Positions 1 through 64,000 of a stretch of DNA of 64,000 bases are shown in pieces. The position numbers and the translations under genes are program-made. The DNA is from Viola odorata. Its lineage: Eukaryota; Streptophyta; Magnoliopsida; Malpighiales; Violaceae. The stretch spans positions 42,095,105-42,159,104 of the forward strand of contig OY829542.1 of the NCBI GenBank assembly GCA_963691705.1. Direction: 5' to 3'. Under the pieces are notes generated by a model, which had not been told where the DNA came from, made no database searches, and worked only from the letters and a program-made list of their open reading frames with translations. Each line of letters begins with the position of its first letter. Position 1 is the first letter of the stretch.

Positions 1-132
1 TCAAGTCGAGTTATCTATCTTGCGCAACGAAATCCAAGCCTAGAACTAGATCAAGTACGTGCTACGATCCTCGGGTGACCAAGGATCGTATCACCTTCAA
101 ATGCAAAATTGAGGTTTTCTACCCAGCCGTTA

Positions 133-229
133 ACGGCATGCCGCCAACCCCGTTTGTAATGTGCAATTTTAAAGATAGAATAGACAAAAGCTAGCGGCAT
201 GCCACTAGCCCCTTAGCGGCATGCCGCCA
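133..229. repeat. three copies of a GGCATGCC palindrome motif
   Basis: GCGGCATGCCGCC-like words occur near 133-145, 193-204 and 214-229, each followed by a C-rich tail. Similar CCGCCAA words occur in the Tat LTR fragment at 6420-6470. Function unknown. Confidence 0.4.
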
Positions 230-313
230 AGCCCAGACCAGAAATGCGAAGTTGGCCAATTTTAGGGCTTCGAAGCTTATTTTGTGTAATAGTTTTGCCA
301 TCTTGTAACTTAG

Positions 314-320
314 TATAAAT
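314..320 (+). promoter_or_regulatory. TATA box candidate in LTR-like sequence
   Basis: TATAAAT in AGTATAAATAG, upstream of pyrimidine-rich sequence. Typical of a plant LTR promoter, but the element is not identified. Confidence 0.4.
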
Positions 321-871
321 AGGTCTTTCCTCCTCATTTTGTAACTTAGTCTAGCTTTTGTTGAAATCCAGTTGAGAGCTTTAGCCTCCTTATTCCAACT
401 TAGGCTCTCTTAGTGCTTGCCTCCTTGGATCGGAAATCCTAAGGCTTGAGTCAAGTAAAAACATTCAACTTTCCACCTTATTTTAGTGTCAAATTTGTGT
501 TTCAAATTTATTGTGATTTCCAACATCAAAAGGACAAACAAGACCCTTGGATTCCATCGTTGTTTATTCATCCATAGAACTGAGTCTTAAACCCTTAGCC
601 CTCAGCGAAATCTTGATTAAATAAGAACCTTGGATTAATCCAAGTTGTGTGTAGTTCGTTACTACTTCTTTTGTGTGCGAGTGAATGTGAAGTATTTGTA
701 TTCATGTTTGTTGAGAGATTAAGAGCATTTTGCCCATGTGTTCAAGCTCTCCAACAAGTGAGCATCAAGTATTCATTTAATCGTTATTCAACTCACCATC
801 TCAAGTCTCATCCGCGTTCTCTTACGGGTATTTATCGTTCTTCTTTTGTTGTATCTTTGTTTGTACGTGTC

Positions 872-2400
872 TGATGAGTGTCGAATCCACCAAAAATAAA
901 TATAAGTTACAACTCGCTACTAAGAACAATTTAATTGTAGACAACAGTAAGAGGATCGATCCATAGGGAGCTATGGTGTGACTTTTGTGTGAACCTATGA
1001 TAATTAAATAACATTTAGGTGGAATTTGGGGGTTTATGATAAAACTTAAAACTATAAAGTAAATAAAGTGAGCAATTATCTTGGCCAAGAATGATGTTCT
1101 TGGTCAAGACGGCAGAATCAATAATAGAGATCGAATAAGAGAGATATTCCTAGTAGAGGCTAGCAAGCTATGAGACAAGAGATACAATCATCGACGTAGG
1201 GGTATTCATCTTCAATCTATAGAGTTGCTATAGGATCAAGGTACGCTTATGACCCCTGCTTCCCTCCTACATCAACACCACCTCAGGTATGCTTAGAGAT
1301 GATGCCTTACCAACTAGCACCTTGCTGGTTAAAGGGTTTACTGAATTGGAAGATGAACGACTAAGGAAAGACAACTCCAGACTAGTATCCTCGGGCATCA
1401 ATTGGGACTGGATCTGATTAACCTTTCCCCTACCATTTTGCGATCCCGCCCCTAGCTCATAGGCATCTACTTCAATTCTCTCGATCGATAATCCACGACC
1501 AAGGGAAATGACTGCTGTAATGACTATTCAACACTAAATTGGATAGATTTAATATCAAACATAAATACGTTAGGAATAATCACAAGATTAATTAAATGCA
1601 GATTCATAGACTAAAAAGATCGGTTAGGCCTCATGAAAACTCATGCTCATGCTTTAGCGCTTCTACTAAGAACGATGTGCTTAGCTACTTATAATCATAA
1701 CGAAAAGCAAGTAAAATATGTATTAAGATGATAGAAAATCCCCCATTTCCGAAGGAGCAAAATGTATATGAAGATGGTGACAAAACTAGAGAGAGAGATT
1801 CAAACCCACATGGCGGAACCCCTTTCTCAGAAATCTTAGAAAAGTATAAATAGTTCCCAAAAATAACCAAAAGTGGAAATTAAGGAAAATCGTATCCTAA
1901 TCAACTTTAAATTATATTTTGATTGCTCTCATCCTCACAAGGAAATATCATTAGATAAAATCAGCAGGGCGCATCTTCAATAAGCCTGTGATCAACGCTT
2001 CAATCCTCAGGGCAGGAAAAATCATCTGCCAGCGCTATCTAATCCGTTGTCTGCTCCGTAATGTTCTCTAAGTGAGGTTTGGCCAAGCGAGTCTATCTTG
2101 GTCCAGAATGCAGCCATCAACCTGCCTGCTCCATTTCTGCCAGAATTATACCCAATTCTGCTCCTTTTTACTCCGTCCCTCCAAGGTTGTCTCCTGCAAT
2201 TATCGAATGATTCGCACCAGAATCAATAGCATACCATTCGAGAATACAAGAGATTAAGTGGTAAAAACCACCACAATTAGAGCTCAATCAGTGTCTTCCG
2301 CTGTGTCCTCCCCTTATTTTCCACCGAATATTCTTGTGTTCTTCTTGTTGTGTGTTGTGTGACAAACTCAAGGCTAGATCCTTGCACAAAAGAGCATACG
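872..2400 (-). repeat. Athila-like LTR fragment, reverse orientation (borders approximate)
   Basis: Read on the reverse strand the end near 872 has the wording seen at 3' ends of Athila-type LTRs: CTCCCTATGGATCGATCC, then an AT-rich stretch, then GGATTCGACACTCATCA. A reverse-strand TATTTATAC box lies near 1844-1852. No gag or pol is attached. The left border is the TGATGAG at 872. The right border is uncertain, because a separate forward-strand spliced remnant begins by about 2445. Family assignment is by resemblance only. Confidence 0.4.
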
Positions 2401-2444
2401 GATAACCAAAACCATATCACATTGACTGCGTTTCAATTATTTCG

Positions 2445-3390
2445 GTAAGCATGTCTTCGAGTGTTGTTCATTATCCCTATTTGTGCCTTAAGCAAACAGT
2501 TTTGGGAAATTTAACTTCTTTTTCATTTTGGCAGAAATCAACATCGAGAAGAAGAAGTTTCGGTAAATCACGATTTAATAGTTAGTTGTAATAATTAGTA
2601 GTTATAAATTGGTACATTGTGTGTAACATCAATTACTTTTGGCTAGTTTTTCCAGAAGGCCAACCTGACCACAATGTGGACTAGTATGAGTTTGGAAGAG
2701 AAAAAGGAATGGAAGAATAAGACGAAAGATCTTTTTAGAGAGATGAAAGAAATTAATTCTAAGATTCCTAAGGTAGTTGAGGTAATAAAATTGCTAAATT
2801 CTGAATATATCTTCCGTTTGTGAAAAACTTTGATATAAATGCATGCGCACATTGGTCTTCATTTAGAGTAGTTTGATGGGCTAATATTTGGCCCAAAACT
2901 TTTAATTTGCAAATTCATAGTCTATCTTGAGTATGTGAATACTTTGTAAGATACTAATGCATGCGCTTGGTGGTGTTGATTTAGAATTGTTTTTTGGAGA
3001 AATAATTACACTAAAACATTATAATTACAAAAGTGTGAGTTTATCTGAACTATGTGCGTAGTGAGTAATGCATTTTGTCCTCTATTGGATATTGACATTA
3101 TCTAATATGTTAATCCTCTTTTGTATAACATAGGGACGGTTATATTCGAAGCTAAATTTGCATGATTTTAGCAAAGTTGTTGGGACCTTGACTCCATCTC
3201 AACTAGATTCAGTAAGGGCGATGGGTTTTAGAGGGATAATTAAAATCAGGCCACAATGACTCAGTCTGAAGCGCTGCAGGAGTTAATGGTATTTTTCATG
3301 TTGAGGATAAGAAGCATCGAGTCTATGGGAAGGAGATCGACTTCAATGATGTTGTTGTCGGTAAGATGTTTGGACTTAATGTCCAGTAGC
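2445..3390 (+). pseudogene. remnant of a multi-exon gene, plant-mobile-domain-like
   Basis: Exon-intron grammar is visible on the forward strand. There are donors GTAAGC at 2445, GTAAAT at 2563 and GTAATA at 2782, and acceptors GCAG ending 2534, CCAG ending 2655 and ATAG ending 3133. Exon 2656-2781 is an open 42-codon lysine- and glutamate-rich segment. It joins in phase to an exon from 3134 that reads open for about 36 codons to a TGA near 3257. After an indel a further frame (about 3288-3390) reads GKEIDFNDVVVGKMFGLNV. The pattern 'MGF-RG-I-KI' followed by 'DFNDVVVGKMFGL' resembles the N-terminal region of plant mobile-domain or Ulp1-associated proteins carried by Mutator-like elements. That assignment is by eye. 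The remnant is cut by a chromovirus end at about 3467. Confidence 0.4.
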
Positions 3391-3466
3391 TTATAGATAA
3401 TAGGAAGCAATACAGGGATTGTTACAACATAAAAATTCATACCTCGACCGAGGAAATTGGTCTCTC

Positions 3467-3547
3467 TTTTGTAGGTACTATAGATAGCAATGGCAAAGGA
3501 ACAGAGCGTGCAGATTCGAGGACGAATCCATTTAAAGAGGGAGGGGA
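3467..3547 (+). pseudogene. chromovirus pol C-terminal tail (fragment)
   Basis: The short open stretch ends in ADSRTNPFKEGGDDT followed directly by TGATACGAG. Chromoviruses of the type seen at 18097-25667 end pol in the same way: an acidic stretch, 'NPFKEGG-D', then the LTR. Only the last codons before the 3' LTR remain. The body of pol is missing and the preceding sequence is the unrelated spliced remnant. The purine-rich AAAGAGGGAGGGGA just before the LTR is the likely polypurine tract. Confidence 0.55.
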
Positions 3548-4195
3548 TGATACGAGTTCAAGGACTCTCATTCGTATCCGCGTAGTGACCTCTCGGGTAG
3601 GCCGTGCAAACCATGAAGAATACCGCGCCAAACCCTCGCAAACCATGAGGACCTCCGGGCGAGGCCAAGAGCACAAGGTACGTCAACCCTAGCGTCCGCG
3701 AAGGCCGATGCGCTGGCCATCCGAGCCCTTGCTCTAGCCTTCCAAAGACCAAGCCAAGCCCATCTCCAAGCCCACGGCCAAGGCTTCAAGTTAGGGGAAG
3801 TTTAGGGTTTCCTAATGTAATAACTCCCAAGCTATAAATAGAAGGAGATAGCCTCTTTTATAGCTTGTTTTTGATTTTAAGTGAGTTATCTCCATCAAGA
3901 CCAAGTAGCTAGGCTTTGCCTCTAGGGTTCTTAAAACCGGTATTCTTCATCAAGCTAACACATTTCGGCTTGATCATTACTTGATCAATTAAGGGAAGGT
4001 TTCAGCTTAGAGATCCTTGTAATCGCTTGAATATAAGTTTTATATAAAGTTTCTATTTAATCATCTCTACTCTTCATCCATCTAATACCGCTGCATCTAC
4101 TCCATAAACACCAACAAATATCCATCCATACACCCACAATTTGAGCATTTGCCACCTCCTAAAGGAGACTAGATCCTTCCTCAAGAACATCACGG
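3548..4195 (+). repeat. chromovirus-type LTR, forward (right border approximate)
   Basis: Begins TGATACGAG immediately after a polypurine tract and pol tail. It contains GCTATAAATAG at 3831-3841 and a long pyrimidine-rich leader-like half. The end near 4195 is not fixed, because neither a primer-binding site nor a second LTR is present. Confidence 0.5.
3833..3840 (+). promoter_or_regulatory. TATA box of forward chromovirus LTR
   Basis: TATAAATA within the LTR that starts at 3548; position about 285 bp into the LTR is normal for U3. Confidence 0.55.
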
Positions 4196-4245
4196 TTTCA
4201 TCCTTCAAGAGAAGCCGAGAAGTTATCACAAGAGGTCACACTAAA

Positions 4246-4886
4246 TGTTGACACAAAACAAGTACAAGGACACACAAAAGGAGGACTCAGAAATACAACG
4301 GACAGAAGGAAGATAAGATACAAAAAGTATGAGGAGGTTACTGTTGGAGTGAAGACAAACGGAATGGACGAAGTTGAACATGGAGAATAGTATAGAACAT
4401 ATACGAGACTTGAAGAACACAATGTTGGAAAATGATAGATGAGGCACACATATATTTCTTACACAAAATAGCAATCAACAATTACAAGGTTTGATTTCCC
4501 AAAGAGAGATAGGGAGGAGTATTCTCAACTCAAGCTATCTCTCTCAAGAAAGGAAGGAGTGAGTTTAGAGGTGAAGGGGAGGAGTATTCTCACTCGACAA
4601 TTCACTCACAAAACTAAACTAACTATAAAATGAGAGGGGTGGCCTATTTATACATGGTTGGCCTTACAAAATAAATTGAGAGATTTGTGGTACCATCACC
4701 AAGACCTTGCTGCTCGATCCCAGTATGGTGTGCGATAAGTGTCAAGGTCCGGTACTTAGCATGAAGGGATTCTTGGGTCGTTGTAGCCTCAATCCAAAGC
4801 ATCAACTTCTTAGCCATGCTATGCATGATTGGCCCCTAGGCATGATGTCTTCAGCTTCTAGGTTAGGTGTGGTCATGAACACATCA
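4246..4886 (-). repeat. chromovirus-type LTR, reverse (left border approximate)
   Basis: On the reverse strand the pol tail 'DSRADSFKRGGDD' is followed by TGATGTGTTC, which starts this LTR at 4886. The purine run GAGGAGGAGA next to it is the polypurine tract. A TATAAATA box lies at 4645-4652 on the reverse strand. A plausible 3' end is GTGTCAACA at 4246, giving TG...CA termini, but this is a guess. Confidence 0.5.
4645..4652 (-). promoter_or_regulatory. TATA box of reverse chromovirus LTR
   Basis: Reverse-strand TATAAATAGGCC, about 235 bp into the LTR that starts at 4886. Confidence 0.55.
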
Positions 4887-6332
4887 TCTCCTCCTCTTTT
4901 GAAAGAATCCGCCCTCGAATCCATTTCTTGAGCGTCCGCGGTGCCTTCATGGCAAAGAGATAAGTCATTAACATTAAATGTATTGCTTATTGGTGTTGAC
5001 GTGGTGGAGGATTTGGAAAGGACCATCGTCTCGGGGACTTAGTTTGTCTCGCCTTTGGTGAGAAAATCGATCCTTGCACCAATGAAGTCAAACCCATTGG
5101 CCATGCTCAAATGAGGTAGGCGTCTTGCCCTTGTTACGCTTGGCTGCCTCACGCTCGTTCATGCTTTCGATATTCTTGTGGACTTGCTCATGGAGCTTCT
5201 TGACTTTTGTGGCCTTGGCATTCCCATCTACACACTTAAGAGAACTCACGGGCAAGGGTAAGAGATCGAGAGGGTAAGGGTTTGAACCCGTAGACCACCT
5301 CAAAATCCAATGGAAGAATGGTATACATGATTATAGACAAATTCAACAAATACAAGACAACCTTCCCATTTCATTCCATGCTTAGTAACCATTACTCGAA
5401 GTAGTGATCCTAAAGTCCTATTCACCACCTCCGTTTCCCCATCCGTTTGTGGATGGCATGTGGTGGAGAAGAGGAGTTTAGTACCTAACTTCGCCCATAG
5501 AGTCCGCCAAAAGTGACTTAAAAACTTGGTATCTCTATCACTCATAATTCTTTTAGGCATGTCATGGATGCACATAACATATTGGAAGAATAAATGTGCA
5601 ATGTGTGTGGCGTCATGTGTCTTTGCGCATGGTATGAAGTGTGCCATTTTTTAGAAGCGATCAACCACAACAAAGATAGAGTCAATGCCATGTCTAGACC
5701 TAGGTAAGCCTAATACAAAATCCATAGTGAGCAATGGGAAGGGGAATGTAAATCACATGATGCTTGGATGTGGATTTAGCTTTCTTACAAACAACGCATC
5801 GGTTCACAATTTTATTTACATCTACCTTCATCCGTGGCCAAAAGAAGTTTAATTTTAAAGCATGCAAGGTTTTGACCATACCAAAATGTCCACTCAAAGA
5901 TCCACAATGAGCTTTTAAAATAAGTAAATCTCTAATGCTAGAGCGGGGTATGCATAGTCTATCATGCTTGAACAAAAAGTTGTCACACTTAAAGAAATGC
6001 AAGTGTGGTCCGTGTGCACATGCTGCATATATGTCTCGAAAATCCTCGTCATTCTCATACAACTCAATCAAGTGAGAAAAACCAAATATTTGTGCATCGA
6101 GGGAGTTCAAGAGAGCGTACCTTATTGAGAAGACGTCGGCCACCACATTCTCCTTGCCTTGTTTGTACTTGATGGTGTATGGAAATACCTTGATAAATTT
6201 CATCTATTTCGCATGTCTTTTGTTGAGCTTTGCTTGGCCTTGTAGGAACTTCAAGCTCAAGTGGTCCGTGTGGATGACAAACTGATTTGGTAACAAGTAA
6301 TGCTCCCACACCATAAGTGCCCTCACCAAAGC
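4887..6332 (-). pseudogene. chromovirus pol fragment: RNase H end, integrase, C-terminal tail
   Basis: Reverse-strand reading gives, in order, the end of RNase H ('[11 protein letters not shown]', then 'YKQGKENVVADVFS'), an integrase zinc-binding segment (HCGSLSGHFG with CVVCKKAK), an integrase core ('MAHFIPC', [12 protein letters not shown], then [13 protein letters not shown]) and a basic C-terminal tail ending at the LTR at 4886. Function in the parent element would be cDNA integration. It is broken by stops near 6202, 5700 and 5300 and by frame changes in the tail. Reverse transcriptase, protease and gag are absent, because the fragment stops abruptly at 6332 where a Tat-type LTR start (TGATAACAAT) intervenes. 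It is close to, but clearly diverged from, the chromovirus at 18097-25667. Confidence 0.8.
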
Positions 6333-6515
6333 TGATAACAATAGAAGTAATTCCAGGGCGATTCCAGAAGTATTTCCGTCCTTACCCCAGCATCAAGGCC
6401 GGAATACTGTATCCCCTATAGGGCGTCCGCCGCCAAGGTTGCCGCCCCTTACCCGCCGCCAAGGGCATTCATAAGACCCAATTATGTTTGCATATCAAAA
6501 ATAATACTATTGAGT
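6333..6515 (+). repeat. fragment of a Tat-type LTR (first part)
   Basis: Starts TGATAACAATAGAAG and continues with TATTTCCGTCCTTACC and AAGGCCGGAATACTG, wording shared with the starts of the Tat-2 (32342-32440) and Tat-3 (38686-38780) LTRs. The rest of the LTR is missing or replaced by Athila-like sequence from about 6516. The exact break is not resolved. Confidence 0.55.
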
Positions 6516-8030
6516 TGATAGCACGTTTCATGGTCTCGGTTTTACCCTCTTTTCTAGCCCTTTCGGGGGCTTGATATTGCTATTTGACCCTTATTCCAAT
6601 CTTATTTGCAGAATAGCGATAAAAGAGGGAAATGATCGAAAAGAAGCCATTTCGGAGCAATTCTGAGGAATTCCAGTTTCAAGGCCTAGAAGAAAGAACG
6701 TTGTCAAGACCTCGACGCGAACCAGACCAGTGCGCTGTCTCAAGGCCTCGACAGTTCTGCATCTTCCATCAAAGAAAAGCATCTCCAAAGATCCGAACGG
6801 AAACTCCTGCGCTTCCAGAAGGCATCAGACATGTCAGGAATCCCAGAATATTCCCTTTGCAAGGACATGTGCTGTCACGTCCTCATTGCCCTTATCTGTT
6901 TTGTCTCCTAGTTAGTATTAGGCTATATAAGCATAGTGCTAGGGTTTTTTGTGACAACGGCTGTCCAAGGATATTTTCTTACATTAATTCCAGTGTTTAT
7001 TTTCTGGGGATCTCCTCCTCTTATCATCAAGAATAGCCTTTGTTTCAAGCTTGGATAATTAATTCATCTACCAGTTTCCTCTACTTCCTTTTTACTCTCT
7101 TTGTTATTGCATGCTTATATATATCTACTGTTTATATTTTAGTATGAGTAGCTAAATACCCCTTTCTTAGTGAAGGGTGTTTCAAGGGTTGTAGGGTTCG
7201 GCTAAGAGGTCTAATGCAAGCTTAATATATTCTCTTGTGGCACATAATCGTTTACCGTTTTAATTCCATACTTGTCTAGAAATATTAAGAGTCTGATCAC
7301 CTGTTAGTATTTCTGCATGAGTAAATGTCATTTCCAAGGTTATACCTGACGCGATGCCCTGGAATAGTAGTAGACACTTAGTAGAGGTAGTGCGAGAGAC
7401 CTTTGTCTAGGGGTAAACAGTTATCTAGGGTATGGGATACGGGTCTGACAAACCGAGCTATCGCGCCCTAGATCTGTCTTACCTCCCTTCATGGGCGTTC
7501 TGAATTTGACCTCCCCGCATTCATGCCTGGGAGGATGGCGGAACGTCAAGGTCACCTCATATGTGGAAACGGGGGGTGACTTTTATCTAAGAAGGTAAGC
7601 AGGGGATGCGGTGTGGAAACGCGGTCCCTATAGTAGATCTGTACCTGAGTCTAGAATATTTTTGTACCAATGACTAGCCAACCTAGAAAACAACCCAAGG
7701 AAGCACCTTTCGCTAAGATCTCGTCTTATTTGACTAATATCTTTTCTATTACTTTTCCAGCCCTCGATCGGTTTATATTTCTTGCCCTGGATTACATTTT
7801 ATTTTCATGCCCTAGATAAATGCTTTACAATTCTGTTTTGTTAGCTCCCATACTCTGCGTTGATTAACTTGTTAATCAACATAACCCCCCCCCCCCAGTA
7901 GTGTTATTTCGGTTAGATCTGTTGCATATTGCCTTGTCATACATCTTCATTAGAAATTTACTCCTTCAATCTCTGCGGTTCGACCCTGTCTTGCCCTGTA
8001 CATATTAATTTGTGCATCTAGGCACCAGTA
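6516..8030 (+). repeat. Athila-like LTR, forward (borders approximate)
   Basis: Starts TGATAGCACGTTTCATGG and carries the words TTTTCTAGCCC and GGCTTGATATTGC, typical of Athila LTRs. It has a TATATAA box at 6924-6930 and ends with CTCTGCGGTTCGACCCTG followed by GCATCTAGGCACCA near 8024. Length of about 1.5 kb fits Athila LTRs. A C homopolymer of about 14 lies near 7885. No forward gag follows; a reverse-strand gag fragment does. Confidence 0.5.
6924..6930 (+). promoter_or_regulatory. TATA box of Athila-like LTR
   Basis: TATATAA in GGCTATATAAGC, about 410 bp into the LTR. Confidence 0.5.
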
Positions 8031-8035
8031 AAATA

Positions 8036-8609
8036 TTAGTATATTTGAGTGACGATCATGAGTCTACTAACCTCATCCGTAGGGGGTGCAGGTGGTGCTG
8101 GGTACTGGAATTGTTGGGTATGCTGAAGGTTAAACGATGGCTGAGATTGATTTAGGTATTGGTGTTGCTGCAGTGACTGACTAGGCCCTGACGGTGGCAG
8201 ATTGGACCAACTTAGGTTAGGATGGTGCCACCCCTGGTTATAGTTGTTGGTATAAGGACCAAACTGCCATGGGGCTCCACTGTAATTTCCATCCGCATTG
8301 ACTCGGATCTCATTAAGAACGTGGGGGCAAGCATTCGTCGGATGATCAATAAAGTTGCAAAATTCACAAGCCTTGACATAGACAGGTTGTTCTGCTGCCA
8401 TGTTTCGGAGTATAGTGGTGATGGTGGTGAGCTATTTTTCCATAGCAGCAGCACGCACATATTGGGAAGATGTAGCTCTCTCTGAGGTCATGCCATGAGT
8501 TCAATGGCCGCCTTAGCAGCGGCTGGCGTGAGAGCAACAAGAGAACCACGACTAGTAGTGTCCAGCAAGGCCTTGCCATTCCCTTAGAATCCTTCATAGA
8601 AATACTGGA
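8036..8609 (-). pseudogene. Athila-like gag fragment with CCHC zinc knuckle
   Basis: Reverse-strand reading 8036-8401 is open and contains CEFCNFIDHPTNAC, a C-x2-C-x4-H-x4-C knuckle. A proline- and glutamine-rich stretch with 'NYNQGWHHPNLSW' follows, the usual order in Athila gag. Upstream, to 8609, a second frame reads 'YFYEGF', 'LLDTTSRGSLVALTPA' and 'AIELMA', the segment preceding the knuckle in Athila gag, so at least one frameshift separates them. The capsid core and all of pol are missing. The fragment is cut at 8609 by the start of Tat-2; the last five bases, CTGGA, are the expected target duplication of Tat-2. Confidence 0.6.
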
Positions 8610-8624
8610 TGATAACAACAGAGG
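8610..8624 (+). repeat. first 15 bp of the Tat-2 5' LTR
   Basis: TGATAACAACAGAGG is continued at 32342 (CAGTTCCAGAGG) after removing Tat-1 and one copy of its AGAGG target duplication. The joined start matches the wording at 6333 and 38686. Confidence 0.85.
8620..8624 (+). repeat. target-site duplication of Tat-1, left copy (AGAGG)
   Basis: AGAGG directly before TGATAAC at 8625 and again at 32337-32341 directly after TTATCA at 32336. Confidence 0.95.
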
Positions 8625-8837
8625 TGATAACAATTAAGACAATCCTAAGGGCATTGCTATAATTATGACCCCTGAGGAGGACGGAATCCTATAGCCATAT
8701 CGGACATCTAAGCTATCACTGCTAGACTATGAGGTGTTTTCTGGGATGGTCGACATCAGCGGGGGGGGAGGTCTCACGCGTCTCTACACGCACGACATCA
8801 TCCCATCCCAGGGCAGCTACGACACCACCCACGGAGT

Positions 8838-8979
8838 TATCGCCCCCGACATCACCATGGGTATCGCCCTCGGCACCCTCCTCGGAGGTATCGCCCATGA
8901 CGTCAGATCCAGGTATCGCCCGTGACGTCAGCCAGAGCGTTATCTTTCCAGGATATCGCCTTTTTGCCCAGATATCGCC
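8838..8979 (+). promoter_or_regulatory. array of six TATCGCC motifs in U3
   Basis: TATCGCC starts at 8838, 8862, 8889, 8914, 8954 and 8973. The first four are spaced about 25 bp apart. All lie upstream of the TATA box. Repeated, evenly spaced words in U3 suggest a protein-binding array; the factor is unknown. Confidence 0.5.
8898..8930. promoter_or_regulatory. paired TGACGTCA bZIP-type sites
   Basis: Perfect TGACGTCA palindromes at 8898-8905 and 8923-8930, about 60-90 bp before the TATA box. Pairs of TGACG are the known target of plant TGA-class bZIP factors (as-1-like elements). The pair is kept in the 3' LTR (32034-32041, 32059-32066) and in the left LTR of Tat-4 (50905-50912, 50930-50937). 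Confidence 0.5.
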
Positions 8980-8989
8980 CCCAGCGGCC

Positions 8990-8997
8990 TATAAATA
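8990..8997 (+). promoter_or_regulatory. TATA box of Tat-1 5' LTR
   Basis: TATAAATA in GGCCTATAAATATCCCC; expected RNA start about 30 bp downstream. The 3' LTR copy is at 32126-32133. Confidence 0.75.
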
Positions 8998-9094
8998 TCC
9001 CCTCATTTTTAAAACATCGGGTAAGCCTAAGATTGCCTTCTAGAACCTCTGCTATTTTGAACCACTTACTGACTTAAGCATCGGAGTGTCTACG

Positions 9095-9111
9095 CCGGAG
9101 CCCCCCTCCGG
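9095..9111 (+). other. conserved CCGGAG-loop-CTCCGG hairpin in the RNA leader
   Basis: Six-base stem with a 5-base C-rich loop, downstream of the predicted RNA start. The same stem is in Tat-2 (32713-32729) and, longer, in the left LTR of Tat-4 (50725-50743). Confidence 0.5.
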
Positions 9112-9202
9112 TGCTTTGCAGGTGTGTCCGACGTCAGCTACAGCGACTCAAACCAACAGAAGCCATCGTCCCGATCGTCTCAAAGATTGAATCTTATCAA
9201 AT

Positions 9203-9221
9203 TGGGGCTTTCATTGAGAGC
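9203..9221 (+). other. primer-binding site candidate of Tat-1
   Basis: TGGGGCTTTCATTGAGAGC three bases after the LTR. The family form is TGGTGCTTTCATTGAGAGC (32824-32842, 38910-38928, reverse 60633-60651); Tat-1 has one G for T. The complement ends in CCA as a tRNA would. I do not recognise which tRNA. Confidence 0.6.
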
Positions 9222-9285
9222 CTTGGTCCATTAAGTGAGCGTCCTTAATAGCCAAGCTCTGTTTTACCCAGAGATCGGAACAATC

Positions 9286-11095
9286 ATGACTTCTGTTTTA
9301 CCCTCATCCTCTAATGTTCCTTTTTCGATTCGTAGACAGTTATTCCCTTTTGCTACTGCTGATCTTTCTGTGACAGCGCAACAAATCACTCTGGAATCTC
9401 CGGATCTTTCGGCCAGGTCGGTAGGGGAAGCCCCCTCCTCTCAGACGATCATTTCGTCATCCCAAATGGCGGGATCTAGCTTTTCTACTCCTCCTCCGAG
9501 GGGATTTGTGTTGAACAGTGCAGACCACCCTTTTGTGAATGAAATAGTGGCCCTTCATTATCGGTTCGAATATTTGACTGAAATGGCTGGAAGAATCACA
9601 CCTGAGGTTTCTGGGTCGAGTGTCCCTCCCCGTGTCATGTTCACGCCATCTATTGTCACCGAGCGGCCCCTGTCACCGTTGTTACAGGGAAACCTCCAGC
9701 CGACTTTGCCTACAACAGATACCCCGATTAGTTTTGTGCAACTCACTCAAGGACGAGTGGAGCCTTATGTCCCACAGGTGCCACAAGTTCCCATCCCTTA
9801 GGAGGATCGACACCTTGATGAGGTCAGAAATCGTTGGGACGGTCGAAGAGAAGGAGCGAATAAAGGTTTATCTCCCGAGTACAGTGAAAGATCCAGTAGC
9901 AGAAGATATCAAACTCGTTCGCCCAGGAGCCGCAGCCAGTCTCCTAGGTGACATCCTACGCCATATCCGCGGAATCGGAGGCGTCACGCGGAAATATCTC
10001 CCCCGCGCCATGCGCATGAAATCCTTGATGACACATCGGGTCACCCATTTAGCCGTCATATAAGGCGCCATAAGGTCAACTGGCATGTGAAGCTTCCCAC
10101 TGAGACTTATGACGGCACCAGAGATCCCATTTCCCACGTCAATAAGGTGAAAGATTTCGTTCAATTTCAGACTCACAGTGATGCGGCGTTATGCCAAATA
10201 TTTGTTGTGACATTATCAGGAGTTGCGCGTCTCTGGTTCGAGGGCCTTCCTGGCGAATCTATTAGCAACTTCTCACAATTAGAATCTAAGTTCCGGAGTA
10301 GATTCAGTACAGCAATTCCAATCAGGAAATCCGCCGCCGCGTTATTTGACAAACGTCGAATGCCTCAAGAAACTTTGAAGGAATTTCTCAATCTATTCGA
10401 TCTGGAAATGTCACTAACGTCGAGTGTTACCATTGATTTCGCTATAGAAACCCTGAAAAGGAACTTCCGTTATAGTAAATTGAAAGATGCACTGATGGTG
10501 GACCCTCCAGCGACTTTAGACGCGTTAAGACTTAAAGCCCATAATTACGCGAAAATGGAAGAAGAGGAAAACAGAGATAGAGCTTATAACATGCCGCCTG
10601 AGGCGCATCTAATTCCTAACGCTCCTGCAATTACCATTCCTGACGACCGCCTCATCGACGATTATGCTCAGCGGAAAGATCATATTCCCAAAACCTCCAG
10701 TAGGCGGAAAGGTAACTCTTCGAAGGGAAAGCCTGGTAATTCCCCTACTCAGCGTCAAGGAGATCCTTCTAAAGGTCGGATGTACGACCCTGATTTCCCT
10801 TCCCTATAACTACCAAGGGCGGAGATTTTAGCGATAGTGGAGCAGCGAAACCTTCCCATCCGTTACCCTGTGCCTGTGAAGCCCGAAGTACTTCTGGGGA
10901 GAAGAGAAAATGCTTATTGCAAGTTCCACAAAGCCAGGGGGCACTCCACAGAAGTATGCAGAGAATTAAAATCGGCAATAGAACATTTGGTGGAAGAAGG
11001 TTATTTGGGAGAATTCGCCGCCAAAGTAAGAGAAGACGCCAGAAACAATCCTACAAAAAGGATGGCAGACGACCGACAAGTACCCCCTCACGTCC
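9286..11095 (+). pseudogene. gag: Tat-1 gag (broken)
   Basis: Structural protein of the retrotransposon particle. The first ATG in the long frame is 9286. Order: a Ser/Pro-rich N-terminal region; an Arg/Ser-rich segment (about 9880-9950, 'RSSSRR' type); a capsid core (about 10087-10560) with 'YDGTRDPISHVNKVKDF', 'LWFEGLP' and 'KSAAALFD', matching the retrotransposon gag family; then a variant zinc knuckle CKFHKARGHSTEVC (C-x2-H-x4-H-x4-C), as in Tat elements. Frame 1 is interrupted by TAG at 9799-9801, TGA at 9949-9951 and TAA at 10807-10809. All three are reachable by C-to-T changes from sense codons. The gag/protease border was set by eye. Confidence 0.85.
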
Positions 11096-14000
11096 CAGAG
11101 AAGGATAATTTTCCTGGAGGGAGAGGTAAAGAAGCTTTCACAGTAGACGACGAGGACTTCCCTATGATTAACATCATAGCGGGAGGGACTCCTTATATGG
11201 ACGGATCAGAGCAATTGATGACTGCGTTAGGAGATAAACGCAAACGAGATGGCACGCTAAAGAAAGGTGAAGCGATAAGCATCCTAGATCGCATGATATT
11301 AGCCTTCTCAGAAGAGGACAAAAAGGCGTTGTCTATCCGCATAATGATGCATTGGTGGTTACGCCCATCATCGCCAGTCACGGAGTCAGAAGAACTCTTG
11401 TTGATAATGGGAGTGCGGTGAACCTCTTCTCGTTAAAGGCCTACAATCTCATGAAACGACCCGACAACGAGTTAACACGGTGCAAGAAACCCATAATTGG
11501 AGTGGACGGGGTCCCGATCCCTATCACAGGGATAACTACTTTGCCCGTATACTTTAGAGAAGACACCTCCAAGCGATCGGAGGATCTATTATTCCTTGTC
11601 GTGGACTTAAACTTGCCCTGCAATGTCATACTCGGACGACCCTTCCTCAACCACTTTGGAGCGGTGATATCTCAGAAGCATCTGAAGATGAAATACCCCT
11701 CCTGGGACGGAGTGGTATCGATAAAGGGCAACCAAAAACTGGCGGCTGAATGCTACCTGTTCATGACTCAAAAGAGTTGCGATAGGTATGTATGTATAAT
11801 GGTGGACCCATACGAACAGGGTGATGAGAAGCGCGCTCAACCTCTGGACAAAATGGTGCCCGTACCAGTGATCAGCATAGAAGAAGCAAGCTTCCTAGTC
11901 AGCGAAAAGCTCAGTCCAGCGAAAAACCTTCAATTAGCCCGGTTATTGAACAAATGTCAAGGAGAGTTCGCGTGGAAACCCACAGACATGCCGGGTATAT
12001 CACGCAAAATAGCCGAACACCGGCTCAATGTTGACCTTGGCGTCAGGCTGGTCCAGCAAAAGTGGTGCGCGTTCTCTACGGAAAAAGCTTTAGCCGTTGA
12101 TAAAGAAGTGACAAAGCTCCTTGACGCAGGGTTCATCCGCGAAGTTCAATACCCTACTTGGTTAGCCAACCCAATTCTTGTTCCTAAGCCCAATGGAGAT
12201 TGGCGCATGTGTATCGACTTTACCAATTTGAACGATGCTTGCCCTAAGGATTGCTACCCGCTTCCCCGTATTGACCAATTAGTTGATCAGACTGCCGGGT
12301 ACGCATATTTGAGTTCACTTGACGCTAACTTCGGATACCACCAAATTCCCATGGCCGTTGAAGATGAAGAAAAGACTGCCTTCATCACTCCTAAGGCCAC
12401 TTACTGTTATACGGTGATGCCGTTTGGGCTAAAGAACGCTGGGGCGACGTTCCAACGTATGACAAACAAGATATTCGAAGAACAGATAGGGAGGAATGTG
12501 GAAGCATACATTGATGATATATTGGTAAAGAGCGCGAACTTTCAGGATCACTTGCAGGATCTGAAATAAGTCTTTAACGTGATGAAAAGGCACAGCATGA
12601 AATTGAACCCCCGAAAATGCATGTTTGCGTTTCAGACGGGGAAATTCCTAGGCTACGTAGTCAGCCAAAAAGGAATCCAGCCTAACCCATCAAAGATTAA
12701 AGCCATACAAGACATGATATCTCCAAGAACCGTTAAGGATGTACAAAGGCTAACAGGGCGCGTTATCGCCCTAGGGCGATTTATTTCCAAACAAGGCGAG
12801 AAGTGTCTCCCTTTTTTCAAAATCATACGCAAGAAAGCACCGTTCGGGTGGACCCCAGAATGTGAAGAGGCGTTCGTTAGCCTAAAAGATTACCTATCGT
12901 CTGACCTACTGCTGACAAGGCCGGAGCTGGGTGATACTTTATATTTATACCTCGGCGCTGCTGACGAAGTGGTTAGTGTCGTCCTCATTCGTGATGATAG
13001 CCACGCGCACCACCCTGTATATTTTGTAAGTCACGTTCTGAAAGATGCAGAGCTGCGATACGTCCGAATTGAGAAAATAGCGTTCGCACTAATACAAGCC
13101 ACTCGAAAAATGGGCAGATACTTCCAGTCCTACCCCGTTATCGTGCTTACAGACCAACCTCTGAAGAGAATATTTCGAAAGCCTGAGTCCTCAGGAAGAA
13201 TGTTAATCTAGGCGCTCGAACTCGAGTAGTACGGGATGAGGTATCAGTCCCGACCGTCCGTGAAGGCTCAAATCCTGGCAGATTTTATAGCAGAATGCAC
13301 CTTTACAGAAGATCCGTTAACAGATGTACCCGAAGAGGAGTGGGGCGACATGGATCTCCCGTTTTCAGAAACTTATACGGACCTCTGGATCATTCATGTA
13401 GATGGAGCTAAAAACCAAGAATTGGCTGGAACCGGAATCTTCACAAATGGGCCGCACGATATGCGAATACAGTACGCCATCCGAATTCTGCAGCTGTTAT
13501 CCAATAAAGCGGCAGAGTACGAGGCATTACTAGCCGGACTCAGGATAGGGAGAAGCCTTTCTTCCAAAGGTAGGCACGATACCGGAAGAACAGGAGACCT
13601 GCGTCTAACAATTTGTGGTGACTCCAAACTGGTAATTGACCAGGTCTTGGGGCACTCTCAGGCCCGGGAGCCCATCATGATCCAATACCTCACCAAGGTG
13701 AAACGAGAGCTGTTGGAAATAAAGAAAGAAGGCATGCAAGTCAGCTTTGTGCATGTTCCCCGAGAGGACAACGCCGAAGCTGACAATCTCGCCAAGCTGG
13801 TCGCGAACCCGGAAGCGTCCATACCCAAAGATGTGTATTACCGTGAGTTACCTGTACCTTCCTTCATGGAAGAGCAAGCGTCTCTGTGTGTGGAAGAACT
13901 CGAGAATGACTGGCGGGTCCCCGTAATCAAATAATTGAAACACGAAGAACTGCTTGTGGATATCGCTGAAAAGAAAAAGGTGCTGAGACAGGCAGCTCGC

Positions 14001-15145
14001 TGTACGTACTATGATGGGGACTTGGTTCGGAGATGTTTTTCTCACCTAGCCGCCAAATTATAACGGAGCAAGAGGGTCTTCACACCTTGCGCGAAATTCA
14101 CGATGGGGTGTGCGGTATGCACGTGTCGGGTGGCACCCTGGCTGCACAAGTTTTTAGATCTGGATTCTATTGGCCCACCATCCGGAGAGATTGCCACAAC
14201 TATGTGCAAACTTGCCCGAAATGTCAGGAGTTCTCTAAAATTCCTCGACGTCCCGCCACCGAAATATCTGAGATTATCGCTCCTTGCCCTTTTGCTAAAT
14301 GGGGGATCGATATCCTGGGCCCATTTCCAAAGGCAAGGTCCCAACTGAAATTTGTGATAGTGGCAGTGGACTACTTTACGAAGTGGGCGGAAGCTGAAGC
14401 GGTTGCCAACATCACGGCGGAAAAAACTTAGCGTTTCTTCAAACACCAAGTTATCATGAGGTTTGACGTACCCCGCATCCTAGTCAGTGATAACGGAACA
14501 CAGTTCACCAGCTAATTCTTCAAAGACCAGTGCTCGGAATTCGGGATTGAGCAGCGATTCTTTTCCATGGCTCACCCGCAAACCAATGGGCAGGCGAAAG
14601 TGACCAACCGGGGCATCCTCAGCAGTATTAAGAAAAACCTAGAGGGGTCTAAAAAGAAGTGGGCCGAAGAGCTGCCATATGTGATGTGGGCGTACCGCAT
14701 GACCATTAAAACCAGTACCGGAGAAACACCTTTCACATTGGCCTTTGGAACCGAGGCTGTTACGCCAGTAGAAATTGGTACCATGAGCCTGCGAGTGGCT
14801 CATTTTCGGGAGGAGCTGAATGAGGAAGGGTTACGAGCTAACCTTGACGCATTACCAGAGGTCCGAGAAGAAACCCTCCTGAAAATGCTACATTACAAGT
14901 GAAAGATGGCTCGTTATCATAACAGGCGCGTCAAAGAACGGTTGCTGAAGGCAGGCGACCTGGTGCTCAGAGACAAGCGAGCGGTTGGTCAACGTGTGGG
15001 GAAGCATAGTCCAAACTAGGATAGGCCGTATCGCGTTACCCGCGTTATCAGGAAAGGAGCCTATCATCTAGAGACACTCGATGGTACTCCCTTACCTAAC
15101 TCTTGGAACATCGCTCGTTTGAAATTATATTATCCTAGAACTTGA
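11096..15145 (+). pseudogene. pol: Tat-1 pol: protease, RT, RNase H, second RNase H, integrase (broken)
   Basis: Polyprotein for cDNA synthesis and integration. Protease: VDNGSAVNLF and later 'ILGRPFLN'. Reverse transcriptase about 12080-12560, with 'DWRMCIDF', 'MPFGLKNAGATFQRM' and the catalytic YIDDILVKS. First RNase H about 12900-13200. Second, archaeal-type RNase H about 13370-13810 ('IHVDGAKN', 'AAEYEALLAGL', 'GDSKLVIDQVLG'), the hallmark of the Tat lineage. Integrase: GLHTLREIHDG...CPKCQEF zinc finger, then 'WGIDILGPFP', 'SDNGTQF' and 'HPQTNGQAKVTN'. The E of DDE is replaced by K in the last motif. One-base deletions lie near 11320 and 14055. Stops are at 12567, 13209, 13227, 13932, 14429, 14513, 14900 and 15017. 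Not functional. Confidence 0.92.
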
Positions 15146-16274
15146 TTTTATCTGCACCTTTGACTGATGCCAACCCTAACCTTAGCTAACGCTTGGTGAG
15201 AGAGCTTTCTTGGGTGTTTGTGGTTGCTTTTGTGCAGATAAAAAAGGGGGATCCTGGGAGTGAAAAGTCCTATCCTTGTGACGGCCGATCCTGATCAGAC
15301 GACTCACTAAGTGAGGGCACGACCCAGCATGCCTTGAACTAGCGTCGGGATTGAAAGGTCCCTGACACCCCCGGGAGTGAAAAGTCCTATCCTTGTGATG
15401 ACCGATCTTGATCAGATGGCTCACTAAGTGAGAGCACTTCCCGGTATCCTTGGGAGTGAAAAGCCCTTTTCTTGTACTGACCGTTCTCGTGGAGACGGCC
15501 CATCAAGACAAGGCACGCCCCAGGGAAATAGTAACTCCGTTCTAGAAATAAAAAGTCCTATCTTAGTGACCGGGCTAATATAGACGGCTCATTAAGTGAG
15601 GGCACGATTCTAGACGTGAGGACAACGCCTGAAAGTGAAAAACCCTAGCCTTGTGACGGCCTGTCCTGATCCGACGGCTCACAAAGATGAGGCACTTTCC
15701 AGGTCGACCGTGGAAATATGGAAACGCGAAGAATCGCGAAATCCCAGCTAGTAACTAGATGCGTGATCCTTGGTGAAGTATAAAGCTGATAGAAAAAGTG
15801 ATTTACGTGGTTTCCGTATTAACGCCCTATGACGGCAGTAGAAAGGCTCCTACGGGTAATTACTGTCTCTTATAGCATGTTATGCTACTAATGGTTTACA
15901 ATTAATAATGTGCAGAATACTTTTCGAGCGGCGGAAAGATTGATGATCGCACAAATGGCGATATCATGAGACTCGTCAGGAAAGCTAACTCGATACCGAC
16001 CTCAGCGATTTCCGTTGCCAAAACGCTAGGAGCCTGCTCGAGAAAGTAAACACATTATGTTATCGGGGCGACAATGACGCCAAGGGAGTTTCAAAAAGTG
16101 AAAACTAAATAAAGGGAAAGACAACGATAAAGATATAAACTGTTTGAATATATGAAAAGGCCTTTGAGGGGTCACGAGTTCTAAGGCTCAAAACAATAAC
16201 GCCGTGGAGGCAAAAAACAAAAAGCCTGGAAATTCCCGATAGCTACAGAAGAGGCGGCGAAGCTTTAGCGTGCG
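15146..16274. other. noncoding spacer between pol and gene D of Tat-1
   Basis: Holds the hairpin repeat array (15256-15700), then about 570 bp without an open frame or clear motif up to the stop codon of antisense gene D at 16275. Transcripts of pol and D would converge here. Confidence 0.6.
15256..15700. repeat. imperfect tandem repeat array with internal hairpins (Tat-1)
   Basis: Five units starting near 15256, 15373, 15452, 15544 and 15631 (79-117 bp). Each begins GGGAGTGAAAAGTCCTATCC and most end with CTCACTAAGTGAG, a self-complementary stem. The same array lies at the same place in Tat-3 (45203-45706). Confidence 0.8.
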
Positions 16275-17426
16275 TCAGCCCTCAGGGTTCCTCCGTTTCC
16301 AGCCCTCTGCCTTAGCTTGGCGAAAACCCGCATCAATGAGATCGGCAGACTTCCGTTTGAAAGCCCTCGTGACCTCCTCACCTTTATACGCATCTACCCC
16401 ATGGACCTCCTCGAAGCAATCAACCAAAATAATGGCAGCCCGCTCGACATGCCACAGACACTTATCGGCTGACTCCTCTTCCAGAGAGGCCTTCCCTTCC
16501 TCCAGGGCAGCTTTCTCCCTTGCCAAGGATGACTTCTCTTCTTCCAGGGTGATATTCTTGGCTTTTTCCGCTGTCAAGGCAGCATCAAGGGCGGATGCTT
16601 GCCCTTTCAGTTCCTGCTGGGTCAGCAATAATTGAGTACGTTCCTCCAGCAACTTTTTCTTCTCATTTCGCTCTTTGGAAAGTTCAGCCAAGGAGGCGGG
16701 AAGAGAAGCAGCCTGACGTTGCGCGTGCTCTGTCCAGTAATGGAACTTCACAAAGTTGGTGAAGAGGCTAGAGCGTAGCAAATTCGCCTTGTCGTCGTCA
16801 ATCTTAGAGAGGAAAGCCTCCCGTTCGGCAGCGGACGATAATATCTGGGTAGCCAATAAAGCGGAAACCTCGTCCGAGCCATCGCCCCCGATAGCCGCCA
16901 AGCCTGTGTTGCAAAAATCATATAAGCCAACTTGATGAGTCACAGTACCGGACTCACTCACCGAACTTAGATCAGCAGCAAAGTTGAAGGTGGTGGCCTC
17001 TTCGCCGGAACGTTGCGACAATGGAACGCTCGAAGGGACGAACACCAGGGGAACATGAGGGTGAACCTGTGTAGAAGTACCCCCTTGGATGATGTAGGAA
17101 CCATGGGAATGGTAGCCCGAAAAGTCCTGCAAACCCTCTTGGTAGTCCAGGTTAGGAGGATATGAGTGAACATGCCCGCCGAAAGAATTGGGCGAAGCCC
17201 CGTAAGACTCAGCTGTACCCATGTTTACCAGAAACTCGGAGGGATGATTCTGGGGAACAGCCATGGAAACGAAGGCGCTGGCAGGTCTGACTTCCATCAC
17301 AGCGACAATAGAGGATAAGCTGCCGCCCTCACCCTCCTGCCGAGGTCTCTTCTTGGAACCACCCAACACATAACCCATCTCCATATCTCCTATGAGAGAT
17401 GCGGAAGTAGGAGCAACAACAGTATC

Positions 17427-17522
17427 CTACAAAGAACACAGTATAAAACGAAGATAAGAGAAACAGATGAAATAATGACAGACATCAATGTACAACATAT
17501 CGCGGCCAAAAAGCACACTCAC
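17427..17522 (-). other. intron 2 of antisense gene D (Tat-1)
   Basis: Reverse-strand GTGAGTGTGC...TTTGTAG, 96 bp, joining codons ATT and GAT in phase 0. The Tat-3 counterpart is at 47895-48004. Confidence 0.7.
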
Positions 17523-17881
17523 AATAGCAGTGTCAAAAGGAGGCGCTTCTGAAGAAGCTGCCACGTCCGGAGAAGGAGTGAGAGTGGCAATGCTTCTCAT
17601 TCTTTTCTTCTTTTTTCCTTTGGCAAGGGCCTTAGGGGCGTTAGAAGAAGATGGCTGAGTAGGATGAGCAGCGACGGTCACGATGGGGATACCCGAAGGA
17701 ATGTCGGTATTTCCCTCACCAGCCGAGGAAGAGGATACTTGAGCGAGGCTCACGGAAGCAGCGGTTGGTACAGTTGGGTTATCAGTAGCTTCCGTGGAGA
17801 CAACCCTCTCATTTTCTTCTCTTTCCCGAGCCCTTTTTAGTCGTCTCCTAACGCTCTCAGGCGTGTAATTGGGATCCGTCG

Positions 17882-17951
17882 CTGCATGATCGCAAAATAA
17901 CATTAGCGTTAGTATCAGCAGTAATAAGGAAGGAAGCAACACGACACTCAC
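17882..17951 (-). other. intron 1 of antisense gene D (Tat-1)
   Basis: Reverse-strand GTGAGTGTCG...TGCAG, 70 bp, with GATACTAACGCTAA about 30 bases before the acceptor, a TACTAAC branch site. It joins AGA-C to CG in frame. The Tat-3 and Tat-4 counterparts are also exactly 70 bp. Confidence 0.8.
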
Positions 17952-18091
17952 GTCTAACACAGGATTGAATGTCCGCCCCGCATGCCAGATAACGGGTGTG
18001 AACGCTGATTTCCAGTTGAAGCAATTTGTCTAACCAGCCTTGTTCAAGTTGAGGAAGGCTCTCCGGCTGGCCCCAGGCGCTATCCTTGACG

Positions 18092-18096
18092 TCTTG
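18092..18096 (+). repeat. target-site duplication of the chromovirus, left copy (TCTTG)
   Basis: TCTTG before TGATACGA at 18097, repeated at 25668-25672 after GCATCA at 25667. Confidence 0.95.
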
Positions 18097-19003
18097 TGAT
18101 ACGATCCTGGTTCCTTAAGATGCGTAGCACCAATTTTGATCTTTGTTCAAAGACGGATTTCCTGCGGAAATAGATAACTCGACGAGTACGAGCTTAGACC
18201 ACTTAGCTAACCTGTGCTAAGAGCCCTAATCGATTTCAAGTCAAGGGTCTTGAATCGAGTTCTTAGGACTAGACTCAACAATGTGAGAATCACACTAAGA
18301 TAAACGACACAATAATACAATTCCAAGATTTACTTGTATACGACTCAAGTATTGCGGACTCAAGAAGAACAAGGTTCAACCAACTTGAACAAGGGGCGGA
18401 GATTGAAGAGATTAACTCAATTTATCAAATAACAACCAACTTAATAAAGTAGCCAAGTGGTTCCTTATATAGGTTACAAACAAACCCTAATAGTAAACCA
18501 AATAGGAATAGAAGTAGGACTTCCAAAATAGGAAGATAACTTAACTAATTAAAACTGTCTAATTAACTAATTAAGCTAAAATAATTAAAGTCAACAACTT
18601 GAACTTCAGTCAACGCGCGCTTCTGGACACGCGAAACGGGCAGGAGCCATTTTGAGCAATCGGCACGCGAGACAGATGAGTGAAACGGCAATGGCTGAGT
18701 GAAACGGTCAAGTGCCGATTTAAGAGAAACGGACAAGAGCCGTTTTGAACGAATCGGACAAGAGCCGTTTTGGTGACAAACGGTCAAGTGCCGTTTCTGG
18801 CAGAATCATCTTCGGTCATTATGAAAGTAAGGAGATTCACAACTCTTGGTGTCTTCTCTCTAAGTGCAGCTTCCTCACTTGTCCTCTCACATTCCAGCTC
18901 CTTGTGAATGAGAGATGACAAACGGTCTTGAAGCTTTCTAGCTCTGGCTCGAGTCATTGGACCAGCTGGTGGTAACGGTAGTTGGATGCGTGGATTCGCA
19001 TCA
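18097..19003 (-). repeat. chromovirus 3' LTR
   Basis: 907 bp, reverse-strand start TGATGCGAATCC and end GATCGTATCA. It includes the last 220 bp of pol and an inverted-repeat array at 18633-18797. Confidence 0.95.
18633..18797. repeat. array of AAACGG-loop-CCGTTT inverted repeats in the LTR
   Basis: Five to six words of the form AAACGGnCAAGnGCCGTTT, several self-complementary. The copy in the other LTR is 25297-25460. A similar AAAACGG/CCGTTTT pair lies in gag at 22817-22836. Confidence 0.6.
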
Positions 19004-19018
19004 TTCCCTCCCCCTTCG
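19004..19018 (-). other. polypurine tract of the chromovirus
   Basis: Reverse-strand GAAGGGGGAGGGAA directly before the 3' LTR start TGATGCG; it also codes for part of the acidic tail (SEGGGND). Confidence 0.8.
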
Positions 19019-21859
19019 GAAGGATTCGCCCTCGAATCCGAATCGGCATCAGCTGAAAGTCCATACTCGTCATCTGCATCAAACAATTCTAAGTCAGAAA
19101 CATTAAAGGTAGAGCTAACGGCACCATACTCACTCGGCAACGCCAGTTTATAGGCATTGTTGTTGATCTTCTCGACAATCTGGAACGGTCCGTCGCCTCT
19201 AGGAGATAGCTTGCCGCGGCGTTGGGCAGGAAAACGCTCCTTGCGCATATGCAACCAAATCCAATCGCCAACCTGGAACGTCACTAGCCGTCGGCCATCG
19301 TTCCGTTTCAGCATCAGCTTCTCATTCATGCGCTCAATGTTCTGCTTCGCCTTAGCATGTAATTGCTTGACAAAATCAGCCTTCTGGGCACCATCTAAAC
19401 TCACAACATCACTCAAAGGAAAAGGAGTTAAATCCAAAACAGTTCTAGGATTAAATCCATACACTAGTTCAAACGGCGAGTAATGAGTAGTATAATGAAC
19501 AGCACGGTTGTAAGCAAATTCAATAAACGGTAAATGATCAACCCAAGTAGAAACATGCTTACGAACTAGGGTGCGTAAAAGGGAGCCAAGAGTCCGATTT
19601 ACCACCTCTGTTTGACCATCCGTTTGTGGGTGATAAGATGTAGAATACAATAACTTAGTACCAAGCTTCTTCCATAAGACACGCCAAAAATGACTAAGAA
19701 ACTTAGTATCTCTATCACTCACAATCGTCAAAGGGATACCATGCAAACGGACTACTTCACGAAAGAACAAATCAGCAATCTGAGTAGCATCAGAAGTAGT
19801 CGAACATGCAATAAAATGGGACATTTTTGAAAACCTGTCCACCACAACAAAAACACTATCCTTACCGTTCTTAGACCTGGGTAGTCCGACGACAAAGTCC
19901 ATGGACAAATCGGTCCAAGGATGAGAAGGAACAGGTAACGGCATGTATTCTCCATGACCAGCAGATTTAGATTTGGCTTTACGACAAGTCAAACATCTAG
20001 CAATAATGCGCACGACATCACGCTTCATGTGAGGCCAATAAAAGTGATCATGTAACACATCCAAAGTTTTAGTCACGCCAAAGTGACCCATTAAACCACC
20101 ACTATGGGCTTCATGCACCAGTAATTCACGAAGAGAGCAATGAGGAATACATAAATGTTTGCCTTTAAACAAATAACCCTCATGCTTGTAGAATTTAGAA
20201 CCAGAAATAGAAACGCCATGCAAATAAATATCACCAAAATCAGAATCGGTAGCATAGAGTTCGATAATGTGCGAAAATCCAAGCAATTTGGCATTTAGAG
20301 AAGTAATGAGCACGTACCTTCGAGATAGTACATCGGCAACAACATTCTCTTTACCTTGCTTGTACTGAATGTGGTAAGGGAAGGCTTCAATGAATTCCAT
20401 CCAAACGGCATGTCGCCGATTCAGCTTCCCTTGACCCTTTAGGTATTTCAAGCTCAAATGGTCTGTGTGGATGATAAACTCTCTCGGCATCAAGTAGTGT
20501 TGCCATGTTTCCAACGCTCTGACAAGAGCATAGAACTCCTTGTCATAGGTAGGATATCGGAGTTGGGCATCCTTGAGCTTTTCACTGAAATAGGCAATCG
20601 GTCGTTTCTATTGCATCAGAACGGCGCCGATTCCTAACCCGCTGGCGTCGCACTCGATCTCAAACGCCTTGCTGAAGTCGGGCAATGCTACCACGGGAGC
20701 GGCACAGAGCCGTTCCTTGAGGGTAGCAAACGCCTCCTCCTGTTGTTGCTCCCACCTGAAAACAACATTCTTTTTTGTTAAATCATTCAATGGAACGACA
20801 ATGGTGCTAAAATCCTTTACAAAACGCCGATAGAAACTCGCTAATCCATGGAACGATCTCACATCGGTAGCGGCCTTCGGCGTCGGCCATTCCCGTATCG
20901 CGCGGATCTTCTCTTCATCCACTTTAACGCCTCCTGCACTGACAATGAAACCAAGAAAACCAACTTGTTCCAATGCAAAAGAACACTTACTAGGTTTAGC
21001 ATATAATTTCTGCTCACGAAGTGTTAGAAAAACTTCCCTAAGATGTAAAGCATGTTCATCCAATGATTTGCTATAGATTAAAATGTCATCAAAATAAACT
21101 ACAACAAATTTACCAATTAAGTGCCGAAGTACATGGTTCATTAACCTCATAAAGGTGCTAGGAGCATTAGTCAAGCCAAACGGCATAACCATCCATTCAT
21201 ATAAGCCATACTTAGTTTTAAAAGCAGTTTTCCATTCATCCCCTTCTTTCATACGAATTTGGTGGTAGCCACTCATTAAATCAATTTTAGAAAATACTAT
21301 ACTACCACTTAATTCATCTAACATATCATCCAATCGAGGAATAGGATGGCGATACTTTACAGTGATTTTGTTGACTGCTCGACAATCAACACACATGCGC
21401 CAAGATCCGTCCTTCTTTGGGACCAGAATGACTGGAATGGCACATGGAGACAGACTCTCCCGAACGTACCCACGCGCAAGCAAATCGTCCACTTGCCGTT
21501 GCAGTTCCTTTGTCTCCTCCGGATTGGATCGGTAAGCCGGCCGATGAGGAATTGCCGATCCAGGAACAAAGTCGATCTGATGTTCTATGCCTCGAATCGG
21601 AGGTAAGCCAGGTGGCATTTCTTCGGGTAGAACATCTCCAAATTCCTGCAAGAGAGAAGATATACCAATCGGAACGGTATGGTGCCGTTCCGTTTCATTT
21701 GAGGTTAAACAATAAGAGCGAAAATGGATAAGAAGTAGAGGACGGCTTGCGTCAAAACAATTGTTATGAGAAAGCATGGCTCTCCTTACGTCGCTCCCCT
21801 TGGCATATACACTCAATTTCTTTTTATTTACCTCTCCTTTTCTCTCAATGCCACTCTCA

Positions 21860-21972
21860 GCACGCTTACTCTTTTCGTGCGAATGTTTACACTCGGCCTC
21901 TGCATGTTTGCTGTTTTCATGCGACTGTTTACACTCTCCCTCTGCATGCTTACTATTTTCATGCGAATGTTT
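21860..21972 (-). repeat. 42-bp tandem repeat in the protease-RT linker
   Basis: Units start at 21860, 21902 and 21944 (the last partial). On the reverse strand they code for a 14-residue repeat of the form HSHENSKHAEAECK, in frame with pol. Confidence 0.8.
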
Positions 21973-23831
21973 AAGGCTCACACTCTCAGTGTTTCCCTCT
22001 ATATATTTCACACTCAAACCTTCTTTTTCTCTCGCAAGCTGTTTTGAAATTTCATATTCAGCATGTGACTTAGCAAGCCATTGCTGATCCTCAAACACTT
22101 CAGCTTGTGTTAACGGTGCCAAGGTGAACTTCTGACCATCCTTAACCAACTTGTAGAGGTTCCTCTTCCCATCATGATTCGCTGCGCGATCAAACTGCCA
22201 TGGGCGTCCAAGGAGGATATGGCTTGCTTGCATCGGCACAACATCACAGAGAACTTCATCTTGGTATTTGCCGATACGAAACTTAACAAGCACCTGTTTG
22301 GTTACCTTAATACCGTTGTCATCCGTCATCCAGTGTAGATGATACGGTTTCGGATGCTTTACCGTTGGCAAGTCCAGCTTATGAACCATCAGCGCACTGG
22401 CACAGTTGGTGTAGCTTCTGTTGTCTATGATAATGGAACAGCCCTTGTGATCAATCACCCCGCGGGTGTGGAACAGATTGGTCCGTTGCTCCTCATCACA
22501 CACTTCTTCTGTGGACTGTACGCTCAGGGTCCGTCGGATTACAAGCAACCGAACATGGTCACCTCTCTGATGGTCAATATCCGAATCGGTCTGACCGTTT
22601 CCCTCATGTTCCGTTTCCTCCTGTTCATCATCCGATTCTTCCTCGCCAGTCGGCCTGATGATGAAAACTCTTTTATTCGGGCATTCTGATTTCTTATGCC
22701 CTCGGCCGTTGCACTTGAAACAGATAATTTCCTTAGTGGCTGGCCGATCCACTGGTGGAGTATAAGGTTTGGTAGGTGCCGTTTTAGAAGGAACAACAGC
22801 ACTGACAGATCCCTTCAAAACGGCAGGGGCCGTTTTGTCATCCTTATTCCAAGACGTCTTCTTCCAAGGTGTCGACCCAGTAGACTTATAGGAACTCCTA
22901 GCTTTCCTATGCTTCTCAATCTTTTGAGCCATATGAAGCATCTCCTCTAGAGTATTGTATTGCGTCAGCTCCAATGCATCGGCAACGTCTGCATTCAAAC
23001 CAGCAAGAAACCGAGCCATCGTTACCTCAGTTTCTTCAGTAATCCTCGCTTGAGCCAAAGCAATTTCCATCTCATTAAAGTATGCTCCAACTCCCTTGCT
23101 GCCTTGCTTCAAGGTTTGAAGCCGTTGATGAAGCTCACGGTGAAAGTGGGCAGGGACAAACCGTTGTCTCATCGCCTGCTTCATCTCTTCCCAATTAGCA
23201 ATCGGACCAGCTAAGACAGCTGCCCTTTTCCGATTGAACTGCTCCCACCAATGACTAGCATACCCACAGAATTCGACTGCGGCGATCTGAACCTTTTTAC
23301 CTTCCGAATAATTGTGACATAAGAAGATAGCATCTACTTTCCTTTCCCAAGTTAAGTATGCATCAGGGTCGTCAGCACCCTCAAACGGAGGTATTTTCAT
23401 TTTGATGCTGTTTAGATTAGCATCCAAACGGTCATCCTCCCGTTCTCTCCTACCATCACGACGGTCTCGTCTCTCTCTCCTCTGTCCATCCCTTGTATTT
23501 ATCCAGCCTTCTCCCCCATCAGGTTTTCCTTCCCAATCAGAATATGGTAATTGTGGACCAAAGCAAGATTAGGCCGACGATTCTCATCACATGGTCGACG
23601 GGCGTTGTCATCTTCTTCGGACAGATCAGACAAACGGCCATCACGTTGGTTATTCGCGGCTATAGGAACTGGATTAATGGTACCTAACGCTTCCACCTTA
23701 GCTATCCTTGCATCGGTAGTTAGCTGCCGCTCATTTGCAGTTAATTGCCGTTCATTCAATGTTCGGAGTTGTTCCGTCATTATGGCTAGTATAGCCGATA
23801 GATCGGGTTGTTGTACTCCCTCTTGAGACAT

Positions 23832-24760
23832 CTTTTACTTTTCCTGAAATTCACAACACCAAAGAAAACGTAAAATTGCACTAACCTAGCACTCCCTCAC
23901 GTGTTTACTCTCGTGTTTAATCACTCTAATAATCTCACAAAATCTCTCAAATTTCCCTGCAATGTTCAAGTGTTAGTGAGACTCAAGAATCCAAAGAAAA
24001 AGCTTCCAAGAAGACTCTCAAAGAAACTAGCACGGAAAAGAATTGTGACACTTGATATTTGAGTAATTGCAAGAACAACCAATCAAACAAATAGCAAGTA
24101 GAGTAGAAGGCAATTTCAAGGAATCAAAGAAAGCTCAAAATTGACTCGAAGGGACTGAAACAAGTTCAATTTCAGTTATGATTGTAATACCCAATCGCAG
24201 TGCAATTTAATTCCTTGATAAATCTGATTTTTATGGAGCAAATACTTCTATATATTTTCGTATTTGCAGGATCGGATCCCTTTCTTTTCTTTGGGAAATT
24301 TCCCTGTTGTTGTTTTTTTTTTTTTGTTTTTTTTTTTTTTTGACAGCAAAACACAATTCAGTGTTTTGATCAGAACTTTTTACTCTCAACTCGGAATCGA
24401 CCGATTCTTTTTGATTCGGAAGCCCAACAGATTCAGCTTTCCAACGAAACCACAATTACTAAAATCGGACGTCAGTTGCTATATATATGAATACAAATTC
24501 GACAACTGAAATTACTAAAACTGAACAGAATTTTCTCTTGTATTTTGTGACCTTCTTGTGGGTAGAAAACGCAAGTAATTTAGCGAATTTCAACACAACA
24601 AACTGGAACGAAACACAACCAATTGTATTCAAGTAACTAACCAAGCACAGCAAGAAATCGGTTTTGAATGGAGTAGAAAGAAATACCGATTTCAACGATG
24701 AAACTTGAAGACAATTAAGATACTTACCAATCTTTGAACGCCTTAAGCTCCGCTACCAAC
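23832..24760 (-). other. chromovirus 5' leader
   Basis: 929 bp between the primer-binding site and the gag ATG on the reverse strand. It has an A-rich tract (T runs at 24310-24343 on the plus strand) and no long open frame. Confidence 0.8.
24747..24758 (-). other. primer-binding site of the chromovirus
   Basis: Reverse-strand TGGTAGCGGAGC two bases after the LTR; 10 of 12 match the TGGTATCAGAGC complement of initiator Met tRNA. Confidence 0.7.
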
Positions 24761-25667
24761 TGATACGATCCTGGTTCCTTAGGATGCGTAGCACCAATTT
24801 TGATCTTTGTTCAAAGACGGATTTCCTGCGGAAATAGATAACTCGACGAGTACGAGCTTAGACCACTTAGCTAACCTGTGCTAAGAGCCCTAATCGATTT
24901 CAAGTCAAGGGTCTTGAATCGAGTTCTTAGGACTAGACTCAACAATGTGAGAATCACACTAAGATAAACGACACAATAATACAATTCCAAGATTTACTTG
25001 TATACGACTCAAGTATTGCGGACTCAAGAAGAACAAGGTTCAACCAACTTGAACAAGGGGCGGAGATTGAAGAGATTAACTCAATTTATCAAATAACAGC
25101 CAACTTAATAAAGTAGCCAAGTGGTTCCTTATATAGGTTACAAACAAACCCTAATAGTAAACCAAATAGGAATAGAAGTAGGACTTCCAAAATAGGAAGA
25201 TAACTTAACTAATTAAAACTGTCTAATTAACTAATTAAGCTAAAATAATTAAAGTCAACAACTTGAACTTCAGTCAACGCGCGCTTCTGGACACGCGAAA
25301 CGGGCAGGAGCCGTTTTGAGCAATCGGCACGCGAGACAGATGAGTGAAACGGCAATGGCTGAGTGAAACGGTCAAGTGCCGATTTAAGCGAAACGGACAA
25401 GAGCCGTTTTGAACGAATCGGACAAGAGCCGTTTTGGTGACAAACGGTCAAGTGCCGTTTCTAGCAGAATCATCTTCGGTCATTGTGAAAGTAAGGAGAT
25501 TCACAACTCTTGGTGTCTTCTCTCTAAGTGCAGCTTCCTCACTTGTCCTCTCACATTCCAGCTCCTTGTGAATGAGAGATGACAAACGGTCTTGAAGCTT
25601 TCTAGCTCTGGCTCGAGTCATTGGACCAGCTGGTGGTAACGGTAGTTGGATGCGTGGATTCGCATCA
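24761..25667 (-). repeat. chromovirus 5' LTR
   Basis: 907 bp, same ends as the 3' LTR. Differences noted by eye include T/C-type changes near 24779, 25098, 25313, 25388, 25463 and 25487. It carries a second copy of the pol tail, which is not part of a gene here. Confidence 0.95.
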
Positions 25668-26239
25668 TCTTGGTTAAACCCAGATCGCCACTAAGAACCA
25701 GGAACTTCAAGAAGATCTATCACAAAGAACTCCTTTTTCCAAGCCTCGACGGAAGACTCAATGTGGAGGAGTTTCCAAGTAAAGGACTTGAGTGAGTCAT
25801 CGTCATAACGGGGCAATATCGTTATCACACCCCGACACTTCATCAACTTAAAAATTGACTTAAGCAACAAAAGGGTAGGGGAAGTGATCCCCTTATATTT
25901 ACAAAGTTCCAGAAAGGCATAAACACAGCAATATGCATTTGGGGCTAATTGGACGGGATTCAAATCGCAAGCAATAAGCAATTATTTTATGAAAGGGTCG
26001 ACGGGAAGCCGGAACCATAATGGAACATTTGTGCGTACAGAACCCTACGTTTGCCCGTCAAAACGTTGTTCAAGCGTATCGACTCAGGGGCAACGGTGAC
26101 CTTATAACCGGCAGGGATAACAACATTATGTGCGGCTAAATGCTCATCAAGAGCGACTTCAGAGGTGATACTACTAACCGTAATATCCATCTTTTTTCTC
26201 ATCGGCAGACTTCGACTCAGGGTGGCGAGTCTTAGCCAT

Positions 26240-26909
26240 GACAGAAATAAGAAATTAAAGACGAAGAAGACGATGGAAGAAAATAGGAAATACCTTTAGA
26301 GAAAAAGCACTTCGAGAACCCTGAATGGTGGAAAGGAAATAAGACGGCTAGAGAGAATATGAAGAAAGCAGAATGACAAAAGTAAGAAAAAGAAATAAGT
26401 GTTGGGTTTTATAACCCTAGTGGCCAAAAGAAATGACGGACGCTGCAGTCGTTGCGTGAGGAGCGTCACAAGGAACAGACTCAAGCAATGAGTACAATTC
26501 TAGAGAAGCGCGACAACACTTCGATTTTGCTAAAATTCTAGAGCACGCTAGCCCTCGGTGCCCTAAAGAACGGACACGTGTGTCTGTGCCATCATGACTT
26601 TTCTCTCGCATTAATGAGAGGATCGTGAGCATTAAATGCTCTGAAAAGTAGAAATGATTTTCTGGAATAAGACAAGAGCGATATTGCAATAATGGAGATA
26701 ACGCAGGATGGCGTTAGCCAAGCCGACAACTTTCGAGATAACGCGGGAAAGCAAAACAAAGATCAGTTATTATCTAAGAATGAAGTACAGATATCGTTGC
26801 GCGATAAGGCGTTATTACAAGACAAAGGAAGCAAATAAAGAGGAAAATCCTCCAAAGGGTCAGCCTTGACTAATCATGGTCCAGCACGGATATCGCAACT
26901 GCCATTCCC
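26240..26909 (-). other. spacer between antisense genes C and D of Tat-1
   Basis: About 670 bp with no open frame of note. The promoter of gene D lies at 26407-26413. GC-rich words of GATAACGC type recur at 26690-26810. Confidence 0.5.
26407..26413 (-). promoter_or_regulatory. TATA box of antisense gene D (Tat-1)
   Basis: Reverse-strand CTAGGGTTATAAAACCC, about 170 bp before the ATG at 26239. The same word lies before gene D in Tat-3 (49242-49248) and Tat-4 (54593-54599). Confidence 0.65.
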
Positions 26910-29123
26910 CTACTCCTCCCCGAAAGAAAGAAAATCTCCCTCGCTTTCGCCTAAATCCTTTATCTTCTTAGAGGTGTAATCAGCCAACTTAGATGAATCA
27001 ACAGTCCCCTAGCGATAGAGATCTGTAAATCCGGCGATATAGACCTCCATGGTCTTGTTTTTCCACCAAGCTATCTTCGAAGGTACTTTGGCCAGATCCG
27101 TGTCGCGGGACGATATCTCTTCACAAAGGAGAGAGTTTCTTTTGTTGGCCGCCACCAATTCCGCCTCCAGCAGCTCTACCTTAGCCTTCCCCTTTGATTT
27201 TTCTCGCGCGAGCTCGGCGCGACAGTCGTTCAACTCTGCCTAGGTTCGACCTTGAAGCTTCGACAACTCTGTTACCTTCGCCAAAGCGGCGTCTAGTTGT
27301 TCCTTCGAACTGGGAGAGCGCCGAACCTTGTCGCTCTGATCCTCGAGAAAATAATGCAGCTCGCGGAAGCTGGCCAGCATGTCGTTCAGAAGGCGTGTAT
27401 GCTGAATTTCAGGGGGATGCCGCAGGAACACTTCCTTGTCCTTCGAAGAACTGAACATTTGGCCCACTATAGAGCCTACCGGCTCATTTCGCGATAACGT
27501 ATCCGATATCCCTAAAGCGCGAAGCCCGTTAGTACAAAAAGATGACAGATCCAGCTGGTATGCGACATTTCCTTGAGGACTTTGAGGGGAAAGATTGGCG
27601 ATATAGGGAGGAGAGTAACTTTTTGCGGAACTACCAATGCCCGAGATCGAAGAAAGGAATAAGGGTTGAGGCTTCCTCGGGAGAGGATTAAGAGGAACAC
27701 TTGGGTTTGAAACCGGCATGGTCACATCCGGAATACAGGAAGAGATCGGAGAATCAGGGCCACCAGACGGCAAGGGTGAGTCCACCACCGCCGAAACCTC
27801 ATTAGCTTTGGAAGGAACGGCAGAAGGCACCTTGACAACCTCCGCCACCTGCAAGGTACTCGCGACATGAGAAATGTCAACCCCCGCTGTAGGAACTGCG
27901 TTAACTTCCCTCAAGGGAGGAACCGGTGGGCCACTTTTCTCTTTTCGGGTTTTCTTTCGGAGACGCTCCATCTAGGCAGCTATCTCTTCGCTATCGTCCT
28001 CGGTTGACTCCGCCGCGGGATCATTTTTTCTCACCCTAAGCTTCATTCGTCGAGCAAGGGTGGCGTGACGTAGCTCGGAACCGGCATCCATGCACTCGCT
28101 ATCACTGTCAACTATTCCAGTCGTAGGACGACTCGGAGTCACTCCCCTGCCCCGAGGCGGCAACCAATTCTCAAGAAAATGAGAAGGTTGAGCGGAAGCA
28201 CTATGTGTTGCGACGGTCTTAGTTCTCCTTCTCCTCGGCGGGATAGTCGGACGGCTGGAGCTTTCAGGTGGTGGAGAAGGGGGTAATGTCTGAAGCGGTA
28301 CCACGTTCAGAGGAGTGTTATTTCCCCCGGAGGAACGACCCTCAGTGCTACCTGCCAGCAAAACATGTTAATATAGCAAGCAAATTGAAGCGATAACGTG
28401 GCAAAAGAGAAACTCACCAACGACACACTCTTTCAAGGGTCTGAACCGAGCAAATTCCCGAATGCGGAAAGGCCCTTCTATTTCTAACAGGGCTGTAACA
28501 TGGGACACCTCAGTACCAGACAACACTTCTGGTTTTCTCCAAGTGGCGCTGGTAATCTCTCGATTAAAACCCCCGCGCCACCAGTGAGACGGCAGGCGAA
28601 GGGTGAAGAAGCCATTTTTCCAGTTGTCCGCGCTCTCCTCAAAACCTTGAAAGTTCTGCCAGAAAAATTGCACGATGGCGTCATTCCATCTTGGGGTGAT
28701 ATCCACCAAGCAGTCGTGACAGCTCAAGTTGAAAAATGTGCGGAACAGATCGAGGGATGGAGTGAAAATACGCTTCATCTCGTATCCCCGAAGGAAGGCA
28801 TAAATCCCACACCAGGAAGGCAGAGTTATTTGAACGGGATTGAGATCGTAATGATTTAGCAGCTTCATCAGAGAAGTATGGATCGGGAGATGAAACCCGT
28901 AGAGGAACATCTTGAAATTAACCAGCCGGAACGTTCCCCACATGGCATCATGAAGCCAAATATCCTTCGTAGGGATATAAGGGCGGCAGCCCAAGGGGAA
29001 GGTGATACCGTTCTCCTCTAACTCTGCCCTCAAAACTTCATTACAATAAAAAATAATACGAGCTCTCCTAGCCTCGAGATCTATGGGATTTTCGGCACCC
29101 GCAGTGGCTCTAACACGAGACAT
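26910..29123 (-). pseudogene. Tat-1 antisense gene C: Transposase_28-like protein with coiled coil, spliced
   Basis: ATG at 29123 (MSRVRATAGAENPIDLEARR). Exon 1 is 29123-28418 and exon 2 is 28351-26910. Exon 1 holds 'FKMFLYGFHLPIHTSLMKLL', DLNPVQ, 'WCGIYAFL', 'FTPSLDLFRTFF' and 'WKNGFF', the same layout as gene D and as the putative gypsy-type transposase family. Exon 2 starts Ser/Pro-rich with a PPRRRRTK basic patch. It continues acidic and hydrophilic, then 'HYFLEDQSDKV' and a coiled coil ('ALAKVTELSKLQ', 'LNDCRAELAREKSKGKAKVE'). In-frame stops TAG lie at 27972-27974, 27240-27242 and 27009-27011. With these read through it would be about 715 residues. Function unknown. Confidence 0.75.
28352..28417 (-). 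other. intron of antisense gene C (Tat-1)
   Basis: Reverse-strand GTGAGTTTCT...TGGCAG, 66 bp, joining GTT-G to GT-AGC in frame. The Tat-3 intron at the same place (61753-61818) is also 66 bp. Confidence 0.75.
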
Positions 29124-29314
29124 AAGGGACTGGAAAAATAAAACTACGACGAGAGAGGAACAAAATACCTGGAGCAAGAAGCCAGTAAACAGGCCGTCGG
29201 TGCCGGCGAGCAGTTGCAGAAACTCCTCTTGAGCAGGAAGAAGCACAGGAGAAAGAGAAAGTGTGAAAAATTTCGAAGTATTGGCAAAAGTAATGAAAGA
29301 GAATAGCGGTTCCC

Positions 29315-29321
29315 TTATAAA
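29315..29321 (-). promoter_or_regulatory. TATA box of antisense gene C (Tat-1)
   Basis: Reverse-strand GACCTTTATAAGGGAA about 195 bp before the ATG at 29123. The Tat-4 copy is at 53767-53773. The Tat-3 copy has drifted to TTTAAAA near 62697-62705. Confidence 0.55.
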
Positions 29322-29595
29322 GGTCGAACTTGAAGAAGAGACAACCTGTAAAAGTGAGACACGTGAGGAGCAGAAAGTGACGCATGGATAGTCATTTATG
29401 TCTTTGGGAGAAGACAGTTACCGACTGAAAACTGAAAGACGGTTGCACCCAGCAACAGGTATCCCTCCGCGGCAACCCTTGGTGCTTGAAGAAATGGCGC
29501 GAGAAGGCGATAGGAGAACAAAGGGAAAATGAAGTGTTATCTTATTCATTTTCAAAAAGCCATATGGCATCTACAAAGAGGCAAGACACGCTAAA

Positions 29596-30017
29596 CTAAT
29601 CGCCATCAGACCAAGAGATATCATAACAATAAACTGCATCATCATCTGAGAACGATAGCTCCCTGCTGACGGGAGGGAAAGGCTCATCAACCCTTTTTCC
29701 GATGCGTATCATTGATCGGCCTGACTCCTCCTCAGCGGCTGGCGTCACCGTTTCAATGCCCGCGCAGCAGGGAGAGCCATTTTTGGCGAATCACGAGGAA
29801 GAAGAGATGATTCATCCCCCTTTTGAACAGAAGGGGCGGGAGAATTAAAAAGCGGTTCAGACACCTTTAAGGATTTTTTCCTTAGCCTCTTGCGACCCCG
29901 CCAGTGGACGAACGGCCTCCACAGAGGCGACGGAGGAGGATTGTCTGAATCTGGCGAAGTTGGAGGAGTTGGCGGAGAATCCCGCGCAGTAGTATCCAAA
30001 GAATAAGAATCAACCAT
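29596..30017 (-). pseudogene. Tat-1 antisense gene B: proline-rich, acidic-tailed small protein (frameshifted)
   Basis: ATG at 30017 (MVDSYSLDTTARDS). The protein starts with a proline-rich run (SPPTPPTSPDSDNPPPSP), has a basic patch (WRGRKRLRKKSLK) like a nuclear localisation signal, and should end in an acidic tail closing with 'WSDGD' before TAG at 29596-29598. In this copy the frame goes off after 'LPAARALKR' near 29745. The intact Tat-4 copy (53080-53499) has 139 codons. No family is recognised. Length conservation with Tat-3 (420 bp in both) argues that it is a real gene. The basic patch suggests, but does not prove, a nuclear protein. Confidence 0.6.
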
Positions 30018-30087
30018 GAGATCATAGGCAACCTGTCGAGAGGAAAAATAAACAAGAAGATGAACGGAAATAGGGGAAAGGATCCCA

Positions 30088-30094
30088 TTAAATA
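30088..30094 (-). promoter_or_regulatory. TATA-like box of antisense gene B (Tat-1)
   Basis: Reverse-strand GGCTATTTAATGGGAT about 70 bp before the ATG at 30017. The word is kept in Tat-4 (52999-53005) and Tat-3 (63493-63499). Confidence 0.55.
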
Positions 30095-30498
30095 GCCAAA
30101 AAAGGGGGAAAAGCTTTTCGATCATCCGACACGACTCTTGAGAACTGACATGCGTACAACCTGGAGTGCAAATCTAGATTTGCAGTCACACCTGTTGGAA
30201 TCTCCCACAGATCGAGGAAAACCAAAAATTAGCCCAATCAGTTGACAATGAAGCGGTGGCGCAGAATTAATGCAGAACGGTTAGCGAGGAAACCGTCGTG
30301 AAAAAACCATCCAATGACCAACTCGTTTTCAGTTGGGCTGAGGAGGCCTCCAACCGAAAAAAGACAAATGGCGCATTAAGGAAGAAGAATAGTTGCAAGC
30401 GGCATAATAAAAACAGTTTATTTATTATGGCCTAACGGCCGAGAGGTACAGCAGCGTAAAAAGAAAAAAGAAAAAAGGCTCAAAGGGAGCCACCGCCG

Positions 30499-30875
30499 TC
30501 AGGCGTCGGAACCAGCATCCTCGGGTATAATGGGAATGTCTCTTAGGGAGTCCATGACCAGAGTAAGGTCAGTAGAGGTGACCCTCATCCCCTTCAGGCA
30601 GCACCCCAACATGTCCTTGCGCTGCTGCAGCATGGCGATCACCACTTGAATCCTAGCAATGGAGGTGGCCAACTTCGACACGCTCTCTAAATGACTGAAA
30701 TCCTCTAGAGATGTAGCTCCCAGCCTGGAATGGAGTGGGGTCAGCATCCCTTGCAACTCCAAGATGTCCTCGGAGGTCTTGATCAGCATGTTCTCCAGGA
30801 ACCCGACGTCACCATCATTGAGGTTCTTGAGAGTATGGCCCTTGGAAAGGAGGATTTTTTGGTCAAATGATCCAT
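30499..30875 (-). pseudogene. Tat-1 antisense gene A: small helical protein of unknown function
   Basis: The ATG expected from Tat-4 is at 30875 (MDHLT...), but one base is missing in an A/T run near 30850, so the first 28 or so codons are out of frame. From 30789 the frame is open for 96 codons to the stop at 30499. Sequence is rich in Leu, Met, Ser and Thr with 'EDILELQGMLTPL', 'ESVSKLATSIARIQ' and 'MLQQRKDMLGCC'. It looks helical, with no signal peptide or membrane segment. Over 96 shared codons the Tat-1 and Tat-4 proteins differ at only about eight residues, although gag-pol of Tat-1 is full of stops. It is the first gene of the antisense cassette, next to the 3' LTR. Confidence 0.6.
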
Positions 30876-30930
30876 GATGCAGATTATGAAAGAAAAAGAT
30901 GAGATGAACTTGAGTGGAGAAAGCTCTCAG

Positions 30931-30937
30931 ATTTATA
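30931..30937 (-). promoter_or_regulatory. TATA box of antisense gene A (Tat-1)
   Basis: Reverse-strand GAGCCTATAAATCTG about 60 bp before the ATG at 30875. The same word is in Tat-4 at 52175-52181. Confidence 0.65.
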
Positions 30938-31111
30938 GGCTCCGAGAAATGGGCCTTTTGAAAGAGGAGGTCCTCAAAAGATGAGTCGCCCCGTTACCAT
31001 CAAAGACCGATGGACTTGATATGGAAACGAGGATCGACGTCAGTGTGCTACTAAGGATGCTGGTACTCGAGAGGAGTACGAGCTAGAATCCTAGAAAACG
31101 CGAAGGAGCGC

Positions 31112-31290
31112 GATATTACAGGTAGCCATGACGTAAAAACCGTACGATTGTAGGTATCCACAGTGTAAGGCCGCGTCGATGTCGCAGGTAGCTCCTAGCA
31201 GCGTAAAACCTCACCGATATCGTGGGTATCTGGTGGTATAAAGCCGCACAAATCGTAGGCAGCCGATGGCATAAAACCGCGTCAATATCG
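31112..31290. repeat. five imperfect 31-39 bp tandem repeats upstream of gene A (Tat-1)
   Basis: Units share AGGTA, then GGCATAAAACCGCGTC, then ATATCG. The same array in the opposite orientation is in Tat-4 (51822-52001). It lies between the 3' LTR and the gene A TATA box. Confidence 0.6.
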
Positions 31291-31760
31291 CTGACTCCAT
31301 GAGCGGAAAGGAAAGAAAGAACCCGTGTGTTCTCGAAACCCTCTCCCATGGCGACATCTATAGTGGTCCGTCAGCATCGACAACTCTCCTACAACACTGA
31401 CGAGTTTGTAACCTTCTGAGCGTTGCCGATGACCCAGGCAGGTTAATACCGCTAGGCGAAAGTGACACCCTAACAGTTCCGGACAAGTTAGCGGCGTCTC
31501 TCGCTAATTCCTTGACACCCCATGATGACGGGTCTTTGGACAAGCACGAAGACCGGAATCCGCTTGCTCGAAGGAAAGCTCCCGACCTAGGCGTTGCCTA
31601 TCGTTCAATCAATCTTTGTCGTATCAAAACAGACAAAGAAGCTCGATGATCCTACAAGCACATTGCCCTAAGAAGGAATGGATCCTCACCTAAGATCCCC
31701 GACATGAACAGAGAGCGATAGCCCTTGGTAAACACTCGGGCTCATTTTCAGTTGGGCTTA
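31291..31760. other. noncoding stretch before the Tat-1 3' LTR
   Basis: No open frame. It ends CATTTTCAGTTGGGCTTA directly before the LTR. The same CAGTTGGGCT word recurs at 30335-30346 and 63774-63783 and, reversed, near 51241 and 52766. No clear polypurine tract is seen. Confidence 0.5.
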
Positions 31761-32336
31761 TGATAACAATTAAGACAATCATAAGGGCATTGCTGTAATT
31801 ATGACCCTTGAGGAGGACGGAATCCTATAGCCCTATCGGACATCTAAGCTATCGCCGCTAGACTATGAGGTGTTTTCTGGGATGGTCAACATCAGTGGGG
31901 GGGGAGGTCTCACGTGTCTCTGCACGCACGACATCATCCCATCCCAGGGCAGCCACGACACCACCCACGGAGTTATCGCCCCCGGCATCACCATGGGTAT
32001 CGCCCTCGGCACCTTCCTCGGAGGTATCGCCTGTGACGTCAGATCCAGGTATTGCCCGTGACGTCAGCCAGAGCGTTATCTTTCCGGGATATCGCCTTTT
32101 TGCCCAGATATCGCCCCTAGCGGCCTATAAATATCCCCTCATTTTTAAAACATCAGGTAAGCCTAAGATTGCCTTCTAGAACCTCTGCTATTTTAAACCA
32201 CTTACTGACTTAAGCATCAGAGTGTCTACGCCGGAGCCCCCCCTCTGGTGCTTTACAGGTGTGTCCGACATCAGCTACAGCAACTCAGACCAACAGAAGC
32301 CATCGTCCCGATCGTCTCAAAGATTGAATCTTATCA
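31761..32336 (+). repeat. Tat-1 3' LTR
   Basis: 576 bp, TGATAACAATTAAG to GAATCTTATCA, TATA box at 32126-32133, followed by the AGAGG duplication at 32337-32341. Confidence 0.93.
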
Positions 32337-32341
32337 AGAGG
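32337..32341 (+). repeat. target-site duplication of Tat-1, right copy (AGAGG)
   Basis: Matches 8620-8624. Confidence 0.95.
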
Positions 32342-32820
32342 CAGTTCCAGAGGTATTTTCGTCTTTATCCTAGCGCTAAGGCCGGAACACTGTAGCCCCT
32401 ATCGGATCCTATCGCTAAGGTGGCCGTCCCTAACCAAGCGAGGAAGCCTGGGATGGTCGACATCAGCGCGCGCGCGCGGGGGGGGGGTGTCTCACACGTT
32501 ATCTGTCCACACGCACAACATTAGCCCATCCCAGGTTAGCCATGACGTTACTTGAGACGTTATCTACCCTACCTAACGCATTCCCTGCTGGTAACACCCT
32601 CATTTTGCCTATATATACCCCATGACTCAAGATCGAAGGTAAGCCTAAGATTGCTGGCCAAAACTCTGCTATTTTCACCACCCTTACTAACTTAAGCATC
32701 GGAGTATCTACACCGGAGTCCCCCTCCGGCGCTTTGCAGATATATCGGACGACGGTGCACAGTAACGTCGAGAAGCCATTCTACCCCTTCTATCCTCCCA
32801 TAAGAATCCAGATCTTATCA
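32342..32820 (+). repeat. Tat-2 5' LTR, remainder
   Basis: Continues the 15 bp at 8610-8624; whole LTR about 494 bp ending GATCTTATCA. A (GC)n then G10 tract lies at 32466-32486, TATATATA at 32610-32617 and the leader hairpin at 32713-32729. Confidence 0.88.
32610..32617 (+). promoter_or_regulatory. TATA box of Tat-2 5' LTR
   Basis: TATATATA in GCCTATATATACCCC. Confidence 0.65.
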
Positions 32821-32823
32821 AAT

Positions 32824-32842
32824 TGGTGCTTTCATTGAGAGC
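32824..32842 (+). other. primer-binding site candidate of Tat-2
   Basis: TGGTGCTTTCATTGAGAGC three bases after the LTR; family consensus form. Confidence 0.65.
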
Positions 32843-32904
32843 TTTGGTTCTATTAAGTGAGCGTCCTTAATAGCCAAGCTCTTTTTTTAGGAGATCGAAG
32901 GATC

Positions 32905-34660
32905 ATGGCTTCTGATTCAGATTCTCTACCACCTCAGTCTTTCGGCCTTCCTTTTGCTACCCGCAGAGAGCTTTTTCCTTTTGCTACTACTGCTGTTTCT
33001 ACCATGATGCAGGAATCTCCTCAAGGAACGCTAGATCTCTCCTTCGAGCAAGTAGCGGGGACACCTTCGTCCCAGACGCACACCCCACATTCTCAGATGG
33101 CAGGACCTAGTTATTCCACTCCCCTTTCAAGGGGACCCATGATGGATCATATCAGCAACCCTATTGTGAATTCAATATCAGTTCTTCGTGCTCAGCTAGA
33201 CCACTTGACTGAATTAGGTGCAGGATTTACGCCCAATGTTTCAGGGCCTAGTGTTCCTTCTCACATAGTCTTTACCCCATCTATTGTTACTGACCAACCT
33301 CTATCACCCCGGCAGCCTAGAAGTGCCCCGCTGACCGTGCCCGTAATAACAGCCCCCATCAATCTTGGTCAAGTGGAACTTTCCGCGCAGCACACGCGAG
33401 AAATCCTCATTTCTCAATAAGAATGATGGTGTGATGAGTACGGAGATCGTTGGGACGGCAGGCGAGGCGAGATGTTTGGGGACATATCCCCTAAACGCAG
33501 CGAAAGATCGAGTAGCAGAAGACATCGAACCCGGACGCCCAGGAGTTGTAGTCGGTCCCCCAGGCAGCATTATGAGCATGACCCCCGAGGTCACATGCGT
33601 CACATGGAAGTCTCTCCTCCTCGCCATCCACATGGAATTTTTGATGATAATGTTGGTCACCCTTTCAGCTATCGCATAAGACGCCATAGGGTCAACCGGC
33701 ACGTAAAACTCCCTACAAAGTCGTATGATGGTACAAAGGATCCCATCTCTCACCTTACCAAGGTAAAGGACTTCGTACAGTTTCAAACTCATAGCGACAC
33801 GACTTTATGCTAGATATTTGTCATGACACTGTCAAGGGTAGCACGACTTTGGTTTGAAGGACTTCAGGGGTAGCTAAGTTTCGGAGCCAATTTAGTACGG
33901 TTATTCCTATCAAGAAATCTGCAGTGGCATTATTTGATATCCACCGAAAACCCTAGGAGTCCTTGAAGGACTTCCTTAGTCGCTTTGACCTTGAAATGTC
34001 GTTGACACCAGGTGTCACCATTGATTTCGCTATTGAAGCCTTGAAACGCAATTGTCGCTATGGGAAATTACGAGACACGCTACTAGTAGACCCCCCATTG
34101 ACTCTGGATGCGTTAAGACTAAAAGCTTATAATTACGCGAGAATGGAAGAAGAGAACAGAGACAGAATCTGAAATGCGTCGCAAGACACACAGCCAACAC
34201 CTAACGCTCATGCTAGCGCGACCTCAGACACTCATCCAATGGACGACTATGGCCAACAGAAAGATCATATTCCTAGGGCCTTAAATCGGTAAAAGGGCAA
34301 TTTTGCGAGAGGGAGGCCTGGTAATTCTTCCCCTAGACACCAAATGGATCTACCCAAAGGCCGAGTGTATGACCCTGACCTTCCTTCTCTCATACTTCCG
34401 AGGGCGAAAATCTTAGCAATCGTCCAACAACGAAACCTGCCAATCCGTTATCCAGCTCCAGTAAAACCAGGAGTAATTATGGGAGGAAGGGAAAACGCTT
34501 TTTGTAAATTCCACAAAGTCAAAGGACACTCTACGGATATGTGCAGAGAGTTAAAATTCACGATAGAACGCTTGGTGGAAGAAGGTTACCTCGGAGAGTT
34601 TTCCACTAAGGCGAGAGAAGAAGCCAGAGGCAACCCGACAGGTAAAACTTCGGACAACAG
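32905..34660 (+). pseudogene. gag: Tat-2 gag (broken)
   Basis: First ATG of the frame at 32905 (MASDSDSLPPQSF). N-terminal Ser/Pro-rich part, Arg/Ser segment ('RSSSRRHRTRTPR'), capsid ('SYDGTKDPISHLTKVKDF', 'LWFEGLQ'), and knuckle CKFHKVKGHSTDMC. Breaks: TAA at 33418-33420, TAG at 33811-33813, a short deletion near 33870 that removes roughly ten codons and shifts frame 1 to frame 3, and stops at 33954-33956, 34170-34172 and near 34292. It is more decayed than the Tat-4 copy, as expected for the oldest insertion. The gag/protease border was set by eye. Confidence 0.85.
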
Positions 34661-37600
34661 ACAAGCACCCCCTCATCCCTCCGAAAATAATGACATCCCC
34701 GGCAGAAGAATGAGAGAGACGTTAGCAGACCACGATGATGACATTCCTATCATCAATATTATTGCTAGTGGTACACCGTATCTTGATGAGCCTGTACAGT
34801 TAACGCTCAATTCAGGGGAGAAGCATAAACGAGAAAGCACGTTGATAAAAAGCGAGGCGATAAGCGCCTTAGATTGAATGGTGTTGTCCTTCTCTGAGGA
34901 GGATGAGAAAGGTGTTGTCTTTCCGCATAACGATGCGTTAGTAGTTACTCCCATTATCGGCAATCATGGAGTCAGGCGAACCCTTATAGATAATGGAAGC
35001 GCGGTAAATTTATTTTCATTAGAGGCATATAACCTCATGAAATGTCCCGATAGCGAGCTGACGCCTTGCAAGAAACCAATAATTGGAGTAGATGGAGTTC
35101 CAATTCCCGTGACGGGAGTCATATTATTGCAAGTGTACTTTAGAGAAGGCACATACAAGCAGTCGGAGGAGTTATTATTCTTGGTCGTAGACCTAACTCT
35201 GCCTTACAACGCCATAGTTGGACGACCTTTCCTTAACCGTTTCGGGGCGGCGATATCTCAGAGGCACTTAAAGATGAAATACCCCTCCTGAGATGGGGTA
35301 GTCTCGATCAAAGGCGATCAGAAGCTAGCGACTGAGTGTTATTTGCTCATGACCCAAAAGAATTGCGACCGTTATGTGTGTGTGGCGGATGACCCCTTCG
35401 AACAGAAAGATGAAAGGCGCACCCAACCTGTGGAGAAGATGGTACCAGTTCCCGTTAACGGAATCAGAGAAGTAAATTTCCTGGTGAGTGAAAAGTTAAG
35501 CCCAGATGAGAACGCAGAGTTAGCTCAATTGTTAAACAAGTGCAATGGAGAATTCGCTTGGAAGCCTGCAGATATGCCTAGAATTTCACGAGAAGTAGCA
35601 GAGCATCGACTTAATGTTAACCCTAACGTTAAGCTAGTTTAGCAAAAACGTTGTGCGTTCTCTGCAAAAAAGGTAACTGCCATTGAGAAGGAAGTCTCGA
35701 AACTCCTGGATGCAGGTTTCATTCTTGAAGTTCAGTACCCGACCTGGTTAGCTAACCCTGTTCTAGTTCCAAAACCTAACGGAGATTGGCGCATGTGTAT
35801 CGATTTCACTGATCTAAACGACGCATATCCTAAAGATTGCTACCCCCTTCTTCGAATCGACCAGTTGGTCGATCAGACCGTCGGATATGCATATCTAAGC
35901 TCCTTAGACGCCAACTCTGGGTACCACCAAATCCCCATGGCTGTGGAAGATGAGGAAAAAATCTCTTTTATCACTCCAAAAGCCACCTACTGTTACACAG
36001 TGATGCCGTTCAGTCTAAAAAATTCCGGAGCCATATTCCAGCGCTTGGCAAACAAGGTTTTTGAGAAGCAAATTGGGAAGAATGTAGAAGCATATGTAGA
36101 TGACGTCTTGATAAAGAGCCGAAGCTTTAAGGACCATTTAGCAGATTTTGAGGAACTGTTTGGAGTAATGAGAGAATACCAAAGGAAGCTCAACCCTCGT
36201 AAATGCATGTTTGTATTCCAAACGGGTAAGTTCCTAGGCTATGTGGTCAGTCAAAAAGGCATCCAGCCCAACCCGTCCAAATCAAAGCCATCCACGACAT
36301 GGCATCTCCTCGAACAGTTAAAGAGGTACAAAAGCTTACAGGACGTCTTATCACTTTAGGGCGATCCATCTCCAAGCAGGGGGAGAGATGCTTACCGTTC
36401 TTCAAGGTTATTCGCAAAAAGGCTCCTTTCGGGTGGACGGAAGAATGTGAAGAAGCGTTTAGCAGCCTGAAAGCCTATCTTTCCTCTGACTTGGTGCTGA
36501 CAAGACTAGAGCCGGGTGATACCCTATATCTGTATTTGGGCGTCGCTGATGAGGTGGTCAGTGTTGTACTCGTACAACACGACAGTCATGTTCATCGCCC
36601 CGTATCTTTCGTTAGCCATGTTCTGAAAGACGCTGAGCTACGATATGCTCGCATTGAAAAAATAGCATTCGCATTATTACAAGCCTCGCGAAAAATGGAT
36701 AGATATTTCCAAGCTCACCTTGTTATCGTGCTCACAGATCAACCTTTGAAAAGGATTTTTAGAAGACCTGAATCGTCAGGAAGGACTAATTTGGGCCATT
36801 GAACTCGAACAGTACGGATTGCAATATAAGGCTCGACCGTCTATAAAGGCTCAAGCATTAGCAGACTTCATAGCGGAATACACGTTCATGCAAGATCCAT
36901 TGACGGACCTACCAGAAGATGAAAAGGCTGACTTGGATCTTCCGTTCCGGGAAACCTATACTAACCTATGGGTTATCCATGTGGACGGGGCCAGAAATCA
37001 AGAATTGGTTGGAGTTGGAATTTTCATGATTGGACCACATGGCATAGACATACGATATGCCATCCGAATCTTACAACCGTTATCTAACAACGCGGCAGAA
37101 TATGAGGCGTTGCTAGCCGGGCTCAGAATAGGAAGAAGCTTCTCCACCAAAGCCATACATGATACAGGAATGATGGGAGACTTGCGACTAAAAATTTGTG
37201 GAGACTCTAAGCTGATAATATACCAAGTCTTAGGAAACTCTCAAGCCCGAGAGCCTATTATGGTTCGGTATCTCGCTAAGGTGAAACGCGAGCTGTTGGA
37301 AATAAAGAAAAAGGGCATGCAGGTCAGTTTTGAGCATATCCCACGAAAGGATAACGCTGAGGCAGACAATCTCGCCAAAATCGCGGCAAACCCAGAAGCA
37401 TTCATACCTAAGGGCGTGTATTATGGAGAAATACCCGTGCCTTCTTTCATGGAAGAACAGGCGTCACTTTGTGTTGAGGAAATAGAAAATGATTGGCGAA
37501 TCCCCGTGATAAAATACTTGAAGCATGACGAGTTGCTAGTAGATAATGCTAAAAAGAGAAAAGTCTTGAAGCAAGCAGCGCGATGCTTGTATTATGACGG

Positions 37601-38685
37601 AGAGTTGATTCGAAGAAACTTCTCTCACCCAACCGCCAAGTGCATAACGGAGCAAGAAGGTCTCCACACTTTGCGAGAAATCCACGAGGGGATATGCGGC
37701 ATGCATGTGTCTGGCGACACTATGGCCGCGCAGGTCTTCCGGACGGGATTCTATTGACCCCACCATCCATAGAGATTGTGATGCCTTCGTACGAACTTGC
37801 CCGAAATGTCAAGAATTTGCTAAGATTCCTTGTAAACCCGCCGCAAAAATTTCTGAGATTGTTGCTCCCTGCCCATTTGCTAAAATGGGGAATTGACATT
37901 TTAGTCCCGTTTCCAAAAGCCAGGTCTCAGCTAAAATTTGTGGTCGTGGCGGTAGACTACTTCACGAAATGGACAGAGGCAGAAGCGGTAGCCAACATCA
38001 CCACAGAAAAGATTTAGCGTTTCTTTAAACACCAAGTCATCATGCGATTCGGTGTGCCTTGCGTATTAGTCAGCGATAATGGAACACAATTCACAAGTCA
38101 ATTTTTTAAAGATCAATGCGCGAAATTCCAGATTGAATAGAGGTTCTCGTTCGTAGCACATCCGTAAACTAATGGTTAGGCGGAGGTAACTAACCGTAGC
38201 ATCCTCAGCGGTATCAAAAAGAACTTGGAAAGTTCTAAGAAGAAATGGGCAGATGAGTTGCCATATGTGATGTGGGTATATCGCATGACCGTTAAGACCA
38301 GCATAGGAGAAACCCCTTTCGCGTTAGCATTCGGCACTGAGGTCGTCACACCAGTAGAAATTGGTACTCTGAGCTTGAGGGTGGCGTACTTCAAAGAAGA
38401 GGTAAATGAGGAGAGGTTGTGGGCCAACCTCGACGCATTACCAGAGTTACAAGAGGAAGCTCTTTTAAAAACACTACATTACAAGAGAAAAATGGCACGC
38501 TATCACAACAGATGAGTCAGAGAACGATTACTCAAAGTAGGAGATCTAGTGCTCAGGGATAAGTGAGCAGCTGCACAGCGCATGGGAAAACTTAGTCCAA
38601 ATTGGGACGGCCCGTACCGTGTCACTCGCGTTATCGGAAAGGAAGCATATCATCTAGAAACACTTGACGGTACTCCCTTACCAAA
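34661..38685 (+). pseudogene. pol: Tat-2 pol (broken, cut by Tat-3)
   Basis: Same domain order as Tat-1: protease (IDNGSAVNLFSLEAY; 'VGRPFLNRF'), RT ('MCIDFTDLNDA', 'MPFSLKNSGA', YVDDVLIKS), RNase H, archaeal-type RNase H ('IHVDGARNQELVG', 'AAEYEALLAGL', 'CGDSKLIIYQVLG') and integrase ('CPKCQEF', 'WGIDILVPFP', 'SDNGTQF', then a stop inside the HPQTNGQ motif). Stops include 34875, 35289, 35640, 37756 and 38015. Frame changes lie near 36285, 36785, 37760 and 37885. The reading frame ends at 'LDGTPLPN', where Tat-3 starts at 38686, so the last dozen codons are displaced beyond the window. Confidence 0.9.
38681..38685 (+). repeat. expected target-site duplication of Tat-3, left copy (CCAAA)
   Basis: Five bases before TGATAAC; the partner copy should follow the Tat-3 3' LTR beyond 64000 and cannot be checked here. 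Confidence 0.5.
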
Positions 38686-38906
38686 TGATAACAATTAAGG
38701 CAATTCCAAGGGTATTTCCGTCTTCATACTAGCATTGAGACCGGAACCCTACAGTGCTAGTCGGGCGTCAGCCATGGAGGTTGCCGCCCCCTTTTGAAGA
38801 GAAGAGCCCCCCCTCCGGTGCTTTGCAGGTACACTCGACGACAACTACAGTAACTCCGAGCGGCCATAATCCTCACCCCGATTCTCCAGAAGTCCGAATC
38901 TTAACA
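38686..38906 (+). repeat. Tat-3 5' LTR with internal deletion
   Basis: Only 221 bp against about 494-601 bp in the other copies. Starts TGATAACAATTAAGG, ends GAATCTTAACA. The middle, including TGACGTCA, TATCGCC words and the TATA box, is missing. Confidence 0.85.
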
Positions 38907-38909
38907 AAC

Positions 38910-38928
38910 TGGTGCTTTCATTGAGAGC
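38910..38928 (+). other. primer-binding site candidate of Tat-3
   Basis: TGGTGCTTTCATTGAGAGC three bases after the LTR. Confidence 0.65.
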
Positions 38929-38987
38929 TTTGGTTTATTAAGTGAGCGTCCTTAATAGCCAAGCTCTGTTTTTCTTGGAAGATCGAA

Positions 38988-40785
38988 ATGATCATAGCTT
39001 CTGATTCGGAGTCCACACAACCTCCATCTTCTGGCATTCCTTTTGCGATTCGTAGACAATTCTTTCCTTTTGCCACTACTGACGATTCTACCACTTTACA
39101 CGGGATTACTCTGGAATCTTCAGATCTCTCCTTTAGATCAATAGGAGGAGCACCCTCTTCCTAGATTAACATCCTTATATCCCAGATGGCGGGATCCAGT
39201 TTTTCCACTCCTCCTCCAAGAGGATTCATGTTGGATGGCGTAAGCAACCCCCTCGCGAGTGAAATATCTGCCCTTCATTCTAGGCTGGATTACTTGACCG
39301 AGCTGGCTGTAAGAATCACGCCGGATGTTTCTGGGTCGAGTGTTCCTCCCCAGGCTATTTTTACATCATCTATTGTCACCGAACGACCCTTGTCGCCCTT
39401 ACAACACAGAAGTATTCCGTTGACCTTGCCCGCAACAGATACACCCATTAGCCTTGTGCAACTCGCTCAGGGGCGAGTAGAGCCCTACGTGCCGCACGCG
39501 CTACAAATTCCCATCTCTCAAGGGGAAAGACGGCTTGACGAGTATAGAGATCGTTGGGATGGTCAGCGGGGAGAAATAGACAGAGATGCATACCCCGAGC
39601 GTAGTGAGAGATCCAGTAGTCGAAGATATCGGACTCGTTCGCCAAGGAGCCATAGCCGATCTCCTAGGCGTCATCACACTCCCGATCCTCAAAACCGCAG
39701 GCATCACCTAGAAACGTCACCGTCTCGCAATACCTGTGAAATCCTAAACGACACCTCGGGCCACCCATTCAATCATCGCATAAGGCGCCATAGGGTCAGC
39801 CAATATGTGAAGCTCCCCACGGAGTCCTATGACGGCACTAGAGATCCCATTTCCCACCTTAATAAGGTGAAGGACTTCGTGCAATTCCAAACCCACAGTG
39901 ATGCGACTTTGTGCCAGATATTTGTCATGACATTGGCAGGAGTTGCATACCTCTGGTTCGAGGGTCTACCAGCAAAATCCATTAACAACTTCACGCAGCT
40001 AGAATCTAAGTTTCGAAGCCGGTTCAGTACCGCGATCCCCATCAGAAAATCTGCTGCAGCGTTATTCGACATACACAAGAGACCTCAGGAGTATTTAAAA
40101 GATTTTCTCAGTCGTTTTGACCTAGAAATGTCATTAACGTCGGGCGTCCCTATCGATTTCGCTGTGGAAGCCTTGAAGCGGAACTGTAGTTATGAGAAAT
40201 TATGAGACACGCTAATGGTGTAACCCCCGGCAACCTTGGACGCGTTGAGACTGAAAGCTCATAATTACGCAAGAATGGAGGAAGAGAAAAATAGAGACAA
40301 AGCCCGAAACGTGCCACAAAACGTACCTCAGGCACCTAACGTTCCTAGTAACGCGATCCCTGACGGCCGTTTTGTGGACGATTACGCCCAACGAAAAGAT
40401 CATATCCCAAAAAACTCCAACAGACGAAGAGGCAACTCTTCAAGGGGAAGATCTGGTAACTCCCCTACTCAGCGGTAGGCAGATCCTCCCAAGGGCCGGA
40501 TTTATGACCTAAACCTTCCTTCCCTTATACTGCCAAGGGTAAAAAAATTAGCAATTGTGGAACAACGGAACCTCCCTATCCGCTATCCAGCCCCCGTAAA
40601 GCCAGGAGTGGTCATAGGAGGAAGGGAAAATGCCTTCTGCAAATTTCATAAAGTCAAAGGACACTCTACAGACACGTGCAGAGAATTAAAGCTGGCAATA
40701 GAGCGTTTGGTAGAAGAGGGATACCTCAGGGAATTTGCCACCAAGGCAAGAGAAGAAGTTAGGAACAACCAGATAGACAGGATAT
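38988..40785 (+). pseudogene. gag: Tat-3 gag (broken)
   Basis: ATG at 38988 (MIIASDSESTQPPSS). Frame 3 is kept through the N-terminal region, the Arg/Ser segment, the capsid ('SYDGTRDPISHLNKVKDF', 'LWFEGLPAKS') and the knuckle CKFHKVKGHSTDTC. Stops are TAG 39162-39164, TGA 40203-40205, TAA 40221-40223 and TAG 40476-40478. A deletion near 40785 brings the gag end and the acidic start of the protease region together in different frames, so about 30 codons found in the other copies are missing. The border to pol is placed at that junction. Confidence 0.85.
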
Positions 40786-43700
40786 TTGACGATAGACGAT
40801 GACTTTTCTATCATCAACATTATCACTGGGGGCACACCGTACCTTGATGAGCCTGTACTATTGACGCCCACAGCCGGAGACAAGCGGAAGCGTAGGGGCC
40901 CGTTAATAAAAAGCGAAGCAATAACTGCACTGGATCGGATGGTGTTATCCTTCTCTGAGGAAGATGAGAAAGGCATCGTGCTCCCACATAATGATGCGTT
41001 AGTAGTCACGCCTGTTATCGGCAACCATGGGGTTAGAAGAACTCTCATTGATAATGGAAGCGCAGTGAATCTATTTTCGTTAGAGGCTTATAATCTCATG
41101 AAACGCCTAGATGGTGAACTGGCACCGTGCAAAAAGCCGATAATTGGGGTAGATGGAGTACCAATCTCAGTAACTGGAGTTACAAAGCTGCCAGTGCACT
41201 TTAGAGAAGACACGTCCAAACGGTCAGAGGAGTTGTTATTCTTAATCGTTGACCTCACCCTGCCTTACAACGCCATACTCGGGGCGACCATTCCTCAACC
41301 GTTTCGGGGCAGCGATATCTAAAAAGCATTTGAGGATGAAGTATCCCTCTTGGGATGGAGTGGTCTCAATCAAAGGTGATAAAAAACTGGAGGTTGAATG
41401 CTACTTACTCATGACTCAGAAGAGTTGTGGCAGGTACGTGTGTGTCACGGTGGATCCATACGACCAGAATGATGAGACACACACTCAGCCTGTGGACAAT
41501 ATGGCACCCGTACTAGTTAACAGGATCACGGAGGTGAATTTCCTGGTTAACAAAAAGCTAAGCCCCGAGGAAAACCTCCAATTAGCTCGACTATTGAACA
41601 AATGTAAAGAAGAATTCGCCTGGAAGCCTGCGGATATGCCTGGTATCTCGCGAGAAGTGGCGAAACACTGACTTAATGTCGATCCCTGTGTCAAGCCCGT
41701 CCAACAAAAACGACGAGCATTTTCCACAGAAAAGGCGTTAGCCGTTGATAAGGAGGTGACGAAGCTCCTAGGCACAGGTTTCATTCGCGAAGTCCAATAT
41801 CCAACCTGGTTGGCTAATCCAGTTCTTGTTCCGAAGCCCAACAGAGATTGGCGTATGTGCATCGACTTCACTTACCTGAATGATGCCTGCCCCAAAGATT
41901 GCTACCTGCTCCCTCGAATCGACCAACTAGTCGATCAGACTGCCGGGTACGCGTATCTAAGCTCGCTAGATGCCAACACCGGATATCATCAAATCCCTAT
42001 GGCCGTTGAGGATAAATAAAAGACCACCTTCATCACTCCAAAAGCCACCTACTGCTACACGGCGATGCCGTTTGGGCTGAAGAACGCTTGAGCAACTTTC
42101 CAACGTATGACGAATAAAATATTTGAAAAGTAGATCGGAAAGAGCGTGGAAGCCTACGTTGACGACATACTAGTCAAAAGCTGAAGCTTCAAGTACCACT
42201 TGCTTGACTTGAAAGAAGTTTTTGATGTGATGAGAGAGTACCAGATGAAGTTGAATCCCCGTAAATGCATGTTTGCATTCCAAACGAGCAAATTTTTGGG
42301 CTATGTGGTCAGTCAGAAAGGTATCCATCCCAACCCCTCGAAAGTTAAAGCTATCCAAGCAGGGCAAGAGATGCCTTCCTTTTTTAAAAGTTATTCGCAA
42401 GAAGCCCCTTTTGGGTGGACATCGGAATGTGAAGAGGTTTTCATGAGCTTGAAAGCCTATTTATCATCCGACCTAGTGTTGACAAGGCCAGAACCGGGCG
42501 GCACCCTATACTTATACCTCGGTGTTGCCGACAAAGTGGTTAGTGTCGTCCTCGTTCGAGACGACAACCGTCTGCACCACCCTGTCTACTTCGTGAGTCA
42601 CATCTTGAAAGATGCTGAGTTGCGATACGCTCGCATTGAGAAAATAGTGTTTGCACTAATTCAGGCCATGCGAAAAATGGACAGATACTTCTAAGCCCAT
42701 CCCGTCATCGTACTTACTAACTAGCCTTTGAAAAGCATATTCTGGAAACCTGGAACTGTTAAGGAGGTGCAAAAATTGACAGGGCGTGTTATCGCCCTAG
42801 GACGGTTTATCTCCAAGCAGGGCGAGAGATGCCTTCCTTTTGGGTGGACATCGGAATGTGAAGAGGTTTTCATGAGCTTGAAAGCCTATTTATCATCCGA
42901 CCTGGTGTTGACGACGAAGTGGTTAGTGTCGTCCTCGTTCGAGACGACAACCGTCTGCACCACCCTATCTACTTCGTGAGTCACGTCTTGAAAGATGTTG
43001 AGTTGCGATACGCTCGCATTGAGAAAATAACGTTTGCACTAATTCAGGCCACGCAAAAAATGGACAGATACTTCTAAGCCCATCCCGTCATCGTACTTAC
43101 TAACCAGCCTTTGAAAAGGATATTCTGGAAACCTGAGTCTTCGGGAAGAATACTGATTTGGGCCATCGAACTCGAGCAATACGGGTTGCGGTATAAAAAT
43201 TGACCCTCCGTGAAAGCCCAAGTCCTAGCAGACTTTATAGCCGAGTGCACCTTCATAGAGGACCCGTTAACGGACCTACCGGAAGAGGAAAAAGATGATT
43301 TGGACCTCCCGTTCCCTGAAACCTACACTGACTTGTGGGTCGTTCATGTGGATGGAGCCAAAAATCAAGATCTAGCCGGAGCTAGAATTTTCATAATTGG
43401 ATCGCACGACATGCAGATATGATACGCCATCAGAATACTGCAGCCGTTATCTAATAATGCAGCGGAGTATGAGGCATTACTGGCTGGACTCAGGATAGGG
43501 AGGAGCTTTTCCACTAAGGCCATACACGATACGAGAATGATGGGAGACTTGCGATTAAAGATTTGTGGAGATTCTAAATTGGTAATAGACCAAGTCTTGG
43601 GACACTCTCAGGCTAGAGAGCCCATCATGGTTCAGTACCTCGCTAAAGTGAAACGCGAGTTGTTGGAAATAAAGAAAAGTGGCATGCAGGTCAACTTTGA

Positions 43701-45082
43701 GCATATTCCCCGAGAGGATAACGTTGAGGCAGACGACCTGGCCAAACTCGCCGCAAATCCGGACGCGTCCATACCTAAGGGCTTATATTACCGAGAGATA
43801 TCGGTACCCTCCTTCATGGAAGAGCAAGCGTCGCTTTGCGTGGAAGAAATTGAAGATGACTGGCGAATCCCCATAATAAAATACTTGAAGCATGAAGAGT
43901 TGCCTGCGGACAACGCCGAGAAAAAGAAAGTGCTGAAACAAGTGGCACGGTGCACATACTACGATGGGGAACTGGTTCGGAGATGCTTTTCTCACTCAGC
44001 CGCCACAAGAGGGTCTTCACACCTTGCGAGAAATCCATGAAGGAATATGCGGCATGCACGCAGCAGGTGGCACCTTGGCCGCGCAAGTCTTCAGGTTCGG
44101 ATTCTACTGGCCTACTATTCGAAGAGATTGCCACAATTATGTACGGACATGTCAGAAATGTCAGGAGTTCTCCAAGATTCCTCGACAGCCTGCCACGGAA
44201 ATCTCTGAAATTGTGGCCCCTTGTCCTTTCGCGAAATGGGGGATCAATATCCTAGGACCATTTCCAAAGGCAAGGTCTCAACTAAAATTTATGGTCGTGG
44301 CAGTAGATTACTTCACGAAATGGGCAGAAGTGGAAGTGGTTGCTAACGTCACAATAGAGAGAATTTGGCGTTTCTTTAAACACCAAGTTATTATGAGGTT
44401 CGGTGTACCCCGTGTCCTAGTAACCGACAACGGGACGCAATTCACTAGCCAGTTCTTTAGAGACCCATGCGCAGAATTCTAGATCGAACAAAGGTTCTCT
44501 TCCGTGGCTCACCCGCAGACCAACTGTCAAGCGGAGGTGACGAATCGAAGTATTCTCAGCGGCATAAAGAAAAACCTGGAAGGATCTAAAAAGAAATGGG
44601 CAGACGGGCTGCCATACGTGATATGGGCGTACCGCATGACCGTTAAAACCAGTACTGGAGAAACGCCTTTCGCATTGGCCTTCGGCACTGAGGCCGTCAC
44701 ACCGGTGGAGATCAGTACTTTGAGCCTGTGAGTGGCGTACTTCATGGAGGAACTGAATGAGGAAAGGTTGCGAGCAAACCTTGATGCGTTACTAGAATGG
44801 CATGAGGAAGCTCTTCTGAAAACGCTCCATTATAAATAAAAAATGGCGTGTTATCACAATAGGCGAGTCAAAGAACGACTGCTGAAAGCAGGTGACTTGG
44901 TACTCAGAGACAAACGAGCCGCCGGACAGCATATGGGAAAACTCAGTCCGAACTGGGACGGCCCATACCGCGTTACCCGCGTTATCAGGAAGGGAGCGTA
45001 TTACCTGGAAACACTTAACGGTACTCCCTTACCCAACTCTTGGAATATTGCTCGTTTGAAATTATACCATGCTAGATTTTGA
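40786..45082 (+). pseudogene. pol: Tat-3 pol (broken, with internal scrambled duplication)
   Basis: Protease (IDNGSAVNLFSLEAY), then an extra G near 41284 shifts the frame. RT has 'DWRMCIDFTYLNDA' and YVDDILVKS, with stops at 41669, near 42017, 42089, 42131 and 42181. The RT-RNase H junction is rearranged: the segment around 'FGWTSECEEVFMSLKAYL' occurs twice, at 42407 and 42836. The archaeal-type RNase H ('VHVDGAKNQDLAG', 'AAEYEALLAGL', 'CGDSKLVIDQVLG') and integrase ('CQKCQEF', 'WGINILGPFP', 'TDNGTQFTSQF', 'HPQTNCQAEVTNRS') follow. Pol ends at TGA 45080-45082 after 'IARLKLYHARF', so this copy shows the normal pol end. Confidence 0.9.
42407..43130 (+). repeat. partial tandem duplication inside Tat-3 pol
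   Basis: Sequence from 42407 (CCTTTTGGGTGGACATCGG) recurs from 42836, offset 429 bp. The second copy lacks about 48 bp between two TTGAC/CCGAC words near 42910. The first copy lacks the 'TVKEVQKLTG' segment present before the second. Confidence 0.85.
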
Positions 45083-45202
45083 TATATCTCTGCACCTTTT
45101 TCCTAATGCCAGCCGTAACGTGTGCTAACACTTGAATAGAGAATGTTCTTATGTGTTTTGTGGTTGTTGATTATATGCAGATGATAAATGAAGAAGGGTG
45201 CT

Positions 45203-45706
45203 AGGAGTGAAAAGTCCTATCCTTGTGACGGTCGATCCTGATCAGACGGCTCACTAAGTGAGGTCATGCCCTAGCATACCTAAACATAAGTGTCGGAAGT
45301 GAAAAGTCCTATCCTTGGGAGCAGCCGCGCTAACACAGGTGGGTCGCTAAGACGAGGCACGCTCTAACACCCCCGGGAGTGCAAAGTCCTATCCTTGTGG
45401 CAATCGTGCTAACACAGACGACCCACCAAGATGAGGCACGCCTCGGCTTCTCTGGGAGTGAAAAGTCCTATCCTTGTAACCGGGCTAACACAGACGATTC
45501 ACAAAGACGTGGCACGCCCCAGAGAGATAGAAACTCCATCCTGGAAGTGAAAAGTCTTATCCTTGCGATGTCCAGGCTAATATAGACGGCTCACTAAGTG
45601 AGGGCACGACTCTGGGATGCAAGGTCAACGCCTGGACGTGAAAAGTCCTATTCTTGTGATGGCTGGTCTTGATCAGAAGGCTCACTAAGATGAGGCACTG
45701 TCCGGG
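45203..45706. repeat. imperfect tandem repeat array with internal hairpins (Tat-3)
   Basis: Six units starting near 45203, 45295, 45375, 45454, 45543 and 45634 (79-92 bp). Core GTGAAAAGTCCTATCCTTG; CTCACTAAGTGAG stems in units 1 and 5. Confidence 0.8.
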
Positions 45707-45743
45707 GCGACCGTGGAAATTTGGGAATACGGAAAGAAATCGC

Positions 45744-45880
45744 GAAATCCCAACGAGTAACCAGATGGGAAATCCCTAGTGAAGATGGCTGGTTGAGAAA
45801 GCGATATGTCGTGAAATCCCAGCGAGTAACCAGATGGAAAATCCCTGGCGAAGATGGTTGGTTGAGAAAGCGACATGGAT
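45744..45880. repeat. two 69-bp tandem copies
   Basis: GAAATCCCAACGAGTAACC at 45744 and GAAATCCCAGCGAGTAACC at 45813. Tat-1 has one diverged copy near 15738. Confidence 0.75.
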
Positions 45881-46344
45881 AATGCTGACGACCCTTGGAT
45901 ATGGAGGCGCGACGGCTCCTAAACGGTAATTAACGTTTAATTATCGCACAATATTTTGACTAATGCTCTAAAGCATCGATTGAGAATGTGCAGCATCTTG
46001 TGGAAGCGAGGGGGAAATTGACGCCCACACAAGCAATAACATCGTGAGGCCTGCCATGGCGATAGGTGCATGGACAATGGCCAGAGTTCCTGCAGCCTCG
46101 GTTAGGGAAAGGCAGTCAGGGGAGCGCACGCGATTAGCCCCCTTGGATATCTATTATTGCGGAAGGGAATAAGTCCGCGTTTATTTACATGGAATTCCTC
46201 ATCTATAAGGAATTTTTCATCGTTGGTCGAGAATACCTGCGTTAGTACGATGCCGTTATGAAAATGCTCATCCTAGACGAAGTCTCGTCGATGGAGTTAT
46301 CTCTTCAAGCAGTGTAACGCCTCCGGAAGGATACTACCGCTTCG

Positions 46345-46375
46345 ATGGCGCGTGTGGGCATACGCCACGCGCCAT
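46345..46375. other. 10-bp perfect inverted repeat, 11-base loop
   Basis: ATGGCGCGTG at 46345-46354 and CACGCGCCAT at 46366-46375. Could form a stem; not a clear terminator in a eukaryotic context. Confidence 0.5.
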
Positions 46376-47894
46376 GGACAATATTGATTATGAGTCACTT
46401 CTATGAATTCTACTTGGGAAATTATCTGCTGAGTAGCGTTATTCTACACCGGCATTGGAAGACGCATGGTTAAGTCATGTCGCGATATCTAGTGCGGAAT
46501 TCGTTATCAATGTTTATCATCCTGCAGAGTATAGGGTGACGCTATGGTGATCTCATCCTCTGGTGGAATGATGTTATCCCACCATGGCAACTATCTTATC
46601 GTGAAAGTTTAGAGAAAAAGAGATGGTGGGAAAGGGGATCAGTTACGAAAAGAAATAATATATGTGTGCGAACTGTTCAAAAAACCCTCAAGGGGCTACA
46701 AAAAGGGAAAAACCCTCAAGAGTAAAAAACAAAAAGGGGTGATAACAATGCCTATTGTGCGCCAGCCTCGCTGTCCCCTTGTCCCTCGTTGCCCCTCATT
46801 CTCTCTTGACGAAAGTGGTCATCCATAAGACTCCCTAATCTCTTTCGAAAGGCGTCAATGAGGGCCTCAGCATCATACACGTCTTCTCCGTAAATTTCCA
46901 CGAAGTAGTCAAACATGATGTGGGCCGTATTCTCAGCGAACATTTGCCCTTCTCAGATGACTCTTTCTCTAACGCGGTTTTTTCCTCCTGCAATGGCGCT
47001 AGAACAGCCTCAACATCAGACGCCCTAACTGTTTCCTACTCCCTGGTCACTTTCAAATCTTTCTTGGTCATCGCCAAAGCTACCGCCAACCCTTGGCGTT
47101 CCCCTGACAGCCTCTTCTTTTCTTCTCGCTCCTTAGCGAGCTCGTCGGAAAGATCGCGACGACCGGAAGCAAGAGAGTTGACCTCCTACGACAAATACTA
47201 GGACAAGTAGTGAAACTGGGAGAAACTAGAGAATAAGGTGGAACGCACAAAGGCCAAATACTCCTCAACAGGCCGAGAAAGAAACGCCCCCTTCTCCTCA
47301 GGAGACGTTAACGTGTGAGCAGCCAAGAAAGAAGAAATCCCCGCTGAGCTATCTCCCCCAGCGGCCGCAAACCCAACTCTGCGCAAATTGCTCAAGTTAA
47401 CTTGATGGGTAACGGGCCCAGACTCCCCCAGCGAACTTAGATCGGCCATCATATGAGGCATGTTATCGCTACTAGGGCGATACATCGATGCACTGGAAGG
47501 AACAAAGTGCAGAGTAAGAGGAGATGGAGGTTGGCTGGAAGAAGTACCCCCATGAAGCCCAAAAGGACCGTGAGACTGAAAGGACGAAAAAATGACCCCC
47601 GTAAAGTCCTCAGTAAAGCCCAGGACAGTGGAATAGGAAGGAGGAAGTGCGGAATTAAGGGAATTGGGCGAAGCGTCAAAAGACCCAGAAATGCCCATGG
47701 TACTCAGAAGACTGGCCGCCAAGAGGCGGCATCGAAGCAAAAAGGGTAGCATTGTTCCCTTCACTAATCACAGGATTCGTTGGCGAACTCGCATTTTTCC
47801 CATCGAGTCGCTGCCCCTTAGTAGTACGTCGAAGTGCATGGCCTAGGTCCATGTCGCCTGATGACGGTAACTAGGTAAGGGCGACAACGATATC

Positions 47895-48004
47895 CTACAC
47901 AGAAACCACGAGTAAGAAGGATAAGAAAACAAAAGAAAGCATTAAAGAGCGCTAAGAAGCAATGACTGAAATAGTGCGAGCGTATAAGAAACACATATAG
48001 AGAC
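47895..48004 (-). other. intron 2 of antisense gene D (Tat-3), donor decayed
   Basis: The acceptor GTGTAG before GATATC is kept. The donor reads GTCTCT where Tat-1 has GTGAGT. 110 bp against 96 bp in Tat-1. Confidence 0.5.
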
Positions 48005-48317
48005 AATATCGCTGACCGCATCTGAAGAAAGAGTAAGGGCGACAATGCACACTGTCTTCTTCGGGGGAGCCTGGAAGAAGATGCTGGAATAGGAGCAACG
48101 ACAATGGATACAACCGGGATAGAAACAGGAATGGTGATGGATCCCTCACCAGCCGCGGAAGAAGGCGCTTGGATGGGGTTTACAGTCACAGTAGATGATA
48201 TGACTGGAGTAACAGTGGCAGCGGCAGAGACAGTGGCAGTGGCAATTTCCTCCCTCCTCTTTAAAGCCCTCCGCTCTCATCTCCTAACGCTTTCCAGCTT
48301 TCGATCAAGATCAGGAG

Positions 48318-48387
48318 CTGCACAATCACGACATAATGTTAGCGTTAGTATCGCTGGAAGTAACAAAGAAAATGACACAACACTCAC
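48318..48387 (-). other. intron 1 of antisense gene D (Tat-3)
   Basis: Reverse-strand GTGAGTGTTG...TGTGCAG, 70 bp, with GATACTAACGCTAAC. Confidence 0.8.
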
Positions 48388-49241
48388 TCTCAATACAGGC
48401 TCGAATGTCAGTACCGCAAGCCAACTTACGAGTATGAACGTAGATGTCCAACTCGAGCAGTTTGTCTAACCAGCCTTATTCAGGCTGAGGAAGAGTCGTC
48501 CGACGACCCCAGGCATTGTCCTTAATAGCATGGTTAAAACCAGTGGCGGACTGGTTTAGCTCGACAACAAAAAATTCGTTCTTCCAATCTTCAATGGAAG
48601 ACTCAAGGTGCAGGAATTTCCAGGTGAAGGGTTTAAGTGAATCATCATCATAACGGGGTGATATCGCTATCACACCCCTACGGCTATACAGTTGGAAAAG
48701 AGATTTAAGTAATAAAAGGGAAGGAGAGGTAATCCCTTTGTATCTACAGAGTTCCAGAAATGCATAAACGCAACAGTACGCGTTAAGAGCCAACTGAACG
48801 GGATTCACATCTAGAGCAACAAACAGCCTTTCGATAAAAGGATCAAGAGGGAACCTGAAGCCATAGCCAAACATCTTGGCATACAAGAGCCTGCTATTAC
48901 CAGGCATTACACTATGAAGGCGAAGTGAATCAGAAGCAACAGAAGGCTTATAATCCTCAGGGATATAGGCATTGTGCTTAGATAAATGATCTTGAAGCAT
49001 GGATGAGGAGGTGATGGTGGTGGCAGTATTTTCAATTTTTTCCTCATCAACAGACTTGGTACGAATTCTAGCCATGGCAAAAATAAAGAAAAAGATGAAG
49101 AAGATGGCAGATGAGGATAAAAATACCTTTTTGGAGGAAAAACTCAAAACGCCCAGACGTTGAAAAGAAAAAACACAAGTCGGCTCGAGGGGGAGAAGCA
49201 AAAATGAAATAGCAAAAGAGGGAAAAATAACATGTATTGGG

Positions 49242-49248
49242 TTTTATA
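49242..49248 (-). promoter_or_regulatory. TATA box of antisense gene D (Tat-3)
   Basis: Reverse-strand CTAGGGTTATAAAACCC about 170 bp before the ATG at 49075, as in Tat-1. Confidence 0.65.
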
Positions 49249-49747
49249 ACCCTAGTGGTCAGCCAAAATGACTGTTGCAACTGTCGTCGCCTGGAAAAGA
49301 CATGAGCAATGAGTACAACCCTAGAAAAGCGAAAAGATACCTCGATCTCGTCAGTTCCTAGGGCACGACAATCCCTAGCGTCTCCACGAACAGACACGTG
49401 TATTCTAGCCATCATGACTTCTCTCTCGCATTAATGAGGGGATCCCAAGCATTAAATGCTCTGACAAGTGGAATCGATTTTCAAATCAAAGCAAGCACGA
49501 TAATGCGGAGACCAAAATATCGTGGCGCAGCGTTAACTCCACGGGCAGCTATCGAGATAACGCAAAAGAAAGAGATAGCGCAACAAAGATCAATCACTAT
49601 TCGAAGGGGAATTCTAAACGTTGTCACAATCCAGGCGTTATTAATTATTACAAACCGAATGGGATCAATTTTCGGAATAAAAAGAAAGAATAATTAACAG
49701 AGATGAGAGGAGCTCTTGACGTCCCCCGCGACATCAGCACCATCTGA

Positions 49748-50637
49748 TTATGAGAGCACCCCAGCGTCGCCCCCGTCGCCTCCCTCCTCCTCTCCTGAAG
49801 AAAGGAAACCTTCCTCGCTCGCGTCTATTTCATTCATTTTTTCAGAGGCATAATCAGCTATCTTAGCCAGATCGAAAGACCCACCACGATAGTAGTCCAC
49901 GAATCTGGCGGCTAAGGCCCGCATGGCTCTCTTCTTCCATCAGTTTATCTTTGAATGCACCTTTGCTAGATCCATGTTACAAACCGATATCTCTTCACGA
50001 AGAAGAGAATTTTTCTTATCCGCCGACACCAGTTCTGCCTCTAATAACCCAACCTTGGCCTCCCCCTTAACCAGCTCTGCCTCTAGCAACTCAACTTTGG
50101 CTTTTCCCCTTAGACTTTTCTCTGTCAAGTTCGGCGCGGCAATCATTCAGCTCTGCCAGGGTACGAGTTTGAAGTCGCGTTAATTCCTTCACTTTAGCCA
50201 AGGCGGCATCCAATCGCTCCTTCGAGTCAGACGAACCTCGAAGTTTGTCATCGTAAGCCTCAAGAAAGTAATGTACGTGGCAAAAGTCAGCCAGTGCGTC
50301 ATTCAGAACACGTGTGTGCTGAATATCGGGGGGAAACCTCTTTATCCTCAGGCGAACCAAATATCTCACCTGCCAGGAAGGCCATTGGCTGATCTCGCGA
50401 CAACGGGTCCGCCACCCCTAAGGCACGAAGCCCGTTAGTGCCTAAGGTTGACAAATCCAACTGGTAAGAAGGAATTCCTTGAGGACCCTAAGGCAAAAGG
50501 TTGGCGATAATTGAGGGAGAAGAACCCTCGGCGGAACCGTCGACACCCGAAATGGAAGTAAAGAATAATGGTTGGGGACCCCCTATCGGTGTGTCAGGAA
50601 GCATGCTCGAGTAGGGAGCTGACATCACCACATCAGG
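49748..50637 (-). pseudogene. Tat-3 antisense gene C, 3' part (coiled coil)
   Basis: Continuation of the exon 2 that starts at 61752, displaced by Tat-4. It begins with 'VVMSAPYSSMLPD' and contains 'QLDLSTLGTNGLRALGVA', 'HYFLEAYDDKLRGS' and 'LNDCRAELDREKSKGK' with a coiled coil. It ends at TAA 49748-49750 after an acidic Glu/Gly/Asp tail. Breaks: a stop near 50488, a small deletion near 50345 and a frame change near 50100. The last five bases, 50633-50637 (TCAGG), are the target duplication of Tat-4. Compared with Tat-1 gene C the order of segments is the same. Confidence 0.7.
50633..50637 (+). repeat. target-site duplication of Tat-4, left copy (TCAGG)
   Basis: Repeated at 61212-61216 after the other LTR. 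Confidence 0.93.
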
Positions 50638-51238
50638 TGTTAAGATTTTATCTCTTATGTGATTGGGGGTTTGACTTCCATTAGTCGGAGTTGCTATAGT
50701 TGCCGTCGAATCCACTTGCAAGGCGCCGGAGGGGGGCTCCGGCGTAGACACTCCGATGCTTAAGTCAGTAAGTGTTTTGAAAATAGCAGCGGTTCTAGTA
50801 AGTGAATTCTGGCTTACTTGAGGTTTGAATTAAGGGGTATTTATAGGCCACTGGTGGCGATAGCAGGGCTTAAGAGCGGTATCCAGGTGAGATGACACTC
50901 CGGATGACGTCACGGGCGATACCTGAGGATGACGTCATCAGCGATACCCGAGGTAGTGTCATGGTGGATGTCTCCGGGGAAGGTATCGGGGGCGATACCT
51001 TCGATCATGTCGGCGGCGATAGCTCCATAGATCCCTGGGATGGGATGATGTCGTGCGTTAAGAGACGCGTGAGACCTCCCCCCCCCCCCCCCCCCCCCCC
51101 CGCTGAAGTCGACCATCCCAGTAAACGCTTCAAGGTCTGGTAGCGATAGCTTAGATGTCCGATAAGGCTTGTGGGACTCCATCTTCAGCAGGGGCCATAA
51201 TTACAGAAATGCCCTTGGGATTGCCTTAATGGTTATCA
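50638..51238 (-). repeat. Tat-4 3' LTR
   Basis: 601 bp, plus-strand ends TGTTAAGATT and GGTTATCA. Holds TGACGTCA at 50905-50912 and 50930-50937, reverse TATA at 50838-50845, the leader hairpin at 50725-50743 and a 24-base C run at 51078-51101. Confidence 0.92.
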
Positions 51239-51821
51239 TAAGCCCAACTGAAAACGAGCCCGAGTGTTCACCAAGGGCTGTCATTCTCTATCCATGTCTG
51301 GAATCTTAGGTGAGGGTTCTTTCTTTCATAAGGCGATATGCTCATAGGATCTCCGAGCTTCTTTATCTCCTTTAGCACAACAGAGATTGGTTTGAACGAC
51401 GGGTAGAGCTTAGATCTGGAGTTTTCCTTCGAGTAAGCAGATTCTGGCCTTCATTCTTGTCTAAAGACCCTTCCTCCTGAGGTATTAAGAGATCCGCGAG
51501 AGACGCCGCTATCCCGTTCATAACCATTAGGGCGTTGCTTTTGCCCAGTGATAGTATTCTGCTTGGTCCATCGGCAGGGCTTAGAAAGTCGCAACTTTGT
51601 TCCCGTCGTAGGAGAGCTACTGACGGGCTACTTTCGATACCGCCGAGGATTGCGACTAGGTCGTACTGTAGGCTCGCATGCGCTCTGGGTCCATCATCCT
51701 TTTGAGTGAACTGCAAACACATAGAGGAGATAGGTATTCATGGAGAAATTAATAAACTTTATACTTACAGGGATTTTGAGATAACGCGGGCTCTGTCTTT
51801 CCTTTCCGCCCATTGAAATAG

Positions 51822-52001
51822 CAATATTGACACGGTTTTATACCATCAGCTGCCTACGATTTGCGCGGCTTTATACCACTAGATACATGTGATGTCGACG
51901 AGGTTTTACGCTGCTAGGAGCTACCTGCAACATCGACGCGGCCTTATACTGTGGATACCGACAATCGTATGGCTTTTACGTCATGGCTACCCGTAATATC
52001 G
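51822..52001. repeat. five imperfect tandem repeats upstream of gene A (Tat-4)
   Basis: Reverse counterpart of 31112-31290. The stretch 51239-51821 beside it is noncoding, matching 31291-31760. Confidence 0.6.
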
Positions 52002-52174
52002 TGCCTCTTGGCATTTTTCAGGATTCTATCTCGTACCCTGTCGAATGTCTGCATCGTTGGTAGTATACGAACGTCGTCCTTCGTTTCCGTTTCAAGTCCA
52101 TCGGCCTTCGAGGGTAACGGGACGGCTCGTTTTTTGAGGACCTCCTTTTTTCCCAACGCCCTTTTTTCGGAGCC

Positions 52175-52181
52175 TATAAAT
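52175..52181 (+). promoter_or_regulatory. TATA box of antisense gene A (Tat-4)
   Basis: GAGCCTATAAATCTG, 56 bp before the ATG at 52231. Confidence 0.65.
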
Positions 52182-52230
52182 CTGGGGGCTTTCTCCACCC
52201 ATGCTCTACTCATCTTTAGCAATTCGCATC

Positions 52231-52608
52231 ATGGATCATTTGACTAAGAATTTTCTCCTTTCCAAGGGCCACACTCTCAAGAACCTCAATGATGGTGAAG
52301 TCGGGTTCCTGGAGAACATGCTGGTCAAGACTTTCGAGGACATCCTGGAGCTACAAGGGATGCTGACCCCACTCTATTCCAGGCTAGGAGCCACGTCTCT
52401 GGAGGATTTCAGTCCTTTAGAGAGCGTGTCAAAGTTGGCCACCTCCATCGCTCGGATTCAGGTGGTAATCGCCATGCTGCAGCAGCGCAAGGACATGTTG
52501 GGGTGCTGCTTGAAGGGGATGAGGGTCACCTCCACCGACCTGACTCTGGTCATGGACTCTCTGCAAGACATTCCTGAAGTGCCCGAGGACGCTGGCTTTG
52601 ATGCCTGA
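52231..52608 (+). CDS. Tat-4 antisense gene A: intact 125-aa protein of unknown function
   Basis: Open from ATG 52231 to TGA 52608. An in-frame ATG at 52201 lies only 20 bp after the TATA box, probably upstream of the RNA start, so 52231 is chosen; it also matches the ATG in Tat-1. The protein starts MDHLTKNFLLSKGHTLK. It is Leu/Met-rich, looks alpha-helical, has 'EDILELQGMLTPL' and 'MLQQRKDMLGCCLKG', and ends acidic. There is no signal peptide, membrane span or zinc motif, and I do not recognise the family. Strand is opposite to gag-pol of the same element. Compared with Tat-1 about eight of 96 aligned residues differ. Confidence 0.65.
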   Translation: MDHLTKNFLLSKGHTLKNLNDGEVGFLENMLVKTFEDILELQGMLTPLYSRLGATSLEDFSPLESVSKLATSIARIQVVIAMLQQRKDMLGCCLKGMRVTSTDLTLVMDSLQDIPEVPEDAGFDA

Positions 52609-53079
52609 TAGCGGTGGCTCCCTTTGAGCCTTTTTTCTTTTCTCCTAGTTATGCGGCTGTACCTTTCGGCCATTAGGCCATAATAAATAAACTATTTTCG
52701 TTGTGCCCTTAATCACTGTTCTTCTTCTTTAATGCGTCCTTTGTCTTTTTTTGATTGGAGGTATTCTTAGCCCAACTGAAAATGAGTCAGTCCCTGGACG
52801 GTTTCCCCACTAACCGTTCCACATTAATTCTGCGCCGCCAACTCCTTGTCCATCGATTGGGCTAATTTTCAGTTCTCCTCGATCTGGGGGAGATTTCAAC
52901 AGGCGTGACTGTAAATCTAGATTCGTACTCCAGGTTGTACGCGTGTCCGTTCTCAAAAGTCGTGTTGGGAGATCAAAAGCTTTTCTCCCTCTTTTGGCTA
53001 TTTAAAGGGATCATTTCCCTCCTTTCTATTCATCTTCTTCTTTATTTGTTTTTCTCCTTGGCAGATCGCCTGTGATCTC
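52609..53079 (+). other. spacer between genes A and B of Tat-4
   Basis: Includes AATAAATAAA after gene A (52683-52692), a possible poly(A) signal, and the gene B TATA-like box at 52999-53005. No open frame. Confidence 0.5.
52999..53005 (+). promoter_or_regulatory. TATA-like box of antisense gene B (Tat-4)
   Basis: GGCTATTTAAAGGGATC, 80 bp before the ATG. Confidence 0.55.
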
Positions 53080-53499
53080 ATGGCTGACTCTTATTTTTTG
53101 GATACAGTGGCGCGGGATTCTCCGCCAACTCCTCCGACTTCACCGGACTCGGACAACCCTCCTCCATCGCCTCCATGGAGGTCGTTTGTTCGCCGGCGGG
53201 GACGGAAGAGGCAGAGGAAAAATGCCTCAAAGGTGTCTGCACCGCTTTTCAAGTGTCGTGCCCCTTCTGCTGAAAAGGCGGATGAACCCTCTATTCCTCC
53301 TCGTGTCTTGCCAACATTAGCTCTTCCTTCCGCGAGCGCTGAAACGGCGATGTCGACCACAGAAGAGGAGCCCGACCGATCATCGATATACATAGGAAAG
53401 AGGAAGGAAGAGCCTTTCCCTCCCTTTAGCGGGGAGCCATCACTCTCGGACGATGATGTAGTTTATTGCTATGGTATCACTTGGTCTGATGGTGATTAG
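53080..53499 (+). CDS. Tat-4 antisense gene B: intact 139-aa proline-rich, acidic-tailed protein
   Basis: ATG 53080 to TAG 53499, 139 codons. Residues 10-35 are proline-rich (SPPTPPTSPDSDNPPPSPPW). Residues 40-50 are strongly basic (RRRGRKRQRKN), like a nuclear localisation signal. The C-terminal third is acidic and closes with EPSLSDDDVVYCYGITWSDGD-type sequence. No known family recognised. It follows gene A in the same direction with its own TATA-like box. Copies in Tat-1 and Tat-3 keep length and the three-part layout but are broken. A nuclear role is an inference from the basic patch only. Confidence 0.65.
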   Translation: MADSYFLDTVARDSPPTPPTSPDSDNPPPSPPWRSFVRRRGRKRQRKNASKVSAPLFKCRAPSAEKADEPSIPPRVLPTLALPSASAETAMSTTEEEPDRSSIYIGKRKEEPFPPFSGEPSLSDDDVVYCYGITWSDGD

Positions 53500-53965
53500 C
53501 TTAAAGTGTCTCGTCTCTTTGTAGGTGTCGTATGGCTTTCCGAAAATGAATAAGATAATCTTCCTTTTTCTTTTGTTCCCCTATCGCCTTTCTAACTCAC
53601 TTCTTCGAACGTCAAGGGTTATCGTAGAGGGGATTAGTGGCTGAGTGCAACTGTCTTTTGGTTTCTAACCATCTTCCTGTGAAAGACATAAATGACTGTC
53701 CAAGCGTCTCTTTCTGCTCCGCACGTGTTTCAATTCTACAGGCTGTCTTCTTCTTCAAGTTGAACCTTTATAAGGGAAACCCTATTCTCTTTTATCATTT
53801 TTGCTAATATTCTGCAATTTTTCACACTTTCTCTTTCTCCTGTGTTTCTTCTTGCTCGAGAAGAGAGTCTTCGCAACTGCTCGCCGGCGACGACGGTCTG
53901 TTCTCCGGCTACTTTTTCCAGGTATTTTGTCCCTCTCTCGCCGTAGTTTATTTTCCCAATTCCTT
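53500..53965 (+). other. spacer and 5' leader of gene C (Tat-4)
   Basis: Contains ACCTTTATAAGGGAA (53763-53777) and a pyrimidine-rich leader. Nothing else recognised. Confidence 0.5.
53767..53773 (+). promoter_or_regulatory. TATA box of antisense gene C (Tat-4)
   Basis: TTTATAA in ACCTTTATAAGGGAA, about 195 bp before the ATG at 53966. Confidence 0.55.
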
Positions 53966-54385
53966 ATGTCTCATACTGGAGCTTCTGCAAGAGTCGAAAA
54001 TCCCATAGATCTCGAGGCTAGGAGAGCTCGTAGTATTTTTGATTGTGATGAAGTTTTGAGGGCTGAGTTGGAGGAGAACGGTATCACCTTTCCCTTGGGT
54101 TGTCGCCCGTATATCCCTACGAAAGACATTCGGCTCCATGCCGCCATGTGGGGAACGTTTCATCTGGTTTACTTCAAGATGTTCCTCTATGGATTTCATC
54201 TCCCACTTCATACTTCCCTCATGAAGCTGCTAGACCACTACGATCTTAATCCGGTTCAAGTAACTCCGTCTTCATGGTGTGGGATTTATGCATTCCTTCG
54301 GTCATGCGAGATGAAGCGTATTTTCACTCCATCCCTCGATCTATTCCGTACATTTTTCAAGTTGAGTTGTCGCGCCTGCTTATGA
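53966..54385 (+). pseudogene. Tat-4 antisense gene C, N-terminal part only
   Basis: ATG at 53966 (MSHTGASARVENPIDLEARR). The frame stays open for 139 codons through 'YFKMFLYGFHLPLHTSLMKLL', DLNPVQVTPSSW and 'FTPSLDLFRTFFKLSCRACL'. It then stops at 54385 because the sequence jumps to the leader region of gene D (near 54386, GATCTTTTGATTGATGC). Compared with Tat-1, about 2.1 kb is missing: the rest of exon 1, the intron and all of exon 2. The product would be a truncated transposase-28-like region without the coiled coil. Confidence 0.75.
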
Positions 54386-54592
54386 TCTTTTGATTGATGC
54401 AGGAGAAAAGTCTTGATAACTCAGGCACACGTGTCCATTTTTTAGGAAACCTAGGGCTAGCGTGCTTCAGAATCTTAGCAAGATTGAAGCACTGCCGCGT
54501 TTCTCTAGAATTGTACTCATTGCTTGAGTCTTTTCCTTGTGATCCTCTCACGCAACGACTGCGACGTCCGTCATTTTGTTGACTACTAGGGT

Positions 54593-54599
54593 TATAAAA
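54593..54599 (+). promoter_or_regulatory. TATA box of antisense gene D (Tat-4)
   Basis: CTAGGGTTATAAAACCC at 54587-54603, about 170 bp before the ATG. Confidence 0.65.
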
Positions 54600-54766
54600 C
54601 CCAATACTTATTTCTTTTGCTTATTTTTGTCGTTCTGCTTTCTTCATATTTTCTCTAGCTGTCTTATTTTCTTTTCACCGTTCAAGGTTCTCGAAGAGCT
54701 TTCTCTCCAAAGGTACCTCCTCTTTTCTTTCGTCGTCTTCTCCATCTTTACTTTTTTATTTCTACC

Positions 54767-55626
54767 ATGGCTAGGACTCGCCGCTCTGAGTCGAAATCGG
54801 CCGATGAGAAAAAGATGGATATTACTGTTAGTAGTATCACCTCTGAGGTTGCTCTTAATGAGCACTTAGCCACTCACAATGTTGTTATCCTTGAGGGGTA
54901 TAAGGCCATCGTTGCCCCTGAGACAGTACGCTTGAATAGCGTTTTTATGGGCAAGCGTAGGGTCCTGTACACACTAATGTTCCGTTACGGTTTCCAGCTT
55001 CCCATCAACTCTTTCATAAAATAGTTGCTCATTGCCTATGATTTGAACCCTGTTCAATTAGCCCCGAATGCATATTGCTGCGTTTATGCCTTCTTAGAAC
55101 TTTGCAAATACAAGGGGATCACTTCCCCTTCTCTTTTACTGCTTAAATCAATTTTTAAGCTGATGAAGTGTCGGGGAGTGATAACGATATCGCCCCATTT
55201 TGATGATGACTCACTAAAGTCCTTCACTTGGAAACTTCTCCACATTGAGTCCTCTGTCGATGCTTGGAAGAAAGAGTTCTTTGTGATAGATCTTCCTGAA
55301 GACCCCGGTTCCTGGTGGCGGTCTCGGTTTAACCAAGACGTAAGGACAACATCTAGGGTCGACCAGAGACTCTTCCTCAACGCGAACAAGGTTGGTTAGA
55401 CAAACTTCTTCAACTGGAAATCAGCGTTCATATCCGCCATGTGGCGTGCGGAGTCGATATGAAGGCTTGCGTTAGACGTGAGTGTCTAGTCGCTTCCTTC
55501 TTTACTATCACTGATACTAATGCTAACGTCATTTTGTCATCATGTAGCGATGGATCCTGACTACAAGCCTGAAAACATTAGAAGGCGACTGAAAAGGGCC
55601 CAGGACAGAGAAGAAAAAGAGAACTC
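54767..55626 (+). pseudogene. Tat-4 antisense gene D, truncated
   Basis: ATG 54767 (MARTRRSESKSADEKK). Exon 1 is 54767-55477 and carries 'YGFQLPINSFIK', then TAG at 55022-55024, then DLNPVQLAPNAYCCVYAFLE and WKKEFFVIDL. Intron 1 is 55478-55547. Exon 2 (MDPDYKPENIRRRLKRAQDR) ends at a deletion junction near 55626, where it meets the remnant of the integrase gene read on the other strand. The A run near 54812 is one base shorter than in Tat-1, so this copy keeps the frame there. The stop at FIK lies at the same codon as in Tat-1. Confidence 0.75.
55478..55547 (+). other. intron 1 of antisense gene D (Tat-4)
   Basis: GTGAGTGTCT...CATGTAG, 70 bp, with GATACTAATGCTAAC before the acceptor. Confidence 0.75.
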
Positions 55627-58600
55627 CTGACATTTCGGGCAAGTTTGCACATAGTCGTGGCAATCTTTCCGGATGGTGGGCCAGTACAATCCAGATCTGA
55701 AGACTTGCACAGCCAGGGTACCGCCCGATACATGCATACCGCATATCCCTTCATGAATTTCGCGCAACGTGTGAAGACCCTCTTGTTCCATTATGCATTT
55801 GGCCGCTGGGTGCGAAAAGCATCTTCGGACCAGGTCCCCGTCATAGTATGTACAGCGAGCTGCCTACCTCAGCACTTTTTTCTTTTCAGCGATATTCTCA
55901 GGCAGTTCTTCGTGTTTTAAGTATTTAATTATGGGGACTCGCCAGTCGTTCTTGAGTTCTTCCACACATAGAGATGCTTGCTCTTCCATGAAGGAGGGTA
56001 TAGGTAATTCTCGGTAATACACACCTTTGGGTATGGATGCTTCTGGGTTTGCAGCCAGCTTGGCATGGTTGTCACCTTCGGCGTTGTCCTCTCGGGGAAT
56101 GTGCTCAAAACTGACTTGCATGCCTTCTTTCTTTATTTCTAATAGCTCCCGCATCACTTTAGCGAGATACTGGACCATGATGGGCTCCCGAGCTTGAGAG
56201 CGCCCCAAGACCTGGTCGATCACTAGTTTGGAGTCACCACAAATTTTCAGACGCAGGTCTCCTGTTCTGCCGGTATCGTGCCTACCTTTAGATGAAAGGC
56301 TTCTCCCTATCCGGAGTCCGGCCAGTAATGCCTCATATTCTGCCGCATTATTGGATAATGGTTGCAGGATTCGGATAGTGTATTGTATTCGCATATCGTT
56401 CGGCCCATTTATAAAGATTCCTGCTCCAGCCGATTCTCGATTTTTAGCCCCGTCTACATGAATGATCCAGAGGTCCGTATAAGTTTCTGGGAACGGGAGA
56501 TCCAAATCATGCCATTCCTCTTCGGGTACGTCTGTTAACGGATCTTCCGTAAAGGTGCATTCCGCTATAAAATCTACCAAGATTTGGGCCTTTACAGATG
56601 GCCGAGACTGATACCTTAGCCCGTATTGTTCGAGTTCAAGAGCCCGGATTAGCATTCTTCCCGAGGATTCAGGCTTTTGAAATATCCTTTTCAGCGGCTG
56701 ATCTGTAAGTACAATAACGGAAAAAGACTGGAAGTATCTGTCCATTTTTCGAGTGGCTTGTACTAGCGCGTACGCTATTTTCTCAATTCGGGCGTATCGC
56801 AACTCCGCATCCTTCAGAACGTGACTCACGAAATACACGGGGCGGTGTGTGTGGCTGTCGTCGCGAACGAGGATGGCGCTGACCACTTCGTCTGCAGCAC
56901 CGAGATATAGGTACAAAGTATCACCTAGTTCTGGCCTGGTCAGCAGCAGATCGGACGATAAGTAATCTTTTAGACTGACAAACGCCTCTTCACATTCCGG
57001 GGTCCAGCCAAAGGATGCTTTCTGGCGTATGACTTTGAAAAAAGGAAGACACTTTTCGCCTTGTTTGGAAATAAAGCGCCCTAGGGCGATAACGCGCCCT
57101 GTTAGCCTTTGTACTTCCTTAACAGTTCTTGGAGATATCATGTCTTGTATGGCTTTAATCTTTGACAGATTAGGCTGGATTCCTTTTTTGCTGACCACGT
57201 AGCCTAGGAATTTTCCGGTCTGAAATGCAAACATACATTTCCGGGGGTTCAGCTTCATACGGTGCCGTTTCATCACGTCAAAGACTTCCTTTAGATCCCG
57301 CAAGTGATCCTGAAAACTAGCGCTTTTTACCAGTATATCGTCAACGTAGGCTTCCACATTTCTTCCTATCTGTTCTTCGAATATCTTGTTTGCCATACGT
57401 TGGAATGTCGCCCCTGCGTTCTTTAACCCAAATGGCATCGCCGTCTAACAGTAAGTGGCCATTGGAGTGATGAAGGCAGTCTTCTCTTCATCTTCAATAG
57501 CCATAGGAATTTGGTGATACCCGGAGTTGGCGTCAAGTGAACTCAAATATGCGTACCCGGCAGTCTGATCGACTAATTGGTCAATGCGGGGAAGCGGGTA
57601 GCAGTCCTTGGGGCATGCGTCGTTCAAATTGGTGAAGTCAATACACATACGCCAGTCTCTATTGGACTTAGGGACGAGGACTGGGTTGGCTAGCCAGGTG
57701 GGGTACTGAACTTCGCGGATGAAACCGGCGTCAAGGAGCTTTGCTACTTCTTTATCAACAGCTAAGGCTTTTTCCTTAGAGAACGCGCGCCGCTTTTGCT
57801 GGATCGGCTTAGCGCCAGGGTCAACGTTGAGTCGATGCTCGGCTATTTCTCGCGATATACCCGGCATGTCTGCGGGTTTCCATGCAAATTCTCCTCGACA
57901 CTTGTTCAATAATTGGGCCAACTGAAGGTTTTCTTCTGAACTGAGCCTTTCGCTGACAAGGAAATCTGCTTTTTCTATGCCGATTACTGGTATAGACACC
58001 ATTTTGTCAAGGGGTTGGGCGCGCTTCTCATCGCCTTGTTCATATGGGTCCGCTGTTATACATACATACCTATCACAACTCTTTTGAGTCATGAGTAGGT
58101 AACATTCGGCCGCCAATTTTTTATTGCCCTTTATCGCTACCACTCTGTCCCAGGAGGGGTATTTCATCTTCAAATGCTTCTGAGATATTACCGCTCCAAA
58201 GCGGTTGAGAAAAGGTCGTCCGAGTATAACATTGTAGGGCAAATTTAGATCCAGGACAAGGAATAGCAAGCTCTCTGATCGCTTGGAGGTGTCTTCCCTG
58301 AAGTAGACTGGCAGAGTAGTTACCCCTGTGACAGGGATTGGGACCCCGTCCACCCCAATTATGGGTTTCTTGCAAGGTATCAATTCGTTCTCGGGCCGCT
58401 TCATGAGATTGTACGCTTCCAACGAGAAGAGGTTTACTGCACTTCCGTTATCTATGAGATTTCTTCTGACTCCATGACTGGCAATGATGGGCGTAACCAC
58501 TAACGCATCGTGGATAGACAACGCCTTTCTCGTCCTCTTCGGAGAAGGCTAACACTATGCGATCTAGAATGCTTATCGTTTCACCTTTCTTTGTCACGCC

Positions 58601-58764
58601 ATCTCGGTTGCGTTTTTCTCCTAACGCCGTCGTCGGTAGTTCTGGTTCATTCATGTAAGGAGTCCCTCCTGCTATGATGTTAATCATAGGGAAGCCCTCG
58701 TCATCTACTGCGAACGTTTCCTCACCTCTTCCTCTGAGAGCATTATCCTTTTGTGGGACGCCAG
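55627..58764 (-). pseudogene. pol: Tat-4 pol, lacking the integrase core and end
   Basis: Protease (IDNGSAVNLFSLEAY), RT ('DWRMCIDFTNLNDA', MPFGLKNAGATF, YVDDILVKS), RNase H, archaeal-type RNase H ('IHVDGAKNRESAG', 'AAEYEALLAGL', 'CGDSKLVIDQVLG') and the integrase zinc finger up to 'CPKCQEFS', where it is cut near 55627. It is the least decayed Tat pol here: 57438-55864 is a single open frame of 524 codons. Breaks: a short deletion with frame change near 58525, a stop at 57445-57447 (TAC or TAT to TAG) and TAG at 55864-55866. Without the integrase catalytic core it cannot integrate by itself. Confidence 0.9.
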
Positions 58765-60568
58765 GGAATACTTGTTGGTTATCTGCGACCCTTTTCGTGG
58801 AATTATTTCTGGTGTCCTCTCTTACTTTGGTTGCGAATTCTCCCAAGTAACCCTCCTCCACCAAATGTTCTATTGCTGATTTTAAGTCCCTGCATACTTC
58901 TATAGAATGCCCCCTGGCTTTGTGGAACTTACAATAAGCATTTTCTCTTCTCCCCAAGAGTACTCCGGGCTTGACGGGCGTAGGGTACCGGATGGGAAGG
59001 TTTCGCTGTTCCACTATCGCCAAAATCTCTGCCCTTGGTAGATTAAGGGAAGGGAAATCATTATCGTATGCCCGGCTTTTAGAGGAATCTCCTTGGCGCT
59101 GAGATGGGGAACTGCCAGGCTTTCCCTTTGAAGTGTTACCTTTCCGCCCACTGGAGGTTTTGGGAATATGATCTTTCCGCCGAGCATACTCGTCGGTGAG
59201 GCGGTCATCAAGAATGGTATTTGCAGGAGCGTTTGGAATCAGAGGTGCCTCAGGTGGCATGCCATAGGTTCTATCTCTATTTTCCTCTTCTTCCATTTTC
59301 GCGTAGTTATGAGCTTTAAGTCTTAAAGCGTCCAGAGTCGCTGGAGGGTCCACCATTAGTGCATCTCTCAATTTACTATAACGGCAGTTCCTCTTCAAGG
59401 CCTCTATAGCAAAATCAATAGTAACGCCCGACGTTAGTGACATTTCTAGATCAAATCGACTAAGAAATTCCTTCAGAGTTTCCTGAGGCCTTCGACGTAG
59501 GTCGAATAACGCGGCGGCAGATTTCCTGATTGGAATTGCTGTGCTGAAACGGCTCCGGAACTTAGATTCCAACTGTGCGAAATTGCTAATAGATCTGCCA
59601 GGAAGGCCCTCGAACCAGAGGCGCGCGACTCCTGATAATGTCATAACAAATATTTGGCATAACGTCGTATCACTGTGCGTCTGAAACTGCACGAAATCCT
59701 TCACCTTATTGATGTGAGAAATGGGATCTCTGGTGCCGTCATAAGTCTCAGTGGGAAGCTTCACATGCCGACTGACCTTATGGCATCTTATACGACGGCT
59801 AAATGGATGACCTGATGTGTCATCAAGAATTACACGCTTCTGGCGTAGGGGAGACATTTCCGCAGGACGCCTCCGATTCCGTGGATCTGGCGTGGGATGT
59901 CACCTAGGAGACCGACTATGGCTTCTAGGCGAGCGAGTTCGATATCTCCTACTGCTGGATCTTTTGCTACGTTCAGGGGATAAATCCCTATTTGCTCCTT
60001 CCCTTCGACCGTCCCAACGGTTTCTGACCTCTTCCAGGTGCCGATCCTCCAGAGGAATAGGACCTAGAGGCACATAAGGTTTCACTCGTCCTTGAGTGAG
60101 CTGCACAAAATTAATCGGGGGATCAGCTACGGATAAAGTTGACCGAAGATTTCCTTGTAATGATGGTGACAAGGGCCGCTCGGTGACAATAGACGGCGTG
60201 AACATGACACGGGGAGGTACACTCGATCCAGAGATTCCAGGTGTCATTCTGGCAGCCATTTCAGTCAAATAGTCCAACCGAGAACGAAGGGCCGCTATTT
60301 CACTCGCAAAAGGTTATTCTGTACTATTTAACACAAATCCCCTTGAAGTAGGAGTAGAGAAGCTAGATCCCGTCATTTGAGACAATGACACGGTCGCCTG
60401 CGAGGAAAGGACTTCCCCTGCAGACCTGATCAAAGGGTTTAGGGATTCTGACACGATTTGTTGCGCTGTCCCAAAAAGTTCAGCAGTAGCAAAAGGGAAT
60501 AACTGTCTGCGAATCGAGAAGGGAATATTAGAAGATGGAGGTCGCGTCCTCTCCGACTCATAAGTCAT
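58765..60568 (-). pseudogene. gag: Tat-4 gag (two stops, otherwise open)
   Basis: ATG 60568 (MTYESERTRPPSS). Stops: TAA near 60314 and TGA at 59900-59902. After the second stop the frame is open through the capsid ('TYDGTRDPISHINKVKDF', 'LWFEGLPGRS'), the knuckle CKFHKARGHSIEVC and into the protease region. The TGA lies in the Arg/Ser segment at exactly the same codon as TGA 9949-9951 in Tat-1. Tat-2 and Tat-3 have sense codons there. The gag/protease border is set by eye. Confidence 0.87.
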
Positions 60569-60632
60569 GATTGTTCCGATCTCTGAGTAGAACAGAGCTT
60601 GGCTATTAAGGATGCTCACTTAATACACCAAG

Positions 60633-60651
60633 GCTCTCAATGAAAGCACCA
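60633..60651 (-). other. primer-binding site candidate of Tat-4
   Basis: Reverse-strand TGGTGCTTTCATTGAGAGC, three bases after the LTR. Confidence 0.65.
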
Positions 60652-60654
60652 ATT

Positions 60655-61211
60655 TGTTAAGATTTTATCTCTTATGTGATCGGGGGTTTGACTTCCATTA
60701 GTCGGAGTTGCTGTAGTTGCCGTCGAATCCACCTGCAAGGCGTAGACACTCCGATGCTTAAGTCAGTAAGTGTTTTGAAAATAGCAGCGGTTCTAGTAAG
60801 TGAATTCTGGCTTACTTGAGGTTTGAATTAAGGGGTATTTATATGCCACTGGTGGCGATAGCAGGGCTTAAGAGCGGTATCCAGGTGAGATGATGCTCCG
60901 GATGAAGTCACGGGCGATACCTGAGGATGACGTCATCAGCGATACCCGAGGTAGTGTCATGGTGGATGTCTCTGGGGAAGGTATCGGGGGTGATACCTTC
61001 GATCATTTCGGGGGCGATAGCTCCATAGGTCCCTAGGATGGGATGATGTCGTACGTTAAGAGACGCATGAGACCTCCCCCCCGCTGAAGTCGACCATCCC
61101 AGTAAACGCTTCAAGGTCTGGTAGCGATAGCTTAGATGTCCGATAAGGCTTGTGGGACTCCATCTTCGGCAGGTTACAGAAATGCCCTTGGGATTGCCTT
61201 AATGGTTATCA
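60655..61211 (-). repeat. Tat-4 5' LTR
   Basis: 557 bp. One TGACGTCA at 60928-60935; the other site is mutated. Reverse TATA at 60836-60843. It lacks the leader hairpin (18 bp missing near 60740) and has a short C run (61076-61082). Confidence 0.92.
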
Positions 61212-61216
61212 TCAGG
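61212..61216 (+). repeat. target-site duplication of Tat-4, right copy (TCAGG)
   Basis: Matches 50633-50637. Confidence 0.93.
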
Positions 61217-62506
61217 AATACAAAAAGAAATAGGAAAGTCAGGGGCATTAGTCGGTGGAAGCGAATCTGCCGCAAATGGAACTTCAGTAACCTTGGGAGG
61301 AGCGTCAGTTGACGCCTCAGCAACCTTTGTTGTTTCAGAAGTACCCGCCACAGTAGAGGCGTCAATTACTATGGTAGGGACTTCGCCGACCTTTTTAGAA
61401 GAAACCTCAGCAGTCAAATTGCTTTTCTCCACCCTGAGTTTCTTCCGTTGAGCCGAGGAAGCATGACAAAGCTCTATCTCAATGTCCATTTCCTCGCTAT
61501 CACTGTCAATTATCCTAGCTATAGGACGACTCGAAGTTGTTTCTCTACCCCGTATAGGTAGCCAATTATCAAGGAAGCGAGAGGCTCGGGCAGAGATGTC
61601 GTGCCCTCCCCCTGCGACTGTCTTAGTTCTCTTTTTTGGCGGAGTAGTCTAACGGCTGGAACCCTCGGGCGGTGGAGAAGCCGATAGCGTTTGGAGCGGT
61701 ATCACGTTTAAAGGAGCGTCATTCCCTCCAGACGGTTGACCTTCAGCATTTTCTGCCAACGAAGTGTGTTAGAACGGTAAGTAAAATTAAGTGATAACGC
61801 GGAAGGAGAAATGCTTACCCATAACGCACTCTTCCAAATGCTTATACAAAGCGAATTCTCGAATACGGAAAGACGTATCTATCTCTAGTAAGGCGTTAGC
61901 GTGAGATAACTCATCCCTCGTCAACACCCCTGGGTTTACCCAGACAACACTAGTAATCTCCTGATTAAATCCCCTACGCCATAAATGGGAAGGTAGTTCG
62001 AGCATGAAGAAACCGCTCTTCCAGTCAGCTACAGTTTCCTCAAAGCCCTGAAATTTTTGCCAGAATGATTGCACGAATGCGTCATTCCACCATGGGGCGA
62101 TATCGACCAAGCAGTTATGACAACTCATTAAATTGATTGATGGAGTAAAGATATTCTTCATCTCGCAGGCGCGAAGAAATACGTAACTACTGCACCAAGA
62201 AGAAGGGGTTAGCTGAGCGGGATTAAGATCATACCGGCGCAGCAACCTCTCTACAAAAGTATGAAGTGGAAAGCGAAAGCCGTAGAGAAACAATTTAAAA
62301 TAAACCATTCTATACTTCCCCCATAACGGATCATGAAGCCGCCAGTCATCCATGGGAATGACAGGAAGATAGTTGGGGGGAAAGAAAACACCTTGACCCT
62401 CTAATTCAGCCCTCAGAATTATTTTGCACGAGAAAATACTGCGCGTCCTTTCAATTTCTGGATCTAGAGGCCTCTGAAGACCCCTGGTAGCTCTAGTGTA
62501 GCGCAT
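61217..62506 (-). pseudogene. Tat-3 antisense gene C, 5' part (exon 1, intron, start of exon 2)
   Basis: ATG 62506 (MRYTRATRGLQRPLDPEIER). Exon 1, 62506-61819, is fully open: 'YFKLFLYGFRFPLHTFVERLL', DLNPAQLTPSSW, 'FTPSINLMSCHNC', 'WKSGFFMLELPSHLWR' and 'RIREFALYKHLEECV'. It has a small in-frame deletion in the middle relative to Tat-1. Intron 61818-61753. Exon 2 from 61752 is Ser/Thr/Pro-rich with one stop (TAG near 61652). It continues to 61217, where Tat-4 interrupts it; the rest is at 50637-49748. It is the best-preserved N-terminal half of this protein in the window, and shows the resemblance to gene D most clearly. Confidence 0.78.
61753..61818 (-). other. intron of antisense gene C (Tat-3)
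   Basis: Reverse-strand GTAAGCATTT...TTGGCAG, 66 bp, same position and length as in Tat-1. Confidence 0.75.
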
Positions 62507-63002
62507 ATTGAACCAGTAAAAGAAAAACCAGAGCGAAAGAGAAGCAAAATACCTTGAAGGAGAAAATAATGAGTAGACCACTGGCGCCGACGAACGGTTG
62601 AAGGAATTTCCCTTGAGTAGAAGAAGAAGCAAAACGAAAGTATAATAGAGGAAAATTCGAAGCGCAAGTAAAAGTGTGAGAAGAAGGCAATTATTCCCTT
62701 TTAAAGGTCAAATTCAGCAACTGAGCGACCTGTGAGAATAAGACACGCGCTAAGTAAAAAATGACACGTGGAACGGCCTCAGAGGAATATTTATGACTAA
62801 GCATTTATATCCTTGAGGAAAGGCGGTTAGCGATTGAAAAATGAAGAATGGTTGCATTGAGCGATAGCTGATCGCTCAACGTTAACTGTCTAAGGGTCGT
62901 AGAAGTTAACGTAGAATATAACAGCAAGAAAGCAAGCACCAACAATGTTATTTTATTCATGATAAGCCATACGGCATCTATAATATGCATGGTGTGTGAA
63001 GA
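62507..63002 (-). other. spacer and leader of gene C (Tat-3)
   Basis: Pyrimidine-rich leader on the reverse strand, drifted TATA-like CCTTTAAAAGGG near 62697-62706, no open frame upstream. Confidence 0.5.
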
Positions 63003-63422
63003 TTAATCCTCGTCAGGCCAGTAAGAAGGCCAGTAAGAGTTATCTCCATCCGAGGACGGAAACTCCTCATCAGCGAAAGGGAAAGGCTCGTCAGCCCTTG
63101 TCTCTCGACCAGGCTTTGGTGGACTTGACTCCCTTTTAGTAGCGGGAGCCGCTACCTCGACACTGATGCCGCTGGAGGAACCCCCTTCTATGAAATGATT
63201 GATGTGAGGAAACAGTTCATCGCCCCTCCGAACAGTAGGGACATAAAGGTCAAACGGCACGCTGGCTGCCTCGAAGGCCTTTCTCTTCGGCCTCTTGCGA
63301 CCTTTGCGTCGGGTAGGTCACATTTTCAGACGCGGCGAGGGAGGATCGTCAAAATCCGGCGAAGTCGGAGGAGTTGGTGGGGACTCAAGCTCAATGGCAT
63401 CTCCGAAATATGAATCAACCAT
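63003..63422 (-). pseudogene. Tat-3 antisense gene B (one stop)
   Basis: ATG 63422 (MVDSYFGDAIELESPP), 420 bp to TAA 63003-63005, the same length as the intact Tat-4 copy. It has the proline-rich start, a basic patch (RRKGRKRPKRK) and an acidic tail ('EFPSSDGDNSYW'). One in-frame TGA at 63318-63320 lies just before the basic patch, at a spot where Tat-4 keeps an open frame. Sequence is well diverged from Tat-1 and Tat-4, but the three-part layout is the same. Confidence 0.65.
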
Positions 63423-63955
63423 GGAACTTTAAGCAATCTCAACGTAGAAATGCGAAGAAGAAGATGAATAGGAAAAAGAAGAAAAAATCTCATTAAATAG
63501 CCGAAGCGAAGAGGACGTCCCACTTTCTCGCGCGACCTTTGAGAAAGGTCAATACGCTTCGAGAAGAACGATTATAATTGCAGAAGCGAATCCTATGATC
63601 GCGCCTGTCAAAATTTCTCACTGATCAAGAGACACCAAAAAACTGCCCAATCAATTGAGACTGAAGAGGCGGCGCGAAATCAATGCGGAACAGTTCACAA
63701 GAGTAACCGTTGCTACCTGACAACCAAGAAAAAAGAAGCGATGCAGAAGTTCAACCAATGGCGGACTCGTTTTCAGTTGGGCTAATGTGGCACTCAACTG
63801 AAACGTTAACTGGCACGTTGCGAAAAGAATGGAGGAAAAATGCAAGGTAACGAGAAGATACTTTATTTATGGCCTAACGGCCCGAAGCTTACATCCGCTT
63901 ACACACTGAGAACATAGAAAAGAAGATAAAAGGAAGCGATGACGGTAGCGAGCAG
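63423..63955 (-). other. spacer between genes A and B of Tat-3
   Basis: Gene B TATA-like box at 63493-63499, the word CGTTTTCAGTTGGGC near 63768-63782 and the transcript-end-like TTTATTTATGGCC near 63862. No open frame. Confidence 0.5.
63493..63499 (-). promoter_or_regulatory. TATA-like box of antisense gene B (Tat-3)
   Basis: Reverse-strand GGCTATTTAATGAGAT, about 75 bp before the ATG at 63422. Confidence 0.5.
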
Positions 63956-64000
63956 TCAAGCATTGGACCTGGCATCCTCCTCTCCCGGCACCACAGGAAC
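63956..64000 (-). CDS. Tat-3 antisense gene A, C-terminal end (partial, runs off window)
   Basis: The last 14 codons read VPVVPGEEDARSNA before TGA at 63956-63958, aligning with the acidic ends of gene A in Tat-1 ('IPIIPEDAGSDA') and Tat-4 ('IPEVPEDAGFDA'). The rest lies beyond 64000. Confidence 0.6.
   Translation of the reverse strand, partial: VPVVPGEEDARSNA

Follow-up and report, generated by a model that had tools for sequence, protein, structure and literature searches.

A four-gene antisense block with paired TRP28 paralogues in a Retand-type Ty3/gypsy element of Viola odorata

Results

Antisense genes and their host element

The window, by which we mean the whole 64,000-nucleotide stretch of Viola odorata DNA analysed here, contains a Ty3/gypsy LTR retrotransposon, Tat-1, that carries four genes on the strand opposite to gag-pol, between pol and the 3' LTR (Table 1). 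From the 3' LTR inward their minus-strand order is ORF1 (125 aa), ORF2 (140 aa), and gene I and gene II, which are paralogous members of the Transposase_28 (TRP28) family with about 715 and about 740 codons. An initial annotation had placed four antisense genes, A to D, in this position, and its limits coincide with the ATG of ORF1 (30875) and the final nucleotide of the stop codon in gene II (16275). Its A to D would thus be ORF1, ORF2, gene I and gene II, as judged from these end points, the coordinates of the single genes never having been named. Its picture needed correction in that two of the four are TRP28 paralogues with apparent introns, and in that a younger element interrupts the block in the window copy.

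Tat-1 was recognized as a Ty3/gypsy element from its paired LTRs and the Pfam order gag, RVT_1, RNase H, RVT_3 and Integrase_H2C2. The RVT_3 domain (13230-13931) lies between RNase H (12570-13208) and Integrase_H2C2 (14015-14428), and an extra RNase H in this position is a mark of the Ogre/Retand branch of the Tat clade (PMC6317226, as far as the accessible text goes). Gene I provides the feature that distinguishes Retand, a TRP28 ORF read antisense in the interval from pol to the 3' LTR. By domain order and antisense TRP28 ORF, Tat-1 is a Retand-type Ty3/gypsy element.

The window copy is decayed: ORF1 is frameshifted, and ORF2, gene I exon 2 and gene II exon 1 contain stops or frameshifts. 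Some stop or frameshift is present in most single copies of the block. Gene II exon 1 is interrupted by the nested gypsy element, which is absent from all 20 sister copies (18 run through the site and two have a deletion across it).

Table 1. Features of Tat-1 and its antisense block in window positions. Promoter counts refer to copies with the exact ATG motif (ORF1 16, ORF2 14, gene I 18, gene II 14, each of 20 Tat-1 copies).
Feature	Position	Strand	Observations
Tat-1 5' LTR	8625..9200	+	95.3% identity to 31761-32337 over 577 columns
Tat-1 gag-pol, decayed	9235..14902	+	Pfam: gag, RT, RNase H, second RNase H (RVT_3), integrase zinc-binding domain
Gene II exon 3, with stop codon	16275..17426	-	C-terminal coiled coil (by eye)
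Gene II predicted intron 2, 96 nt, phase 0	17427..17522	-	Readable sites: GT 20/20, AG 20/20
Gene II exon 2	17523..17881	-	Basic (NLS-like) cluster; dN/dS 0.45 vs Tat-3
Gene II predicted intron 1, 70 nt, phase 1	17882..17951	-	Readable sites: GT 19/19, AG 20/20
Gene II exon 1, 3' part, beyond nested element	17952..18096	-	Joined to 5' part in 18/20 copies
Nested younger gypsy element, outside the cassette proper	18097..25667	-	LTRs 18097-19003 and 24761-25667, 99.3% identical; TSD TCTTG on both sides
Gene II exon 1, 5' part, TRP28-like	25673..26239	-	Frameshifted in window copy
Gene II TATA block	26404..26418	-	AGGGTTATAAAACCC; 22-base identical run Tat-1/Tat-3, 6/2000 shuffles
Gene I exon 2, with stop codon	26910..28351	-	Basic clusters, C-terminal coiled coil (by eye); disrupted in window copy
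Gene I predicted intron 1, 66 nt, phase 1	28352..28417	-	GT 21/21, AG 20/21; T 0.44
Gene I exon 1, TRP28 domain	28418..29123	-	PF04195 32.2 bits, cut-off 26.2
Gene I TATA candidate	29312..29323	-	CCTTTATAAGGG; TATAAG in 17/20
ORF2, 140 aa in sister copies	29596..30017	-	Premature stop in window copy; dN/dS 0.43, 0.61, 0.42 vs Tat-4, Tat-3, Tat-5
ORF2 TATA-like block	30086..30097	-	GGCTATTTAATG; TATTTAA in 15/15 sequences
ORF1, 125 aa in sister copies	30499..30875	-	Frameshifted in window copy; Met to stop conserved in Tat-4, Tat-3, Tat-5
ORF1 TATA block	30930..30939	-	CCTATAAATC; 17/17 sequences with ATG motif found, Tat-4 included
Tat-1 3' LTR	31761..32337	+	Paired with 5' LTR

Occurrence in other families

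The full block was found in Tat-1, Tat-3 and Tat-5 and part of it in Tat-4, making four families. The recurrence reported earlier for Tat-4 and Tat-3 was confirmed: in Tat-4, 52231 is the ATG of ORF1 and the element breaks off near 55626, while in Tat-3 ORF1 ends at 63956 and starts beyond the window, with its ATG at the window-equivalent position 64339. Tat-5 is a further family adjoining the window, with the four genes in the same order.

Gene I scores above the PF04195 cut-off in all four families (32.2 bits in Tat-1, 34.8 in Tat-3, 48.1 in Tat-4 and 40.3 in Tat-5). For gene II the Tat-5 sequence passes (34.3), and the pieces from Tat-1, Tat-3 and Tat-4 fall below (17.4, 18.7 and 19.6). The paralogy of the two genes is seen in exon 1, where Tat-1 gene I and Tat-3 gene II share 31% identity over 205 aa (E 4e-27); gene II exon 3 also matches gene I exon 2 (26% identity, 242 aa, E 8e-12), a match to which coiled-coil bias may contribute. 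Protein database searches with gene I exons 1 and 2 gave no match at E 0.001, a PDB sequence search gave just two matches, at E 0.09, and an AlphaFold2 model of the TRP28 exon was poor (pLDDT 41). No Pfam domain was found in ORF1, of which the Tat-4 protein was modelled with two long helices (pLDDT 65). By eye, basic residues cluster in ORF2 and its C-terminus is acidic-aromatic. Tandem TRP28 matches at C2:52.33 Mb were considered as a further paralogue pair and rejected, that copy (L039) being a near-identical 2.2-kb duplication.

Predicted introns

The stops that split the TRP28 frames lie inside three predicted introns, on removal of which the frames join in phase. Across the window and 20 copies, GT is present at all 60 readable donor sites and AG at 60 of 61 readable acceptor sites, and the T fraction is 0.40-0.50 in the introns against 0.18-0.27 in the flanking exons. 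GT-AG ends, a U-rich body and a restored frame are the sequence features of U2-type spliceosomal introns. In gene I, intron 1 keeps its GT..AG and branch-like TAAC in Tat-3 and Tat-5 as well (three families), and GTGAGTG and TACTAA in gene II intron 1 are common to all four. Intron 1 occupies the same place and phase in both paralogues, 36 residues after a shared W..PE by hand count. The donor of gene II intron 2 lies elsewhere in Tat-3 copies, with GT in four of the six that are readable. Genes I and II look multi-exon at the sequence level; the protein searches found no homologue that would confirm the exon joins. A deletion in copy L034 was considered as intron loss via reverse transcription of antisense mRNA and rejected, as it does not fall at the splice sites.

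Predicted promoters

The initial annotation had also proposed separate promoters. TATA blocks conserved across families lend this support for three of the four genes, and gene I is the weaker case. TATAAAT of ORF1 is common to the four families at -56 to -67, and the TATA-like block of ORF2, equalled in length by a second 10-base run, lies at -77 to -84 in four. Across the four families the TATA block is the longest upstream match for ORF1, ORF2 (joint-longest) and gene II, and shuffles reached the four-way longest run in 71/5000, 25/5000 and 16/5000 cases respectively. In pairwise shuffle tests only the block of gene II stands out; those of ORF1, ORF2 and gene I do not. The gene I candidate reads TTTAAAAGGG in the one Tat-3 copy, is degenerate in Tat-5 and is not significant, the longest upstream run of this gene across families being AGGTATTT instead. 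A 20-mer of the gene II block has 374 exact matches genome-wide, and its reversed control has none.

Selection

Between families, dN/dS over the four genes ranges from 0.10 to 0.61, against 0.07-0.14 for gag-pol (0.14 vs Tat-4, 0.07 vs Tat-3), with one copy each of Tat-3, Tat-4 and Tat-5 and with dS near saturation against Tat-3 and Tat-5. Against Tat-4, Tat-3 and Tat-5 in turn, ORF1 gave 0.13, 0.14 and 0.10 and ORF2 gave 0.43, 0.61 and 0.42. Gene I exon 1 gave 0.28, 0.14 and 0.17, with a reference that extends 16 codons into intron 1 and, for Tat-4, a comparison of 194 codons that exceeds the 139 kept in that family and so includes some paralogous match. Gene I exon 2, taken in two overlapping pieces, gave 0.16-0.19 against Tat-3 and 0.30-0.32 against Tat-5. 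Values for gene II were 0.17 (Tat-4) and 0.12 (Tat-3) in exon 1, where dS is saturated against Tat-5, and 0.33 against Tat-3 in exon 3, with a further between-family figure of 0.28. When Tat-1 copies were compared with Tat-4, a third-position excess and few indels were found in all coding stretches; four of five non-coding stretches had no clear periodicity, and one spacer was uneven.

Judged from these substitution patterns, the four genes show protein-level constraint, with ORF2 and gene II exon 2 only weakly constrained (dN/dS 0.4-0.6). Values near 1 in young copies had been suggested beforehand as a refutation of function. Within families the medians are 0.34-0.67, and because copies drift neutrally after insertion, this is a poor refutation test.

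Discussion

Relation to known antisense genes

A single antisense TRP28 ORF is already known as a Retand characteristic. In Retand-lineage elements, antisense ORFs occupy the region from pol to the 3' LTR, with TRP28 (PF04195) in 97% of clusters and 57 TRP28 ORFs among 104 antisense ORFs in 63 clusters (Vicient 2025, PMC11963269). Smc-like coiled-coil matches reported there among the non-TRP28 ORFs are akin to the coiled coils noted here. By contrast, two paralogous TRP28 genes per element and a four-gene order are not described in the accessible text of that paper, in which the word intron is also absent, and no description of the paralogue pair, the introns or the four-gene layout was found in the open-access literature on such elements.

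A functional parallel is gene23 of maize Grande, an antisense gene reported to be transcribed from a promoter of its own and to encode a nuclear protein (PMC7264820); in Tat-1 promoters and nuclear entry are predicted from sequence, and four genes are present where the accessible account of Grande describes one. Common bean Ty3-gypsy families likewise have, in the text consulted, one antisense ORF each (ORF2, which runs opposite to the element, is 211-939 aa long and in some cases includes an SMC-like domain; Gao 2014, PMC4093653). Splicing in a plant Tat-clade element has a precedent in Ogre, where an intron between gag-prot and RT is only partly removed (PMC6317226, in part), but that intron lies on the genomic strand, whereas the predicted introns here are antisense and would be invisible to the genomic RNA. 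HBZ and APH-2 of HTLV, discussed in PMC11963269, are antisense regulatory genes near a retroelement 3' LTR, a comparison drawn on workings.

Possible functions

We consider it probable that the block is an antisense nuclear regulatory gene set of a Retand-type element, with its own promoters, spliced TRP28 transcripts and an orientation that preserves introns. Each gene would be transcribed toward pol from its own promoter, and the TRP28 transcripts would be spliced. The products may enter the nucleus, as their basic clusters suggest, form pairs via coiled coils and work on the DNA of the element; their most likely tasks would be to control transcription or to assist the part of the cycle that takes place in the nucleus. 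The antisense orientation would let the introns persist through each round of reverse transcription, because the genomic gag-pol RNA holds them as reverse complements, unseen by the spliceosome.

A broader and more tentative proposal, to which we give slightly less than even weight, is a two-strand genome, in which the RNA strand encodes the particle genes and the opposite strand holds a regulatory block with introns and promoters of its own. The orientation would have been selected as the sole way for an element copied from full-length RNA to keep spliced genes, and a duplicated intron-bearing TRP28 gene would have yielded a pair of nuclear regulators, maybe a heteromer. A survey based on counts of long, unbroken ORFs would split these genes, which could explain the heterogeneous look of extra ORFs.

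Some plant DNA transposons encode anti-silencing proteins. The initial annotation had considered a four-gene cassette more elaborate than a single accessory ORF, and possibly a counter-silencing or mobility-helper module. What stands of this is that there are four genes and not one, in conserved order and under protein-level purifying selection. The counter-silencing version, in which at least one protein frees the element from DNA methylation or RNA-directed silencing, appears unlikely. Early expression from a silenced element would suit conserved, nuclear-looking proteins with separate promoters, and the basic cluster and acidic-aromatic tail of ORF2 (by eye) would be in keeping with it, but Pfam shows no similarity to a known anti-silencing family. 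We place at the same low level the idea that TRP28 proteins attach to element DNA alongside the pre-integration complex and guide it to chromatin. Separate antisense promoters fit a regulator better than a particle component, even though genes I and II have the basic clusters and coiled coils that an integration or nuclear-import helper might use and such roles have been proposed in a review (PMC7264820, in part).

The same review raises the idea that antisense RNA is itself functional, here by pairing with genomic RNA into dsRNA that limits copy number, the proteins mattering little. Since the genes point toward pol, their transcripts would by design overlap the genomic RNA; nevertheless this reading is very improbable, as it does not predict codon-level constraint, in-phase introns and indel avoidance in four genes. 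Less credible again is the picture given by a plain ORF scan, in which the block consists of at least four independent ORFs, each a single exon with no intron: in most copies stop-to-stop ORFs do meet at a lone stop codon (28368 and 17427), but these stops sit in U-rich gaps where GT, a branch-like TAAC and AG are conserved, and the exon 2 and exon 3 pieces have no conserved start. Neutral relics or chance ORFs, to which the stop or frameshift in most single copies might point, can practically be dismissed given between-family dN/dS well below 1 and periodicity confined to coding stretches (one uneven spacer apart).

Extra antisense ORFs of plant retrotransposons have long been listed without an assigned function, and a large survey questioned whether they have any (PMC6317226, in part). 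The orientation argument, if right, explains a layout so far without explanation. The 2020 review urges a search for antisense and spliced transcripts (PMC7264820, in the text available), and the intron-bearing gene models, which predict exact cDNA junctions and name candidate start sites, allow a direct test of that request. If TRP28 pairs regulate the element, they would offer entry points to a family whose genome copies number hundreds to thousands, as suggested by the 374 exact promoter blocks. When a separate set of genome matches was compared by eye with the first 100 of these 374 places, two matches (C2:57178402 and C2:60340139) had a gene II block about 2.3 kb downstream on the same strand, and the other matches listed on those contigs did not.

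Gene content of the antisense block

Four genes, ORF1, ORF2, gene I and gene II, lie on the minus strand between pol and the 3' LTR of Tat-1. They had been proposed in the initial annotation, and a matching set of minus-strand frames was found in all 20 sister copies fetched out of 39 other matches. The stop-to-stop frames in every copy comprise ORF1, ORF2 and then two sets, each with a Transposase_28 (TRP28, PF04195) frame first and then a long frame of basic and coiled-coil character. Single copies often have broken frames; those of ORF1 (135-145 aa) and ORF2 (191-192 aa) were each intact in 12 of the 20. The supposed recurrence of the block in related families also held: all four genes were found in Tat-3, ORF1 sitting just beyond the window edge, while the truncated Tat-4 retains ORF1, ORF2 and portions of both TRP28 genes. 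Tat-5, a further family, carries the same four genes in identical order. ORF2 is fast-evolving, yet two features recognized by eye are kept in Tat-1, Tat-4, Tat-3 and Tat-5: a cluster of basic residues, and a C-terminus that is acidic and aromatic and appears, again by eye, to resemble activation domains.

Judged from sequence similarity, genes I and II are two paralogous genes, so that the block is not one of four unlike genes. Gene I exon 1 of Tat-1 scored 32.2 bits against PF04195 (cut-off 26.2), and its gene II counterpart 17.4-19.6 bits in Tat-1, Tat-3 and Tat-4, below the cut-off; in Tat-5, gene II reached 34.3 and gene I 40.3 bits. Identity between the two is 31% over 205 aa (E 4e-27); for their C-terminal parts it is 26% over 242 aa (E 8e-12), where coiled-coil bias is possible. 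Between Tat-1 and Tat-3, gene I is 54% identical to gene I and gene II 59% to gene II, both above the 31% that separates gene I from gene II, so the duplication predates the split of these families. A genome-wide PF04195 scan gave 11,413 first-look candidates, and all 150 of those scored exceeded the cut-off. Elsewhere in the genome (L039:73-3200) a near-identical 2.2-kb tandem duplication surrounds a TRP28 exon.

Predicted introns

Removal of the predicted introns restores the frame in each TRP28 gene. These introns begin with GTGAGT or GTAAGC and end in AG, and the first introns contain a TAAC-type branch sequence. Among readable copies (window plus 20 copies), GT was kept in 21/21 for gene I and in 19/19 and 20/20 for gene II introns 1 and 2, and AG in 20/21, 20/20 and 20/20, respectively. 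The T content is 0.40-0.50, compared with 0.18-0.27 in flanking exon. Intron 1 is conserved in four families for gene II and in three for gene I. In eight Tat-3 copies, gene II intron 1 has GT in 8/8 and AG in 7/8; intron 2 has its donor at a different place (GT 4/6, AG 6/6 readable copies). Splicing of both messages is predicted from these features. Counted by hand, the distance from a shared W..PE to intron 1 is 36 residues in both paralogues, and the phase is 1 in each, so this intron predates the TRP28 duplication.

No description of introns in antisense genes of such elements, or of a TRP28 pair per element, was found in the portions covered of PMC11963269, PMC7264820, PMC6317226, PMC4093653, PMC12786077 and PMC3091746; one may already be given in the gene23 paper of 2013 or the extra-ORF survey of 2011. 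The large survey predicted extra ORFs from open frames with a minimum of 250 codons (PMC6317226), a definition by which genes I and II would be split.

Selection

Comparison across Tat-1 copies, as suggested in the initial annotation, gave median dN/dS of 0.34-0.67 for eight exon pieces, as expected of copies drifting after insertion. Against Tat-4, Tat-3 and Tat-5, respectively, medians were 0.13, 0.14 and 0.10 for ORF1, 0.43, 0.61 and 0.42 for ORF2, and 0.28, 0.14 and 0.17 for gene I exon 1; gene I exon 2 gave 0.16-0.19 against Tat-3 and 0.30-0.32 against Tat-5, and dS is near saturation against these two families, which makes the sign more reliable than the magnitudes. Gene II exon 1 gave 0.17 against Tat-4, exons 1, 2 and 3 gave 0.12, 0.45 and 0.33 against Tat-3, and exon 3 gave 0.28 against Tat-5, where dS of exon 1 was saturated. 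The gag-pol of the window copy gave 0.14 against Tat-4 and 0.07 against Tat-3.

Plain nucleotide alignments against Tat-4 served as a control. Five coding stretches diverged by 0.20-0.27 at third positions and 0.04-0.19 at others, and their indel columns numbered 0.06-0.75 per 100. Of the five non-coding stretches, four were flat by codon position and the fifth (190 bp) gave 0.18/0.10/0.23; their indels were 1.6-6.3 per 100, but 0.26 in the gene II leader.

Candidate promoters

The proposal of separate promoters stood in part. The longest identical upstream run in the four-family alignment, given with the number of 5000 shuffles that reached it, was TATA-type for ORF1 (TATAAAT, 71/5000), ORF2 (GGCTATTTAA, 25/5000, equalled by ATTCATCTTC) and gene II (TAGGGTTATA, 16/5000). 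For gene I it was AGGTATTT at -47 (26/5000), and the TATA candidate CCTTTATAAGGG was not the best block in that alignment. Pairwise upstream tests supported gene II alone. ACTAGGGTTATAAAACCCAA lies about 180 bases upstream of its ATG in Tat-1, Tat-4 and Tat-3, a 22-base Tat-1/Tat-3 run was matched by 6/2000 shuffles, and an exact 20-mer of the block occurs 374 times in the genome (reversed control 0). AGGTATTT (29077 and nearby, in the gene I leader) stands some 47 bases ahead of the gene I ATG in all four families and recurs in the leader of gene II; an intron in the 5' leader, as a reading of it, would be too short.

Proposed working of the block

The anatomy of the block, its constraint, and the conserved splice and TATA sites were seen directly. 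Each gene may be transcribed from its own promoter toward pol, the TRP28 messages would be spliced, and the products would be nuclear and act on element DNA. Grande gene23, the only antisense gene for which data exist, is reported to be driven by a promoter of its own and to encode a nuclear protein (PMC7264820). The antisense layout would place the introns in reverse in genomic RNA, and they would for that reason escape splicing and be copied onward; a sense intron-bearing gene would lose them. This reading as a whole is considered reasonably probable, with more confidence given to the gene models than to the regulatory role. The counter-silencing role raised in the initial annotation is given a low probability, and a role in integration about the same.

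Tat-1 and neighbouring insertions

The genome searched comprises 699 Mb in about ten large contigs, and the window spans C6:42095105-42159104. Domains in the decayed gag-pol of Tat-1 run gag, RT, RNase H, second RNase H, integrase. Within the Tat clade, the Ogre/Retand branch is distinguished by an additional RNase H that lies between RH and integrase (PMC6317226). The gene II set of the window's copy is interrupted by a nested gypsy element, at a site uninterrupted in 18 of the 20 sister copies and deleted in two. The pol of this nested element extends into its LTR region.

Coordinates of features in and beside the window
Feature	Position	Length	Remarks
Tat-1 LTRs	8625-9200 and 31761-32337		95.3% identical
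Gene II intron 2	17427-17522	96 nt	phase 0
Gene II intron 1	17882-17951	70 nt	phase 1
Nested gypsy element	18097-25667		minus-strand long gag-pol frames; LTR identity 99.3% across about 907 bp; TSD TCTTG
Gene I intron	28352-28417	66 nt	phase 1
ORF2	29596-30017		
Tat-4	50638-61215		inserted within gene I exon 2 of Tat-3, splitting Tat-3 gene I
Tat-5	about 66.4-74 kb in window numbering (L038:191-7377)		further family just past window

Internal deletions in Tat-4 have removed the stretch from the end of integrase to gene II exon 2, as well as part of gene I. Between the Tat-3 end and Tat-5 (L029:1895-2281), tandem repeat coding frames (PLTTKGGVDVI) were observed.
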